In this document: in pieces, positions 1 to 64,000 of the stretch | Numbering within the stretch: the first letter of the stretch is position 1 | Layout: each line of letters opens with the position of its first letter | Assembly (NCBI GenBank): GCA_937974565.1 | Contig: CALJWL010000028.1 | Location: 1-64,000, forward strand | Direction of reading: 5' to 3' | Length of the DNA: 64,000 bases | Source: an uncultured Arenicella sp. | Lineage (GTDB): Bacteria; Pseudomonadota; Gammaproteobacteria; Arenicellales; Arenicellaceae | The notes under the pieces: model-generated | What the model saw: only the letters and a program-made list of their open reading frames with translations | What the model was told of the DNA's origin: nothing | Databases searched by the model: none | Translations under genes and position numbers: made by a program

Positions 1-1037
1 AGGGCCGACACTAGCCCGTCACCGGTGGTGGTCTTATCAAGACAAATAATGTGCCCAGAGGATTCTCCACCAACAACCCAGTCGCGTTCTTTAAGTTCTT
101 GCATCACATAACGATCGCCCACTTTCGCACGCACAAATGGAATTTTTCGGTCAGCCAGTGCTTTCTCCATGCCAAAATTACTCATGAGCGTGCCAACGAC
201 TCCGCCTTTTAAACGGCCCTGTTCTTTCTGACTGTTAGCCAGGATAAAAATCAGTTGGTCACCATCAACGACTTGTCCGTTTGCGTCCACCATCAACACA
301 CGATCAGCATCACCGTCGAATGCGATTCCCACATCACACTTTTTCTCTAATACTAATTTTTGCAAGCCGGCTATGTGCGTAGACCCACAATTATTATTAA
401 TATTGAAACCGTCCGGTGTGTTGTTAATCACTTCGATATCTGCACCGAGTTCATGAAAAACAGCGGGGGCTGATTGGTATGCTGCACCGTTCGCGCAGTC
501 TAACGCGACCTTCATGCCACGAAAATCCATTCGACGAGGTATTGTGCCCTTAGAAAACTCCACATAACGACCCACCGCATCATCCATTCGGTAAGCCTTA
601 CCTAATTGCTCTGAAGGCACCACCGTCATCGGCTCAGACATAAGAGCTTCGATTTCATGTTGAACTGAGTCTGAAATTTTGGCTCCCTGTGGCGAGAAAA
701 ATTTTATTCCATTATCGGAATAATGATTGTGAGACGCACTGATCACAACGCCCGCATTAGCCCGCGCTGTTTGAGTAAGGTACGCAATTGCGGGTGTTGG
801 CAACGGGCCCAACATCACCACATCCATACCCGCAGACGATAGGCCAGCTTCCATGGATGACTCCAGCAGGTAGCCTGAAACCCTTGTGTCTTTACCCACC
901 AAAACACTGCCTTTGCCATAATGTTTTTTAATAACAGTGCCAAGAGCCCAGCCCAGATGCACTATTGTTTGGGGGGTTATGGGCTCTTTACCTACGGCTC
1001 CCCGAATACCGTCTGTGCCAAAAAATGCCTTAATCAT
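1..1037 (-). CDS. glmM: Phosphoglucosamine mutase, 3' end cut by window edge
   Basis: Converts glucosamine-6-phosphate to glucosamine-1-phosphate for UDP-GlcNAc, peptidoglycan and LPS synthesis in the cytoplasm. The translation starts [13 protein letters not shown], the usual GlmM N-terminus, and carries the phosphoserine loop VVISASHNH with the catalytic serine at residue 102, the same number as in E. coli GlmM. About 345 codons are inside the window and the usual length is about 445, so roughly the last quarter is missing. It lies downstream of folP on the same strand, the standard folP-glmM order, with a 122-bp gap. Family assignment is very secure. Confidence 0.96.
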
Positions 1038-1159
1038 AAAACAACTCAGTTTTTATGTCGACTTTTATAATGATGTTCATGCTCATATTCTATCAGAGGG
1101 ACCCGTCTGTAGTACTTTCCAATCCACGGCTATTTTTAATAGGCTCAAACTTTAGAAAC

Positions 1160-1999
1160 TCAAATGTACGCGACATCGCGCACAGCCTCAGCCATGCGAA
1201 TGGCATCGTATGTGGCCCGCACATCATGCACGCGAATGATTTTTGCGCCATTAAGAACTGACTGAACGGCCAAGCCCAGACTCGCGGGTAATCGCTCATC
1301 AAGCGACCGCCCCAATTGTTCTTCAATCAGTGACTTACGAGATACGCCAATCAAGATTCGGCAGGCCGTTTCTGTCTGCATGCGCTTCACCGCTCGCAAC
1401 AAAAGTAGGTTGTGTTCAAGAGTTTTTCCAAAGCCAATACCGGGGTCAATCACAACGTCGTCACCGGAAATGCCCGCACGCTCGCAGGCTTTACGCCTTT
1501 CTAACAAAAAAGCGATCACCTCAGTCACAACATCATCATACTCCGGCGCTGTTTGCATGGTATTAGGTTGCTTTAGCATATGCATCAAGCAAACAGGAAC
1601 ATCAACGTCAGCCACGGTTTGCAATGCGCCTTCGGAACGCAAACCATTCACATCGTTGATCATTTGTGCGCCCGCATTAACAGCCGCAAGCATTACTGAG
1701 GGCTTATACGTATCAATCGATATGGGGATTTCAGTGATTTGAACTATTTTTTCAATAACAGGGATAACCCGGTCTAATTCTTGCTGAGTGGCCACCTTAT
1801 TAGCGCCAGGCCTGGTGGATTCACCACCAACATCAAGAATGTCGGCCCCTTCTTCGACCAATTTTTCGCTGTGACGAACAGCCGCATCCACTGAATTAAA
1901 TTGACCACCATCGGAAAATGAGTCAGGGGTGAGGTTAATAATGCCCATTATTAATGCCTGTTTACGGCCTAGTAATGAGCGCACCTTATTCTCTGGCAT
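1160..1999 (-). CDS. folP: Dihydropteroate synthase
   Basis: Condenses p-aminobenzoate with dihydropterin pyrophosphate in folate synthesis; the sulfonamide target. The 279-residue product is close to the E. coli length. It shows the two family signatures: MGIINLTPDSFSDGG near residue 18 and DVGGESTRPG near residue 56. A third conserved segment, VIDPGIGFGKT, lies mid-protein, and the SRKS loop and the C-terminal RVHDV motif are present. It starts at ATG 1999, 57 bp after ftsH ends, and is probably co-transcribed with ftsH and glmM. Nothing unusual was seen. Confidence 0.97.
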   Translation of the reverse strand: MPENKVRSLLGRKQALIMGIINLTPDSFSDGGQFNSVDAAVRHSEKLVEEGADILDVGGESTRPGANKVATQQELDRVIPVIEKIVQITEIPISIDTYKPSVMLAAVNAGAQMINDVNGLRSEGALQTVADVDVPVCLMHMLKQPNTMQTAPEYDDVVTEVIAFLLERRKACERAGISGDDVVIDPGIGFGKTLEHNLLLLRAVKRMQTETACRILIGVSRKSLIEEQLGRSLDERLPASLGLAVQSVLNGAKIIRVHDVRATYDAIRMAEAVRDVAYI

Positions 2000-2056
2000 A
2001 CGACTAGAGAATCAATTGTTTGTAAATTCAATCAACACGGTAGAGTTATATGAAAA

Positions 2057-3955
2057 TCAAGACTCGCTGGCTGGCTTATCCAATTGAGGCTTCACTTCAG
2101 GCGTATCTTCACCGTCATCCCCAGAGTCTTTCTCTTTTGGGGTTGGCAAATCAGAAGGCGCTCGAGGGGGGCGGCCTTCCATAATATCGGCTATTTGATT
2201 TGAATCGATGGTCTCCCAGTCAATTAAACACTTTGTCATTAATTCAACTTTGCCACGGTTGTCTTCGAGTATCTGGCGAGCGCGATCGTATTGCTCTTTT
2301 AATATACGTGATTGTTCCGCATCAACGGCTTGAGCGGTCTGGTTGCTCATTTTTTTGCGTATACCAGACATCATCTCTTTCTCAGTGTCCGCATACACTC
2401 TAGGGCCGAGTTCATCACTCATTCCCCAACGCGCCACCATGTTATAGGCCATGTCGGTAGCAACTTCAAAATCGTTAGAGGCTCCTGTGGTCATTTGCTT
2501 CATGAATATCTCTTCGGCAATACGCCCGCCCATTAACACAGCGATGCGTGCCAGCAAATATTCGCGGTCATGGCTGTATTTATCTTCCTGTGGCAATTGC
2601 ATGGTGACACCCAGGGCGCGGCCCCGAGGAATAATAGTGACTTTATGCACAGGGTCGGCATTGTCTTTTAGCACTTCAGCCACAATGGCGTGGCCCGACT
2701 CATGATAAGCGGTATTGAGACGTTCTTCTTCAGGCATCACGATTGAGCGACGTTCAACCCCCATCATTACTTTGTCTTTAGCCAACTCAAAATCGTCCAT
2801 TTCAATCAGCTTTTTATTGGCCCTGGCCGCGAATAAAGCCGCTTCATTCACTAAATTGGCTAAGTCAGCACCAGAGAAACCGGGCGTGCCACGCGCAATG
2901 ATGGCTGCATCAACCGTACGGCCAATGGGTGTCTTACGCATATGCACCTTCAAAATTTGCTCTCGACCTCGAATATCTGGCAACGGCACATTCACCTGCC
3001 GATCAAAGCGACCGGGACGCATTAACGCCGAATCAAGTACGTCAGGGCGGTTTGTGGCCGCGACAACAATGATGCCTTCTCCGCCCTCGAAACCATCCAT
3101 TTCGACCAATAATTGATTCAGTGTTTGTTCACGTTCGTCGTTACCGCCACCAATACCAGCACCGCGTTGACGCCCAACGGCATCAATTTCATCGATAAAA
3201 ATGATGCAGGGCGCGTTCTTTTTAGCTTGCTCAAACATGTCACGTACACGCGAGGCACCGACACCAACAAACATTTCGACAAAATCTGAACCTGATATGG
3301 AGAAAAACGGAACCTGCGCTTCACCGGCAATGGCTTTAGCTAATAAAGTTTTACCCGTGCCAGGGCTGCCAGTCATCAACACACCACTGGGCATTCTTCC
3401 ACCCAATTTCTGAAATTTGGATGGGTCACGTAAGAATTCAACAATTTCTTGTACTTCTTCTTTAGACTCTTCAACACCGGCAACATCATCAAACGTCACT
3501 CGGTTATTTTCTTGATTTAATAGACGCGCCTTACTTTTGCCAAAACTCATGGCACCTTTACCGCCGCCGCCTTGCATCTGGCGCATGAGATAAACCCACA
3601 CACCGATGAAAAGCAATATAGGCAATGTGTTGACCAGAATCGCCTGCCATAGCGAACGCCCTTCAGGGGCTTTAACTTCGAAAGCAACGTTTCGTTTAAG
3701 CAACGTATCGATAAGCTGATCATCATACGGCATGACGGTATAAAACACTTTACCAGAGCTGTCTTCACCAGTGATTCGTCGTTCCCCTTCATCCAACACC
3801 ACCCGGCTAACCGAGTTCGACGTCACTTTATTCATAAATTCCGAGTAAGAAATTTCGGCAGGCGCACTAATGCCACTGCTGCTTCTATCGGCCATAAACG
3901 AACCGACCATTAGAAGCACGATGCCGATGATGACGTAATTGGTGATTTTATTCAC
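2057..3955 (-). CDS. ftsH: ATP-dependent zinc metalloprotease FtsH
   Basis: Membrane-anchored AAA protease that degrades misfolded membrane proteins and regulators such as LpxC. The 632-residue product starts at GTG 3955. It has two N-terminal membrane segments (about residues 5-22 and 104-124) around a periplasmic domain. The AAA module has Walker A GSPGTGKT at about 196-203, Walker [12 protein letters not shown] near 251-261 and the second region of homology up to GRFDRQ. The zinc site HESGH is at about 418-422. Walker A reads GSPG where most FtsH proteins read GPPG; the catalytic GKT is intact. The last 40 residues are acidic and low-complexity. The neighbours rlmE and folP are the usual ones. 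Confidence 0.98.
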
Positions 3956-4163
3956 GGTGATACCTAACCTTAATTATTACTGCTAATTATTGCGACCTAA
4001 TGCCTAACTCAAAGAGCGTATAGGTTTATACCCCAGCTTCATTTTTCCTAACAATGTTTCTTATAAGTAGTAAAAGAAGCCTGATTTTAAACCTGTGAAC
4101 CTAAGTGTATCAGGGCTTATGCGAGCATTGTGTGCGTAATACACTTTTTATTAGTTCAAATTA

Positions 4164-4790
4164 TTATTTAACTAAACGGCTTTTGGCCAAAAAATAAAAT
4201 TCTCGGCTCTTAGGCCTTGATGCTGCTGGTTTGCGCACAACACCGCTTTTGTATTGTTTTTTTACTTCACGACGAAAGTAGTGGGCTGCCGAGCCTTCAA
4301 ACAGCTTCACTAACAGGTGGCTATTCGGTTTCAAGCGCTGTTCACAAAAATAAAGAACAGAGTCAAGTAAACCTTCATACAACGCCTCATCTGAACTTCT
4401 AACCCCTGTAATGTTGGGGGCCATATCTGAGATTACAAGGTCTATCTTTCGATCTTGCAAAATTGCATCAATTTGATTCAGCACGGACTCATCTTGAAAA
4501 TCGCCTTTCACAAAATGAACGTGTTCAAGGTAATCCATTTCCAGCAAATCAATTGCAATAACGGTGACTTTGGAACCAAATTTTCGGCTGATATATTGAG
4601 ACCAACCACCGGGGGCAGAACCAAGATCAACCACCACCATGCCGGGTTTTACCAGTTTGTCTGTTTCATCTATCTCTTGGAATTTATAGACCGCGCGCGA
4701 ACGATAACCCTGACTCACGGCCTTTTTAACCCATGGATCATTCATATGTCGGCGGGCCCACTCGCCTGTTTTGTTGCCTTTTCGTGCCAT
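4164..4790 (-). CDS. rlmE: 23S rRNA 2'-O-ribose methyltransferase (U2552)
   Basis: Methylates U2552 of 23S rRNA in a late step of 50S maturation (RlmE, also called FtsJ or RrmJ). The 208-residue product matches the usual length. The SAM-binding motif VVDLGSAPGGWSQY lies near residues 53-66, and the K-D-K-E catalytic set is represented by the basic N-terminus, VISDMAPN, LLVKLFEG and the closing SRPKSREFYF segment. It is divergent from yhbY and precedes ftsH by about 208 bp that hold no gene. Start ATG 4790 gives the standard MARKG beginning. Confidence 0.97.
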   Translation of the reverse strand: MARKGNKTGEWARRHMNDPWVKKAVSQGYRSRAVYKFQEIDETDKLVKPGMVVVDLGSAPGGWSQYISRKFGSKVTVIAIDLLEMDYLEHVHFVKGDFQDESVLNQIDAILQDRKIDLVISDMAPNITGVRSSDEALYEGLLDSVLYFCEQRLKPNSHLLVKLFEGSAAHYFRREVKKQYKSGVVRKPAASRPKSREFYFLAKSRLVK

Positions 4791-4910
4791 TTCGTCTCAA
4801 ATAAAGGTGTATTTATTACAAAAATGAGTAGAATTACGCGCCTAAAACTCGCCTACTGGCTGAGGGCTGTAATGCTTATTATTGGTAACGGCCCGCAATT
4901 ATCTCATTAA

Positions 4911-5207
4911 ATGACACTGACTGGAAAACAAAAGAATTATCTACGTGGGGTTGCCCATAACTTAAACCCAATTGTCACTATTGGTGGCAAAGGTTTAACG
5001 AAAGCCGTAATGAACGAAGTTGAACTGGCCTTAGACCTACATGAGCTGGTGAAAATCAAACTTCCAAGCAATAGCAAAGCCGAAAAAGTGGCTTTGCTGG
5101 CTCAAGTAACAGGACAGTCTGGCAGCGAGCCGGTTCAAATAATTGGCCGTGTTGGCGTGGTGTACAGGGCAAACAAAAACCCAAAAATTGTTTTACCTAC
5201 TATCTAA
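4911..5207 (+). CDS. yhbY: YhbY-type CRM-domain RNA-binding protein
   Basis: A 98-residue single CRM domain protein linked in E. coli to assembly of the 50S ribosomal subunit. The conserved loop IGGKGLTKAVMNEVELAL and the preceding LTGKQKNYLRGVAHNLNP are plain. It is divergent from rlmE across a 120-bp spacer that must hold both promoters, the conserved arrangement in gammaproteobacteria. The gene runs toward the accessory locus on the opposite strand, and the 188-bp convergent gap holds a hairpin at 5285-5317. Confidence 0.95.
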   Translation: MTLTGKQKNYLRGVAHNLNPIVTIGGKGLTKAVMNEVELALDLHELVKIKLPSNSKAEKVALLAQVTGQSGSEPVQIIGRVGVVYRANKNPKIVLPTI

Positions 5208-5284
5208 ATTAAAGTTCGTGTTAAGGTTTGAACTAACTTCCATACAATAAAAAGGGTTGGCAACCTCTTTCTTAACATTGCCAT

Positions 5285-5317
5285 CGTTGATCTCTGGCTA
5301 GTAGCCTTAGATCAACG
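5285..5317. repeat. Nested hairpin between convergent genes
   Basis: Two perfect 9-base arms (CGTTGATCT and AGATCAACG) enclose 15 bases that themselves hold a 4-bp stem (GGCT/AGCC). The element lies between the 3' ends of yhbY (plus) and the polyproline-protein gene (minus). There is no following run of T on either strand, so it is not a standard intrinsic terminator. It may still separate the two converging transcripts. Confidence 0.45.
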
Positions 5318-5395
5318 ACTAACGCATCAACTCCATTAGGTCTAGCAGAGTAATAAACTCAGTCACGCTCAGGCACCATTAAGTCAAGGCACCAT

Positions 5396-5935
<540 letters not shown>

Positions 5936-6077
5936 ACATTTATTACGATTAGAGGCTCGGCCTTTTCTTTGCTTTTCTTTGTTCTTTTGTGCTGTCACGG
6001 TAACGTACTCCATGCCTGATCGTAAATCAGACAGATGATGGTTTTGATGATGGCTCGTTGTGATTCCATTGCCCAGC

Positions 6078-8303
6078 CTAGTTAATCAACAACTCAGGGA
6101 AACCTAATACGGTCCACCCCAAAATCACGTCCAGATCACTAGGGTTGTCTTGCGCGTAGTCTTGCTTTGCCTTAGTGACTGCGTCACCTAACCTCTCGCC
6201 ATTGGCAAGTCGCTCGAACACCCGTCGGGCAAGTTGGCGTTCGGCATTAGAGCTGGTTAGTGTGCTGGCCCCCATAACAGCCACCGCTCCTCGGTTCCCC
6301 TCCATCATAAAACGGTGCCCCATGCTGTCTTCATTAGGGCTGACGTAGTAGGCATTCCAACACCCCCATTGGGTCACGATGGTGGGTTTTCCTTGATTAT
6401 TTAAATTCGCAGCGTCAGGCCCGGTAAATAGCCCGTTAAAACTCCATTGATTGGTGCTGCTGTGACCAAAAAAAGCAGTCAATGTGGTGCCTTGATTTAT
6501 CTGATCACGCACCATTTGGCGCGCTGCGCTGTTGCCCAGCTCATCAACGTACGCTTTGTGTATTTGGAAGTTTTTCAGATAATCGGCTTCAATTTCATCA
6601 GCATCATCGTCAAAGTCGTATTGTTGTACTTGGTCATAGCCATCAGCGACCAGCAATGCGGTGCCAGCGTAATCGCGATTAATATAGTCGTTGCGCTTGG
6701 CTAACAACGTTTCTAATTGACTCGTTGTGCGTACAGGCAAGCGAGCTATCGGCAAATCAGGCACGTTGTCGTCATCAAGGTCCACGTATTTAGCATCCGC
6801 CGGTGCGAAAGTAATATTATTACCCGTTGCCGCGTAAATACTTGGGATGAAACTGGTAGCATCTTGATTCTCAAATTGACGGTAGTCGTACACGTCACCA
6901 CCCACTAATAACACATAATCGGTGCCTCGATTAGCATGCGCGTACTGGATATACTTGCGTATCGCTTGTGGGTCAAATAGGTGATGTCCAAACTGGGCGT
7001 AAATGCTTTCCACATCCACAATCGCGACACTGCCCATCTCACTTTGCAGCTCGGTGGCTAAGGCTTCCAGTGCATTATTGCCATTGAGGCCAATAAAGTC
7101 GGGGTGGCTAATGATTAAATACTTAGCGTTGCCACTGGTAATATCACCCTCTAAGGGTAAGGGCGAGGGTTCGGCTGAGTACAAAGCGTCACTGGCAGCA
7201 ACGTAATACTTGGCAAGTTGGCCAGTGCCGCCTAGCTCCACGCGGCAAGTGTTGCGACGGCAACGACTGCGGACGTTAGTAATCTCGGTTACGCCATTGG
7301 CGTCTTCTCGCATGACCACAACATCTAAGGCTTCAACGCCGTTTTGCTTGGCATTGGGTGTAAAGCCTTGCACTCGAAATTGCTGTTTCCTTGACTCGAA
7401 GTTAAGTACGTTACCTTTGGCCATAAAGCGCCGTGGATAGATCATCTCTACCTTGTTTACATTCACGGCATCAAACGCAAAACCGGTGTCCATTGGCAAC
7501 GTAATTTTGACCTGATTGGCGCCGGTAACAGCACCAGAAAGAGGTGCGCTTAACTGTTTGGCTTGCAAACCGTCAAATTTGCCAGAGACCAACTCCTGAC
7601 CATTTAACGCCACTTTCACATGATGATCATCGCCAGAACCAGGCAGGTCGGTCGCCCCCCAAACATCCACATTCATCTTGGCACCGGTAAGTCCATCGTT
7701 ACCGCCTGGAGCCACTTCATCCAACGTAATAGTAATGGTCTCACTCATTGTCTGCCCCACCGCCACCATACGCTTGGCGTACCACGGGTCGTTCACGTCC
7801 GGTGACGTGAATGAATAATTGGCTTGTGGCGCAAACGACTCAAACGCCAAATAGCTATTAGCAAATGGGATGCGTGGACTGATGGTCGACGCTTCTTCAT
7901 TTATCTTAAATTGCGTTGCAAGTTGCCCTGAACCGAGACTTAACGTGTAAACGTTCGTATCGGTATACAACGTATCTACCTGAGTGGCGATAAAGCGGAT
8001 GGACGAACCAGCACCAAACACTGGGCCACCGATCACTTGTATCGGAACCGCATGGCCTTGACTTGCCAGTGAAAGCTCGCTGGTGTCGATGCCCGCCAAA
8101 TCACTGCCATTATTACGCAGCGACTCATAGCTCACTTCGTGAATGCCTGCGTATGTGGTTTTTAAATTGATCAGAGCATTGGCTGAAAGAGCCATAGAAC
8201 TAAACGTCAAAGTACTAAACGTCAAAGTACTAAAAGCCAAAGCGTTGAGTGCTGATGAGTCTCTGTAAGACATCAGCGAAAAGAGCGACTGAAATGTGTT
8301 CAT
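6078..8303 (-). CDS. C25 (gingipain-like) cysteine peptidase, secreted
   Basis: A 741-residue exported protein. The C-terminal half, roughly from YLIISHPDF onward, has the C25 caspase-like fold: VLLVGGDVYDYR, the His motif FFGHSS (His about 614) and the Cys motif TQWGCWN (Cys about 648). The 34-residue spacing fits the gingipain His/Cys pair. It ends GWTVLGFPELLIN, the position where related peptidases often have a GDP.L ending. The N-terminal half is beta-rich, with a predicted signal peptide around residues 20-43 that contains a short repeat. Its ATG overlaps the stop of the giant repeat protein by 4 bp (8300-8303), so translation is probably coupled. Processing or anchoring of the neighbouring surface protein is an inference. 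Confidence 0.88.
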   Translation of the reverse strand: MNTFQSLFSLMSYRDSSALNALAFSTLTFSTLTFSSMALSANALINLKTTYAGIHEVSYESLRNNGSDLAGIDTSELSLASQGHAVPIQVIGGPVFGAGSSIRFIATQVDTLYTDTNVYTLSLGSGQLATQFKINEEASTISPRIPFANSYLAFESFAPQANYSFTSPDVNDPWYAKRMVAVGQTMSETITITLDEVAPGGNDGLTGAKMNVDVWGATDLPGSGDDHHVKVALNGQELVSGKFDGLQAKQLSAPLSGAVTGANQVKITLPMDTGFAFDAVNVNKVEMIYPRRFMAKGNVLNFESRKQQFRVQGFTPNAKQNGVEALDVVVMREDANGVTEITNVRSRCRRNTCRVELGGTGQLAKYYVAASDALYSAEPSPLPLEGDITSGNAKYLIISHPDFIGLNGNNALEALATELQSEMGSVAIVDVESIYAQFGHHLFDPQAIRKYIQYAHANRGTDYVLLVGGDVYDYRQFENQDATSFIPSIYAATGNNITFAPADAKYVDLDDDNVPDLPIARLPVRTTSQLETLLAKRNDYINRDYAGTALLVADGYDQVQQYDFDDDADEIEADYLKNFQIHKAYVDELGNSAARQMVRDQINQGTTLTAFFGHSSTNQWSFNGLFTGPDAANLNNQGKPTIVTQWGCWNAYYVSPNEDSMGHRFMMEGNRGAVAVMGASTLTSSNAERQLARRVFERLANGERLGDAVTKAKQDYAQDNPSDLDVILGWTVLGFPELLIN
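8200..8244. repeat. 15-bp tandem repeat in the C25 signal peptide
   Basis: Two perfect copies of CTAAACGTCAAAGTA (8200-8214, 8215-8229) and one diverged copy (8230-8244). On the coding strand each unit adds about five residues (TLTFS) to the hydrophobic core of the signal peptide. Copy-number change would lengthen or shorten the core in frame. Confidence 0.85.
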
Positions 8304-11300
8304 GCGGCTTCCTCCGTTAAATCGTTAACCTGAGTAGGTGCTAACGGCTCACCATTATTGGGCACCGAAGACTGACGCAGCGCACGCTGTATCAATTCCC
8401 GAATACGTCGATCTTGTTGCTGTTCTTTTAACCGCTTACGTTTCACTTTTTTGGTCTCACGTTCAGCGCGTTCGGCCCCCCAATCAATGCTGTGACGCTC
8501 AGACATTACACCGTAAGGTTGGCCTAAAACAAACGGCCCGTGCAGAGTCTCTTTACCTTGAAAATCAATATCACTTAACGCGAATACTGTGGCATCGCTT
8601 GGTGCCGTAAAAATGTACGATTGCGCGTGTACCGAGTCACCTTGGCCGATGATTAGCTGGTCGTTCAAGCGTTCCCAATCGCCCTCAATCAAGGCGTAGA
8701 GATAGAAACCTAAGTTTGCAACTTCCGTCTGCGTCTGCCATTTAAAAGCCACCGTATCACCTTGTTCCTGCGCTAAGAACGCCCCTAACGATATAGGATT
8801 AGTGACAACCGGCTCATAACCAAAATCACTGGTGCCGTCTGTCACTGGGTCGGGATTAGCGCCCACTGAATCAAGATCCACAACGTAGCCAGTGTCGTCT
8901 TTACTGGTGTTGTCACGGTTATCAGTTAAGCCGTTCGGTGAATCTGTGTGTTCAAAACCGCTCAGAACATTATCGTCGTCGGTTACCACTACAGTGTAAA
9001 TACCATCAGGCAAATTCGTAAATTCAAAATTACCATTGATATCGGTGTCTGTGGTTTGAATCACATTACCGTCTTGATCTCGCAACTCTATGGTCACACC
9101 CTCAAAACGACCAGCTTCCACCAACATACCATCACCATTGGTATCAGGCCAAACGGTTCCTCTGATCGTGTTGTTGTCATTACTGGAGTAGCCAAAATCC
9201 TGATCCACATTAGAAGGCTCCGTTGGCGTCAACGTAACAGTACTAACCGAATCACCGACATTGGGACTGTCTGGGTCAACTGAGTTTTCCCAACCACTTC
9301 CACCGTTAGGCAGACTGTCGGTTAAGACCACCACACGGTAGTCTGTGCCGGCATCTATGCCTGTGTTTGACGTGCCCAAACCAGTGAATAGATAGTTACC
9401 GTTTTCATCGGTGGTTTCGCTGGCAATCAACACATCATCGGTGTTACCAATAATGCCATCAGGCCCTGGACCAAATAGTTGCACGACCACGCCTTCAATT
9501 CCTTCACCTGGCTCTGGCAAGCCTGAATTATTTGCATCAAAGAATATCGTATCACCAATCGAACCGTCACCGTCGGTGTTAGAAGGTTCAACGTAACCAA
9601 AATCTTGCTCGTCATTCACCGCTGGCGTTGCTATACCCACACCTAAATCGTCCACAAATGAGAGATTAGGTGTGATTGGCGTAAACGTGCCTGGAGCGGC
9701 CGGGTCATCGCTGTCGACGGTTTGCTCCAAACCGCTCAACACGTTACTTTGATCTGTAACTAACACAAAGTAATCACCATCAGGTAAGCCGGTAAATTCA
9801 TAACGGCCAGTTGGGTCGGTAATCGTGGTTCCAATCACTGGATCGTCCACAGGATTATAAACACCATCCCCGTTATCTCGAATTAAGCTCACAGTCACAC
9901 TGGGGATTGGGCCTTCAGCATTGTCACTTCCATCGCCAACCCCTTGCGGCCCATTTCCGTCTTCGTCATTGTCTCGCCACACAGTACCGCTGATTGAGTT
10001 GTTAACCGAATCGTTAGGTACATAACCAAAATCCGCATCCAAGTTCACCGGATCGTCAGTGGTGAGTAAGACATAAGTTACACCATCGGCTGCGCTAGGT
10101 TCACTATTGCCATCACGCACGTCGGGGTCACCCAAACCACTTTCTGAAAGCATATACTCCGGCGGAATGCCCGATTGCACGGTCACAATGTAAGTTTCAT
10201 TGAGGGGCAAATCAGTGAATAAGTACTTGCCATTTTCATCCGTGGTCGTGGTAATGGCTACGCCTGAACCTGCCCCCAAATCGACACTCGGCGCTGGTTG
10301 AATGCTAATAGTGATGTTCGGCAGACCTGTTTCGCCAGGGTCTTGCAAACCATTGTCGTTAGAGTCCACCCAAATTGTATCACCCAAGGACCCAGCCGGT
10401 GGCACGTAACCGAAATCCGCCGTCAAATGTTCCTCACCAGGGCTAAGCACGATTGGCGCTGAAGTGTGATCTAAACGCCCCACAGAACCCGGTGTTAGGC
10501 CTTCATCGTAGGTTTGCACAAATCCCGTTGGCACTGTGACGGAATCCACTTGCGTGATATAGACCCTGCCAGGAGTTAGTCTTGGAAACAGGTATTCACC
10601 GTTAGGTCCCGTGATTGCAGAGACCACAGGTATGGTCAATTCAACACCGTCAATAATGCCATTACCATTGGTGTCTTCTAACAAGTTAACCGTGACGCCG
10701 GCAATACCATCTTCATTAGCGTCTTGTATACCATCCATATCGAAATCCAACCACACGTAGTTGCCGATACTGCCGCCCTCGGCGAAACCGAAGTCGTTGG
10801 TGTCATCCACACTGCCCATGGGTGGGAAAGCAAACTCGCCATTAACACCGTCGTCACCACCTTGGTCCGTATCATCTTGATCCGACGTACCGCCACCCAC
10901 GGTTGTGGAGTCGGTATTCTGTGGATTGATATCAAAGGTGTATATTGGGATCAAATGCTCTGGTGTTGTTGCCACATTCAACGCAACCGTATGCGATGGT
11001 TCATCGCCACCGTTACCGTAAGTGATCGTCGCGATGCCATCAAAATCTTCGTCCAAATTCAAGTTATCAAAGCGATACACTCCGCCAAATTCGGTGGTAT
11101 CCACCAACTCAATTGTGCTGCCATCGGGGTATTCAATGGTGAACTCAACCATCACATTGTCAATGCCAGGTTCTGTGTCTGGGTCATATAAACCGTTGCC
11201 ATTTAGGTCTTCCCACAACACATCACCCACCGAACCAGGCTCTACGTAGTAGCCGAAATCTGCGGTGAGGTTGTCACCAAGAGTGGCATCCACCGTATAG

Positions 11301-14300
11301 GACTCGGTTTTAGAGTGATTATCAGCGCGTTGATCAGCCCCTTCAGAATGCCAATACCCAGTAAGGATGTCGTCCTGATCAGTCACTTTTACGACGTAGT
11401 TATCGGCTGGTAAATTTGCAAAGAGATAATTACCGTCAGCGCCAAATTCGCTAACATCAACAGCATTCGTTGTAACGGTTTGTCCCATCAATGGCTCGTT
11501 AAAATCAACTTCACCATTACCATCTAAATCCCGAAAAATTTCGACGGTCACCCCAGCTATCGGCGTTTCGTCATCGTCGGTTCCCGCTATTGCGTCCAAG
11601 CCGTTGGCTTCGTACACACCATCGGCATCACGATCTAACCAGACCAAATTGCCCACATCAACTGGCGCATTAGCGGAGTAACCAAAATCTTGGCCACGAT
11701 TGATATTGTTCGGGCCATCTTCATCCGCATTACCGTCTACGGCTGACAGGTCAACGACCGATTCATTATCATTGCCGCCATCCGGGTCAACTGAGTTACT
11801 GGTGCCTTGCAATGGACCATTCGCATTGAAGTTATTAGCGTCTACCTCAACGCCATACACCGACTCTGGATTTAAGCCCGTAAACAGGTATTGACCGTTT
11901 TGATTAGTAACTTGCGAACCGGCTTGGAGTTCTGGCGTGCCATCGCCGTCGGTGTCAAGCAACAAATTAACCAACACGCCCTCGATCAACGTATCCTCAT
12001 CGTCTTGGGCGCCAATATTATCGCCGTTATCTAAGAAAATAGTGTCTCCAATACTTGCCGTTTGTACCGCTGGAGGGTAACTAAAATCCTGCTCTCGGTC
12101 ATCCGGCGTTGTATTCGATAAACCAACAAGCGCACTGTTATTGCCATCACCTTCAGGATCATGAGTCGGCGATTCACTTACGTAATTTGGCAAAGTGCTG
12201 GCGTCTAGCGTGACGGTATATTCACGGCTTGCGCCGGCGGCATCTAACGGCAGGTTGATGAATAAATACTCACCATTTTCATCCGTTACCGTGCTAATTG
12301 GACTACCAGCTCCAGCACCGATGTCCACACCCGCTGGTGGTGTTAGGCTAATGCTCACACCTGCTAGTCCAGGTTCAGCCCCTTGAGTAGTTTGATTACC
12401 ACCGGAGACATCAACATCAAACCAAATCGTGTCGCCAATGCTGCCGACCACATCGGCCGGCGGCACAATAACCGGCGGGTAACCAAAATCTTGCCCTAGA
12501 TTTTGACCGTTCTCTCCATCAGGGTCGTTAACGCCGTCTTCCACACCTAAGCTACCGTTATTGAGATTAACTAAAGAAGCGTTATTGCCGTCGCCCTCAG
12601 GGTCGCCGGTTGGTGTACTCGCGTAACCCGATGGCAAGGTACTGCTATCGACCAACACGCTGTAACTCGCCAGTGGATCTAAGCCAGTAAACAGGTACGC
12701 GCCATCGGTATTAGTGGTTTGGGTGGCTAAGAGTTCTCCATTATCGTCGAACAAGCGAACCACTACATCGGCAAACAAAGGCTCATTGACATCACTACCA
12801 TCTCCTGCGCCAAATGGCCCATTGCCATCACTGTCTGTATCACCCCAAATAGTGTCACCAATGACACCAGAGCCAGCATTACCAATAATCACTGGGTAAC
12901 TAAAATCTTGATTTCGATTCGCTGGCACCGAGGCCGTCAAACTAATAGGGTCACTGAGATCATTCAGTGTGTTAACGTCGTTTTCTATTCCTCCGCCTTG
13001 AGGTAAGTAGGTGCTAGCGGCACTAAAACCCGCCGGCAATGTGGTGTCATCTACGCCAATAATATAAGTTGTGAGTGGCAAACCAGTGAACAGGTACCTA
13101 CCATTACCGTCAGTAGTAGTACTAACAAGGGCATCATTAACATCAATGATGCTGTCTTGATTGAGGTCGTCGGGTCCCGCCACGCCGTCTTCATCGACAA
13201 AAAGGTGGACCACCACGTTAGCTAATCCAGGTTCATTGGCTTGCGTACTTTGATCCCCACCTGAACCGTCTAAATCACCCCATACGGTATCACCAATGCT
13301 GCCTATCGGCCCGTCGTCCACGTTTTCTGAATCATCACTGGTGTAACCGAAATCTTGTTCACGGTCGTCGCCCGCCAACGCCGGCACAGCACTCATATTA
13401 GGCGTGCCGGAGGCACCATTATGATCATAAGTGGGGGTCAAATTCGCTAACACGCTATCAGTGTCGGTAATACTAACGATGTAATCTTCACCAAGAGGTA
13501 AGCCTTCGAATAAGTATTGTCCGTTTTCATCGGTGATGTCAGTGGCAATAATCGGCTCACCAGCGTCAATAAAACTGTTGCCATTAATATCCGCAATCAA
13601 CGCAACGGATACACCCTTAATAAAAGGCTCACCATCATCGGACTGCGCATCGTTACCCTGACCGATTGATGGGTTATTGATGCCGTCAATTGAGTCAATT
13701 AACGGACCGCTGCCATCACTGTCAGCATCCAACCAAACGGTGTCACCGATACTGCCAAGATCGCTTAGTGTGTTAGGCTGATAGCCGAAATCAGCATTGA
13801 TGAACACATCACCAACTGATAACACAATGGCTGAACTAGAGCTGTTGTCACTGGCTTGCCCAGCTTGCGCTGTAAGTCTATCCGCAGCAAAATGATCGGG
13901 GTCACCTGTTTGGCTGAACAAAGCCGCATCAAGCACGTCATGACTGGCTGCAACGCTGTCGGTGACGGTAACCACGTAGGCACCCACGGGCAAGTCATCA
14001 AAAAGATAGCGACCGTTTGCGTCCGTTAATTGGCCTGGGTTGGGGGCATAAGGTGCATCAAACACACCATCGCCATCTGGATCAGTAAACAAACTGACTT
14101 CCACGCCCGCTACCGGCACCTCACTCATCTCCTGAACGCCATTACCATTAGCGTCAATCCATACGCGGTCTCCCAGTGCCGCTAAACCATTATTATTATT
14201 AACTTCGTCTGTCGTATTCCAGTTATAGCCAAAATCCGCCGTCCGATTATCTTCACCGTCATCCAAGGTAATCGGATACCCCATGCCAGCATGGTCTTTA

Positions 14301-14713
14301 TTACCAAAGTCGCCATCATCATCCACATTATCAACATCAGCTCCATCGACGGTATTAGTAAAAATCGTAGTCTGAGTTAAATTGCTTGGCAAACTTGCAT
14401 CTTGAACATCAACAATATAATCATTAGCCACCAAGTCGCTAAACAGATATCCTCCATTAGCATCCGTCACCGTGGTAGCAATGACTGTCCCGGCAGCGTC
14501 TTTTAACTCTATGACAATGTTTGAAATACCGGATTCGCCCGCGTCTTGTTCTCCGTTGGAGTTTTCATCCAGCCACACATAGTTGCCAATAGAGCCGACT
14601 TGCATGGGCACAAAACCAAAGTCAACCGTGCTGTCTGTGCTGTCATCCAATTGTGGGTTAGGCAAGTTATCATTATTGCCACTCTCGCCCACTGGCTCAG
14701 CCCCCACCAACAA
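8300..14713 (-). CDS. Giant SdrD-B-repeat surface protein, C-terminal part (downstream of frameshift)
   Basis: The open frame of 2,137 codons begins only at a TTG inside a repeat domain. It has no signal peptide of its own, and its sense reading continues upstream to the G7 run at 14794-14800, so it is best read as the second half of the 14509-24537 gene. It carries about fourteen SdrD B-type domains of roughly 100-150 residues. Each opens like GSIGDTVWLD.D.NG.QD..E and ends near DFGY; the Asp/Asn loops resemble calcium-binding loops. The last 190 residues are different: a beta domain (ISLGAFLAQEQGD...WQTQTEVANLGFYLY) and then a very basic, Arg/Lys-rich helical tail. The stop overlaps the start of the C25 peptidase. 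Confidence 0.85.
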   Translation of the reverse strand: MLVGAEPVGESGNNDNLPNPQLDDSTDSTVDFGFVPMQVGSIGNYVWLDENSNGEQDAGESGISNIVIELKDAAGTVIATTVTDANGGYLFSDLVANDYIVDVQDASLPSNLTQTTIFTNTVDGADVDNVDDDGDFGNKDHAGMGYPITLDDGEDNRTADFGYNWNTTDEVNNNNGLAALGDRVWIDANGNGVQEMSEVPVAGVEVSLFTDPDGDGVFDAPYAPNPGQLTDANGRYLFDDLPVGAYVVTVTDSVAASHDVLDAALFSQTGDPDHFAADRLTAQAGQASDNSSSSAIVLSVGDVFINADFGYQPNTLSDLGSIGDTVWLDADSDGSGPLIDSIDGINNPSIGQGNDAQSDDGEPFIKGVSVALIADINGNSFIDAGEPIIATDITDENGQYLFEGLPLGEDYIVSITDTDSVLANLTPTYDHNGASGTPNMSAVPALAGDDREQDFGYTSDDSENVDDGPIGSIGDTVWGDLDGSGGDQSTQANEPGLANVVVHLFVDEDGVAGPDDLNQDSIIDVNDALVSTTTDGNGRYLFTGLPLTTYIIGVDDTTLPAGFSAASTYLPQGGGIENDVNTLNDLSDPISLTASVPANRNQDFSYPVIIGNAGSGVIGDTIWGDTDSDGNGPFGAGDGSDVNEPLFADVVVRLFDDNGELLATQTTNTDGAYLFTGLDPLASYSVLVDSSTLPSGYASTPTGDPEGDGNNASLVNLNNGSLGVEDGVNDPDGENGQNLGQDFGYPPVIVPPADVVGSIGDTIWFDVDVSGGNQTTQGAEPGLAGVSISLTPPAGVDIGAGAGSPISTVTDENGEYLFINLPLDAAGASREYTVTLDASTLPNYVSESPTHDPEGDGNNSALVGLSNTTPDDREQDFSYPPAVQTASIGDTIFLDNGDNIGAQDDEDTLIEGVLVNLLLDTDGDGTPELQAGSQVTNQNGQYLFTGLNPESVYGVEVDANNFNANGPLQGTSNSVDPDGGNDNESVVDLSAVDGNADEDGPNNINRGQDFGYSANAPVDVGNLVWLDRDADGVYEANGLDAIAGTDDDETPIAGVTVEIFRDLDGNGEVDFNEPLMGQTVTTNAVDVSEFGADGNYLFANLPADNYVVKVTDQDDILTGYWHSEGADQRADNHSKTESYTVDATLGDNLTADFGYYVEPGSVGDVLWEDLNGNGLYDPDTEPGIDNVMVEFTIEYPDGSTIELVDTTEFGGVYRFDNLNLDEDFDGIATITYGNGGDEPSHTVALNVATTPEHLIPIYTFDINPQNTDSTTVGGGTSDQDDTDQGGDDGVNGEFAFPPMGSVDDTNDFGFAEGGSIGNYVWLDFDMDGIQDANEDGIAGVTVNLLEDTNGNGIIDGVELTIPVVSAITGPNGEYLFPRLTPGRVYITQVDSVTVPTGFVQTYDEGLTPGSVGRLDHTSAPIVLSPGEEHLTADFGYVPPAGSLGDTIWVDSNDNGLQDPGETGLPNITISIQPAPSVDLGAGSGVAITTTTDENGKYLFTDLPLNETYIVTVQSGIPPEYMLSESGLGDPDVRDGNSEPSAADGVTYVLLTTDDPVNLDADFGYVPNDSVNNSISGTVWRDNDEDGNGPQGVGDGSDNAEGPIPSVTVSLIRDNGDGVYNPVDDPVIGTTITDPTGRYEFTGLPDGDYFVLVTDQSNVLSGLEQTVDSDDPAAPGTFTPITPNLSFVDDLGVGIATPAVNDEQDFGYVEPSNTDGDGSIGDTIFFDANNSGLPEPGEGIEGVVVQLFGPGPDGIIGNTDDVLIASETTDENGNYLFTGLGTSNTGIDAGTDYRVVVLTDSLPNGGSGWENSVDPDSPNVGDSVSTVTLTPTEPSNVDQDFGYSSNDNNTIRGTVWPDTNGDGMLVEAGRFEGVTIELRDQDGNVIQTTDTDINGNFEFTNLPDGIYTVVVTDDDNVLSGFEHTDSPNGLTDNRDNTSKDDTGYVVDLDSVGANPDPVTDGTSDFGYEPVVTNPISLGAFLAQEQGDTVAFKWQTQTEVANLGFYLYALIEGDWERLNDQLIIGQGDSVHAQSYIFTAPSDATVFALSDIDFQGKETLHGPFVLGQPYGVMSERHSIDWGAERAERETKKVKRKRLKEQQQDRRIRELIQRALRQSSVPNNGEPLAPTQVNDLTEEAA

Positions 14714-17700
14714 TTGAATATCCGAACTGGAGACACCACCAGCGACTCGCGTATTAATGCCATTTTCATCACTGTCATCGTCGTCTTGCGTGTCCCCCCC
14801 TCAGGAGCGGACGAAGTTAAACCAACTAAAGGCCCGTTGGCAACAAAATTGGATTCGGGTATGTGAACAAAATACGTGTCCGGCGTTAACAGGGTAAATA
14901 GATAGTGACCCTGTGAGTCTGTTAACTGAGTTGCCACTGGCGCATCTGTGCCAGCAAGATCACCACGGCGATAAAGTTCTACCGTGACGCCATTAATGCC
15001 CACTTCGCTACCATTGAGTATGCCATCGTTAGCGTCACCATTGCCCACACCATTATCAAGCCAAACGGTATTACCTATCGCAACGGACTGCACAAAACCA
15101 AAGTCCACGGTGAGATCGCTGCTCTGATCGTCAAACTGGTTAATGCCACTGGGGTCTACCTCAGCCACACCGTTGGCATCTAACTCGCCATTGGGTGTGC
15201 TGTTCGCGACTAAGGCGATGACGCCACTTTCCCAAGTGCCGTGGACAGTCACACGATTGAGGTCAAGGTTGGAATCAAGGTTACGGGTATCCACCGTGGC
15301 GTTTTGCACTGGGCTAGGTGCAAACACAACACCAGGTTCAACACGAATAATATAATCTCCAGCGGGCAAACCACTGAAGTTATAAGAGCCGTCTGGCACG
15401 GTAACAGCACCCGTGGGCCCATTCCAACTGTTGCTGGTAACCACACTGTTGTTCGCGCCTGATTGGTCGGCGGTATAAACACCATTAGTGTCAACAATCA
15501 CCGGTCGACCGGTTGACGTAAATAGCGACACAATGGCCCCATTGATACCCAACTCGTCGGCTTGTTGCACGCCATCGCCGTCGGTCGTGTCGACCACGGC
15601 ATTCTGATTGTCGTCTTCAAACACAACGGAGCCTAATGACACCGGTTGAAAGAAACCGAAGTCTAACCGCATATCACCATTGGTTTCAGCGGCATCGTCT
15701 TGCGCCGCACCGCCAGAGCCCGCTGTGTCGGTTTCTGGGTTAATTTCAGCACCGGCGGCCAGGTTCACGATGGATGATACAACTTCTGTTCCTATGCCCG
15801 CTGTTTGTAAACCGTTATCATCTTCATCAACGCCGGTGTTATCGGTATTCGGTGTCGTGCTAATGTCAGCCGAAGAACTCGGGAATTCATTAAGAGCATT
15901 GCCCACAGTGAAATTAGTAAGCGGTATGCTAACTTGATAATCGTCGCTCACTAAGTTTTGGAAATAGTAATTGCCGTCACCGTCAGTCAACGTACCCCCG
16001 ACAGCATCATCAAGCGTGCCTAACACGCCATCCGCCCCGACTGGAATTTCAACGCCACTGGCCGTAAACAACCGCACCCTCACATTCGCAATACCGGTTT
16101 CGCCTACGTTTTGCATGCCATCATTATTGACGTCATTGAAGACCGTTGATCCCAAGCTAACCGGCGCGTAAAAGCCTAAATCTAGGCGCATGTCGCCACT
16201 GCTCTCGTTAGCGTTATCTAAAGCATCACCGCCCGATCCTGCCGCGTTAGTTTCTACTGCCGTTTCAGCACCGGCGGTTAAGTTAATAGTCGGCGTAACC
16301 ACCGCAAAACCACTGCCGCCCGCTTGAATGCCATTGTCGTCTTCATCAATACCTGAAGCATCGGTATTGGCCGTCGTAGTAATATCGGTTGAAGAAGTAC
16401 TCGCCGCAACCAGTGCGCCACCGCCAACGAAGTTGCTTACGGGAACACGAACTTGATAATCACCACTCACCAAATTTTGGAAATGATAGTTACCGTTACC
16501 GTCGGTTAACACACCACCAAGGGCGTCGTCAGCACTACCCAAGATCCCATCAGGACCAACGGGTATCTCAACTCCTGTCGAACTAAATAATTGCACCGTT
16601 ACATTCTCGATACCACTCTCACCGGCTTCGTGCAGGCCGTTGTTATTAAGATCGCCAAACACGGTAGAACCCAAACTAACAGGGGCATAAAAGCCCAGAT
16701 CCAAACGCATGTCGCCATTGTCGTCGTCGACGTCATCTTGCGCATTACCGCCTGAGCCACCGACATTCGTTTCAAGACCGACTTCACCGTTATCTGTAAG
16801 CGTAACGATGGGAGTCAGCACCTGCGTGCCTGAACCTGCGACCTGAAGACCGTTGTCATCTTCATCAACGCCAGCGGCATCGGTATTAGGCGTAGTGGAA
16901 ATGTCCGTTGAAGAACTGGCCAACACCTGCAATGCACCACCGGTGGTAAAATTACTGATCGGTAAACGTACTTGATAATCACCTGGCGGTAGGCTTTGAA
17001 AGAAATAGTTGCCACTGGCATCCGTCAACATACCGCCGGAAGCGTCATCAATCGTGCCTAAAATGCCGTCTGATCCAACCAACACTTCGGCCCCAGCCGC
17101 GTTCAATAATTCAACCACAACATTAGCGATACCTAACTCGCCAGCCGCTTGCTGACCATCATTATTGATGTCATTAAATACAGTGGACCCCAGACTCACC
17201 GGTGCAAAGAAGCCAAAGTCCAATCGCATGTCACCACTGGTCTCCGCACTGTCGTCCTGCACATTACCACCAGACCCTCCAGCATCCGTTTCCGCATTGG
17301 TTTCGGCATTGGCGGTTAAGTTAATCACTGGCGACACCACTTCGGTACCAAAACCACCGGCCTGAATACCATTATCGTCTTCGTCTAAACCGGTTGCGTC
17401 TGTACTCGTTGTGCTGACGATATCAGAGGAAGAGCCCGTGTTAACCATCAACGCACCGCCACCGGTGAAATTGCTGATGGGAATACGCACTTGATAATCG
17501 CCCGTGACTAAATTTTGAAAATGATAATTGCCGTTACCGTCAGTCACCACACCTCCAAGAGCATCGTCGAGACTGCCAAGTATGCCGTCAGGCCCTACGG
17601 GTATCTCTACACCGGAGTCAGTAAATAATTGCACAACCACATTGGCAATGCCAACTTCAGTGGCATCATGCATGGCATTATTATTAACATCTGCGAACAC

Positions 17701-20700
17701 AGTAGAACCAACACTCACAGGCGTGTAAAAACCCAAATCAAGTCGCATATCACCGCTGTTTTCATCGGCATTATCCAAGGCTTCACCGCCCGATCCTCCT
17801 AAATCCGTTTCAACATTAGCTTCAGCTCCGGCGGTTAAGTTAATAATAGGAGTGGTAACGATGGTGCCACTGCCACCGGCCTGCAAACCATTATCATCTT
17901 CATCGACCCCACTGTTATCAGTATTTGGCGTGGTAACAATGTCGCTAGAAGAGGTAGGTAAGCCTTGCAAAGCACCGGTCACTGCAAAATTGCTTATCGG
18001 CACGCGTACTTGATAGTCACCACTGACCAAGTTCTGAAAATGATAATTTCCGTTTGAATCGGTTTGTACACCGCCTAAAGTATCATCCGCCGTGCCTAAA
18101 ATACCGTCTGGGCCAACAGGAATTTCAGCTCCGCTATTGGCAAATAACTGAACCACCACGTTTTGTACACCACTTTCACCCAGTTCATGAAGGCCATTAT
18201 TATCAGCATCATTAAATACCGTAGAACCAAGGCTGACCGGATCATAGAATCCGAAATCCAAACGCATATCGCCATTGGCTTCATTGGCATCGTCTTGAGC
18301 ATTACCGCCAGAACCACCCACATCTGTTTCTGGCGCTGTTTCCGCTCCCGCTGTGAGATTAATGATTGGCGACTCTACCTGAGTTCCTGACCCATTAGGT
18401 TGCAATCCATTATCATCTTCATCTATGCCTGAAGCGTCAGTACTTGCCGTGGTCGCAATATCCGTTGAGGAGCTAGGCAAATTGTTCAAACCGTTACCCA
18501 CTGAAAAATTAGCATCAGGAATTCGCACACGATAATCTCCTGGGGGTAACCCATCAAAATAATAATTACCGTTTGCATCGGTTAACACGCCTCCGGCACC
18601 GTCGTCAGATGAGCCGAGCATGCCATCGGCACCAACCAACACTTCACCACCAGCGCCGTCGAACAACTGAACCACCACATTACCCAAACCCGTTTCAGAT
18701 GAGTCTTGTATGGCGTTGTTATTGATGTCAGAAAACACCGTTGAACCTAGACTAACGGTCTGGAAGAAACCAAAGTCCAAACGCATATCGCCGTTGTTTT
18801 CATTGCCGTTATCTAAAGCGTCACCACCAGAACTTCCGTTATTGGTTTCAGCGCCTGTCTCTGCACCTGCGGTCAAATTGATGATAGGTGAGACAACTTG
18901 AGTACCGGGGCCACCCGCTTGTAGGCCGTTATCGTCTTCATCAACACCAGAGGCATCTGTGTTGGGTGTACTAACAATGTCTGTTGAAGACCCTAGATAA
19001 CTAGCTAATGCGTTACCCGTATCGAAGTTACTGACGGGTATGCGAACCTCGTAGTCGCCCCCCGTTAGGTTTTGAAAATGATAGTTGCCATTAATGTTGG
19101 TCGTGACACCACCGATAGCGTCGTCTAAGGTTCCTAATATGCCGTCAGGCCCGACTGGCACTTCGGCATTCGTGTTATCGAACAATTGCACCACCACATT
19201 AGCCAAGCCACGTTCACCGGCGTCATGCAAACCGTTATTATTGGCATCAGCAAAAACCGTTGACCCCAACGATACAGGAGCATAAAAGCCAAAATCCAGG
19301 CGCATATCTCCACTGTTTTCATCGGCGTTATCCAATGCATCACCGCCGCTGAGACCAACGTTACTCTCAGCAGCGGTTTCCGCACCTGCGGTCAACGTAA
19401 TGGTGGGTGACACCACAGCTGTACCGCTTCCCCCTGGTTGTAAACCATTGTCGTCTTCATCCACGCCACTGCCATTGGTATTCGCAGTTGTCGTCAAATC
19501 AGTTGAAGATGTACCCATATTCTCCAGAGCATTAGCACCCGTGAAGTTACTCGACGGTATTCGCACTTCATAATCACCACTGACTAAATTTTGAAAGTGA
19601 TAGTGACCACTGCCATTGGTAAACATGCCACCGACAGCGTCATCCGCTGTGCCTAAAATACCATCTGCCCCTACGAGGACTTCCGCCCCAGCTGAAGTAA
19701 ACAGCTGAATATTCACGTTGGCAATCCCGGTCTCAGTTGGGTCCTGAACGCCATTATTATTCGCGTCATTAAACACCGTAGACCCTAGGCTAACAGGATC
19801 ATAGAAGCCGAAATCCAAACGCATATCGCCATTATTTTCAATAGCGTTATCTTGCGCATCACCGCCCGATCCACCGAGGTTGGTTTCAAGACCCGTTTCA
19901 GCACCAGCCGTTAGATTGATAATCGGTGATACCACGGCACTCGCACTGCCACCGACCTGTAGACCATTGTCATCTTCATCCACTGCGCTGCCGTCGGTAT
20001 TTGGTGTAGTCACAATATCGGTTGACGAACTTGGGGTTGCCGCCAAGCCATTGCCCGTTGCAAAGTTGCTAACAGGCAAACGCACTTGATAGTCACCCGG
20101 TGGCAGTCCGTCAAAATAATAGTTACCGTTTGCACTCGTCAACACGCCGCCAGTACTGTCATCCAAGGTTCCTAGCATACCGTCAGGCCCAACTTCGATC
20201 TCAATGCCCAAATCATTGAATAGCCGCACGTTGACCCCAATAAGGCCTGACTCACCAGAGTCTTGCGTGCCATTATTATTTACATCATTGAATACCGTTG
20301 AACCCAAACTAACGGCTTGAAAGAAGCCAAAATCAAGACGCATATCACCATTACTTTCGTTGGTATTGTCCAAGATGTCACCACCTGACCCACCAACGTT
20401 CGTCTCAACGGCATTTTCATTACCGGCGGTCAGATTAACAATGGGCGACACCACTTGTGTTCCAGGGCCTCCTATTTGTAATCCATTGTCATCCTCATCA
20501 ATGCCAGTAGCATCAGTGTTTGCGGTACTTGGGATATCCGTAGAGGAACCTTGGTAAAGTTGCAGTGCATTACCAACAGCAAAGTTACTGGCTGGAATTC
20601 GAACCTCATAATCACCACTTACCAAGTTTTGAAAGTGGTAATTTCCACTGCTATCTGTGCTAATGCCGCCTAGAGCGTCGTCGGCGTTACCCAAAATACC

Positions 20701-23700
20701 ATCTGGACCTACCGGTACCTCTACCCCAGTAGCGCTAAATAATTGCACCACCACATTGGCTAAACCACTTTCGCCAGCGTCATGAATTGCATTGTTGTTA
20801 AGATCACCAAATACCGTAGACCCCAAGCTAACTGGCGCATAAAAACCAAGATCAAGACGCATGTCACCGCTGCTTTCATCAGCATTATCCAGTGCATCGC
20901 CGCCGGACCCTCCTGCGTTGGTTTCTACCGCTGTTTCAGCTCCGGCGGTTAAGTTAATGATTGGAGTAACAACAATCGTAGCCGCCCCCCCAGTTTGTAA
21001 ACCATTATCGTCTTCATCAACGCCAGTTGCGTCGGTATTTGTAGAGCTTGCAATGTCCGTAGACGAGGTGTTCAAATCATTTAGCGCCCCGGTGACAGCT
21101 GCAAAATTACTGACAGGCACTCGAACCTCATAATCACCACTCACCAAATTTTGAAAGTGGTAATTTCCAGCCCCATCGGTCATCATTCCGCCCACCGAGT
21201 CATCCGCCGTACCCAAAATGCCATCGGGCCCCACTGGCACTTCTACGCCAACACTGGTAAAAAGTTGAACCAGCACATTCTCGACACCAGGTTCTCCAGC
21301 ATCCTGCGTACCATTATTATTGAGATCGCTAAATACAGTGGAACCAAGGCTCACAGGAGCATAAAAGCCAAAGTCCAGGCGCATATCGCCATTATCATCA
21401 TTCGCATTATCTTGCGCATCACCACCGGAACCACCAAGGTTAGTTTCGGTTGCGGTTTCAGTCCCATCCGCCAGGTTAATCATTGGTGATACCACGGCAG
21501 TGGCACTGCCCGCGGTTTGTATCCCATTATCGTCTTCATCGACGCCCGTTGCGTCGGTGTTTGCAGTGGTTGCAATATCGGTTGACGAGCTTGGCGTGGT
21601 TGCTAACGCACCACTTGCCATAAAATTGCTGACTGGAATACGCACTTGATAATTGCCATCCAAAAGGTCTTGGAAGAAATAATTACCATTAACGTCCGTC
21701 AACATACCGCCACTTGAATCATCGGCATTACCGAGTATGCCATCCGCCCCGACCTGAATTTCTACCCCACTGTCGTTAAACACTTGGACTCTGACATTAG
21801 GAATGCCTAATTCGCCAGCATCTTGGATACCATTATTGTTCAGGTCACCAAAGACTGTTGAACCAAGTGAAACACTGGGGGGCGCAGTATTATTAATCAC
21901 AACAGTTGAGTTCGGCCGAATAAAGAAGCCAAAATCCAGACTGTGATTATTATGTCCCGCTAGGCCGCTGCTGTAATTGATTGTGGCCACACCAACGTCA
22001 TCAAATGCATCACTATCACGCACGTCAATCTGCGAATCATTACTGGCATTGCCTTCTGCATTGATAGGACTAAGAACGTAACCGGTGGGCGCACTGGGGA
22101 TGGTTACGGTGTAGGCGGTTTGTGGGTTGACTTGGAATAAATAGTTTCCATCACCCGAGGTCGTAATCATTGTTGGTGAGCCGCCGGCCACTGGGGTTAA
22201 GACCACCTCAACGCCATTAAGGCCAGGTTCACCGGGGTCTTGAATGCCATCTTGGTCAAAATCATCCCAAACACGGTTACCAATTTGATTTGGTGCTTGA
22301 TCACACAAAATCTCCACGTCACCCTGGCCATTGGCTTTGCCAAAACGGCCACCACCACCAAAACCAACGTCAAACTCAGTTCCATTCCACAGTTGAAAAC
22401 CAGCAACTCGCGCGCCGTTGGCAACGGTATTATTCCATTGAAAGCCGCCGGAGAAGATCGTTGTTTCAGGATCCATGGCGGAATAAACCGTTTCACCACT
22501 ACCTGGCAATACCGCCAACCCTCCTGTGGATGCCTCACGGTGTGCGTTTATACCTGAACGCGCATCAAAGAACGAAGCACCACCTGGGCCAGAATTCGCT
22601 GGCCCACTACCACTAACACCCCCACAGCTACCGTTATTTTCCAGTATGAAACTGCCGGTTCCATCTTCGCAAGCCTTAAGGACATCTCCCCCGATTTGAA
22701 TACCGATGGCACCACCGCCAGGGAAAGCGAAACTTGTGATTGCACCGGGATTATCCGGCTGCCTGTTCAAACCACCAATCTGAAAACCACTGCGATCGGC
22801 AAACCCGAGAATAAGGTGGTCGTCATCACCAAATTCCAAATCAGTTAACATAGGTGTGGGGCGCTGACCTAAGATGCCGTTATAAAGCGCGTCATTATAG
22901 GTGTTACGCCAAGGCATCCAAATATCGGTATTAACGCCCGCATCGTTGGCGCCCTCTTTGCTGTAGTTAAGAGGCACCTCCAATTCCTGCGTAAAGGTTC
23001 CCATGGGGTCGGAAGTATTAAATGAAAAAACATAGGCCACTAAATTACGAGCAATGTTTAACGTTAGGCCGGCTCCAGCAACGCCGGCATCCGCCTGGTT
23101 CTCCCCCGTACAAACGGCACCCAAATAACCAGTATCACCTCGCAATTTGAGTGCCCAAGGTCGCAATACACCATCGGTACAACTCGGCACACCCGCCGTA
23201 CCCAGCACATCAAATTCTTGTGCCGCAGAAGGGGCAACGCCGCCAGCAACATCTAGGCTCACCAGCGACCGATTGTTTAAGTTAACCATCCACAAGGTGG
23301 CGTTATCATCAGAAATATCAATATCACCAATACCAATTACACCCGCTTGCCCATAGGCTGCCGCATCGGTATTTTGCTCTACTACATTGGCAGGTAAACC
23401 ACGCGCTGCATTTGACCCGATGGTGCCAAAATCAATACCCAATGCACCGACATCCACAAAATTACTCGGGGATGGCGTTCCTGCTGGGTCAGAAATAGCG
23501 TAAATGCCAGCAATACCTAGAGAACCAAGGCCTGAATGTCGCTTCACGACAGCCGAAGCATACAAAACATCCGTATCTCGTTGGTATGCCAACCCCCATG
23601 TTGACCCAATTTGACTGGCTTGTGCCACAGTGGCAGCATTGCCAGTACGGTCGTAGTTAACGCTAGCCATCACCGATTGCGCCCCAGATTGATCACCATT

Positions 23701-24537
23701 AATGTAAATGGGTGTCACTACTTTAGGGTTGTCTTGGCAAAAACCAACAGCATCAATGAAACCCACACTATTGCCCGTAAGATTATTATCATCAATGAAC
23801 AAGGTGGTTGAACCATTATCCGCTCCAACAAAGCTCGGTTGAAGACCAAAGAGTGAGTCAACAAACTCCAAGCGCCATGGCCCACTGCAACTCGGGGTCA
23901 ATTCATAGCTGCCAATGGCACCCACCGATGGAGACCCACTGCCATCACGCGAGGTGGTGGTGCCACACACGACATTGTCGGCGCCATAGGCGGTGATCGT
24001 AACACCAGCCAGACCAGATTCTCCTAAGTTGAAAGCACCATTGCTGTTTTGATCCGCGTAGACTGAGCCGGATATCGGCGCAGCGGTAACCGGAGTAATA
24101 GTCCCCCCTGAAAGCGACAGTGTGCCTGCAACTTGTGGTGAAGAACCATCGACGGTATAGGTTATAGTCCAACCGGTTCCTGGAGACGTCTCGGTAATCG
24201 TGTAATCGCCAAACGGCAAACCAGTAAACGTATCGGTAGCACCGTCAACCAAGGTATCATTAATAGAGGTAAACCCAGCTGGCCCTGTAACGGTATAGGA
24301 AAATGCCATGCTCGGCACAGGCGTTCGACCATTCCAGTCAACTAATTTAGTCACGCTCAAGGAGCCGGTGGCCAGCGCCAATGTTGATGACAGCATGCAA
24401 ACCATTGCTGCAACAATAAGTGCTAACGCTCTTAGGTAACTTGGCACTGGGCCTGTGTGTGCGCGTTCTAACAGTGCCGGTTTTATGCTTTTAGTTAAAC
24501 GAGCTGTTACACACAACCTATTTTGTTTGCGTCCCAT
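14509..24537 (-). CDS. Giant SdrD-B-repeat surface protein, N-terminal part (frameshifted at residue 3248)
   Basis: A 3,342-codon open frame starting at ATG 24537, with AAGGGG about 8 bp upstream. An extended signal peptide has its hydrophobic core at about residues 35-56, followed by a prealbumin-like domain (SLSVTKLVDWNG...FGDYTITETSPG) and one B-type domain. A region of about 400 residues with propeller-like features precedes another B-type domain. From residue 889 come twelve tandem repeats of 173 residues (VSLGSTVF.D.NNNG ... DEDDNGLQ ... GDMRLDFGF), then two diverged domains. The frame leaves the repeat sequence at the G7 run; the last 94 residues are frameshift sequence. It is probably a surface adhesin or fibrous coat protein of the calcium-binding SdrD-like type. 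The export route is not visible. Confidence 0.88.
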   Translation of the reverse strand: MGRKQNRLCVTARLTKSIKPALLERAHTGPVPSYLRALALIVAAMVCMLSSTLALATGSLSVTKLVDWNGRTPVPSMAFSYTVTGPAGFTSINDTLVDGATDTFTGLPFGDYTITETSPGTGWTITYTVDGSSPQVAGTLSLSGGTITPVTAAPISGSVYADQNSNGAFNLGESGLAGVTITAYGADNVVCGTTTSRDGSGSPSVGAIGSYELTPSCSGPWRLEFVDSLFGLQPSFVGADNGSTTLFIDDNNLTGNSVGFIDAVGFCQDNPKVVTPIYINGDQSGAQSVMASVNYDRTGNAATVAQASQIGSTWGLAYQRDTDVLYASAVVKRHSGLGSLGIAGIYAISDPAGTPSPSNFVDVGALGIDFGTIGSNAARGLPANVVEQNTDAAAYGQAGVIGIGDIDISDDNATLWMVNLNNRSLVSLDVAGGVAPSAAQEFDVLGTAGVPSCTDGVLRPWALKLRGDTGYLGAVCTGENQADAGVAGAGLTLNIARNLVAYVFSFNTSDPMGTFTQELEVPLNYSKEGANDAGVNTDIWMPWRNTYNDALYNGILGQRPTPMLTDLEFGDDDHLILGFADRSGFQIGGLNRQPDNPGAITSFAFPGGGAIGIQIGGDVLKACEDGTGSFILENNGSCGGVSGSGPANSGPGGASFFDARSGINAHREASTGGLAVLPGSGETVYSAMDPETTIFSGGFQWNNTVANGARVAGFQLWNGTEFDVGFGGGGRFGKANGQGDVEILCDQAPNQIGNRVWDDFDQDGIQDPGEPGLNGVEVVLTPVAGGSPTMITTSGDGNYLFQVNPQTAYTVTIPSAPTGYVLSPINAEGNASNDSQIDVRDSDAFDDVGVATINYSSGLAGHNNHSLDFGFFIRPNSTVVINNTAPPSVSLGSTVFGDLNNNGIQDAGELGIPNVRVQVFNDSGVEIQVGADGILGNADDSSGGMLTDVNGNYFFQDLLDGNYQVRIPVSNFMASGALATTPSSSTDIATTANTDATGVDEDDNGIQTAGSATAVVSPMINLADGTETATETNLGGSGGDAQDNANDDNGDMRLDFGFYAPVSLGSTVFSDLNNNGTQDAGEPGVENVLVQLFTSVGVEVPVGPDGILGTADDSVGGMMTDGAGNYHFQNLVSGDYEVRVPVSNFAAVTGALNDLNTSSTDIASSTNTDATGVDEDDNGLQTGGAATIVVTPIINLTAGAETAVETNAGGSGGDALDNADESSGDMRLDLGFYAPVSLGSTVFGDLNNNAIHDAGESGLANVVVQLFSATGVEVPVGPDGILGNADDALGGISTDSSGNYHFQNLVSGDYEVRIPASNFAVGNALQLYQGSSTDIPSTANTDATGIDEDDNGLQIGGPGTQVVSPIVNLTAGNENAVETNVGGSGGDILDNTNESNGDMRLDFGFFQAVSLGSTVFNDVNNNGTQDSGESGLIGVNVRLFNDLGIEIEVGPDGMLGTLDDSTGGVLTSANGNYYFDGLPPGDYQVRLPVSNFATGNGLAATPSSSTDIVTTPNTDGSAVDEDDNGLQVGGSASAVVSPIINLTAGAETGLETNLGGSGGDAQDNAIENNGDMRLDFGFYDPVSLGSTVFNDANNNGVQDPTETGIANVNIQLFTSAGAEVLVGADGILGTADDAVGGMFTNGSGHYHFQNLVSGDYEVRIPSSNFTGANALENMGTSSTDLTTTANTNGSGVDEDDNGLQPGGSGTAVVSPTITLTAGAETAAESNVGLSGGDALDNADENSGDMRLDFGFYAPVSLGSTVFADANNNGLHDAGERGLANVVVQLFDNTNAEVPVGPDGILGTLDDAIGGVTTNINGNYHFQNLTGGDYEVRIPVSNFDTGNALASYLGSSTDIVSTPNTDASGVDEDDNGLQAGGPGTQVVSPIINLTAGAETGAETNNGSSGGDALDNGNENNGDMRLDFGFFQTVSLGSTVFSDINNNAIQDSSETGLGNVVVQLFDGAGGEVLVGADGMLGSSDDGAGGVLTDANGNYYFDGLPPGDYRVRIPDANFSVGNGLNNLPSSSTDIATTASTDASGIDEDDNGLQPNGSGTQVESPIINLTAGAETAPETDVGGSGGNAQDDANEANGDMRLDFGFYDPVSLGSTVFNDADNNGLHELGESGVQNVVVQLFANSGAEIPVGPDGILGTADDTLGGVQTDSNGNYHFQNLVSGDYQVRVPISNFAVTGALQGLPTSSSDIVTTPNTDNSGVDEDDNGLQAGGSGTIVTTPIINLTAGAEANVETDLGGSGGEALDNADENSGDMRLDLGFYTPVSVGSTVFADVNNNAMHDATEVGIANVVVQLFTDSGVEIPVGPDGILGSLDDALGGVVTDGNGNYHFQNLVTGDYQVRIPISNFTGGGALMVNTGSSSDIVSTTSTDATGLDEDDNGIQAGGFGTEVVSPVINLTANAETNAETDAGGSGGNVQDDSAETSGDMRLDFGFFAPVSLGSTVFNDINNDGQQAAGELGIANVVVELLNAAGAEVLVGSDGILGTIDDASGGMLTDASGNYFFQSLPPGDYQVRLPISNFTTGGALQVLASSSTDISTTPNTDAAGVDEDDNGLQVAGSGTQVLTPIVTLTDNGEVGLETNVGGSGGNAQDDVDDDNGDMRLDLGFYAPVSLGSTVFGDLNNNGLHEAGESGIENVTVQLFSSTGVEIPVGPDGILGSADDALGGVLTDGNGNYHFQNLVSGDYQVRVPVSNFVGGGALVAASTSSTDITTTANTDASGIDEDDNGIQAGGSGFAVVTPTINLTAGAETAVETNAAGSGGDALDNANESSGDMRLDLGFYAPVSLGSTVFNDVNNDGMQNVGETGIANVRVRLFTASGVEIPVGADGVLGTLDDAVGGTLTDGDGNYYFQNLVSDDYQVSIPLTNFTVGNALNEFPSSSADISTTPNTDNTGVDEDDNGLQTAGIGTEVVSSIVNLAAGAEINPETDTAGSGGAAQDDAAETNGDMRLDFGFFQPVSLGSVVFEDDNQNAVVDTTDGDGVQQADELGINGAIVSLFTSTGRPVIVDTNGVYTADQSGANNSVVTSNSWNGPTGAVTVPDGSYNFSGLPAGDYIIRVEPGVVFAPSPVQNATVDTRNLDSNLDLNRVTVHGTWESGVIALVANSTPNGELDANGVAEVDPSGINQFDDQSSDLTVDFGFVQSVAIGNTVWLDNGVGNGDANDGILNGSEVGINGVTVELYRRGDLAGTDAPVATQLTDSQGHYLFTLLTPDTYFVHIPESNFVANGPLVGLTSSAPEGGTRKTTMTVMKMALIRESLVVSPVRIFNCWWGLSQWARVAIMITCLTHNWMTAQTARLTLVLCPCKSALLATMCGWMKTPTENKTRANPVFQTLS
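14794..14800 (-). other. G7 homopolymer at the frameshift joining two halves of the giant gene
   Basis: On the coding strand the upstream frame reads GAG GGG GGG ACA, giving the pattern G_GGG_GGG. After this run the upstream frame turns into non-repeat sequence and stops 94 codons later. The -1 frame continues directly as GDTQDDDDSDENG and on to DSTVDFGFVP, typical of the domain family. One extra G, or a -1 ribosomal slip on the run, would give a continuous product of about 5,412 residues. Confidence 0.88.
15643..21873 (-). repeat. Array of twelve 519-bp coding repeats
   Basis: Twelve consecutive copies of a 173-codon unit, measured from the VSLGSTVF motif of unit 1 (21873) to the same motif after unit 12 (15642): 6,231 bp, averaging 519 bp. 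The protein motifs DGILGTADD, GNYHFQNLVSGDYEVRIP, VDEDDNGLQ and GDMRLDFGF recur in register. Neighbouring units differ at many synonymous positions, so the array is not a fresh duplication. Confidence 0.93.
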
Positions 24538-25067
24538 TGACTGCCCCTTTTGTCAGATGTCAGATCACGCACAGCATTACAAATTGACACACCAGTCAAC
24601 CGCAAAGCGCTTACGCATGAATGTATTCGGAATGATAAAAAGGGGGAAACGTACGCATGCGAACGGAGATCATGAGAACTCAACACGCATTGATAGAAAG
24701 TTCGCAGCAAGCAGACGAGAGCTGCGTCTCTAAGAAGAATACAATTAAGCAATTTGAGCATCACTAACATGAAGTGCCCAAATTTAAATCGGTTTGAAGC
24801 ATTGCATGCACCCAACCCAAAAAATTAGTAACCATGTACCATCCCCCCACAGGATCCCTAGTTATTAAGTATTGCTAATTGTTAAAATCAGTCTATAACA
24901 AATCCATACAACTATGCAACTGTAAAATATCTCACATTATTTAACATTTGATGATAAGCAAAATAAAAATGGTTTTGCTGATGTGGATCTTAATGATCGA
25001 CACATATCTAATTAACTGGCGTTTGTAATCAGAATAAGCGCGTATCAAGAGATAAAAGAAACGGCAA
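24538..25067. other. 530-bp intergenic region, upstream of the giant gene
   Basis: No convincing gene. It is AT-rich and must hold the minus-strand promoter of the giant gene. Near 24584-24599 there is a small inverted repeat (TTGAC, 6 bases, GTCAA) that includes a TTGACT-like -35 on the minus strand, but the best -10 candidate (TAATGC) is only about 14 bases away, so I do not call a promoter. A 7-bp inverted repeat (AGCAAAA/TTTTGCT) lies at 24957-24979, downstream of the next gene. Confidence 0.4.
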
Positions 25068-26003
25068 TTATTGAGACTGGATTGACATCAAGCGCCAGTG
25101 ATTTGTCTCAGGCATAAGAATAAAAAAATACTTCTTGTAGCGCCTCATGGTTTCTGCGGCTGGGCGATAGGCGAATTCGGTGTCGTCTAAAACCATGGCT
25201 AATCGGCCTGACGGATCAGCTTTGAATCGTATTTTACGAATTTGGGTACTGTCGCCGTTTTTCTGCTCTAACAATGAGAGTTGACGTTGCGGTGCTTGTC
25301 CTTTGGTGAAACCACCGTCGTTTCGTAAACGCACCGAATACAAGTTCGATGAACGCGCATCACCGTAGTACAACTGCTTACCTTTGGGTGAATTGAACAC
25401 AGCCAAACTGAGCGCATCCACACCGTTAAAACGGCTTAAAACTTTGCCAGTGGTTAAGTCTAACTGATAAATAATGCCCGCCACCTGTGCTGGTGTGGAG
25501 TGTGCCACCGAGCTTACGTAAAGCGAATTGGTTTGACAATCAATTGCCAAACCGAGTGTCCCAAAGGGGTTTGATTGCGTTTGCTCTGCTGGTTTAGGCA
25601 GATCAACAAACACCTCAATATCACCGCTACCAGAATGGACCTTATAAATTCGATTGCGTTTGTCTAATGGATTGGTATCCAAAGCGATGCTGGGTATTGG
25701 CGCCACATAAATCGCACCTTGAGCATCACGAACGCTGCTACCAACATGCCCCGTGTTTTTCCAGCTTTCTTTTTGATACAACCGCCGTTGGCCTTGCAAT
25801 TCGCGAATTACAATGCCAGGTAATCTAGAAATACTGGTGTCAATTGCGACCGGTGTCTTTAGGTCCAGGTTTTGAATAAAGCGAGGCATGCCGGCACACG
25901 CATAAGCATCAATGTAAGGTCGAGTTTGGGCGGTTACGGTGGCGCATAAGCTCAGCCAAACGGTGGCTAAGAATGCGCTGACATGCCGATCAATACGCCT
26001 CAC
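25068..26003 (-). CDS. Exported propeller-like protein of unknown function
   Basis: Function unknown. The frame is open from an ATG at 26051, but I prefer GTG 26003. It overlaps the stop of the upstream gene as GTGA and puts a short basic n-region (RRIDRH) right before the hydrophobic core SAFLATVWLSLCATVTAQT of a signal peptide. The mature part of about 285 residues has repeated short segments such as IYVAPIPSIALDTNPLDKRNRIYKV, NSLYVSSVAH and KQLYYGDARSSNLYSVRL. These resemble blades of an SMP-30/NHL-type beta propeller. The overlap with the amine-oxidase-like gene suggests coupled translation and a joint role outside the cytoplasm. The propeller assignment rests on pattern only. Confidence 0.72.
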   Translation of the reverse strand: MRRIDRHVSAFLATVWLSLCATVTAQTRPYIDAYACAGMPRFIQNLDLKTPVAIDTSISRLPGIVIRELQGQRRLYQKESWKNTGHVGSSVRDAQGAIYVAPIPSIALDTNPLDKRNRIYKVHSGSGDIEVFVDLPKPAEQTQSNPFGTLGLAIDCQTNSLYVSSVAHSTPAQVAGIIYQLDLTTGKVLSRFNGVDALSLAVFNSPKGKQLYYGDARSSNLYSVRLRNDGGFTKGQAPQRQLSLLEQKNGDSTQIRKIRFKADPSGRLAMVLDDTEFAYRPAAETMRRYKKYFFILMPETNHWRLMSIQSQ

Positions 26004-27904
26004 TTCGAGCGCTCGATTGGCACAAACATTGGCCCAGCGGTGCAAGGCCATGTTTTGGTTTTAAGTGTACCGTCCACCACTTTGTTTTCAGCCCAACAGT
26101 ACTCTTGACCTTTTGTACCATCATTATTCATCTGCGGAACGTACCATAATATCTGCTGACGCCCCAGTAACTCTTCACGAGGTTGCATGAACTGCTCTGG
26201 GCCTTGTTCATGGTTACTGTTACAACAGCTGCCCAGAGTAACTAAGTCTCGATCACCTTCTTCCTTATTTGAGTTTTGGGCTGTGATATATATAAACGCG
26301 TTATCTCCTCGCCCACCGTCACCAAATTGACCGTGCGAGGGTTCCATCAGATACCCTTGGCCTTTAGCATCGATAATTCGGTGGCTGTATCGCTTATATT
26401 GCAAACGATCGGGCGTTTTTTGCTGGCTCCAGGATTCGTGTTTTATTGGCTGCCATTGGTCATCCCAGTCTTGTATTGAGTAATACGAATTATCAGACGA
26501 TTTACCTAAGTCCATACGAAAAACGGGACGATAAGTACCATTAGAGCCGCAGCCGCGACCATGACTCTTTAGCGCCACACGAAAACGCCCATCATCATAA
26601 AACTCATAACTCTCTTCATACCGATAATTGCACGGAGCGGGCCATGAGTGCTGTTGAAATTGCTGTGATATGGCAAAACCCACTTCTTTACCTTTAATGA
26701 AAATAGGGGTGATTTCAGGTCCTTGAAATGCAACCACCACCGCCGAGCTAAACATAGGGCAGCCAGTTGCATCACTGTAGCCAAATTTATCTTCTTGAGA
26801 ATAGCTAACATGCCAATCTACGACCTTAGCCGAGGCAAAAACAGGCGTTTCTGCGTATGTCGCATTGGCGATTCTCAACCCGTCAGAGCTGGTGATGTGA
26901 TAATCAAACTTCCAGCCATTTTGTTGGTGACTGGATACTTCCTCACAAAAGTTTTTGAACACATATTCATTCTCTAAAATACGTTCAGTAATCACTGTTG
27001 TTGGGCCTGCATTACCCACGTTTGTCCAACGTACTCCTACGACCTTCATGTCGGTTAAATCAACAATAACCCACATGGCCTTATCACCCAATACATACGT
27101 CGGCGCAACACACAGGTGTTTGGAGCGTTCGCATAAGGTGTCTCGAAGCGCGGATTTAGTATCCACCATTACAGGTCGAATATCACGAGCTTGGGTTTCA
27201 TCACCTATAAAGTCTAAATAGCGAGACACCTCTAATTGCACTGCCGGCTCAAATTTCGCAATGTCCACCGCAAGCGCCCTTAGTCGTTCGCTTAGCTCCG
27301 GTTGGGTCTCGGCTAGACTGCCTGTGGCGACTATTTTTTTTCCAATGACATCGACCAACGCACTAATGGAACTGTTAAAGTAAAAGTTGTAGAGATTGAC
27401 TCGATAACACTCAGTCGCCTCACAAGCACCATTAGTGCCAACAATATCCCCAGGTAAAGCGGGTTTTACTGACATCACTTCAGTTCGTAATGGTTTACCG
27501 TGCTGAGGTGAATACGAAGATTGCCGAACAGACTCGTTAGCTAACACCACATCTTGAGCCACTTTTTCTTTAGACCCTTGTTCAAGATTCAAACCCAGTA
27601 TGGGTACCTTTGATTCAAGCACTTCGGAGATGCGCTTCTGGTAACTTAATTTAGCCGGTGCTTCACTTGCATCAAACTGCAAAGCCACCAGGGCTAATTT
27701 GGCCTCATCGTAAGGCTGTTGGAGTGTTGTCGCCGAGGTCACACCATCAACCTCAGTAGCATTAAGGTGGTGAGTAAATAACAGCACAGAACTTAAAAAA
27801 AAGGACGCCGTTCGCAGCGATTTAAATACTTGCGAAACAATGCTGTGCTGAGTGCGATCCCCTACGATGTTAGACGACTCGAACGTACTAATGGAAAATT
27901 TCAA
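26000..27904 (-). CDS. Divergent copper-amine-oxidase-like exported protein
   Basis: A 634-residue product starting at TTG 27904, supported by AGGAG six bases upstream, with a long signal-peptide region (hydrophobic core about residues 33-44). Segments recall copper amine oxidases: GWKFDYHITSSDGLRIANATY (about 330-350), then VVDWHVSYSQEDKFGYSDATG. Next comes NYRYEESYEFYDDGRFRV (about 426-443), at the place of the N-Y-D/E-Y cofactor motif. If that alignment is right, the Asp/Glu is Arg, and the HxH copper-ligand segment is TYRPVFRMDL (457-466), so two copper ligands are absent. It may be a non-catalytic relative. It is the first gene of a two-gene unit with the propeller-like protein. Family call is moderate. 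Confidence 0.6.
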   Translation of the reverse strand: MKFSISTFESSNIVGDRTQHSIVSQVFKSLRTASFFLSSVLLFTHHLNATEVDGVTSATTLQQPYDEAKLALVALQFDASEAPAKLSYQKRISEVLESKVPILGLNLEQGSKEKVAQDVVLANESVRQSSYSPQHGKPLRTEVMSVKPALPGDIVGTNGACEATECYRVNLYNFYFNSSISALVDVIGKKIVATGSLAETQPELSERLRALAVDIAKFEPAVQLEVSRYLDFIGDETQARDIRPVMVDTKSALRDTLCERSKHLCVAPTYVLGDKAMWVIVDLTDMKVVGVRWTNVGNAGPTTVITERILENEYVFKNFCEEVSSHQQNGWKFDYHITSSDGLRIANATYAETPVFASAKVVDWHVSYSQEDKFGYSDATGCPMFSSAVVVAFQGPEITPIFIKGKEVGFAISQQFQQHSWPAPCNYRYEESYEFYDDGRFRVALKSHGRGCGSNGTYRPVFRMDLGKSSDNSYYSIQDWDDQWQPIKHESWSQQKTPDRLQYKRYSHRIIDAKGQGYLMEPSHGQFGDGGRGDNAFIYITAQNSNKEEGDRDLVTLGSCCNSNHEQGPEQFMQPREELLGRQQILWYVPQMNNDGTKGQEYCWAENKVVDGTLKTKTWPCTAGPMFVPIERSK

Positions 27905-27937
27905 TGTCTCTCCTGAGATGTTTTTCTTAATGCATTA

Positions 27938-27972
27938 CCTTAACTAAAACCTTAACTAAAACCTTAACTAAA
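27938..27972. repeat. Three tandem 12-bp repeats upstream of the amine-oxidase-like gene
   Basis: CCTTAACTAAAA occurs three times head to tail (27938-27949, 27950-27961, 27962-27972, the last one base short), 34-68 bp upstream of the TTG start at 27904. It could be a regulator-binding array or a spacer element in the promoter or leader. Confidence 0.8.
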
Positions 27973-28371
27973 TAGGCTGAGCATTCCTCATACGGTGAGC
28001 AACAACACACACAGTGACAACGCACACAAACCTTTAGTAAAGGTATTCTTAAAGGGGTCAATCAAGTAGCTTCACTCATGAGTCATTTTTGACAGCAGAG
28101 TAATGGCGTAGTGTTTGGGCATCTTAATCGAATGAGTTTTAAAACTCGAGTAAGGACTAACTCTCATTTACATTCGAGGCCCCTAAGATAAAAGTCACTA
28201 TGATAGCGCCGTCTGATATATATATACATCAAGCTCGGTGTCTTTGGCAAACCAAGCTTTTTTCTTTGAACCGCGGCAGCCAAATAAAGCACCAATGCCC
28301 ACCTTAGTTTTTGCCATTCCTTGACGTTACTTAGTGGGCAATCTAATCATCATTGAACGTTTTATCAAATC

Positions 28372-28401
28372 GCGCGCACCAACTTTTTAAAGTGAGCGCG
28401 C
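28372..28401. repeat. Inverted repeat downstream of greA
   Basis: GCGCGC arms (28372-28377 and 28396-28401) enclose an inner ACTTT/AAAGT stem. It sits about 70 bp past the greA stop. On the minus strand it is followed by GATTTGATAAAA, not a clean T-run, so terminator function is only possible. Confidence 0.4.
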
Positions 28402-28470
28402 CATCAAATCTCTTCGTCAAAACCTTTGCAAGCCGTTCCCCTCATTCTCACAAAGCCAACCGCCTAAATA

Positions 28471-28950
28471 CTAGGCATCATAATTAACTGATACTACTTC
28501 GTAGGTTTTTTCCCCGGCCGGTGCCTGAAAAGTAAACTCGTCACCTTCCAGCTTGCCAATTAAAGCTTTACCGATTGGCGAACTGATTGAAATTTTTCCT
28601 TGATCAATATCAGCTTCTAAGTCACCCACCACTTGGTAACTCACTTCTTTGTCGGTGTCGACATCATAGAGTTTCACCAAAGTGCCAAATACTACTTTGC
28701 CGCTGATATTCAATTTAGCGGGGTCAATTACTTCGGCAACGCCTAGACTGCCTTCCAACTCTTTAATGCGACCTTCAATAAAGCTTTGTTGCTCACGCGC
28801 AGCATGATATTCCGCATTTTCCGACAAGTCTCCATGAGCTCTGGCTTCGGCAATGGCCTCAATAATTTTCGGTCTCTCAACACTCTTTAAGTTTTTAAGC
28901 TCGGCTTGCAGCCTTTCCGCACCTTTGGCGGTTAACAATACACGATCCAT
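28471..28950 (-). CDS. greA: Transcription elongation factor GreA
   Basis: Rescues backtracked RNA polymerase by stimulating cleavage of the 3' end of the transcript. The 159-residue product has the N-terminal coiled coil, with the acidic tip motif [23 protein letters not shown] at about residues 41-63, and the C-terminal FKBP-like domain ending in [15 protein letters not shown]. It follows carB by 42 bp in the common carA-carB-greA order. It starts at ATG 28950. Confidence 0.97.
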
Positions 28951-28992
28951 TTTTCTATCTTTTATAAACTGATGTTTTACTTAATCTAAACG

Positions 28993-31900
28993 CTACTTAA
29001 GCGACTCATGCAAATCTTGCAATTTGCTAACACGCATTTCACACAATGCTTTATGAGCAGCTACCATAGCACGGGCCGAAGAAATATTCGTTGAATAGGT
29101 CACTTTGTGCATCAGTGCTTCACGACGAATCGTATACGAATCTCTCACTGACCCGGTAGTTGACGTTGTGTTAATGACCAAGTCAGCCTGATCATCGATG
29201 ATCATATCGACAATATGTGGTCGCCCTTCGGCAACTTTATTAACGGCTTTCACCTGAATACCCGCCGCCTCAAAAGCGGCAGCTGTGCCGCGTGTGGCGA
29301 CAATATTAAAACCTGCTCCGCTGAGATATTTGGCTAGCTCAATGGCCGCTTCTTTATCTGAATTACGTACGCTGAACAAGGCCGTGCCTGTCTGTGGTAT
29401 CACCGAACCACTGCCCTGCTGAGATTTATCATACGCCTCACCAAATGTGCGGCCCACGCCCATCACTTCGCCCGTCGACTTCATTTCAGGTCCCAGTAAT
29501 GTATCAACACCTGGGAATTTAACAAACGGAAATACCGCCTCTTTAACCGAATAGTAATCGGGAACAATTTCATCATCGATGCCTTGTTCATCCAGTGACT
29601 TACCAGCCATGCATAAAGCCGCCACCTTGGCTAACGGCCGAGATGTGGCTTTGGAGACAAACGGCACCGTACGCGAAGCTCGTGGGTTCACTTCCAGTAC
29701 GTAGATCGTGTTGCCTTTTATGGCGAATTGAACGTTCATTAAACCAATTACATTCAACGCAAGCGCCATTTTTTTGGTCTGCTCTCTGAGTTCAGTTTTT
29801 ATTTCTTCAGATAAGCTAAAAGGCGGCAGCGAACACGCTGAATCGCCGGAATGAACACCTGCTTCTTCAATGTGTTCCATAATGGCGCCAATAACAACCC
29901 GCTTACCATCACAGATAGCGTCAACATCCACTTCAATTGCATCGTTCAAGAAACGATCCAATAACACCGGTGACTCATTCGATACTTGAATCGCTGAGTG
30001 CATGTAATTTTTTAATGACGCGCTGTCGTGTACGATTTCCATTGCTCGCCCACCGAGAACATAAGACGGACGTACAACCAATGGATACCCAACTTCTTCC
30101 GCCAGAGACAGTGCGGTTTCTTCACTCGATGCAATACGATTAGGCGGTTGCTTTAGGTTTAAACGGTTCAATAGCGCTTGAAACTCTTCACGGTCTTCAG
30201 CGTCATGAATGGCTTTTGGCGAAGTACCAATGATTCGAGTGCCTTCGGCTTTTAGTGGTCTGGCCAGCTTCAATGGGGTTTGACCACCGTACTGAACAAT
30301 CACGCCTGTTGGGTCTTCTTTGTGGACGATTTCAAGCACATCCTCAAGCGTCAACGGCTCAAAGTAGAGTCGATCTGAAGTGTCGTAATCGGTTGATACA
30401 GTTTCAGGGTTACAGTTAACCATGATAGTTTGATAGCCATCTTCCCGTAACGCCATCGCCGCATGAACACAACAATAATCAAATTCAATACCTTGGCCTA
30501 TGCGATTGGGACCGCCACCTAGAACCATGATTTTTTTGGTAGTCTCAGGCTCAGCCTCACACTCATGCTCATAGGTCGAATACATATAAGCGGTGGCGGT
30601 GGAAAACTCAGCCGCACAAGAATCCACTCGTTTATACACAGGGCGCACATCCAATGCGTGACGTTTAGCACGAAATTGATCTTCGCTTACACCAAGAATT
30701 TCAGACAGTCGTACATCCGAAAAGCCTTTACGTTTCCAAGAAAACACTTGGTCCGCCGTTAACGAAGAGAGTGACGTTCGACTCACTAGTGATTCGGTTG
30801 CGATTAAATCTTCGATCTCAGCCAAAAACCAAGGTTCGATACCCGTTGCCTCATGCACGTCTTTAACGCTCAAACCTTCACGAAACGCTTGGCCGATGTA
30901 CCATAAACGATCGGCTTTCGGTACACGTAAAGCTTCGCTTAAACGTTGGGCCCGAGACTCGCCTTCAAGACCAACAAGCTGTGGTTCAAAACCATGACTG
31001 CCAATTTCCAAACTGCGCATGGCTTTTTGCAACGACTCTTGAAACGTTCGACCAATCGCCATTGCTTCACCCACAGACTTCATTTGAGTGGTTAATGTGC
31101 TGTCGGCTTGCGGAAACTTTACAAAGTCAAAACGCGGAATTTTGGTTACGACATAATCAATACTGGGCTCGAATGACGCAGGAGTTAAACCGCCCGTGAT
31201 TTCATTTCGTAACTCATCAAGCGTATAGCCCACTGCCAATTTGGCAGCCACCTTGGCAATGGGAAAGCCCGTGGCTTTGGATGCGAGTGCCGAAGAGCGC
31301 GACACACGAGGGTTCATCTCAATAATGATCATTCGACCCGTTTTCGGATCAATAGCAAATTGTACATTAGAGCCGCCTGTATCGACTCCAATCTCGCGCA
31401 GCACAGCCAATGAGGCATCACGCATAATTTGATACTCTTTATCGGTCAGTGTTTGGGCTGGCGCGACTGTGATCGAGTCCCCCGTATGCACTCCCATGGC
31501 ATCAAAGTTTTCAATTGCGCAAATGATGATGCAATTATCTTTGCGATCGCGAACCACTTCCATCTCATACTCTTTCCAACCGAAAATACACTCTTCGATT
31601 AGCAGTTCGTTGGTGGGAGATGCGTCTAGTCCGCGTTCGCAAATCTCCACAAACTCTTCTTTATTATAAGCAATACCACCGCCTGTTCCCCCCATGGTAA
31701 ACGAGGGGCGGATAATCACGGGCAAGCCTAAATCTTCAAGAATGTCAAACGACTCATCCATGGTATGAGCGATGTCACCACGGGCAATATCAAGCCCAAT
31801 TTTTTGCATCGCAGCTTTAAATTGGTCACGATCTTCAGCCTTATCAATGGCTTCCTTTTTTGCGCCAATCATCTCGACGCCATACTTTGCTAAAACGCCT

Positions 31901-32214
31901 TCGCGCTCTAAGTCAAGCGCGCAGTTAAGTGCTGTTTGCCCACCCATGGTCGGCAATAATGCGTCTGGACGTTCAACTTCGATTATTTTTTCTACCGCTT
32001 GCCAACTGATAGGCTCGATATAGGTGGCATCAGCAAACCCTGGGTCGGTCATGATTGTGGCAGGGTTCGAGTTAACCAACACAACTCGATAGCCCTCTTC
32101 TTTCAATGCTTTACAAGCTTGAACCCCAGAATAATCAAATTCGCAGGCCTGTCCAATAATGATTGGGCCAGCACCGATAATTAAGACGGTTTGAATGTCA
32201 TTACGTTTTGGCAT
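28993..32214 (-). CDS. carB: Carbamoyl-phosphate synthase, large subunit
   Basis: Makes carbamoyl phosphate for arginine and pyrimidine synthesis using ammonia passed from CarA. The 1,073-residue product equals the E. coli length. It has two homologous ATP-grasp halves, beginning [21 protein letters not shown] near residue 10 and [21 protein letters not shown] near residue 560. A C-terminal MGS-like allosteric domain starts around [18 protein letters not shown]. It lies 40 bp after carA, in operon with it and probably with greA. Confidence 0.98.
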
Positions 32215-32254
32215 TTCTATCTTCCTAATCTTGTTTAAGCAAAATGGGGCGTGT

Positions 32255-33403
32255 CTATCGACCTGCTTGCATTAATTTAATAAATCGTTCGAACAGCGGC
32301 GCCACATCACGTGGACCAGGGCTGGCTTCAGGGTGCCCTTGAAACGAAAAGGCCGGAACATCAGTACGAGTAATGCCTTGAATAGTGCCATCAAACAAAG
32401 AGCGATGCGTGACTTCAACGTTGTCCGGCAACCCCTTTTCCTTCACCGCAAAACCGTGATTTTGGCTTGTGATCATGACCTTTTTACTGGCCAAATCTTG
32501 CACTGGATGATTTGCACCGTGGTGCCCGAATTTCATTTTTTCGGTCTGAGCATTTGAGGCTAAGGCCAAAATTTGATGCCCAAGACAAATACCAAAGATG
32601 GGTTTACCCGCCGCAATGATTTCTTTCGTCGCGTCAATAGCATAATCACACGGCTCGGGGTCTCCGGGGCCGTTTGATAGAAACACACCATCGGGGTTTT
32701 CAGCCAGCACATCGGCAGCTGGCGTTTTAGCGGGAACCACAATTACCTCACAACCCAACTCCACTAAGATTCGCAAAATGTTGTGCTTTACCCCAAAATC
32801 ATACGCGACAACCTTAAATTGCCCATTGGGTTTATTTTCATAACCACTTTCGAGAGACCAGACCGCTTGTTCCCATTGATAAGCGTCTTGGGTGGTCACT
32901 TCTTGGGCTAAATCCATACCTTTAAGGCCAGGAAAACCCTGAGCGGCTTTGACCGCTTTTTCTGCATCGTCTTGACCAACAAAGTTTGCGGCTATCAAGC
33001 ACCCATTTTGCGCTCCTTTTTCACGCAAAATTCGAGTCAACTTCCGAGTGTCGATGTCGGCAATGGCGATGGTATTATTTTCCTTAAGATAGTCGTCCAA
33101 ATTTTGAGTGTTACGCCAATTGTTTGCCAAGCGCGGAAGATCACGAATGATCAGCCCCGCTGCATGCACTTGGTCAGACTCGGTGTCTTCAACCGTGGTG
33201 CCCGTGTTACCAATGTGCGGATACGTTAAGGTTACTATCTGCTTAGAATAAGAAGGGTCAGTTAAAATTTCTTGATAACCCGTCATTGAAGTGTTGAATA
33301 CCACTTCTCCAACGGATTGCCCTTCTGCACCAATGGACTGCCCCCAAAAGAGCGTTCCGTCTTCTAATGCCAGTAGTGCTGTGTGCTTAGCAGATGTGTT
33401 CAC
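32255..33403 (-). CDS. carA: Carbamoyl-phosphate synthase, small (glutamine amidotransferase) subunit
   Basis: Hydrolyses glutamine and passes ammonia to CarB. The 382-residue product starts at GTG 33403. It has the N-terminal CPSase domain ([14 protein letters not shown]...[18 protein letters not shown]) and the class I amidotransferase domain with [10 protein letters not shown], the nucleophile segment [13 protein letters not shown] and the HPEASPGP histidine/glutamate segment. The upstream region to the dapB terminator is about 115 bp and should carry the promoter; I could not identify an Arg box or attenuator in it. Confidence 0.98.
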
Positions 33404-33711
33404 GTAAATACCTGTCGAAGGTTAGCGTTCATAGATTAGGTTGTCGCGATGAAGACATGCTCGTAAAGCCAATTCAGTTCAAGTTATACAAAATCAGTTC
33501 ATTCCGACAAATTTTACTTAAAAAAAGGGAGAAGCCCTTAACGTTGGGCTTCTCCCTTTTCGGAATCAGTTATTGGCTTTTTGGGTGGCCTTTTCATCGG
33601 GGCGTATTCTAAGCGAAAGGCTTTAACATATGCAATCTGAAACGGCCTTAAAACGGTAATAATTAGTGCAATGGCTAATAGCCATTGTAAACTTACGCAA
33701 CTCAATTGTTC
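33404..33711. other. 308-bp region between dapB and carA
   Basis: It holds the dapB terminator hairpin (33523-33560) and the presumed carA promoter and leader on the minus strand. No gene. A TGTATAACT segment on the minus strand near 33482-33490 is a weak -10 candidate only. Confidence 0.45.
33518..33562 (-). terminator. Rho-independent terminator of dapB
   Basis: A perfect 15-bp stem (AAAAGGGAGAAGCCC at 33523-33537 and GGGCTTCTCCCTTTT at 33546-33560) with an 8-base loop. On the minus strand it is followed by a run of T. It lies about 150 bp past the dapB stop and insulates carA. Confidence 0.9.
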
Positions 33712-34569
<858 letters not shown>

Positions 34570-34644
34570 TTAATAGTAAATAGGAGGCAATAAAAACATG
34601 AAAGCGGCTGTGTAAATATCTAAACATAGAACTACAAAAACACA

Positions 34645-35979
34645 CTATCTGAAAACGTCTTTAATTTTACCGAGCATACCTTCGTCTTGCGCTGGCACCT
34701 CAGAATTATGACGCTCAATTTGGTCTGGGTCGACCAACATACCCAATTCTTTACACGCGTTCATCATGCCATAAACTAAAGCGCGACTTTCACCGGTTTT
34801 TTGCATCAGACTGTAAGCACTTTCTGGTGCCACAAATAACATGGTAGTGATTTTCAGTAACGCATTATCAAGCTCAAGTAGTTCGAAGTGAGGCCAAGAC
34901 TTCAACATAAATTCATGATTATCGGCAACGTCATCATCCAGCTTTTCATTACGACCAATCAGGGTGTTAACCCATATTAAACGCTCTAAAGGGTAGGTAT
35001 TCATATCTGTTGATGGCCGCCACTTTGCAGGAATATCAACACTGGTCAACTCCTTATTACGCATTGCTTTGATCCATTTTCCAGGCTCTCTAGACGAATA
35101 GACTTTGCGCTCAGATGGCTTGATAAAAAACAGCGTGTGCGAGCCAGCAAGCACCTCTTGTTCTGACATCCACAGTTCTGTTTTATTATCAACCGTTGTG
35201 CCCGCCGCAATTTTCCCACGAACTTCTTGACGCTCTTTGGCTGCTAATTCAGGCAATTCAAGTTCTGACGGTGTTTCCACCGTTTGTGAGCGAACATCGT
35301 CAAACTCTGAATCACTCAACTCCCAAGCATCCAGAGAGTTTGTTTCGATAACCAACACGCTATTAGAGCCACTACTCTCATCGTCGGTGACCAACACAAC
35401 GGCTTGAGGAGTCCCATCATCATCGTCGTCGTTAAACCCTTTAACGTCATCAACCACTTTCACGTAATCACTGTTGGTGAAACTGTGATAATCAATGCTC
35501 ATTTTATCTAATGAGAAATTGTAATCCGAGGCATCTGAAAAGCTACGTGATACCTCTTCATCCTCATCAATGTCGTCTTCAACGTCATCACCATCCCCAA
35601 TCTCTAAAGAAATTTTTGTGGGTAACACTCGCTGATCTTCAAATAACTCTTCGGCCACTGTATCAAAACTAAGTTGGGCCATACCGTCCTTAAAATCACT
35701 CCATTGAACTGGCCGCAGCAAATAATCATCGCCAACAAGGTTGGCGTCTTCACCTATTTTAAGCGTAGGAAGCGCAGCCATTTTTTTTTCTTCTGCTGAA
35801 AACGTGTAACCCGCATCGGCAATAATTAAATCAGCAGCTGAAAGTGGCGTATCTGGGTCTTGAATCAGCTCAACATCATAGTTGAGGTCATTCTTCACAA
35901 GGTTTAAAAAAGATTTGAACAGGATCTGTTCTTTCTTCTCAATACCTTTGAATATAAGTTTTTTAGTTGTACTGGTCAC
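34645..35979 (-). CDS. Unknown acidic protein with receiver-like N-terminus and helical C-terminus
   Basis: Not a family I recognise. The 444 residues divide in three. Residues 1-110 look like a degenerate receiver (REC) fold, with ADLIIADAGY and YLLRPVQWSDFKDGM in the places of the usual Asp loop and the Lys-Pro loop. Residues 125-260 are a very acidic linker (GDGDDVEDDIDEDEE). Residues about 275-430 form a mixed then helical domain ending in LLELDNALLKITTMLFVAPESAYSLMQKTGESRALVYGMMNACKELGML, which reads like a winged-helix region. It stands alone, 95 bp upstream of dapB. Its upstream region has a perfect 16-bp palindrome. A regulatory or adaptor role is a guess. Confidence 0.7.
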   Translation of the reverse strand: MTSTTKKLIFKGIEKKEQILFKSFLNLVKNDLNYDVELIQDPDTPLSAADLIIADAGYTFSAEEKKMAALPTLKIGEDANLVGDDYLLRPVQWSDFKDGMAQLSFDTVAEELFEDQRVLPTKISLEIGDGDDVEDDIDEDEEVSRSFSDASDYNFSLDKMSIDYHSFTNSDYVKVVDDVKGFNDDDDDGTPQAVVLVTDDESSGSNSVLVIETNSLDAWELSDSEFDDVRSQTVETPSELELPELAAKERQEVRGKIAAGTTVDNKTELWMSEQEVLAGSHTLFFIKPSERKVYSSREPGKWIKAMRNKELTSVDIPAKWRPSTDMNTYPLERLIWVNTLIGRNEKLDDDVADNHEFMLKSWPHFELLELDNALLKITTMLFVAPESAYSLMQKTGESRALVYGMMNACKELGMLVDPDQIERHNSEVPAQDEGMLGKIKDVFR

Positions 35980-36301
35980 AGTTTCGCTTGTCTACTTGGT
36001 ATGATGTACATTGTGATAAGTTTTTGAACTTTCTAGTACTTCAAACACGTGTTTGATTTCATGTGCTTGGTCTTAATTGATCTATCTAGCATAGTTTATC
36101 ACTTAGCCAATCAAAATCGATGGTCACTCAGCCTAATTCGAAAGCATTGCATCGTCGAACCAGTTTGGCATCACTAACAGCCAAGTCATCAGTGCCACAT
36201 AATGTCAAGAGTTTCAAATAACAGTGAAAATTCCACTATAACCGCTCAGTGAAATTTATATTAAATACCCGATACCGCATTAAAAAAGCAAACCTTCCGA
36301 A
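35980..36301. other. 322-bp intergenic region between lapB and the unknown acidic protein
   Basis: No gene. It is AT-rich. It holds the 16-bp palindrome at 36041-36056 and, further upstream on the minus strand, a TTGATT...TATGCT pair near 36087-36113 with only about 15 bases between, too poor to call a promoter. No terminator hairpin for lapB was found. Confidence 0.4.
36041..36056. promoter_or_regulatory. Perfect 16-bp palindrome, candidate operator
   Basis: TCAAACACGTGTTTGA is its own reverse complement. It lies 62 bp upstream of the ATG of the unknown acidic protein, where a dimeric regulator could control that gene. Confidence 0.45.
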
Positions 36302-37453
36302 TCATCGAAAACTTTCCCACTCTCCGCAATTCTGACAATACCAGTATAAAGACTTAGTATCGAATCCACACCCAGAACAAGTATACTCAATCTTTCGACT
36401 TTTTGCTCTATTCAACAACTCTTTTAGTAAGCCGGACATGCTTAATTGACTCACCATATCGGCATTTACCGCGTGGTGTAAATGGCTTGCTACTGGGCCA
36501 GACAAGCCTTCAGATTCCACTCGTTTTAAGATATGTGTTTCAGCATCAGCTTCACCAAACACATGCACCAATGCATCATACCAAGCACGAAAATCTTGGC
36601 CACGCTTTGGGATGGAAGCGGTAGAGTTCAAGTGCTTAGTGAGGCCTTCCAGATCGCCAGCCTCTTGAAAGCTTTTAATTATTTTCCCGGCGACCAACTG
36701 TTGAGCCCCTGAAGAAGAGTTGTGCAGTTGTTGCCAATAGTCAATGGCTTGCTGATATTTACCTTGCTGATAAGCAAGCTCTCCTTTGAGCAAAACAGTT
36801 CTGGAGTTATTATTTACTTCGTTGGCTGATTTTTTTAAATAGGCATGCGCCATATCAAAATCGAGGTTTTCAATGGCGATGTCGGCTAACTCACAGTAAT
36901 AATGCGACACCTGTTTTAAATACTGCGGCCGATCTGAGCGTTTGTGTTCGTTTAAAATATCAATCGCCTGCTGCCATTCTTTTTCTTGTTGATAAATCGC
37001 ACACAAGCCATTGACTGCCGCTGCATGAAACGTCTCAGAAGACTTGAGTTCATCAAACAAACCTTCAGCGCGATCAAGCCAGCCAACTTTATAATAATCT
37101 TGCGCCAACTCATAAATCGCTTCAAATCGCTGCCGCTCAGTAAGATTAGGTCGCGCAATCAAATTTTGATGCAATCGCGTTGCTCGATCTACTTGACCTT
37201 TTCTACGGAATAAGCCGCCAAGGGCTAAGTGAAGTTCAACGGTGTCATTATCGACTTCCAATGCTTTGATGAATGACTCAATTGCTTTATCGGTCTCTTC
37301 ATTTAAAAGGAAGTTCAGTCCTTTAAAATAGTCTGCGTTTACAGCCTGTTTTTTTCCTAAACCAAATCGCTGGTATAACCAGCGCATACCCAACACTCCC
37401 AATAAAAAGGCCAACGCAACGGCTGGCCAAGCCCAATGAGCGTTATCGAACAT
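36302..37453 (-). CDS. lapB: Lipopolysaccharide assembly protein LapB (TPR/rubredoxin-like)
   Basis: Inner-membrane-anchored adaptor that in E. coli regulates LPS synthesis by directing FtsH-mediated turnover of LpxC. The 383-residue product has one N-terminal membrane segment (about 5-25) and a run of TPR helices (KAIESFIKALEVDNDTVELHLALGGLFRRKGQVDRA and following). The C-terminal rubredoxin-like metal knuckle is CSGCGFDTKSLYWYCQNCGEW. It is 40 bp downstream of lapA, as in E. coli. FtsH, its known partner, is also encoded in this window. Confidence 0.96.
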   Translation of the reverse strand: MFDNAHWAWPAVALAFLLGVLGMRWLYQRFGLGKKQAVNADYFKGLNFLLNEETDKAIESFIKALEVDNDTVELHLALGGLFRRKGQVDRATRLHQNLIARPNLTERQRFEAIYELAQDYYKVGWLDRAEGLFDELKSSETFHAAAVNGLCAIYQQEKEWQQAIDILNEHKRSDRPQYLKQVSHYYCELADIAIENLDFDMAHAYLKKSANEVNNNSRTVLLKGELAYQQGKYQQAIDYWQQLHNSSSGAQQLVAGKIIKSFQEAGDLEGLTKHLNSTASIPKRGQDFRAWYDALVHVFGEADAETHILKRVESEGLSGPVASHLHHAVNADMVSQLSMSGLLKELLNRAKSRKIEYTCSGCGFDTKSLYWYCQNCGEWESFR

Positions 37454-37493
37454 CAGTAAAGGGCGTCAAACAAAAGTAGCGATCTCACTATAC

Positions 37494-37796
37494 CTACGCT
37501 TGGTCGGCCGGCGCAGCACGAAGACCTTCAACCTCTTTCTCAACTTTTTTCAATTGACGAGTCGCTCGTCCGGTTTTCAACTTCTGACCAATAAGCGAAA
37601 AGCTCATAAGCAAAGCCCCCACAAATAAGCCGATAACAAAACTGATGAGTATAACCAGCGCTAAACTCTGTTCAACTTCGACACTTGGCAATAGGTTGAT
37701 CTTGACGGGGTCAGCATTCATGATAGTAAAACTGACTGCCAGAAATACGACTGCAACCAAAACCAGAACCGTCAATATATATTTGAAATACTTCAT
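37494..37796 (-). CDS. lapA: Lipopolysaccharide assembly protein LapA
   Basis: Small inner-membrane partner of LapB. ATG 37796 is preferred (100 residues, close to the 102 of E. coli LapA); the frame is open twelve codons more, to a TTG. Two membrane segments are seen, about residues 5-25 and 44-66. Between them lies the family motif FTIMNADPVKINLL, and a coiled-coil tail (RATRQLKKVEKEVEGL) follows. It sits between ihfB and lapB, the conserved position. Confidence 0.93.
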   Translation of the reverse strand: MKYFKYILTVLVLVAVVFLAVSFTIMNADPVKINLLPSVEVEQSLALVILISFVIGLFVGALLMSFSLIGQKLKTGRATRQLKKVEKEVEGLRAAPADQA

Positions 37797-37949
37797 GAAA
37801 ATTTGAATTAAGAAAGCTAATATTAAATCCAATTAGTTCGACAGGAACCCCAATTGAACCACAAAATAACATTATTACTAGAGATGAAAAGCCGGATAAA
37901 AAAGTGCAAAGCCATCAATTAATTTTACCGACCAACGTCGACATGCATA

Positions 37950-38255
37950 CTATGAATTAACTGAATCAACACGCTCTTTGAGTTCTTTTCCGGGTTTAAA
38001 GTGAGGGGAAAATTTATCTTCCACTTCAACGGACTCACCCGTTCGTGGGTTTCGCCCTGTTCTGGCGGGCCGATAGTGCAGCGAAAAGCTGCCAAAACCT
38101 CTGATTTCTATCCGCTCACCCTCTTCAAAAGCATCAGCCATTCGATCCAAAACGGTTTTCACCGCTAACTCAACATCCCGTCGATCAAGATGCGGTTGTT
38201 TTTCTACTAGCGCCTCTATTAATTCAGAGCGTGTAATTGTAGCTGTCTTGCTCAT
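37950..38255 (-). CDS. ihfB: Integration host factor, beta subunit
   Basis: DNA-bending HU-family subunit. ATG 38255 ([12 protein letters not shown], 101 residues) is preferred over an upstream start at 38288. The fold core [17 protein letters not shown], the DNA-inserting beta arm with [10 protein letters not shown] and the ending [12 protein letters not shown] are all typical of IhfB rather than IhfA or HU. It follows rpsA, as in most gammaproteobacteria, but is separated from it by a terminator. Confidence 0.96.
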
Positions 38256-38609
38256 AAATACCCTATATTTTTTTTGCCCATAACTCACGCAGCACGTTTA
38301 CGTTCCTGTAAGCCTCTACCCCGCAGACCGTATCAACCAGTCTCGTGCCCGTCTACCCGAACTAGCCACCCTACAACGAGTACCTATACATTGAGTATAG
38401 AGGCGGATGGGACACACTTCAATACTAATACTTGCAAAAAGAAACCTAAGTCACTGATATTACTTCCATTAATAAAAGCACTCATGTATTAATCAAACAA
38501 TCGTACAACACGCAGGCATAAAAAAACCGCCGCAACCCGTTTCGGTTATGGCGGTTTCTATAAAGAGCATTAAAGGTTGAACTTCAATACCCTTTATTAG
38601 TAGTAAATT
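38256..38609. other. 354-bp region between rpsA and ihfB
   Basis: It holds the rpsA terminator at 38524-38557; the remaining stretch up to ihfB must carry an ihfB promoter on the minus strand. No gene. A 72-codon plus-strand open frame here has no family resemblance and runs against ihfB. Confidence 0.45.
38516..38560 (-). terminator. Rho-independent terminator of rpsA
   Basis: The stem is AAACCGCC (38524-38531) with GGCGGTTT (38550-38557). On the minus strand it is followed directly by a run of seven T. It lies about 53 bp past the rpsA stop. Confidence 0.9.
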
Positions 38610-40283
38610 TTATTTATTCAACTGCTCTTTTAGCTTCTCTGCAAGAAGGCTGCTGCCTGAAGACTCCTCAGCACCGCGGCCGTACTCTTGAATAGCCTCA
38701 CTTTCGTGTTGCGCTTCAAGTGCCTTGATTGACAATGAGATACGGCGAGTCTTACGGTCAATAGCCGTAATTTTAGATTCAACTTGATCGCCAACGCCAA
38801 ACACGCTCGAAGCATCTGCAACGTGATCACGTGAGATTTCAGCCGCACGTAAGTAACCTTCAACACCTTCAGCCACTTCAATCGTAACACCACGCGCATC
38901 CGCCTCAGTTACTTTGCCTGTGACAACAGCGCCTTTACCATTACTTGCCACGAAATCTGTAAAAGGATCACCAGAAACTTGCTTAACGCCTAGAGAAATA
39001 CGCTCACGGTCAGAATCAACCGCCAATACTACAGCTTCAAGCTCATCGCCTTTAGAATAGTTGCGGATCACTTCTTCGCCGTCTTCATTCCAAGACAAAT
39101 CGCTTAAGTGAATAAGACCATCGATATTGCCTTCTAAGCCAATAAACACACCGAAGTCTGTAATTGACTTAATGCGGCCAGTAACTTTGTCACCTTTCTT
39201 ATGAGTTGCAGCAAAGCTGTCCCATGGGTTGGCACGGCATTGCTTCATACCTAGAGAGATACGACGACGCTCTGGGTCTATTTCAAGCACGATAACTTCA
39301 ACTTCATCGTTCACCTGACAGACTTTGCTTGGGTGGATATTTTTGTTTGTCCAGTCCATTTCAGATACGTGAACAAGACCTTCAACACCGTCTTCAAGCT
39401 CAACGAAAGCACCGTAGTCAGTGATGTTCGTGACTTTACCATAATGACGAGTGTCAACCATAAAGCGGCGCGCCAGATCTTTCCATGGATCATCACCCAT
39501 TTGTTTGATACCCAGAGACACACGGGCCTTTTCTTTGTCAAACTTAAGTACTTTGGCTTCGATGTCCTGACCCACTTCTAAAATTTCAGATGGGTGTTTG
39601 ACACGCTTCCAGGCCATATCGGTGATGTGCAATAGGCCGTCGATGCCGCCTAAGTTAATGAAGGCGCCGTAATCAGTAAGGTTCTTGACGATACCTTTAA
39701 CAATTTGGCCTTCTTCAATGGTTTTAAGCAACTCTTCACGCTCAGCACCAAGTTCGTTCTCAACCACAGCGCGGCGCGACACCACAACGTTATTGCGAGC
39801 TTTGTCGATCTTAATTACTTTCAACTCAAGGTCGCGATTTTCAAGATACGCAGAATCTTTAACCGGACGTACATCAACCAAAGAGCCGGGTAGAAAAGCG
39901 CGAACGTTCTGCAGTGATACAGTGAAGCCACCTTTCACTTTGCCAGTAATTTGACCCACAACGATGTCTTCGTTTTCGTGTGCTTTTTCCAGCTCAGCCC
40001 AAACGCGTACGCGACGAGCCTTATCATGAGAAAGCTTGGTACGCCCATAACCGTCTTCAACGCTTTCAATCGCCACTTCGACAAGATCACCAATGTGTAC
40101 GTCGTACTCACCTTCAGTCTTAGCAAATTGAGATAGTGGGATTTCAGCTTCGGATTTAAGGCCTGCGGTAACAAGGACATAGTCACCGTCTACAGAAACA
40201 ACCTCGGCTTTTATCACCTCACCGACGGTCATGACAGTGTCTTTCAGGCTCTCTTCAAACATTTCAGCGAAAGATTCGCTCAT
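38610..40283 (-). CDS. rpsA: 30S ribosomal protein S1
   Basis: RNA-binding ribosomal protein needed to recruit most mRNAs. ATG 40283 ([13 protein letters not shown]) has AAAGG nine bases upstream and gives 557 residues, the E. coli length. Six S1 domains follow each other; the best preserved contain [24 protein letters not shown] and [23 protein letters not shown]. It follows cmk by 80 bp, as usual, and ends at a strong terminator. Confidence 0.98.
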
Positions 40284-40363
40284 AATTCTTACCTTTAAAG
40301 TGTAATGGGCATTGCACACATCGCACTGTTTTGAACTCGCACCCCGCCCGCCGGGGGAAAGCG

Positions 40364-41035
40364 TTAATCTATAAGATTCAGAATTCGCGTAACGACTTCA
40401 TCAATGGACAGCTCAGAAGTATCCAGCACTAGAGCGTCACCAGCTGGTTTCAGCGGCGACTCAGCTCGGCCAGAATCTCGGACATCACGCGCCTGAATCG
40501 ACTCTAACAGGCGCGCGAGGTTAACATCGAAACCTTTAGATTTCAATTGATCAAAGCGTCTTTTTGCCCTTATTTGTGCGCTCGCCGTGAGAAAGACTTT
40601 ATATTGCGCATCAGGAAAGACCGTGCTGCCCATATCTCGGCCATCCGCGACCAAACCCGGCGCCCTTCGGCACCGCTGTTGCATTTTCAGTAATGCCGCT
40701 CTCACTTCAGGTATGGGGGCTATTACGCTCGCCATTTGCCCGGCTTCGTCGGTTCTTATCGCGTCGTTGATGATTTGACCATTAATTTCTATTTGAGCAG
40801 CGTCGTTTTCTTGCACGTGACAAATAAGCTCCATTTGGTCGGCGAGTTTGACCAAGCCTACAATGTCATCACTCGCAACCCCTTCATCCTTAGCCAACCA
40901 TGCCAAACCTCGGTAAATGGCACCGCTATCAAGGTAATTCCAATCAAAACGCAATGCAATGATTTGACCTATAGTACCCTTGCCTGACCCACTCGGGCCG
41001 TCTAGGGCAAGCACTGGAACGGTGGATTCTATCAT
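40364..41035 (-). CDS. cmk: Cytidylate kinase
   Basis: Phosphorylates CMP and dCMP. The 223-residue product has the P-loop [11 protein letters not shown] at about residues 10-20, the NMP-binding segment [15 protein letters not shown] and the lid-like region [14 protein letters not shown]. It starts 2 bp after the aroA stop, so the two are translated from one message, and it precedes rpsA. Confidence 0.97.
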
Positions 41036-41037
41036 AT

Positions 41038-42369
41038 TTAAGAGATTGCTTGAGGCGCCACGTGAAGACCAATTTTCGACGTCAGTGCCACAAAATTAGG
41101 AAACGAAGTAGCCACTGTTTCGGCACCCTTGATTGTTACTGCATCATCGGACACACCACCAGCAATGGCAAATGACATGGCAATTCGGTGATCGTGATGG
41201 CTTTCAACTTCACCACCGGCAATGACACCGCCGGTGACCACCATGCCATCACGACGCTCCTCAACTTCGACCCCAATATTACGCAAGCCTTCCACCATCA
41301 CTGAAATTCTATCCGATTCTTTGGCTCTCAATTCCTCGGCTCCTGAAACCGTGGTTACCCCTTCAGCGCATGCAGCGGCAACGCAAATCACCGGAAATTC
41401 ATCAATGGCAAGCGGAACCAGTTTGGGGTCAATATCACAGCCTTTAAGTCCAACGTAAGTTACTTGTATGTCAGCCACGGGTTCGCCACCAATGGCTCTG
41501 TGATTCAGTAGTTGAATATCAGCCCCCATGGCCTTAAGAATATCGATGACACCAGTACGAGTCGGGTTAACACAAACGTGTTCTAACGTGATTTTTGACT
41601 CTGGAATAATGGAGGCAGCGACCATAAAAAACGCCGCCGATGATATATCTGATGGAATATCGATATCCGTGGCGGTCAACTCTCCGCCACCTTTTAAGCG
41701 TATTATGCTCGCTTGATCAGTTAATTTTTCAGTCTCACAGTCGTAACCGTAAGCCTTGAGCATACGTTCGGTGTGATCACGCGTGGGGGCAGGTTCAGTG
41801 ACGCTGGTTTCACCGTCGGCGTACAAACCGGCTAATAACACAGCTGATTTAACCTGCGCGCTTGCCATAGGTAGCTTATAGTCAATGGGTTCTAACTTTT
41901 CAACGCCACGAACGTGAATCGGCGGACACCCATCTTCATCCGTCGCACACCGCGCGCCCATTGATGTCAATGGAACGGTAACTCTGCGCATAGGACGGCT
42001 TGACAACGACTCGTCACCGACAAGTTTTGATGCAAAACTCTGCGCCGCCAAAATGCCACACATCAAGCGCATAGCCGTGCCAGAATTACCCATATCCAAA
42101 TCGTTTTCAGGGGCGCTCAGCCCCCTCATACCAACGCCTGTTATGGTTAAGTCACCGTCATTCGGTCCTTGAGCGTCAACCCCCATAGCACGAAACGCAC
42201 CCAGGGTTGCCATGACGTCTTCGCCCTCAAGCAAACCGGTGATATTACTGGTGCCATTAGACAGTGATGAAAACATAACGGCACGGTGAGACATCGACTT
42301 ATCGCCAGGCACACGCAGTTTACCAGTTAGGCCGTTTTGAGCTTTTTTCGTACTTAAAACTAAACTCAT
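41038..42369 (-). CDS. aroA: 3-phosphoshikimate 1-carboxyvinyltransferase (EPSP synthase)
   Basis: Sixth step of the shikimate pathway and the glyphosate target. The 443-residue product carries LRVPGDKSMSHRAVM near the N-terminus and LDMGNSGTAMRLMCG near residue 90; the second is the phosphoenolpyruvate-binding loop. It also has the C-terminal segment ELRAKESDRISVM. It lies 60 bp after tyrA. In Pseudomonas these two activities are fused in one protein; here they are separate genes in the same order. Confidence 0.97.
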   Translation of the reverse strand: MSLVLSTKKAQNGLTGKLRVPGDKSMSHRAVMFSSLSNGTSNITGLLEGEDVMATLGAFRAMGVDAQGPNDGDLTITGVGMRGLSAPENDLDMGNSGTAMRLMCGILAAQSFASKLVGDESLSSRPMRRVTVPLTSMGARCATDEDGCPPIHVRGVEKLEPIDYKLPMASAQVKSAVLLAGLYADGETSVTEPAPTRDHTERMLKAYGYDCETEKLTDQASIIRLKGGGELTATDIDIPSDISSAAFFMVAASIIPESKITLEHVCVNPTRTGVIDILKAMGADIQLLNHRAIGGEPVADIQVTYVGLKGCDIDPKLVPLAIDEFPVICVAAACAEGVTTVSGAEELRAKESDRISVMVEGLRNIGVEVEERRDGMVVTGGVIAGGEVESHHDHRIAMSFAIAGGVSDDAVTIKGAETVATSFPNFVALTSKIGLHVAPQAIS

Positions 42370-42429
42370 TGTGATATTTTTTAGGTAATGGTTTGGGTAT
42401 AGGGTACTTTGACGGCGACGACAATTTGA

Positions 42430-43317
42430 TTAAGGCTTTTTTTTTGCCAGTGTTTCCGCTTTTTTAAGTAAGCCTTGGTCACGGGCCAACTTGGCATTGC
42501 CGAAGTACTTCAATATAGCAGTTTGGTCGCCGTTAGCAACACCCTGTTTAATGATGTCAATATGCTCTTGAAATCCATCCAGCGCATGAACAATCTGATC
42601 TTGATTCGTGATGCAAATATCACGCCACATTTCAGCATCGCTGGAAGCAATGCGCGTGAAATCATAAAAACCAGCCGCCGCTAAATCGAACAAACGCTCA
42701 CGATCTTGTTGTCCTGATAAATAATTTACCAAACTAAATGCAATCACGTGCGGTAAATGGCTCGTTTTAGCAAAAATAGAATCGTGTTCCGTCAAACTCA
42801 TGTGCAAAACAATTGCGCCCAGCGCTTGCCACATTTGCGCAACACGCCCGCTGAGGGAGCTGGGCACCTCATCCGTATCGGTAATAATGACGTGTTTATT
42901 GTTAAACAAGCCATTCTTTGACGCCAAAACGCCGGAATTTTCTCCGCCTGCAATTGGATGAGCTAACACAAAACGGTTTAATAGTGCTGGCGTGTGCGTG
43001 TTAATTTCACAATAGAGGTCAGTCTTAACGCTACCCACATCCGTGATAATTGAGTCTCGGCCAACTTTATTTTCAATCTTTTTTAGGATGGGCAGCATCG
43101 CTTGCATCGGTGTCGCCAAGACGATTAGACAGGCACCATCGCAAGCAACAATTAAATCTTGAACTTCATCCACAATTCCCGAGTCAATGGCCGCTTGCGC
43201 AGTCTCTTCAGACCGGCACACGCCAACAATACGCTCGGCCAGTTGGTGCTTTCTTAGATCACGAGCTAACGACCCACCCAGCAATCCGGTGCCAATAATA
43301 GTAACTTTTTTAAACAT
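42430..43317 (-). CDS. tyrA: Prephenate dehydrogenase
   Basis: Oxidises prephenate (or arogenate) toward tyrosine. The 295-residue product has the NAD(P) fold VTIIGTGLLGGSLARDLR at the start, IITDVGSVK in the middle, and HPIAGGENSG and SLTEHDSIFAKTSHLPHVIAFSL of the helical domain. It has no chorismate mutase domain and no ACT domain, so it is the single-domain type. It lies between pheA and aroA. Whether it prefers prephenate or arogenate cannot be read from the sequence. Confidence 0.93.
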   Translation of the reverse strand: MFKKVTIIGTGLLGGSLARDLRKHQLAERIVGVCRSEETAQAAIDSGIVDEVQDLIVACDGACLIVLATPMQAMLPILKKIENKVGRDSIITDVGSVKTDLYCEINTHTPALLNRFVLAHPIAGGENSGVLASKNGLFNNKHVIITDTDEVPSSLSGRVAQMWQALGAIVLHMSLTEHDSIFAKTSHLPHVIAFSLVNYLSGQQDRERLFDLAAAGFYDFTRIASSDAEMWRDICITNQDQIVHALDGFQEHIDIIKQGVANGDQTAILKYFGNAKLARDQGLLKKAETLAKKKP

Positions 43318-43424
43318 TGATCAAATGATTTACGATTGGGGTACTAGCGCGCGTTACTAAACACACGTTTAATGTACGTGACTCTTTCTTGTCTTAGTTT
43401 CAACGAATCAGTCTAAGAAAGCAC

Positions 43425-44546
43425 TCAAAGTACGCCCGTTGGGTATGAGCCTATGAGTTTAAAATAGGCCGACTTGGATTCTAACTCACCCAAGGCCGTA
43501 CTGACCTTTGGGTCATTCACGTGACCAATTAGGTCGATAAAAAAGACGTATTCCCAGTTTGTTTGTCTAGACGGCCGGGATTCAATTCGGCTCATATCAA
43601 CACCGGCGTCATAAAGCGGTTTCAGTAACTCAAACAAGCTTCCCACTTTATTTGGCGCAGACACCATAATGGTCGTTTTATCTTCCCCACTTTCAGCATA
43701 ACTGTCGGTGCCTATGATCAAGAAACGCGTGGTGTTATTACGTTCATCCTCAACGCCTGAAGCTAAAATAGGGATGCTGTACAATCGCGCGGCCATATCA
43801 CTGGCTATGGCCGCCACTGTGTTGTCTTTAGAAGCGATTATTGCGGCCTCTGCATTGCTACTGGCACTGGCTATTTCCGCATCAGGCAAATAACGCTCAA
43901 GCCAGTCGCGACATTGAGCAAGTGCTTGAGGGTGGGCGTAAACCTTGGTTACGTTTGGCAAGCCCTCTGCGTGACTTAACAACTGGTGGTTGATCGGCAA
44001 CTGCACTTCACCACACACTTTAAGCTCAGACGACGAAAAACAATCCAACGTATGAGTAATCACGCCTTCAGTAGAGTTTTCAACCGGCACCACACCAAAT
44101 TGGGCTTTACCCTGTTCCACAATTCGAAAGACATCGGCAATGGTTTTTACATCCACACATTTAACCGCATTGCCAAAATGTTTAAGCACCGCCGCTTGGG
44201 TATAAGTGCCCTCTGGCCCTAAATACGCTACCGTTAACGGCATTTCAGCAGCCAACGAAATCGACATAATTTCACGCATCAAGCGTACCATGTCATCGTC
44301 GTTAACCAAGCCATTGAGTTCTTCGCGCAACAAGGCGTTTCTCTCTCGAACTCGACGCAGCACCTGTGCTTCTCGTTCAGGTCGATAAAATGAAGCATCA
44401 GCGTCGACAGCTGTCTTTGCCTTAGCAATGGCGCCGGCCACCAACACACGCTCTTGAATCAGGCGTAGAATCTGTCTATCACATTCGTCAATCTTTCCAC
44501 GAAGTGATAGCAGCTCGGCTGAGTCCTGCTGAATTTTATCGTTCAT
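43425..44546 (-). CDS. pheA: Chorismate mutase / prephenate dehydratase (P-protein)
   Basis: Two steps of phenylalanine synthesis. The 373-residue product has an AroQ-type chorismate mutase (LRGKIDECDRQILRLIQERV, about residues 14-95). The prephenate dehydratase domain follows from VAYLGPEGTYTQAA (about 106-285), with the TRFLIIG motif. The last 80 residues are an ACT domain with the phenylalanine-binding ESRPSRQTNWEYVFFIDL. It is 55 bp after serA. Feedback inhibition by phenylalanine is expected from the intact ACT domain. Confidence 0.97.
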   Translation of the reverse strand: MNDKIQQDSAELLSLRGKIDECDRQILRLIQERVLVAGAIAKAKTAVDADASFYRPEREAQVLRRVRERNALLREELNGLVNDDDMVRLMREIMSISLAAEMPLTVAYLGPEGTYTQAAVLKHFGNAVKCVDVKTIADVFRIVEQGKAQFGVVPVENSTEGVITHTLDCFSSSELKVCGEVQLPINHQLLSHAEGLPNVTKVYAHPQALAQCRDWLERYLPDAEIASASSNAEAAIIASKDNTVAAIASDMAARLYSIPILASGVEDERNNTTRFLIIGTDSYAESGEDKTTIMVSAPNKVGSLFELLKPLYDAGVDMSRIESRPSRQTNWEYVFFIDLIGHVNDPKVSTALGELESKSAYFKLIGSYPTGVL

Positions 44547-44601
44547 ACTCTACTTTTAAACCATGGCATTGTGCGTTACTCCACCAACAACATCCAACGC
44601 C

Positions 44602-45771
44602 TTAATTTTGTATCGATCGAGCGATCATAATACCGTCAAGTTGTTTTATTTGATCAACAACGTCTGTTGAAATTTGAGTATCTGAATCAACAATTGTGTA
44701 AGCAATGTCGCCGCGAGACTGGTTAATCATGTCATGAATATTCAGGCCAGCTTCAGCCATGATTGTTGATATTTGACCAACCATGTTCGGCACATTAGCA
44801 TTACACACAATCAAGCGAAACGGTGTCTCTCTGGGCATTGAAACGTTGGGGAAATTAACCGAATTTTTAATGTTTCCATTTTCCAAGTAGTCGCGAACTT
44901 GCTCTGCGACCATGACAGCGCAATTATCTTCCGCTTCACCAGTTGATGCTCCTAGATGCGGCAAACCAATGACTTGAGGTGTTTTCTTCGTTCTATTATT
45001 TGGAAAATCCGTAACGTAAGCGCCAAGTTCACCGGCATCCAATGCGTTGCAAACCGCTTCATCATTGATGATACCACCACGCGCAAGATTAATGATGGTG
45101 GCCGATGGTTTCATTTTACCTACGTTATCGGCATTAATTAAGTCTCGTGTGGCATCAATAAGAGGAACGTGAACGCTCAAAAAGTCCACTTTACCCAGCA
45201 TTTCTTCAACGCTATTCGCACGAGTAATTTGCGATGACAGCTGCCATGCACCGTCCACGGTAAGGCCAGGGTCGAAACCAACAACGTTCATACCAAGATC
45301 AATGCACGTATTGGCCACCATGCGACCAATCGCTCCAAGGCCCACAACACCAATAGTACGGCCTGGCACTTCAAAACCACCGTACTTTTTCTTACCGGCT
45401 TCAACCAATTTAGACAACTCAGCGTCTTCGCCTTTTAAGGCTTCAGTGTACTTAACCGCCTCAGTAATATTACGCGCAGCGATAAAGATTGAGGCGATCA
45501 CCAGTTCTTTTACCGCATTGGCATTAGCCCCTGGCGCATTGAACACAGGGATACCAGCCGCACTCATTTTATCAAGTGGAATATTGTTGACACCTGCACC
45601 AGCACGACCAACGGCCTTTAGGGACTTTGGAATTTCCATATCGTGCATTTTAAATGAACGTAAAATAATGGCATCTGGCGACCCAATTTCGTCAGCAATT
45701 GAGTAACTGCTGGTTGGTAACTTAGCCAGACCAACAGGGGAAATATTGTTCAGTGTTTGAATTTTATACAT
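44602..45771 (-). CDS. serA: D-3-phosphoglycerate dehydrogenase
   Basis: First step of serine synthesis. The 389-residue product is the short form: N-terminal substrate-binding part with GRAGAGVNNIPLDKM and NAD domain with VVGLGAIGRMVANTC. The catalytic Arg is in NLARGGI and the His in GLPHLGAST, and one C-terminal ACT domain follows from about residue 320 (LIVCNANVPNMVGQISTIMAEAG). It lies 22 bp after serC. The serC-serA-pheA order is less common than serC-pheA and puts both early serine enzymes in one operon. Confidence 0.95.
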   Translation of the reverse strand: MYKIQTLNNISPVGLAKLPTSSYSIADEIGSPDAIILRSFKMHDMEIPKSLKAVGRAGAGVNNIPLDKMSAAGIPVFNAPGANANAVKELVIASIFIAARNITEAVKYTEALKGEDAELSKLVEAGKKKYGGFEVPGRTIGVVGLGAIGRMVANTCIDLGMNVVGFDPGLTVDGAWQLSSQITRANSVEEMLGKVDFLSVHVPLIDATRDLINADNVGKMKPSATIINLARGGIINDEAVCNALDAGELGAYVTDFPNNRTKKTPQVIGLPHLGASTGEAEDNCAVMVAEQVRDYLENGNIKNSVNFPNVSMPRETPFRLIVCNANVPNMVGQISTIMAEAGLNIHDMINQSRGDIAYTIVDSDTQISTDVVDQIKQLDGIMIARSIQN

Positions 45772-45793
45772 TATCTTGTGCGGGGTAAGTCGT

Positions 45794-46876
45794 TTATTGA
45801 TTAGCGGTTTTAAACGCGTCCATGAATTCGATTAGCGCATCAATGGCATCTAAGCCCAGGGCATTATAGATGCTTGCGCGCATGCCACCGACTGATCTAT
45901 GGCCTTTTAATGCGTGCAAGCCTGAATCATGAGATTGCGCTAGGAAGGCGGCATCCAAACCATCATCGGCAAGAATAAAGGGCACATTCATCCATGATCG
46001 ATTCGCCACAGCGACTGGGTTGGTATAAAAACCATCACTTTGATCAATATAGGAATAGAGCCTGTCGGCTTTTGCTTTATTGATTTCTGCCATAGCTTCA
46101 ACGCCACCATTAGCTTTTAACCAAGCAAAAACTTTACCAGCCAAATACCATGCGAACGTCGGTGGCGTATTGTTCATACTATCACTGTCGGCCATTACTT
46201 GATAATCCATCAAACGAGGGGCGTCAGAAGGGAAATTACCAACCAAATCATCGCGAACGATCACAATCGTGATGCCTGCTGGGCCGATGTTTTTCTGAGC
46301 GCCGGCGTAAATAATGCCGTATTTGGAAACATCAATTGGACGTGAGAGTATGGTTGATGATAAATCAGCGCAAATAGGCTTGTTCGTGTCAGGCAACCAG
46401 TCGAACTCAACCCCGGCGATGGTTTCATTGGGAGTGATGTGCAAATAAGCTGCATCATCGCTTAACTGCCATTCAGATGGCGCCGGAACATGCTTATAAC
46501 CTTCATCAGACGTATCACAAACCACATTAACATTCACAAATCGCTTAGCATCAGCAATCGCCTTTTTACTCCAGTGCCCTGTGTGTGCGTAATCAGCTTT
46601 CTCGCCTAAAAATTTCAAATTTAAGGGAATAGCTGAAAATTGAGAGGTCGCGCCCCCTTGCAAAAACAAGACTTTATAATTATCTGGGATACCCATCAAA
46701 TCACGCAAATCTCGTTCTGCCTTGGCAGCAGCGGCCATAAATGGCTTTCCGCGGTGAGATATTTCCATCACTGAAGCACCAACGCCATCCCATTCTAGCA
46801 ATTCACCTTGCACTTCTTTAAGCACAGCTTCAGGTAGCGCCGCAGGGCCGGCACTGAAATTAAATATACGACTCAT
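45794..46876 (-). CDS. serC: Phosphoserine aminotransferase
   Basis: PLP enzyme of serine synthesis that also serves pyridoxal phosphate synthesis. The 360-residue product opens [16 protein letters not shown] and carries the PLP-lysine segment [14 protein letters not shown] at about residues 193-206. The closing [23 protein letters not shown] is typical. It is the first gene of a run serC-serA-pheA-tyrA-aroA-cmk-rpsA that appears to be read as one or a few overlapping transcripts. Confidence 0.97.
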
Positions 46877-47182
46877 GATAAGCCCTCAAAAAGTTTAAAA
46901 TTTGGTCGTCGATCAGACTCAGAACTGCCTACAAGCGAACTGACAGTGAAGATCATCAGTGGCGAGACATAACATTCAGGCTTCATTCGAATTATGAGCG
47001 GTACGCAAAAGAAACAAAAACGCACCCAATTACATTAACTGGGTGCGTTATTTTACACAAGCCGGGTTTAAATCCCTATATCTTTTGTGCTTGTTTCGTT
47101 AATTCATGGGATGAATACCTATTCGTTGAGGCAGACAAACCGAATTACAACGGCAATTAAGACTCAAACTCAAATTCCGGCA
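46877..47182. other. 306-bp region upstream of serC
   Basis: It holds the terminator of the preceding metalloprotease gene at 47020-47048. The 140 bp below it must carry the serC promoter on the minus strand. No gene was seen. Confidence 0.45.
47010..47055 (-). terminator. Rho-independent terminator after the metalloprotease gene
   Basis: The 9-bp stem is ACGCACCCA (47020-47028) with TGGGTGCGT (47040-47048). On the minus strand the stem is followed by TTTTTGTTTC. It separates the inserted protease pair from serC. Confidence 0.85.
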
Positions 47183-48175
47183 TCACTCATCAAGTAACAA
47201 AAAAATAGGCGCTATTGGCACCACTCCATTAACACATTCATTGCGTGTACGCCACCCCATGTCTTTCAACGCCAAGATCGTAGCACAGCTATCACTAGTT
47301 TGAGTCGCAAACGGCTCCATTAACTCATCAGGAGACACCACCGTGTCCCAGTGCGATACCGAAGAGCCAGGCTGAAAAGGGTTAGGTGAATACATTCTCA
47401 ACATACTGTTGTTCCTGCCGCCTGTAAATACTCCCGCACCTTGAGCGACATTGGGACCTGACCACACCAAGCCTTGACTATTAACTGAAGAAAAAGCGCG
47501 CTGCCTATCGCTCATACGGCTCCACGGCAAATTCTGATTAACATCAAACAAATTCAACATATACGTGTCATTTAGGTTTGCAAGCCTGACGCCATCTTGA
47601 CTGACTAAGCTTAAAAAGCCCAGTCCATGACCTATTTCATGCAAAATAGTGTCATAAAATGAAATGGTGCCACTAGGCGCTGGCGAATTAATTCCCAACC
47701 ACCAAGACAGCCCCGTCAGGCAGCCAGATGTTCCTATATTATTATTGAACGTGGCATTGATATCACTGTTACCGGGATCAAGGTCAACTCCGGCAAGACT
47801 ATTTGCTTGAGCCACAACGTATATCGTTTCCTCTCTGGGAGCATTGGGGAAATCTATAAACCCATTAATCGGCCCCGCGGACCCTAAAGTTCCGAATGTC
47901 GGTTGGCAATCCAAGGGGTCTAACTGCACATCTACCCGTATGGGAACATCGCTAACCAACTTTCGCTCCCAATATTTAGCAGCAGCCTCAAATACGTTAC
48001 GATATTGTTGACCGAGTGTGGTCGCACTGTTACCCGCAACCGGCGCCACTGGCCTCGTAGAGTTTAGGCCCTCGTTAACCCCATCTCGATTCACAATATC
48101 AATGTCTGTGGCTCCAGCATTGGAGTAGAGAACAGAAGCAACTAAGACAACAACAATTAAATAAATTTGTTTCAT
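47183..48175 (-). CDS. Secreted metalloprotease-like protein (HEIGH)
   Basis: A 330-residue exported protein with a clear signal peptide (MKQIYLIVVVLVASVLYSNAGA). The zinc-type motif HEIGHGLGF is at about residues 179-187. In the usual HExxHxxGxxH site the third ligand would be residue 189, which is Ser. The region SHWDTVVSPDELMEP further on could give another ligand or the Met-turn. Related secreted proteins in gammaproteobacteria have this HELGHGLGF...RxAFSSVN..LVWSG layout, sometimes with a protease-associated domain; I see none here. It is 16 bp downstream of a small exported protein and ends at a terminator, forming a two-gene unit between gyrA and serC. Confidence 0.75.
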   Translation of the reverse strand: MKQIYLIVVVLVASVLYSNAGATDIDIVNRDGVNEGLNSTRPVAPVAGNSATTLGQQYRNVFEAAAKYWERKLVSDVPIRVDVQLDPLDCQPTFGTLGSAGPINGFIDFPNAPREETIYVVAQANSLAGVDLDPGNSDINATFNNNIGTSGCLTGLSWWLGINSPAPSGTISFYDTILHEIGHGLGFLSLVSQDGVRLANLNDTYMLNLFDVNQNLPWSRMSDRQRAFSSVNSQGLVWSGPNVAQGAGVFTGGRNNSMLRMYSPNPFQPGSSVSHWDTVVSPDELMEPFATQTSDSCATILALKDMGWRTRNECVNGVVPIAPIFLLLDE

Positions 48176-48191
48176 TCTAACGACCCTAGCC

Positions 48192-48653
48192 TTAGTGGTT
48201 TAGCTGTGAATCAGTTGATTCAGAAGGAGAATGTAAATGATGATTGACCTTAACCTCACCAGACACCCCAATTGACGCCTTAAGAGGGCGGTCAAATTGG
48301 CCATTGAAGTCAATTTTCAAACTGCCATCACTCATTCTTTGAGGCGCAGAGGCAACACCAACTCCATTCAAACCAGCCTGTTCACTTCCTTCTTGTGAGT
48401 TTTCTTTTCCCTCAACGTCAACATTATTAAACTGTTCAATGGCAATGCTACTCTGATCAGCGGGGCTAAACTCGAGTGTTTCTGGATTTAAATAAGCTTT
48501 ACGCGTCGACACCAACGATGGTGTGTTGTTTACATCAATGTCATTGGTATCCGTGCTCACAACAGCGTCTCTGTGCGCATCACACGCCCTACTTACTCCA
48601 TCAAATAATACAACGGAAAGGGTGACCAATAAGAGTGTCAATTTAAAATTCAT
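48192..48653 (-). CDS. Small exported protein paired with the metalloprotease
   Basis: A 153-residue protein of unknown function with a signal peptide (NFKLTLLLVTLSVVLFDGVSRA). The mature part is acidic and probably disordered at first. Near the end is RMSDGSLKIDFNGQFDRPLKASIGVSGEVKV, a short beta segment. Its tight 16-bp spacing to the metalloprotease gene suggests they are co-expressed. It could be a propeptide-like inhibitor or a substrate; the sequence does not decide. Confidence 0.65.
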   Translation of the reverse strand: MNFKLTLLLVTLSVVLFDGVSRACDAHRDAVVSTDTNDIDVNNTPSLVSTRKAYLNPETLEFSPADQSSIAIEQFNNVDVEGKENSQEGSEQAGLNGVGVASAPQRMSDGSLKIDFNGQFDRPLKASIGVSGEVKVNHHLHSPSESTDSQLNH

Positions 48654-48749
48654 ATTTTCATGTCCTCATTAATAAGAGTTTACAAGGTTATTTTATCAAA
48701 AGGCTTTTGTTCTAATGTTTAAAAATTTATCGCAAGACCAACCTGAATT

Positions 48750-51326
48750 CTAAGTGTCGTTTTCGTCAGTTAGTTCTTCATCTTCATCGGATTCTGCAAC
48801 CTTTTCGACACTGATAAGTTGTTCGCCTTTAGACACACCAATCACTTTAACGCCTTGAGTGTTTCGCCCAACAATCGACACTTCGGCAACCCTTGTTCGC
48901 ACCAATGTGCCACCATTCGTAATTAACATAGCCTCATCATCTTCTTCAACCAAAATAGCACCAACAGCATTGCCATTACGTTCGCTGGTCTGAATGGAAA
49001 TGACACCCTGACCTCCTCGGCCCTGCGTATTGTATTCAGACAACGCAGTCCGCTTACCAAAACCATTTTCAGTCACCGTTAACACGGCAGAGTCAACGTC
49101 GTCGGCATCACAAATGATCATCGCGTTTACTTTATGACCTTCAGGAAACTTAATACCTCGCACCCCCCTGGCCGTTCTCCCCATTTTGCGAACATCCTCT
49201 TCAGCAAAACGAATGGCTTTACCTGAGGTTGCAAACAACATTACTTCTTGATTGCCATCCGTAAGACCGACACCAACCAACTCGTTACCTTCAACCAAAT
49301 CCAGCGCAATAATACCGTTTGCACGAGGTCGTGAAAAGTCCATCAATGAGGTCTTTTTAACCGTACCATCACTGGTGGCCATAAAGACATGATAACCTTC
49401 TGTGTATTCTTTTACCGGCAAAATCGCTGTAATGTGTTCGCCATTATCTAATGGCAATAAGTTTACAATGGGTTTGCCGCGCGCATTTCTGCCAGCTTGA
49501 GGCAACTCATACACTTTCAGCCAATACACTTTACCTTTATCGGAAAAACACAGAATCGTATCGTGCGTATTCGCCACAAACATACGCTCAACAAAGTCTT
49601 CATCTTTGGTTTTAGTGGCACTTTTACCTTTGCCACCACGGCGCTGAGCTCGGTAATCGCTTAGCGGCTGAGACTTCGCATAGCCTTCATGAGATAACGT
49701 AACCACCAAATCTTCTTCAGCGATCATGTCTTCTAGAGTGAGATCTAACTTGTTCTGAATAATTTCAGTTCGGCGCTCATCACCGTACTCTTGTTTGATC
49801 GCGATCAACTCTTCGCGAATGACTTCCATCAACTGATCAACATTTTCGAGAATGTTAATGTATTCGGCTATACGCTCCAAAACTTCGCCGTATTCTTCAC
49901 GAATTTTATCCTGTTCTAACCCAGTCAAGCGATGCAACTTCAAGTCCAAAATAGCTTGTGCTTGCTTTTCAGACAGCACATAAGTATCACCGTGTAAGCC
50001 GAGCTTTGGATCTAAACCCAAAGGCTTGCAAGAGACATCGCCTGCGCGTGCAATCATATCGGCAACCACACCCGGTGCCCATGTCTTTTCCAATAGCTTT
50101 TCTTTGGCTTCAGATGGGCTTGCCGAGTTTTTAATTAACTCGATCATTGGGTCAATATTACTCAACGCAATCGCCAACCCTTCTAAAGTATGCGCGCGCG
50201 CGCGCGCCTTACGGAGATTATAGATAGTACGACGGGTCACTACTTCACGGCGATGCTTGATGAATTCTTCAAGCAACTCACGTAAGTTAAACAATCTGGG
50301 TTGATTATCGATTAAGGCAACCGTATTTATACCAAAAACCGTCTGTAACTGCGTCTGTTGAAATAGCTTATTTAAAATAACTTCAGCGACTTCACCTCGA
50401 CGTACGGCAATGAACATGCGCATGCCACTTTTATCAGACTCGTCACGTAACTCGGTAATTCCGTCAATTTTTTTGGTCTTAACCAGTTCCGCAATTTTTT
50501 CCAATAAACGTGCTTTATTAACCATGTAAGGCAATTCGGTAACAATAATCGACTGACGCCCATTGGATTCATTTGTTTCAATGTGCGTGCGTGCCCGCAT
50601 ATACACTTTGCCGCGCCCAGTTAAATAGGCATCCTTGATGCCCTTAGCGCCATTAATGAAACCAGATGTTGGAAAATCTGGCCCAGGGATATGCTCCATT
50701 AACTCTTCAATGGAGATACCTTCGTTATCAATCATGGCAATACAGCCATTAATAACTTCGGTAAGATTATGAGGCGGAATGTTGGTTGCCATACCAACAG
50801 CAATACCAGAGGAGCCATTCACCAATAGCGTGGGTATTTTTGTTGGCATAACTGAAGGCTGTAACTCACTTTCATCGTAGTTTGGATAAAAGTCGACCGT
50901 TTCCTTATCCAGATCAGCCAAGATTTCATGAGCGATTTTTTCAAGACGAATTTCCGTATACCGCATAGCCGCCGGAGAATCGCCGTCAATAGAACCAAAA
51001 TTGCCTTGACCGTCAACAAGTGGATAGCGCATCGAGAAGTCTTGCGCCAAACGAACAATGGTATCGTAAACAGCTGTATCGCCGTGCGGATGATACTTAC
51101 CGATCACATCACCAACCACGCGAGCCGATTTCTTATATGGCTTATTGTAGTCATTGTTGAGCTGCGACATAGCAAAAAGCACACGCCGATGGACCGGTTT
51201 CAAACCGTCTCGCACATCAGGCAGAGCCCGCCCTACAATAACGCTCATCGCATAATCTAAGTACGACTGGCGCATTTCCTGCTCTAAATTAGCAGGAATC
51301 GTTTCTTTAGCGAACTGGTCTGTCAT
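48750..51326 (-). CDS. gyrA: DNA gyrase subunit A
   Basis: Breakage-reunion subunit of gyrase. The 858-residue product has the active tyrosine in [11 protein letters not shown]. The quinolone-determining segment [13 protein letters not shown] has Thr where E. coli has Ser83; Thr is the natural residue in Pseudomonas. The C-terminal beta-pinwheel includes a GyrA-box-like [10 protein letters not shown] (GC)7 dinucleotide run at 50192-50205 codes for the RKARARAH segment. The gene order gyrA to serC is interrupted by two exported-protein genes. Confidence 0.98.
50192..50205. repeat. (GC)7 dinucleotide tract inside gyrA
   Basis: Fourteen bases of alternating G and C within an essential gene. Slippage by one unit would shift the frame, and alternating GC can adopt Z-DNA. 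The codons it provides (Ala/Arg) sit where E. coli GyrA has RKARDRAH. Confidence 0.9.
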
Positions 51327-51488
51327 TTTTATAACTTTATCTAAATTTTATCAGGTATTATTATACCTTTTCATAAAACATATTGTGAGTACTTTACATA
51401 TGCGCCAATTAAGGCCAGATCAAATTCATCGTCACTGTGTCAAGTCCCGCCAACCCATTTTTCTGAATAAACGCCACCATCCATAATA

Positions 51489-52529
51489 ATGAAATTCGCC
51501 GCACTTATTAAATCTTTCATTTTTTTAATTTTGGCAAAGCTATGGATTTTCGTGACTAAACGCAAAAGCTCTATTCATTTTTTAGTTGGCTCAAGTTACG
51601 GAGAGAGTGTTGACGAGAACGCCGTTCAATTGATAAACCACATACGTAACAACGGATTCAAATGCTACTTTGTTAGTAACTCAATACCAGATTACGACAA
51701 AAAGTTTCATTTATCACGCGGCAATTTCAATACAGTTATAAAAGCATTACAGGCTAATGCTCTATTCTACACACATTCGCCATCAGACATAATTCCTCAT
51801 TCGCATAAACTGCATTTCTTAAAAAAGTTTTTGAAATTTCCCTATGAAGTCTTTTTGCAACATGGAATTATCGGCCTAAAGAGCAAGAATAATACCGGGC
51901 TTTGTTTGAAAAGTTATGTAAAATACCTTGATAAATCATTCGACCTCATGATAGTTAGCTCCGATTGGGAAAAAAGGTTAGTCGAAAATATGGGGGTTGA
52001 GCAACATAAAATAAAAGTTACAGGTTTGCCTAGGTTTGATCGATATAAACGATACAAACTGAGAAAAAACATGATTTTATTGTTTTTTACATGGCAAAAA
52101 ATTGACTCATTGAGCAGCAAACTAAACCTAATAAGAGAATCAAAGGCCGTAAAGAAACTTCAGGACCAAGGGTTCGAGTTGATCGAAGTGCATCACCAAA
52201 TGCAACTAAAAAATTCAAAGCCATCAAACCTCAGAAATAACCATGAATTATTAAACTCAGCTATTTTAAACTGTGCGCTTATAATCACAGACGATTCGAG
52301 TGCCGCATGGGATGTTTTATATCAAGGAGGTGAAGCAATATTCTTTCAGCCTCACAGTCAATGGCTAAACAATTTCGACTGGTTACAGGAACGTGTTGCT
52401 TATGACCTTGATGAATTAGATAACAAGTTATCTTTAGCCGTAACAGGTAATTCCAAAATCCCAATTTTCACTAAGTATACAGACAATAAAAATTCGAAGA
52501 GAGTCTTTGATTTAGTAAGCAGCAGATGA
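51489..52529 (+). CDS. CDP-glycerol glycerophosphotransferase-family protein
   Basis: A 346-residue product in strikingly AT-rich DNA. Motifs of the TagB/TagF-like family are visible: LQHGIIGLK near residue 123, VSSDWEKRLVENMGV, VTGLPRFDRY near 180 and the donor-binding region DDSSAAWDVLYQGGEAIFF near 278. The N-terminus has a hydrophobic segment (FIFLILAKLWIFV). In Gram-negatives such enzymes usually add glycerol- or ribitol-phosphate to capsule or surface polysaccharide. It overlaps the next gene by ATGA, and the pair is divergent from gyrA. Codon use unlike the neighbours suggests recent acquisition. Confidence 0.82.
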   Translation: MKFAALIKSFIFLILAKLWIFVTKRKSSIHFLVGSSYGESVDENAVQLINHIRNNGFKCYFVSNSIPDYDKKFHLSRGNFNTVIKALQANALFYTHSPSDIIPHSHKLHFLKKFLKFPYEVFLQHGIIGLKSKNNTGLCLKSYVKYLDKSFDLMIVSSDWEKRLVENMGVEQHKIKVTGLPRFDRYKRYKLRKNMILLFFTWQKIDSLSSKLNLIRESKAVKKLQDQGFELIEVHHQMQLKNSKPSNLRNNHELLNSAILNCALIITDDSSAAWDVLYQGGEAIFFQPHSQWLNNFDWLQERVAYDLDELDNKLSLAVTGNSKIPIFTKYTDNKNSKRVFDLVSSR

Positions 52530-53359
52530 ATAGCGAAGTATACCCACATGAACTGCCACTGATAAGTGTCATAATTCCAGTATTCAACTGCTCCCCATAT
52601 ATTGAAGTTTGTATAAACTCCGTATTATGCCAGAGTTATAAAAACGTAGAGATCATTGCTATTGATGACGGATCAACCGATTCCAGTAAATCAAAACTAG
52701 AGAGCCTATCTAAAAAGGATGATCGACTAAAAGTGTTCTATTTTTCAGTCAACAGTGGTTCGCCAGCGGCCCCTAGGAACAAGGGGTTAAATTTAGCTCG
52801 CGGTGATTACATCGCCTTTTTAGATGCCGACGATGCATGGTTTCCTCATAAGCTAAAAATTCAGTTGAATGTTATGTTAAAACTGAATCTTACCTTTAGC
52901 TCTTGTTTAGTTAAAAAATCTAAATGTCTATCTAAAACATTTAGAGTCTATGGAAATGAGCATAATAGAGGCAAAACACAGATATCAATAAAAGATATAA
53001 CTCATGACAAATTACTTAAAAAAAATTATATCGCTACTTCTAGCGTACTTTTGCATCGAGATATCATAGATAATTTAGTTTTTTCTGACAGTCCTCAGAA
53101 TTATGGGTTAGAAGATTTTGATTTTTGGCTGAAACTTCATAAAAAAAATATCAATAGCGGTTTTATTAATTTTCTTGGTGTTGCATACCGTGTGAGAGCA
53201 AACTCACTATCCAGATCAAAACTCATAATGGCACTGCGTGTTTTTAAATATTTAGGAAAATACAGTCATAGTGACGTTGAAAAATTTACCCAATTAAAAA
53301 GGCTGCGTTTATTCTTAAACTATATTAAAGGCTCCATAAATTCAGAAATGTATAAATGA
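52526..53359 (+). CDS. Family 2 glycosyltransferase
   Basis: A 277-residue GT-A fold enzyme. Residues 10-110 show the nucleotide-sugar domain, with ISVIIPVFNCSPYIEVCINSVL, IAIDDGSTDSS and the metal-binding FLDADDAW. The catalytic-base region LEDFDFWLKL lies near residue 195. The base composition is as AT-rich as that of the upstream gene, whose stop it overlaps by 4 bp. Together they probably build part of a surface polysaccharide. No other polysaccharide genes are present here, so the main cluster would be elsewhere. Confidence 0.88.
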   Translation: MNSEVYPHELPLISVIIPVFNCSPYIEVCINSVLCQSYKNVEIIAIDDGSTDSSKSKLESLSKKDDRLKVFYFSVNSGSPAAPRNKGLNLARGDYIAFLDADDAWFPHKLKIQLNVMLKLNLTFSSCLVKKSKCLSKTFRVYGNEHNRGKTQISIKDITHDKLLKKNYIATSSVLLHRDIIDNLVFSDSPQNYGLEDFDFWLKLHKKNINSGFINFLGVAYRVRANSLSRSKLIMALRVFKYLGKYSHSDVEKFTQLKRLRLFLNYIKGSINSEMYK

Positions 53360-53409
53360 ATTCTAAATTCAAGTCTGTGCCATGTAATCCCCACGAAAAT
53401 TAGTCGAGG

Positions 53410-53440
53410 CCTGTTAGAATATTCTTTATATCCTAACAGG
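53410..53440. terminator. Hairpin after the glycosyltransferase genes, possible terminator
   Basis: CCTGTTAG (53410-53417) pairs with CTAACAGG (53433-53440). Past one mismatch an ATAT/ATAT extension continues the stem to a five-base loop. It is followed by AGAATTTTCT, a poor T-run. It also overlaps the AGGAG preceding a small frame, so it could instead fold over a ribosome-binding site. Confidence 0.45.
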
Positions 53441-53450
53441 AGAATTTTCT

Positions 53451-53633
53451 ATGAGCATTTCGACCGGCCAACTGGGATTAGTTCTCGATTTAACGGCTTC
53501 CGCACCTTGTGAGCGCCATAAACGTGATGGTTTTCATCCCAAACTCGCTGCACATGCGACGCTAAGGCCTCATAGCGGCGAGTTCGCCATGAACGCTTCT
53601 CTCAGGCAACGTTCTAACTTTTTACATCGATAG
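53451..53633 (+). CDS. Doubtful 60-codon small ORF
   Basis: The only support is a good ribosome-binding sequence (AGGAG, nine bases before ATG) and a position after a hairpin. The translation (MSISTGQLGLVLDLTASAP...) has no signal peptide, no membrane segment and no familiar motif. It could be the remnant of a broken gene. Confidence 0.2.
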   Translation: MSISTGQLGLVLDLTASAPCERHKRDGFHPKLAAHATLRPHSGEFAMNASLRQRSNFLHR

Positions 53634-53697
53634 GTTCAATCGACACCATAACGCCTCCGCGTGTTTATCAACAAAACGCCAAACGTCACTAATTAGC

Positions 53698-54411
53698 ATG
53701 ACCAAACAGCTTATCATTGATGGCCTTAACATTGAGCTGGTACGCAGCAAACGCCGCACATTAGGGTTAGAGCTTAGTCCAAGTGGACTGAAAGCGCGCG
53801 CGCCTACGCGTATGACTGAGCGCGACATTATCGCATTCATTAAAACCAAACGCGCATGGATTGAAAAGCACCTGCAAAAAATGCCTACGCCACAGGCCCA
53901 ACAGTCGTTACAATTGATCGATGGCGCTGAGTTAAGACTGCGTGGACAAGCTTATCAATTACGTGTTGTGGAAGGATCGCGAGCAAACGTGGCAATACTC
54001 CCGCAAGAAATAGTCGTACCCGTAAACAACTCGCATACACCATTAGAAAAACGGGTTAAAAACAAACTGGTTCGTTGGTACAAGCACGTGGCTCAGCATG
54101 AGTTGCAAACTCGCGCGCGACACTACGCTCATTTAATGGGAGTGCCCCAACGCCGTACAGACCAAATTTACGTGCGAGATTACAAACGTCGTTGGGGCTC
54201 TTGTGATAGCCAAGGCAAACTTTCTTTTAATTGGCGCATTTTACAGGCGCCAACAGCGGTTTCTGATTATGTGGTCGTTCACGAGTTGGCCCACTGCCAT
54301 GAATTTAATCACTCTCGGCGCTTTTGGGCCATTGTGGCTAATCAAATGGCCGATTACAAAACCCATGAAGATTGGCTAAACCGCCACGGATACGAACTGT
54401 ATCAGTTCTAA
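53698..54411 (+). CDS. YgjP/SprT-like (M48-type, DUF45) metallopeptidase
   Basis: A 237-residue cytoplasmic protein. The YgjP-like layout is clear: an N-terminal beta part with RSKRRTLGLELSPSGLKARAPTRM, then the helical part with YVRDYKRRWGSCDSQGKLSFNWRILQAP. The zinc site VVHELAHCHEFNHSRRFW lies at about residues 194-211. Substrates of this family are not established. Its composition matches the chromosome, unlike the AT-rich genes on both sides. Confidence 0.9.
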   Translation: MTKQLIIDGLNIELVRSKRRTLGLELSPSGLKARAPTRMTERDIIAFIKTKRAWIEKHLQKMPTPQAQQSLQLIDGAELRLRGQAYQLRVVEGSRANVAILPQEIVVPVNNSHTPLEKRVKNKLVRWYKHVAQHELQTRARHYAHLMGVPQRRTDQIYVRDYKRRWGSCDSQGKLSFNWRILQAPTAVSDYVVVHELAHCHEFNHSRRFWAIVANQMADYKTHEDWLNRHGYELYQF

Positions 54412-54493
54412 AAGAACCGCACTCTGGTTAATTTAAGCCTTGCGTTTATTAGCTCATTCCCACGTTTTTATTATTTTTTCTGTTCTAAAACCA

Positions 54494-54541
54494 AATCAAA
54501 AGGCTTGATGGACTTAGTAAAAATACATTTTCCTTTTGATT
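54494..54541. repeat. 10-bp inverted repeat between convergent genes
   Basis: AATCAAAAGG (54494-54503) and CCTTTTGATT (54532-54541) are exact reverse complements with 28 bases between. The element lies in the gap between the metallopeptidase gene (plus) and the DUF1266 gene (minus). It could be a weak bidirectional terminator or an end left by an insertion. Confidence 0.5.
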
Positions 54542-54590
54542 AAAAACTAAACCCAATATTAATTATAGACATGTTACAAGTAGGGGTTCT

Positions 54591-55331
54591 TTACCAATTA
54601 ATATTATTCCAAGGGCTTCCTTTTTTAGTAGTTAAATAACCACAGTATTTTTTTAGAACAGAAGTTCCTGCAGAATTATTTAATCCTATTTCAGATTGAC
54701 CTTCAATGAATGAAGAACTGTATTCGTCCCAATTATTATGATGTTGTTTTACATAAGCTATAACCTTATCTAATATTATTAAGGCGTCTTTTTTGTCAAT
54801 GTACCCTACATCTGTAGAAGCAGTCGCAATATGTGAGATTATACAAGTCACTACAGCGGAAGCTTTAACTTCTGATAGTTTATCAAATGGAATGTTGATT
54901 TTTGTACCTTCTAAATTTTCTAACGGAGTTTCTTTTTTAGAAATAGATAATAAATCAAAAAATGAACTCAAAACCTCAAAACAAGACTTCTGGTCTGTGA
55001 TTTCAAAGTCTATTTTCAATTTATTAATAAACTCCTTTTTGTGTTCTGAAAGTTTCGGGTATTCTCCAAATGAATATAAATGTATAGGGTAATAATTATC
55101 GGTTGAATTATCTAAGCTTTTAAAAACAGTAAACCAATCACCAAAAATAACCACTCTAAATGGCGCGGACAAAGATGTACCGAAGCTTTCATTGTATGGT
55201 AATTCCGATATAAGGTTTATGTCGATCTCACTGTCAGCGTTTTCTAGCTTTCTTTCTTCAGCCAATTCCTGCTTACCTTCCTCAATTCCTTCTTTAATGG
55301 ACTCTATCATTTCTTTAAAAAACTTTATCAT
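54591..55331 (-). CDS. DUF1266 domain protein
   Basis: A 246-residue protein from ATG 55331; the frame is open further to a TTG at 55400. It starts with an amphipathic charged helix (FKEMIESIKEGIEEGKQELAEE). The C-terminal third fits the DUF1266 pattern: GYIDKKDALIILDKVIAYV, NNWDEYSSSFIEGQSEIG and the ending KGSPWNNINW. DUF1266 has no established function and is often found near toxins or in bacteria-bacteria interaction contexts. The DNA is markedly AT-rich, so the gene was probably acquired. No partner gene is adjacent. Confidence 0.72.
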   Translation of the reverse strand: MIKFFKEMIESIKEGIEEGKQELAEERKLENADSEIDINLISELPYNESFGTSLSAPFRVVIFGDWFTVFKSLDNSTDNYYPIHLYSFGEYPKLSEHKKEFINKLKIDFEITDQKSCFEVLSSFFDLLSISKKETPLENLEGTKINIPFDKLSEVKASAVVTCIISHIATASTDVGYIDKKDALIILDKVIAYVKQHHNNWDEYSSSFIEGQSEIGLNNSAGTSVLKKYCGYLTTKKGSPWNNINW

Positions 55332-55514
55332 TTTTTTAATATTCAAGTGAGTTTTAATTATATACAACGTTAAATATATGCTAAGTAGGGTGGAAAACAA
55401 GCGATTATTTTTAATTTAGCGCGAACAACATTTAAACAACATTCGGCAGCCATCCGTTGAAATAATGGTGCCGTATAAAACGTTAGTATTGCGTGCAAAT
55501 CAACAAGCAACAAA

Positions 55515-56708
55515 TCACGAAATTTTTCTACGAAACGGAATGTCACAAGATCGTTGGGTGAGTGCGCGCCACAGCCATTCCAAAGGCCCATAATTAAAGC
55601 GCTGAAGCCACGCCGCTGCAAAAATGCCCTGCAAGATGAAACAGAGTATACCCACCCAAAACATTTGCCCGGCCGTCACATTATCAAACAACCCAAGCCC
55701 TACGTTATATAACAAAGGCACAAACACAATTGATTGACCAACATAGAGCGTTAGGCTCATTTGCCCTAGCGGCGCGACCCAAGTCAACACGTTCCCTTTT
55801 ACTAAAAACCACAATTCAAAAAATATGGCGGTTTGAAAAAACATGATAAACAAGTTGGCCCACCCTCCCACTAAGCTAGAGACGTAAAAGTTAGCGCCAA
55901 TCGCGGCAGAAGCTGGAAACCAAGCGCTCAACTCAGTTTGATATTGATATAACGTTAAACCAAGCCCCCCAGAAATCAGAACAGTTACCCATCGACACAC
56001 TTGGTATCGAGCCAAATCGGTAAAAACGTTTAAACGCCCTAAGATAAGCCCCAACAAAAACAAACCCATGATTTGCGAGAGGCGCCCAGATTCGAACATA
56101 TACAGCCAAGCAGTGACGCTACCAGCACCTAAGTTGCTCACGAAGAAATCATAAAGCCCACCCGTCATATACGCTTGCATCGACACCGTGTTAGCATCTA
56201 CAAACAGCTGAAAACCATTATTCACGCCCGCGTAGTTCAACAGGATTCGTACGATAAGAGGCACATTGATCAAGAACAACAACGCAAAACCAAATAAAAC
56301 AGCGTTGCTTTTAATTCGATTGAACGGAACCAGTAACAAACCGAGCAACCCCAATTTCATCAAGATATCACCACGATAAATAGCTGTGTGAAGCACCCCG
56401 ATCAACATCAAAATCAAACAACGCCATAAAAAACGACCCTCACCGGGCTCGTTGCGCAGCGCCGCACGATTCATAATAATTGAAAAACTCAAGCCGAAGC
56501 TAAGTGCAAACATGGCAAATGCCTTGCCACCAAACACCAAAAATGTTGTATCAAACCAAAATGATGGTTTGGGGTCAGCCCAATGCAATTCAAATAATTC
56601 AACACAATGCACAATAAATAAACCGAAAAGTGCCAATGCGCGAAAAGCGTCTACTTGCAAAAAGCGTTGAGGTACTGTTAATGCAGCACAGCCTTGTTGT
56701 GAAGTCAT
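55515..56708 (-). CDS. DUF418 (YeiB-like) integral membrane protein
   Basis: A 397-residue protein from ATG 56708, with GAG nine bases upstream. It has about ten hydrophobic segments. The first carries the family hallmark QVDAFRALALFGLFIVHCVEL, and the C-terminal DUF418 region includes LGQMSLTLYVGQSIVFVPLLY and FNYGPLEWLWRALT. The family is distantly related to acyltransferases of the heparan-glucosaminide type; the substrate is unknown. It is an independent gene. Confidence 0.88.
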   Translation of the reverse strand: MTSQQGCAALTVPQRFLQVDAFRALALFGLFIVHCVELFELHWADPKPSFWFDTTFLVFGGKAFAMFALSFGLSFSIIMNRAALRNEPGEGRFLWRCLILMLIGVLHTAIYRGDILMKLGLLGLLLVPFNRIKSNAVLFGFALLFLINVPLIVRILLNYAGVNNGFQLFVDANTVSMQAYMTGGLYDFFVSNLGAGSVTAWLYMFESGRLSQIMGLFLLGLILGRLNVFTDLARYQVCRWVTVLISGGLGLTLYQYQTELSAWFPASAAIGANFYVSSLVGGWANLFIMFFQTAIFFELWFLVKGNVLTWVAPLGQMSLTLYVGQSIVFVPLLYNVGLGLFDNVTAGQMFWVGILCFILQGIFAAAWLQRFNYGPLEWLWRALTQRSCDIPFRRKIS

Positions 56709-56896
56709 GGTATTTTGCTCAACATACAACCGGTTTTAACAATATGATATGGATGGACGTTACCACACTCTCACAAACGGAAAGTTCAACCTTACGCTAA
56801 TACCTGAAGTTGAACATTGAAATGAGTACTGCGAGTTAAGCGTATTCGATTAAATCAGGTGTAGAACGTTCAGGCTCACAAAATGCATTTCGAGCA

Positions 56897-57925
56897 TCAA
56901 CGCCGGATAATTTCTAAAGCACGAACGTCCTGCCACGAATCACCACGCCAATTCATAATAAAACCACAATGGCCGCCATGTTCACTAATACTCACATGAA
57001 TATGAGACTGCTCATTTATCAACGACACACCGTTAACCGGGATAATCATATCGTCTTTAGTAAAGTGCAGATAACATGGGCAGATCGTCTTCGACAGCTT
57101 ATCGCCATCAATGGAGTATGCGTCAAAATAGTCATCTAACCTCTTAAACTCGGTGTATTCTGGAATAAAAGCTTGATTCATTTGATTCAAGGTTTTCAAT
57201 GATTCGAGCTGCTCACCAAACTGATACTCAGGCCAATATTCAAGTTTTTTCCTTAAAGAACGTCGCCATTTGCGTACGAAGTATTTTCCATAAAGCGCAT
57301 TGCGCGACTCATTCAATGCGGCGTTCGATTGTGCCGCATGAATCACCGGGCAAAAAGCGACGACCTGTTCAAGTTCTATCGCTCTACTATGTGCATTCGA
57401 GGCCACTCGTAAGCTAAAATTACCCCCCAAAGAAAACCCCACTAGCGTATAACGTTGATAATTAAGCCGGCGCTGAAGGTCTTCAATAGCGCCAATCACC
57501 TCTTCCAACAAGGTCGAATTAAACACACCTCGATTTAAATGGTGTGTATCACCGTGGTCACGCATATTCAGCCGAAAGGTATCAAAACCATTCTGCAACA
57601 TAGCCGTTGCCATGGATTTCATATACGTTGATTCATGGCTGCCTTCCCAACCGTGAATCATAATAACCAGTTCTGTTGCCTTTTTATGCTTAACACCTTC
57701 ATTGGCAAGATTGTAATAGCCTTCCAGGCGAACTCCATTTCCGCCATTCAACACCATGGTTCGCTGCAAGTGTTCAAATGGTCGAAAACGCTTGTCTCGA
57801 TTACGCTTACGCGGTCCCTGGCTAGAAAAGACGGTTTGCAGGTGTGCATTTTTTAAGCCTGTGGGCGGCACAAATTGCGTCATTGTCTTATTATGATTTT
57901 TGTTAAATTCAGATGATTGCGTCAT
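56897..57925 (-). CDS. YheT-family alpha/beta hydrolase
   Basis: A 342-residue cytoplasmic hydrolase. The N-terminus has the family phrase LKNAHLQTVFSS. The oxyanion region is VIMIHGWEGS, the nucleophile elbow is LVGFSLGGNFSL, the Asp is probably in FTKDDMIIPV, and the His is in ISEHGGHCGFI. ATG 57925 and an internal ATG fourteen codons later are both possible starts; neither has a strong ribosome-binding site. Function in this family is unsettled (esterase-like). It is divergent from the csiV-like gene. Confidence 0.9.
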   Translation of the reverse strand: MTQSSEFNKNHNKTMTQFVPPTGLKNAHLQTVFSSQGPRKRNRDKRFRPFEHLQRTMVLNGGNGVRLEGYYNLANEGVKHKKATELVIMIHGWEGSHESTYMKSMATAMLQNGFDTFRLNMRDHGDTHHLNRGVFNSTLLEEVIGAIEDLQRRLNYQRYTLVGFSLGGNFSLRVASNAHSRAIELEQVVAFCPVIHAAQSNAALNESRNALYGKYFVRKWRRSLRKKLEYWPEYQFGEQLESLKTLNQMNQAFIPEYTEFKRLDDYFDAYSIDGDKLSKTICPCYLHFTKDDMIIPVNGVSLINEQSHIHVSISEHGGHCGFIMNWRGDSWQDVRALEIIRR

Positions 57926-58049
57926 TTTTTTTATGGCTCAATGATAAACTCTTTAGTCATTGACACGGCGTTGCATTTTCAAGCGGCAGTAAGCTCGAAA
58001 ACACACAACCAGTAACGTATTTCGAATTAAGCTTCAAACTTAGAAAGAC

Positions 58050-58676
58050 ATGATTGATAAAATTTTATTCAGCGGTGTTTTTAGCCACCAGAACAGCCAC
58101 TTCAATAAGCGTTGTCGCCATACAGTGACTGCATGGGTGCGCCAACATTTCCGCCTAGCAATACAATCCCTCGCTGTGCTAACCGCAAGCTTGCTCTGTT
58201 CCAGCGCGGCCACAGCAAAAGATTATATTGTGGAAGCCATCGTGTTTGAAAACATAGGAGCTTCAAGCATAACCGAACCACATGCCTATCAACCACCAAC
58301 AAAGCCCAAAACCCAAGCGCAAGCTTGGCTGCTAGACACCCAATTATTGACTGAACAGGCCAACAAAATCAGCAGCAATGGCAATTACCAACTAAAGCAT
58401 CATTTTGCATGGGGCCAAGAAGCATTACCGTACAGTCAGTCGGCCACTTACACCGTGATCGAAACGGACACACAGGGTTATATTAAAATCTACGCCGAGC
58501 AATTGTTATTCGCCAATATTGATATTGACTATAAAGGATTTAGAATGATTGAAAAGCGCCGTTTAAAACTAAACGAGAAACATTATTTCGACCACCCAAA
58601 ATTTGGCATATTGTTGCAGGTAAGTCGATTAGAAGAGAAACTTCCTGAGAAACCGGACACTCAAAACGATGAATAA
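58050..58676 (+). CDS. CsiV-like exported protein
   Basis: A 208-residue protein. The hydrophobic core of the signal peptide is at about residues 36-56, ending SSAATA, followed by KDYIVEAIVFENIG, the usual mature start of the CsiV family. The C-terminus, RRLKLNEKHYFDHPKFGILLQVSRLE, corresponds to the conserved DHPLFG ending. CsiV of Vibrio has been described as a periplasmic peptidoglycan-binding protein. In many gammaproteobacteria csiV follows mfd; mfd is not in this window. Confidence 0.78.
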   Translation: MIDKILFSGVFSHQNSHFNKRCRHTVTAWVRQHFRLAIQSLAVLTASLLCSSAATAKDYIVEAIVFENIGASSITEPHAYQPPTKPKTQAQAWLLDTQLLTEQANKISSNGNYQLKHHFAWGQEALPYSQSATYTVIETDTQGYIKIYAEQLLFANIDIDYKGFRMIEKRRLKLNEKHYFDHPKFGILLQVSRLEEKLPEKPDTQNDE

Positions 58677-58871
58677 ACTCAGATGAGACAAGCTTAAGTC
58701 AGCTGTTTTATCGCCTTGTTTATGAAAAAGCGGCCTTCATCATGGAATTGGTAACATTAATTAAGAATACGCCGGACACGGCACTGTTTAACGAGAAGTG
58801 ATTAACACCCGTTTAGGTTGTGGCATTCATTGCCCATTACGATTATCTACTTTGACAACACGTCAACAAAC

Positions 58872-59111
58872 TCAATGAAGCATGCCATGTGCGGCTTCAA
58901 CTTCTTGCACACGTTCAATTTGGATATCACGATAGCGCTCGATACCTGCTTCGACCATTGATTGCGCGATATCAATTTTGTCCATCGGCATTAAATCTTG
59001 AACCTGATCTGAAATACGTATAGTAACCAGTGGCTCATCCGGGGAGTCTGAACGACGTAGGGCAATATCCCCGTTTTCCAATTGAACTAATTCTATTCTT
59101 GATTCTGCCAT
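58872..59111 (-). CDS. Small conserved protein of unknown function
   Basis: A 79-residue soluble protein. It has a short beta part (IELVQLENGDIALRRSDSPDEPLVTIRIS) followed by a helical part (DKIDIAQSMVEAGIERYRDIQIERVQEVEAAHG). Similar short proteins are common in gammaproteobacteria, but I know no function. Start ATG 59111. It stands alone between csiV and the HAD gene. Confidence 0.72.
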   Translation of the reverse strand: MAESRIELVQLENGDIALRRSDSPDEPLVTIRISDQVQDLMPMDKIDIAQSMVEAGIERYRDIQIERVQEVEAAHGMLH

Positions 59112-59455
59112 TATTTTCTCTCAAGTGCGGCGCAATGCTCACTACGCATTACTGCAAGGTTCGGTTTATAGTGTTGTTGAACACGAAACACAAGAGGCAC
59201 AGACGCATAAATCGTGAATTTTTCAAAAATACACCAATACCATTGCGTTCATGATAAAGCGCCGCGTTTTTATTTTCTTCTGACAAAATTCGGCACAACC
59301 ATGACAATCTCAATAAATCTTTTAAAACAACAACATCCGACGGCCATTCGCTTAAACGCAAAGAGAAAAGACCAAAACTTGGCTTAGTCTATCAAACACG
59401 ATAGATTGTGAAGGTCACTAACTAAACAGTGTGACTTCTTAACTATGGTGATAAA
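59112..59455. other. 344-bp divergent intergenic region
   Basis: It lies between the small conserved gene (minus) and the HAD hydrolase (plus), so it should hold two promoters. I found no clear hexamer pair, hairpin or repeat. A 70-codon minus-strand frame here has no family features. Confidence 0.35.
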
Positions 59456-60193
59456 GTGAACAAAGCCAAAGCAATTTTCTTCGACTTAGATGAGACCCTA
59501 ATCGAAAACCGGTTGTCGGTGCGAGACGTATTTGGTCGAATGTATACTGACTTCCAATCAGAATTGGGTAATACCAACCAAAAAGCTTTTTTTGCTGAGC
59601 TAAGTGTTCGAGCAAAAACATTGTGGGCCACAATGTTTGATACGCACGAGAGTCCAGAACACCAACTGGTCAATTGTTTTAAACACTCTATTAATGCCAC
59701 GCAGGCCGTGGCGGAGTATCGCCATCTGAGCTTAGCTCAAGATATGGTGGATCACTTTGTCGCTCTAAGTGCGGGTAATGTGCATTTTCAAGACAGTGCT
59801 GAAGCCGTGTTGGCTGAGCTTAATAAACTGGGATATGTTGTTGGGCTAGTCACCAACGGCATTGAGCAAGTGCAAATGAGCAAGATCGAGAAGTTGGAAC
59901 TCATGAACAAGGTTGACCACATCACGATCAGCGCCCAAGCCAGATCTCATAAACCCGCGCAAGCGGTATTCGATCTCGCACTAGAACGAGCCGCAATCTC
60001 CGCCGACCAGGCGTGGATGATAGGAGACCACCCAACTAACGACGTTGCTGGCGCTATTCGCGCCGGCCTTACGGGTATTTATTACAACCCTGAGGGGCGC
60101 GATGTAAAGGGTGTTTTTGCTAACCTAGAAGAAACACCCAATCATACGATCGATCGTTTGGCGGATATTTTCGACCTATTAGAAAAGTCATAA
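59456..60193 (+). CDS. HAD-family phosphatase (YjjG-like)
   Basis: A 245-residue hydrolase starting at GTG 59456. Motif I is FFDLDETL with the nucleophile Asp10 and acid Asp12. Motif II is LVTNG near residue 138. The lysine of motif III lies in SARSHKPAQAVF-like sequence near 166, and motif IV is WMIGDHPTNDVAGA near 187. The helical cap lies between motifs I and II. Related enzymes dephosphorylate nucleoside monophosphates or other small phosphates; the substrate here is not known. Confidence 0.9.
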   Translation: MNKAKAIFFDLDETLIENRLSVRDVFGRMYTDFQSELGNTNQKAFFAELSVRAKTLWATMFDTHESPEHQLVNCFKHSINATQAVAEYRHLSLAQDMVDHFVALSAGNVHFQDSAEAVLAELNKLGYVVGLVTNGIEQVQMSKIEKLELMNKVDHITISAQARSHKPAQAVFDLALERAAISADQAWMIGDHPTNDVAGAIRAGLTGIYYNPEGRDVKGVFANLEETPNHTIDRLADIFDLLEKS

Positions 60194-60323
60194 TTAAAGC
60201 CACTGAACTTCTAAGTAAGCGTCTGGCAGGTTTAAGACGTTCTTGCAACACCGTTCCTCCATGGCCTCAAAAAAACGCTGCAAGCATTACCAACAATAAC
60301 CCCATGAACACCATGGTTAAAGC

Positions 60324-60770
60324 ATGATTTTTAACGAACAAATATCCACCGGCTTTTTAATTCATGATGTCGCTCGTGTCAGGCGCAATATCGTCAACAA
60401 TGCTCTGGCCCACATAGGCTTAACGCGAACACAACGCTGGGCATTGGCCTACGTCGTCAGAGCTGGCAGCAAAGGGATTATTCAAGCTGATCTCGCACGG
60501 TCCATGAATGTTGGAAAAGTAAGCCTGGGCGCAACAATAAAACACTTAGAAAACGCCAACCTAGTCGAACGTCGACAAGACCCAGATGATCTGCGCGTAA
60601 AACGCGTCACCGTCACCGATCAAGGCTTGGACGCAACAATCCAAATGACCGTCATTGTGGAAAAGCTGAATAAATGCTTTTGGAAAGGGGTCAGCGACGA
60701 GAAACTCTCAGAGTTTGCAGAAACATTGGAAACCATGATGGGCAACATGTTGGAGATGGATGAGCCATAG
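60324..60770 (+). CDS. MarR-family transcriptional regulator
   Basis: A 148-residue winged-helix dimer-type regulator. The helix-turn-helix region is GIIQADLARSMNVGKVSLGATIKHLENANLVERRQDPDDLRVKRVTVTDQG (about residues 51-101), including the wing with the conserved Asp-Arg-like DPDDLRVKR. Helices at each end form the dimer part. No target is obvious: the nearest genes are a HAD phosphatase upstream and the convergent DUF1232 gene. Signals sensed are unknown. Confidence 0.92.
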   Translation: MIFNEQISTGFLIHDVARVRRNIVNNALAHIGLTRTQRWALAYVVRAGSKGIIQADLARSMNVGKVSLGATIKHLENANLVERRQDPDDLRVKRVTVTDQGLDATIQMTVIVEKLNKCFWKGVSDEKLSEFAETLETMMGNMLEMDEP

Positions 60771-60844
60771 CAGCGCGAATTGCCTAAGCACGGTCAATTA
60801 AGCGCACATGGCGCATTGTCCAAAAAAACATTCAGCTTTCATTA

Positions 60845-61324
60845 CTATTTGCGTTCGGTATGGCGAGAAACGGTGTCTGAACAACTTTTGGACACACATT
60901 GTTCAGGCAAAGAAGCCTGTTCTATCTCCCATTTTAAGAACCGCTCAACTTCAATTCTGACCGTTTTCCACGTCCATGCCAGCACAGCGGCATCGTCTGT
61001 TAAGCCCAGCACAGCAATCATGTCAGGGAGTGCGTCTAACGGCATGACAAAATACACAACCGCCGCCGCCATCAACACCAAGTTCTCCATCGCAATGGCT
61101 CGATATTGACCTTTGGCATACGCACTCAGCAAGCGAATCATTACCTTTAAGCTCTCAAAGGTTTTTCCGACCACCCCTTTCCTTTCTTTATCACCTTTTT
61201 GTGCTGCTTTTTCCAACAAGGTCAACATTTTTGAGGGGCTGATGACCATTGCCTGCACCAACCCTTTGGCTCTTCGGTAAGCCCAAGTTTGGGTCCATCG
61301 GCTTGTTTGGCGGTCATCGTTCAT
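60845..61324 (-). CDS. DUF1232 (YkvA-like) membrane protein
   Basis: A 159-residue protein from ATG 61324. The DUF1232 motif is seen as AIAMENLVLMAAAVVYFVMPLDALPDMIAVLGLTDDAAVLAWTWKTV (about residues 75-121), with one or two short membrane segments; PLDALPD is the hallmark. It follows argB by 9 bp and is probably in the same operon. Function of the family is unknown. Confidence 0.85.
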   Translation of the reverse strand: MNDDRQTSRWTQTWAYRRAKGLVQAMVISPSKMLTLLEKAAQKGDKERKGVVGKTFESLKVMIRLLSAYAKGQYRAIAMENLVLMAAAVVYFVMPLDALPDMIAVLGLTDDAAVLAWTWKTVRIEVERFLKWEIEQASLPEQCVSKSCSDTVSRHTERK

Positions 61325-61333
61325 TGGCAATGG

Positions 61334-62644
<1,311 letters not shown>

Positions 62645-64000
62645 ATGACTATGACCAATCACAAGACTAAAAGCACTGTTTCAAAAAGAACCATGGCGAG
62701 CGCCTTAAAGCTATCCACCATCAGCTTGACAATGGTACTCGCAGGCTGCTCTTCACACATCAATAAACTGCCTGACTCACCTCAGGTTGATATTCCTGCT
62801 GAATTTGAGCCCGCCCCAAGCATTGACAAACAAGCCAAAACTGATAAAACACCAGCAACCACAGAAACTTTGCAAGAACCCGTGCAAAACGGTTGGGTTG
62901 AAGCCTTTGGTGACCCAGACTTAACGGCACATGTGCAAAAAGCACTGAACAGCAATCCAGATTTATGGAATTCCGCATCGCAGCTAAGAAATGCCATAGA
63001 GCAAGTGACGATTACTGGTGCTTCTTTGTGGCCGAGTTTACAGGTGGTGGGCACTGGCAGTAACTCAGAAAGCAGCGCGGCGGCCGCATCAGGGGGAGCC
63101 GTGCAAGGCGACGGTGGTAACAGCACCACCGAAATACGCAGCATCGGCGGCACCCTTAATATCAGCTGGGAACTTGACGTTTGGCGTAAACTCAGCCAAC
63201 GCAAGAAAGCCGCCGCATTGGGGGCAAAGGCGCAAGCGGAACTCTACAAAGCGGCCGAGTTAAGCTTGGTGGCTAATGTAAGTCGAGCTTGGTTCAACGT
63301 GATCACCAATAAGCTTCAACTTGATCTAGCACAACGGCGGCTGGACAGCTTTGAAAACACCGCTAACTTGATCGAAGAAAACTACGAACGCGGATTACGT
63401 TCCGCCTTAGACGTGTATCTGAGCCGCACCGACGTGCAGGTGCAACGCGCCTCGCTGGCCGACTCTAAGTTCAATTATTTAAGCTCGTTACGAGCTTTTA
63501 AAACACTCTTAGGCGAATACCCTGACACTTCGTTAGCGTTCAACGCTCAGTTACCTGAGGTTGTCGGCACCGTAACCGCAGGCCTGCCCGCCAGCCTTTT
63601 GACTCGCCGCCCAGACGTTAAAGCCAGCCAACTACGCTATGAGGCCAGCATTGCCAACGCAAAGGCGGCACGAAGAGATCGCTTCCCAGCCTTAACCTTT
63701 AATGGCTCGATTGGCGAAAGTCGCGATACGTTTAACAGCGTATTTGAAAGTGACAATATGATTGAACGGTTTATTTTAAACCTCACCACGCCTGTATTTG
63801 CGGCCGGGGCACTTAAGTCACGTGAAGATCAAGCCTATAACGATGCCGAGGCCGCCTACGCCACGCTGGTTAGAACCTCTTTAACCGCATTTGAAGAAGT
63901 TGAAAACACACTGTCACGAGAAGCTCTGCTAAAACAGCAATATACCGCAACCAAAGAAGCGGTAAAACTTGCCGAAGGTGGCTTGAATTTAGCGCTTGAC
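62645..64000 (+). CDS. Outer-membrane efflux lipoprotein (TolC/OprM, NodT-like), 3' end cut
   Basis: The outer-membrane channel of a tripartite RND-type efflux system. 452 codons are in the window without a stop. The start MTMTNHKTK leads to a lipoprotein signal with lipobox LAGC at about residues 36-39. The OEP repeats follow: WVEAFGDPDLTAHVQKALNSNPDL (family consensus W...F.D..L...V..AL..N.DL) and, near residues 320-327, the typical LLTRRPDV. The partner periplasmic adaptor and pump would lie downstream, outside the window. The ribosome-binding site AAGGA is about 12 bases from the ATG, slightly far. Confidence 0.93.
   Translation, partial: MTMTNHKTKSTVSKRTMASALKLSTISLTMVLAGCSSHINKLPDSPQVDIPAEFEPAPSIDKQAKTDKTPATTETLQEPVQNGWVEAFGDPDLTAHVQKALNSNPDLWNSASQLRNAIEQVTITGASLWPSLQVVGTGSNSESSAAAASGGAVQGDGGNSTTEIRSIGGTLNISWELDVWRKLSQRKKAAALGAKAQAELYKAAELSLVANVSRAWFNVITNKLQLDLAQRRLDSFENTANLIEENYERGLRSALDVYLSRTDVQVQRASLADSKFNYLSSLRAFKTLLGEYPDTSLAFNAQLPEVVGTVTAGLPASLLTRRPDVKASQLRYEASIANAKAARRDRFPALTFNGSIGESRDTFNSVFESDNMIERFILNLTTPVFAAGALKSREDQAYNDAEAAYATLVRTSLTAFEEVENTLSREALLKQQYTATKEAVKLAEGGLNLALD

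Follow-up and report, generated by a model that had tools for sequence, protein, structure and literature searches.

The giant gene and its change of frame

The window, a stretch of 64,000 nucleotides from an uncultured Arenicella sp. (assembly GCA_937974565.1, contig CALJWL010000028.1, positions 1 to 64,000), carries on its minus strand a giant gene that encodes a repetitive surface protein. About 60% of the way along this gene, the reading frame shifts by one base in a seven-G run (14794-14800, seven Cs on the plus strand). The upstream open reading frame (14509-24537, 3,342 codons) reads CCT GAG GGG GGG ACA CGC at this point, which places the run in the register G_GGG_GGG (the X_XXZ_ZZN form). 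The first ATG, GTG or TTG codon of the downstream frame (8300-14713) is the TTG at 14713. The features discussed below, all on the minus strand, are as follows.

14794..24537 (-): portion of the gene that precedes the run, 3,248 codons with an N-terminal signal-like region and SdrD B-like repeats (open reading frame, domains, ortholog L022)
14794..14800 (-): the G7 run where the frame shifts by one base (sequence, register, codon-model frame change)
14509..14793 (-): out-of-frame tail of the upstream open reading frame, about 94 codons with no repeat resemblance (translation, ortholog alignment)
8300..14794 (-): portion of the gene after the run, 2,164 codons in the -1 frame, with more SdrD B-like repeats and a conserved C-terminal region (open reading frame, domains, ortholog)
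14600..15123 (-): the single SdrD B-like domain cut by the break (Pfam PF17210)
20985..20991 (-): another G7 run within this gene, an internal control that is read through in frame 0 (sequence, codon model)

At the run, frame 0 translates as ...NGPLVGLTSSAPEGG and then as TRKTTMTV..., a stretch without repeat-like character, while the -1 frame, which has a TGA immediately before the run, translates as DTQDDDDSDENGINTRVAGG...STVDFGFVP followed by more SdrD B-like repeats. Joined across the run, the protein reads ...LTSSAPEGG and then DTQDDDDSDENG...STVDFGFVP, and repeat-type coding passes from the 3,342-codon frame to the -1 frame without loss and runs on to 8300. Both frames are open for about 300 nt around the site, which is single-copy, a search of the genome for a second copy having found none. 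The sequence-only reading had described a one-base frame change here and a slippery-type register; the former is confirmed by the sequence, by both open reading frames and by a codon-usage model, in which the coding frame changes at the 14794 run with positive scores on both sides, and the latter is right, the codons being GAG GGG GGG ACA.

The two halves match the SdrD_B family (PF17210) in 15 and 14 stretches, with 564.6 and 521.3 bits against a curated cut-off of 29.7, for a total of about 30 matches over the whole gene. It is in these many matches that the protein resembles the MSCRAMM-type SdrD B-like surface proteins, and the solved SdrD structure 4jdz gives a weak sequence match to its domain. 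It differs from them in that it belongs to a Gram-negative marine genus, is far longer and is followed by a Peptidase C25 gene, and it falls far below the cut-offs of the NCBIfam SdrC/SdrD models. A literature search on Arenicella adhesins or SdrD returned nothing relevant. The C-terminal region (8300-9400) scores 27 bits against TIGR04183, the T9SS sorting-domain model (cut-off 23), and this match, which is internal and lies in an SdrD-like stretch, probably reflects fold-level resemblance only.

The Peptidase C25 gene lies directly after the giant gene and overlaps its end by four bases (8300-8303), and the same order recurs in relatives. In the window and several relatives the two are separate adjacent genes, and at three other loci (L038, L040 and L044; relatives G004 and G005 and contig C39 of the window's own genome) the C-terminus of the surface protein and Peptidase C25 share one open frame; the two may be fused or tightly coupled. 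On the upstream side of the giant gene, two family-unassigned genes on the minus strand (25068-26051 and 26000-27904) overlap by about 50 bases, and since an equivalent overlapping pair of similar sizes is present in G001 (L023 550-3373), the overlap appears genuine rather than another frame break. The window's own genome (G000) has more giant SdrD-type open frames on contigs C39, C52 and C58 (1,834, 3,921 and 3,085 codons), with matches free of stops. The remaining genes in the window are ordinary.

The same site in related genomes

The sequence-only reading had proposed inspecting the same site in related genomes, and when this was done the gene was found in a single frame, lacking the G run, in each of three members of the genus, G013, G001 and G002. 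The closest comparison is with G013, of the same genus, where a genome search located an ortholog (L022) that is 81% identical in the N-terminal region and stays open in one frame for 2,949 codons, as far as the end of its contig. It aligns without gaps over the junction, TSSAPEGG being followed by DNQQDDNADENG, with 63% identity before and 71% after (E values of about 1e-47 and 6e-43), and this residue-for-residue alignment supports a continuity far beyond chance, in line with the earlier claim that the -1 frame carries the domain on without loss. In the tested piece of the ortholog, Pfam SdrD_B matches residues 2-109 and the junction falls at about residue 96/97; in the window, PF17210 matches the upstream half of the cut domain. 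Because the match in the ortholog runs across the junction, the break cuts one domain.

The ortholog's codons at the site are GAA GGT GGT GAT, with neither a G run nor a slippery heptamer. G001 (L023) has PTEGGDDTIDSDDNG, encoded by GAG GGT GGT GAC, and is likewise unbroken and without the run, as is G002 (L041). A distant Verrucomicrobiia MAG has a 5,113-codon open reading frame in which similar domains recur and which has no break at that point. A similar split in the relative G011 (L036) was rejected, as it lies at unread bases (X at both frame ends). At its other end, the open frame of L022 (1-1263) is about 400 codons longer upstream of the match to the N-terminus of the window protein, beginning DYGDAPD, an extension that the window protein lacks.

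The downstream part also limits the age of any break. Its 2,164 codons contain zero further stops, and about 3% of single-base changes in this part would create one, such that about two stops are expected per 1% of neutral divergence; zero stops limits an untranslated period to about 1.5% neutral divergence (95%, Poisson). Against G013, the nearest ortholog, synonymous sites are saturated, which leaves pN as the only informative measure, and it is similar on the two sides of the site (0.12-0.25 before and 0.19-0.20 after). Given that there is no further stop downstream and that protein-level constraint is similar on both sides, the break is either very recent, if it is real, or absent altogether.

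Origin of the frame change

We consider it very probable that the locus is ancestrally one continuous gene that encodes a repetitive surface protein of giant size (about 5,400 residues), and that its frame has been cut in one assembly by a single unprogrammed one-base slip. A scan of genome contigs turned up no second assembly of this species. As the gene of related species is unbroken and without the run, a sequencing slip or very recent mutation is the most likely explanation, and not a built-in frameshift switch. In the mechanism that we propose, a one-base slip within the G run would throw the giant gene out of frame and, if the slip is genuine, translation would stop about 94 codons past the run, yielding a protein without its second half. 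By our judgement, the chances are about even that the slip is a sequencing or assembly error, and it could, somewhat less probably, be a genuine and very recent mutation that arose in the sampled strain by replication slippage. By the practice published in PMC3711429, when homologs span a frame transition seen as a singleton, a sequencing error is expected and not a genuine indel, and at this site the three relatives and the Verrucomicrobiia MAG span the junction in a single frame. The window case is like the singleton frameshifted genes found by GeneTack (PMC3711429) in that one genome has a transition at a homopolymer while its homologs are unbroken, and nothing sets it apart from them, the size of the gene alone being unusual. 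In favor of a real mutation, genes elsewhere in the assembly stay intact across runs that are as long or longer. Systematic homopolymer miscounting was looked for and not seen: a general error of this type is not visible because in-gene runs of 7 and 8 elsewhere are read in frame and because the housekeeping genes of the window that were tested (e.g., carA, carB, rpsA, aroA, gyrA and ftsH) are essentially full length.

A second explanation is reversible phase variation, in which slipped-strand mispairing would change the length of the G run and turn the second half of the surface protein ON or OFF within the population. Surface proteins are typical phase-variable genes (PMC3711429), the downstream frame is preserved, and seven is the lower cut-off used for poly-G tracts in Campylobacter (PMC6321876). 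In Bordetella, one tract seemed unstable only above 8 bases, and a C6 tract in bvgS is known to vary (PMC1891110); together the published cut-offs put G7 near the lower limit for unstable tracts (PMC6321876; PMC1891110). The window run is like the poly-G tracts of the phase-variable genes of Campylobacter and Neisseria in lying inside a surface-protein coding sequence, but it differs from them in being short and not conserved, the G run being missing from the three unbroken homologs in G013, G001 and G002, and in residing in a genome without enrichment of long tracts, where runs of at least 9 number 7, the expectation under Markov models trained on the window being 1.6-9.3. The position of the run, so far along the gene, also counts against a switch, as do the many runs of 7-8 that lie in genes without breaking them. 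We examined 46 G/C runs of at least 7 (44 from sampled stretches of the genome and two in the window), and by the codon-usage model about 30 are in open frames with the same coding frame on both sides (19 of length 7 and 11 of length 8, a few with weak scores), the run at 14794 being the only well-supported frame break. As many in-gene runs are unbroken and long tracts are not enriched, nothing points to a set of poly-G switches having evolved, and we regard reversible phase variation at this site as distinctly unlikely.

Programmed FRAMESHIFTING, a -1 ribosomal slip at G_GGG_GGG that would give products of 3,342 and 5,412 residues, is very unlikely. The heptamer is in the right register and the two frames overlap openly around it, and in its X_XXZ_ZZN register the site is like those of dnaX and IS-element -1 frameshifting. 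It differs from these in being a weak motif that is not conserved and for which no stimulator was found. The decisive point is conservation, as in the relatives a single frame without a slippery heptamer encodes the full protein. The 114 nt that follow the site also fold no better than shuffled sequences (z = +0.32, pseudoknot-free model) and, with 60-nt windows at spacers of 4-10 nt, the folding is only among the strongest 29-35% of the gene's windows (again pseudoknot-free); a downstream RNA structure as stimulator thus found no support, nothing rising above background in pseudoknot-free folding. G_GGG_GGG is absent from the efficient motifs of E. coli, not being among the 21 that a systematic study chose for its genome search, and of that set the related G_GGG_GGU ranked last when no stimulator was present, at 0.018% (PMC4066793). 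Moreover, the break lies inside a domain and not at a domain edge. The earlier emphasis on a -1 slippery site is accordingly not supported, given single-frame relatives without the G run, no structure that stands out in pseudoknot-free folding and a motif outside the efficient bacterial ones.

That the downstream half is independently translated as its own gene is scarcely credible, as the sequence-only reading had already held: the frame is long and open with TTG and GTG codons from 14713 on, but its possible starts lie inside a domain, an internal start was rejected with no convincing Shine-Dalgarno sequence at any early position, the half has no secretion signal and the relatives read one frame.

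Implications for the locus

Three explanations had been put forward from the sequence, and they have fared differently. An assembly error stands and, together with a recent mutation, is best supported; the ON/OFF switch is without positive support; and programmed frameshifting has been set aside. We think it unlikely that a poly-G contingency switch has newly arisen here, or that a frameshift specific to the species operates, either of which would produce both a short and a full-length giant surface protein; a switch, if true, would mean that a free-living marine lineage has a giant surface protein subject to phase variation. The case shows that chance alone can create a perfect slippery heptamer, and that a look at the homologous position in relatives is a quick way to decide. 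Its use is chiefly practical: we suggest annotating the locus as a single giant gene for an SdrD-type surface protein, with a break in its frame, and not as two proteins or as a case of recoding.

Follow-up and report, generated by a model that had tools for sequence, protein, structure and literature searches.

A stretch of 64,000 nucleotides from an uncultured Arenicella sp., analysed as a whole and referred to as the window, carries a gene for a relative of copper amine oxidases (CuAOs) from which the copper ligands are missing, coupled to a gene for a putative beta-propeller protein. We propose, with a probability of about one half, that the non-enzymatic CuAO-derived protein and the propeller protein act outside the cytoplasm to export, fold, assemble or anchor fibrillar surface proteins. 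The first protein would be a CuAO descendant in which the Cu(His)3 site has disappeared and which, as judged from its sequence, is inactive. Together with the product of the adjacent propeller gene it would be located at the periplasmic or outer-membrane face, and the pair would bind surface proteins during their export, folding, joining or anchoring. The CuAO fold would then be a binding scaffold or a periplasmic/outer-membrane chaperone instead of an enzyme. The proposed clients, suggested by the order of the genes and by their joint occurrence or lack in genomes, are large fibrillar proteins comprised of a propeller-like head and SdrD-B domains, accompanied by DUF11 domains in a second family of genomes (f86).

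Gene organization in the window

The CuAO-like gene (26000..27904, minus strand) encodes 634 aa starting from a TTG codon, with AGGAGA read 4 bases upstream in the sequence, and its product begins with a signal-like segment. The propeller gene follows on the same strand. Its longest ORF extends over 25068-26051(-) and 327 aa, and the alternative start is a GTG at 26003, which defines a gene at 25068..26003 (minus strand) whose product has a signal-like N-terminus. Both ORFs are located where the original prediction placed them, and the overlap of stop and start codons as GTGA (26000..26003, minus strand), as read from the sequence, is real if the second ORF starts at this GTG.

Downstream of the pair, a gene for a giant surface protein (14509..24537, minus strand, 3342 aa) incorporates a head module (residues 151-740, corresponding to DNA 22318-24087, minus strand) and SdrD-B repeats, with 16 stretches matching Pfam SdrD_B. 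Past seven consecutive G residues, the protein apparently continues in another frame as an ORF of 2137 aa (8300..14713, minus strand) with SdrD-B-type repeats recognised by eye. A gene for a C25/PorU-related protein (6078..8303, minus strand, 741 aa), which scored 156 bits against a family cut-off of 450, overlaps the giant ORF at its end. On the other side of the pair, ORFs were recognised by eye as greA, carB and carA (28471-33403). The genome carrying the window is 3.37 Mb.

Relationship with copper amine oxidases

A CuAO-like core had been predicted from the letters of the window, and profile searches uphold it. Residues 329-375 of the window protein match Pfam Cu_amine_oxid (PF01179) with E 0.0015 and 18 bits, under the cut-off of 27. 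The same profile matches all 25 scanned CuAO-like proteins at E <= 1 (best 3.5e-7); each of the eight other Pfam families listed matched one member of this set. A CuAO profile was also built from 12 proteins, five of them genuine CuAOs and seven truncated CuAO-like proteins. It gave 9.4-36.4 bits across 25/25 members and at most 0.1 bit with 225 shuffled or reversed decoys. At Z 10,000, 20 of the 25 reached E <= 1.6e-4, and the window protein scored 14.1 bits (E 0.0077). Alignment of the CuAO-like family with the five genuine CuAOs in hhalign had a probability of 87% and E 3.7e-6, extending over residues 169-589 and 391 columns. In the reverse direction, CuAO proteins searched with the CuAO-like family profile gave a weak signal, not better than E 0.65 at Z 10,000, and searches of PDB sequences gave no match for the window protein at E <= 10 or for the 25-member profile at E <= 1. 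In CuAOs, N-terminal cystatin-like domains precede the enzyme domain. The corresponding region is covered by the hhalign profile alignment and has no Pfam match at E <= 10.

Structure prediction was performed with two sequences, the window protein and that of locus L002, and gave pLDDT 34 and pTM 0.26. It added no support for the CuAO-like core, and the fold therefore rests on sequence. Common descent of this family and CuAOs is well supported by the profile comparisons, with the fold itself unproven.

The 25-row alignment (A3) excludes L035 from genome G480, which has undetermined residues. Loci L002 and L039 represent one contig, of equal length and with equal ORFs, and were counted once. 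Truncated CuAO-like proteins occurring in tandem (G134) were considered as an intermediate, and closer kinship was not supported (hhalign 1% with A5 and 67% with A6). The window's genome contains no PF01179 match at E <= 0.001, and one scan of viral contigs together with a tblastn survey of plasmids disclosed no relative.

Copper site and cofactor motif

According to passages of PMC3382800, a CuAO depends on three ligands that are His, on the cofactor consensus T-X-X-N-Y-D/E, and on Asp as a base. The tetrapeptide NYRY (codons N426-Y427-R428-Y429, 26618..26629, minus strand) was originally placed at the position of the topaquinone motif N-Y-D/E-Y. Alignments by hhalign, hmmsearch and MAFFT agree on this, since NYRY falls on the CuAO NYDY in each of them, and it is identical in 25/25 CuAO-like proteins. 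The N-Y dipeptide is thus retained, while D/E, required by the cofactor consensus, is changed to Arg in all 25.

The same prediction took TYRP (codons T457-Y458-R459-P460, 26525..26536, minus strand) for the segment that replaces the HxH ligands. This is about the right place, and His is absent there in 25/25 proteins, but the exact replacement is uncertain because the MAFFT alignment has gaps around TYRP. Within the tetrapeptide, Y-R-P is invariant in all 25 and position 457 is T in 17 and M in 8. The segment of the third CuAO His (W587-YVPQMN-N594, codons at 26123..26146, minus strand) is also devoid of His, and its W, Y, V, P, Q and N594 are invariant. However the stretch around TYRP is aligned, the ligand segments at residues 449-466 and 585-606 have zero His in 25/25 proteins, in agreement with the predicted loss of copper ligands. 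Only H263 and H365 are invariant His residues in the whole protein; therefore, a three-His site of invariant His is not present anywhere in it. A conserved replacement metal site, which had been suggested as something to look for in homologues, was not found: among the 25 aligned proteins there is no invariant-His cluster beyond H263/H365, and no other obvious conserved metal cluster.

The altered positions are themselves conserved, which argues for constraint for another function and not for decay, and such strict conservation suggests reuse of the CuAO fold. In view of the residues present, it is very unlikely that the protein makes topaquinone or oxidises amines. Furthermore, 12 Cys are invariant in the 25 aligned proteins and suggest disulfides, as in a disulfide-rich exported protein.

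The main enzymatic rival is a possible residual chemical role around C425-N426-Y427. The protein would in that case still be an enzyme, in which N426-Y427, C425 and R428 make up a novel site, covalent or free of metal, for the modification of surface proteins, for example at Lys side chains. Residues C425, N426, Y427, D378 and Y458 are invariant in 25/25 proteins, as would be expected for such a site. Invariant D378 is placed differently by hmmsearch and MAFFT relative to the CuAO catalytic-base Asp, and may or may not be the former base. Isopeptide bonds in domains of the SdrD-B/DUF11 type form without an enzyme, which counts against the rival, as do the missing three-His site and the lack of any other obvious metal cluster. 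In addition, Arg occupies the position at which the topaquinone consensus needs D/E (passages of PMC3382800). The surface proteins do consist of SdrD-B domains and, in f86, also of DUF11 domains, and in some members of these families Lys-Asn isopeptide bonds are known or predicted (passages of PMC12617251). Weighing both sides, we regard a surviving enzymatic function as quite unlikely and retain the reading of a non-enzymatic protein.

The propeller partner

The profile of the propeller family matches E. coli YncE (3vgz) with E 3.5e-5. A model of the propeller protein (pLDDT 54.7, pTM 0.62) was compared with PDB structures using Foldseek, and propeller lactonases and YncE came first, with E 3.8e-6 to 5.6e-5 and TM-scores <0.5. 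By structure as well as by profile, YncE and lactonase-type propellers thereby rank with the top neighbours of the partner. The identity is about 8-17% among the fold matches listed, and the three scanned propeller proteins reached 19-21 of the 400 bits of the NCBIfam YncE cut-off, far under it. On the basis of the model and profiles, the partner is predicted to be a beta-propeller of YncE-like fold.

The originally proposed link between the two genes recurs in other genomes. In 24/26 loci the propeller gene follows the CuAO-like gene within 2.6 kb and in the same orientation, and in 19 of these 24 the two ORFs overlap or are within 2 nt of each other. In the remaining two genomes, G461 and G465, the propeller is present on a different contig from the CuAO-like gene. 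The two proteins may form one physical complex.

Both proteins look exported, to judge from their N-termini, as lipoproteins in f86 and with signal-like N-termini in the window's genus. A lipobox was detected in 21/21 CuAO-like proteins of f86, and lipobox-like N-termini were recognised by eye in the 10 f86 propellers of the alignment. Among the five CuAO-like proteins of the window's genus, there was one match to the lipobox pattern (L039), judged to be spurious.

Apparent export, with lipid anchoring in f86, would also suit a different explanation, in which both proteins belong to a surface organelle as structural or receptor components, such as its base or cap, and are not assembly factors. 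Copy numbers are compatible with it, as each pair-bearing f86 genome has one match for the CuAO-like protein and one for the propeller, versus 1 to 18 matches for the head module. On the other hand, inspection by eye showed in neither protein the DUF11 start or end segments, described below, that would connect the surface proteins of f86 with one another. We find a structural role unlikely, and favour action of the pair on the surface proteins.

Distribution and association with surface proteins

The CuAO-like protein is present in 5/18 genomes of the window's genus, and a sixth genome of the genus (G009) contains a broken fragment of it. It was also detected in 21/63 genomes of f86, in 3/369 sampled genomes of the class, and in 1/398 sampled genomes of the phylum, the last one being the window's own. 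The propeller occurs in the same 5/18 and the same 21/63 genomes. In total, 26/81 genomes of the two lineages have both genes, and neither intact gene is found in the other 55.

The head module follows this pattern closely. In f86 it occurs in the same 21/63 genomes as the pair and, in addition, as a weak match of 62 residues in G454. In the window's genus it was found in 3/18 genomes, all among the five with the pair; for the other two with the pair, a search at E 1e-5 gave no head match, and only ORFs with SdrD-B repeats are present. Among the class genomes, 3/369 carry the head module, including G350, in which it occurs without the CuAO-like protein (E <= 0.01) or the propeller. The G350 assembly consists of 590 contigs with 7% contamination, and its head module is on a contig of 4.7 kb.

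In the f86 genera of mixed content, the pair and the head come and go together (3/9 genomes of g97 and 2/3 of g298). All 16/16 genomes of g299 have the CuAO-like protein, a co-occurrence within one genus in which genomes are not independent, and five f86 genera have none. Contrasts in presence and absence are few but concordant.

Downstream of the pair, ORFs with SdrD-B or head sequences were observed in 22/26 loci; no such ORF was seen in the remaining four, one of which (L041) is a contig of 3.8 kb. The two lineages have unlike genes upstream of the pair, so that the link of the pair with surface proteins is not a mere consequence of shared surroundings. This bears on the explanation that the pair and the surface proteins constitute a hitch-hiking genomic island without a functional link. 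The patchy spread, with 3/369 class genomes and 1/398 phylum genomes, would fit an island, but the same grouping is seen in two families whose upstream genes are not alike, and G461 and G465 keep all of the genes despite their location on separate contigs. We therefore consider the island improbable and prefer the view that the pair and the surface proteins are functionally linked.

Split DUF11 domains in f86

Complete DUF11-matching ORFs of the f86 loci were compared, excluding those touching locus ends, and 41/42 of them, distributed over 18 loci, end within 0-7 residues of one point in the domain, as located with a DUF11 profile for which six of these same proteins had supplied the sequences. 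For 37 of the 41 open-ended ORFs, the distance is 0-1 residues; some of the 41 are short pieces (136-448 aa), maybe frame-shift fragments. In six surface proteins and two ORFs of the shaft type described below, the Pfam DUF11 match extends to position 84 of 114, and the protein has one further residue. Internal DUF11 copies mostly continue with N(T/A)AEI. At the opposite end, 14 ORFs in 9 loci start with segments resembling DUF11 strands, for example TITNCAQVSA...DSTPNN...EDDEAC; this set omits L032 as spurious and includes L043 5441-6982, added by eye. The start segments are, by eye, a few residues away from the apparent end of the signal peptide.

The DUF11 domain, renamed CLIPPER, has in structure 9IFR an isopeptide bond between Lys715 and Asn806, presumably catalysed by Asp748, and in such folds this bond links the first and the penultimate strands (passages of PMC12617251). 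In terminal DUF11 domains of f86, the Lys column is K in 41/41 and the Asp column is D in 39/41 and E in 2, and the Asn-bearing part is missing from 41/41. Of the eight internal copies, six carry the K, seven the D and seven the N. These residues were mapped to 9IFR by motif and rough spacing and not by alignment, because PDB searches with internal DUF11 domains gave no solved relative; Lys-Asp-Asn spacing is 37 and 55 residues here versus 33 and 58 in 9IFR, in the numbering given in passages of PMC12617251.

In six of the seven extended f86 clusters, open-ended DUF11 ORFs precede a giant ORF (2459-4345 aa) that does not itself finish in an open DUF11 domain; the seventh, L087, has no such giant. 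Some open-end ORFs are shafts of ~500 aa, combining a start segment and an open DUF11 end. The order of tips and shafts varies and, as an illustration, a shaft-type ORF precedes a tip-type ORF in L044. The giants of the six clusters close with LSQWG...FRRRRED, and an IPTL-CTERM signal above the cut-off was found at the C-terminus in 2/2 tested. Three of the giants have an N-terminal start segment that fits the pattern, and in the other three it was recognised by eye.

A profile of the internal DUF11 end, used to search 366 N-termini and 366 shuffled sequences, gave a weak signal: the top-scoring shuffle had E 1.4, and 10 real N-termini ranked higher than it, led by one with E 2.7e-5. Eight of these 10 match through the NC(A)(Q/E) start and two only through the later part, and other N-termini with this start score no better than shuffles.

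Taken from their end and start sequences, these patterns are suggestive of f86 surface proteins forming fibres joined head to tail via split DUF11 domains. A more specific version of our proposal, which we put forward only tentatively and as rather doubtful, is that in f86 the pair serves as machinery dedicated to assembling a fibre of an undescribed kind. Tips and shafts would end in a DUF11 domain that lacks the final two strands and retains the reactive Lys and the catalytic Asp, and shafts and anchors would begin with the strands and the Asn, giving a strand-complemented and possibly covalent Lys-Asn link, with a giant anchor ending in IPTL-CTERM. In the window, the same pair would serve one giant polypeptide. 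A Pfam scan of its 3342-aa ORF did not detect DUF11, and the split-domain mechanism therefore cannot be claimed for the window.

Comparison with known systems

The window family resembles CuAOs (PF01179; e.g. AGAO, HPAO and ECAO) in the profile match of 25/25 members and in the position of NYRY on NYDY. It differs from them in that copper ligands are absent, the cofactor Tyr is followed by R and not by D/E, loops are shorter, 12 Cys are invariant, and the protein is paired with a propeller. CuAO relatives with an altered active-site motif are also represented by the plant clade I / zeta group, in which the T/S-X-X-N-Y-D motif is reported missing (passages of PMC12058724). In that group the entire motif is reportedly lost, whereas in the window family N-Y stays and the His ligands go, and the passages report no linkage of the plant proteins with surface fibres.

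Archaeal threads are built with donor strands and proposed intermolecular isopeptide bonds (passages of PMC9715654). As in these threads and in donor-strand pili, the end of an f86 protein misses strands which the start of another could supply. Unlike them, f86 uses DUF11 (CLIPPER) and SdrD-B domains, with two strands apparently missing and an IPTL-CTERM anchor. A survey of open-licence literature gave no paper on a CuAO pseudoenzyme, on a CuAO with SdrD, or on an Arenicella amine oxidase. Among the matches listed there, as seen in titles and beginnings of abstracts, neither a copper-less bacterial CuAO family nor a split DUF11 fibre appeared.

In the lineages studied here, an enzyme fold has seemingly been put to a new use, as an aid in constructing or retaining cell-surface fibres. 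The gene cluster, with surface proteins seemingly split across one domain, could yield a new natural tag/catcher pair and, if the proposed link is true, split DUF11 domains would be the natural counterpart of tag/catcher pairs.

Other copper amine oxidase-like sequences and the surroundings of the pair

The copper amine oxidase-like proteins of genome G134 have enzyme domains of about 400 aa and are encoded at three loci (L078, 7822-13207; L079, 7597-11154; L080, 8541-9920), in the first two of which they form tandem pairs. Two kinds can be distinguished: one retains HxH and the distant His and carries S/A-Y in place of N-Y, while the other has lost HxH. A gene of 222-224 aa adjoins the pairs. 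At L079 the neighbourhood also includes two genes that resemble, as judged by eye, a tyrosinase and a di-haem peroxidase. In the window, a short direct repeat of about three copies, also noted by eye, is located upstream of the copper amine oxidase-like gene (27937-27974; CCTTAACTAAAA).

In G009, a genome of the window's genus, a fragment on contig 108 (L007) matches 68 residues of the copper amine oxidase-like protein and is interrupted by in-frame stop codons. No propeller match was found in this genome, and loss is perhaps under way there. The class genome G350 encodes a head-module protein (L081, on the 4.7-kb contig 200), yet neither member of the pair has a match in this assembly of 590 contigs with 7% contamination.

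Surface proteins

Seven consecutive G (14794-14800) are found near the apparent frame shift of the giant SdrD-B gene from its 3342-aa to its 2137-aa ORF, which may reflect phase variation or a sequencing or assembly error. Directly after this gene follows a C25/PorU-related gene (6078-8303), whose product is matched, below the family cut-off, as kin to type IX secretion sortases.

In f86, the second family with the pair (L031-L035, L040-L055, L082-L088), the C-terminal DUF11 (CLIPPER) domain is without its last strands in 41 of the 42 complete ORFs matching the DUF11 profile (18 loci). Such strands are present instead at the start of other f86 surface proteins. The arrangement has the look of a fibre whose subunits join head to tail through split domains, its anchor being of the IPTL-CTERM type.
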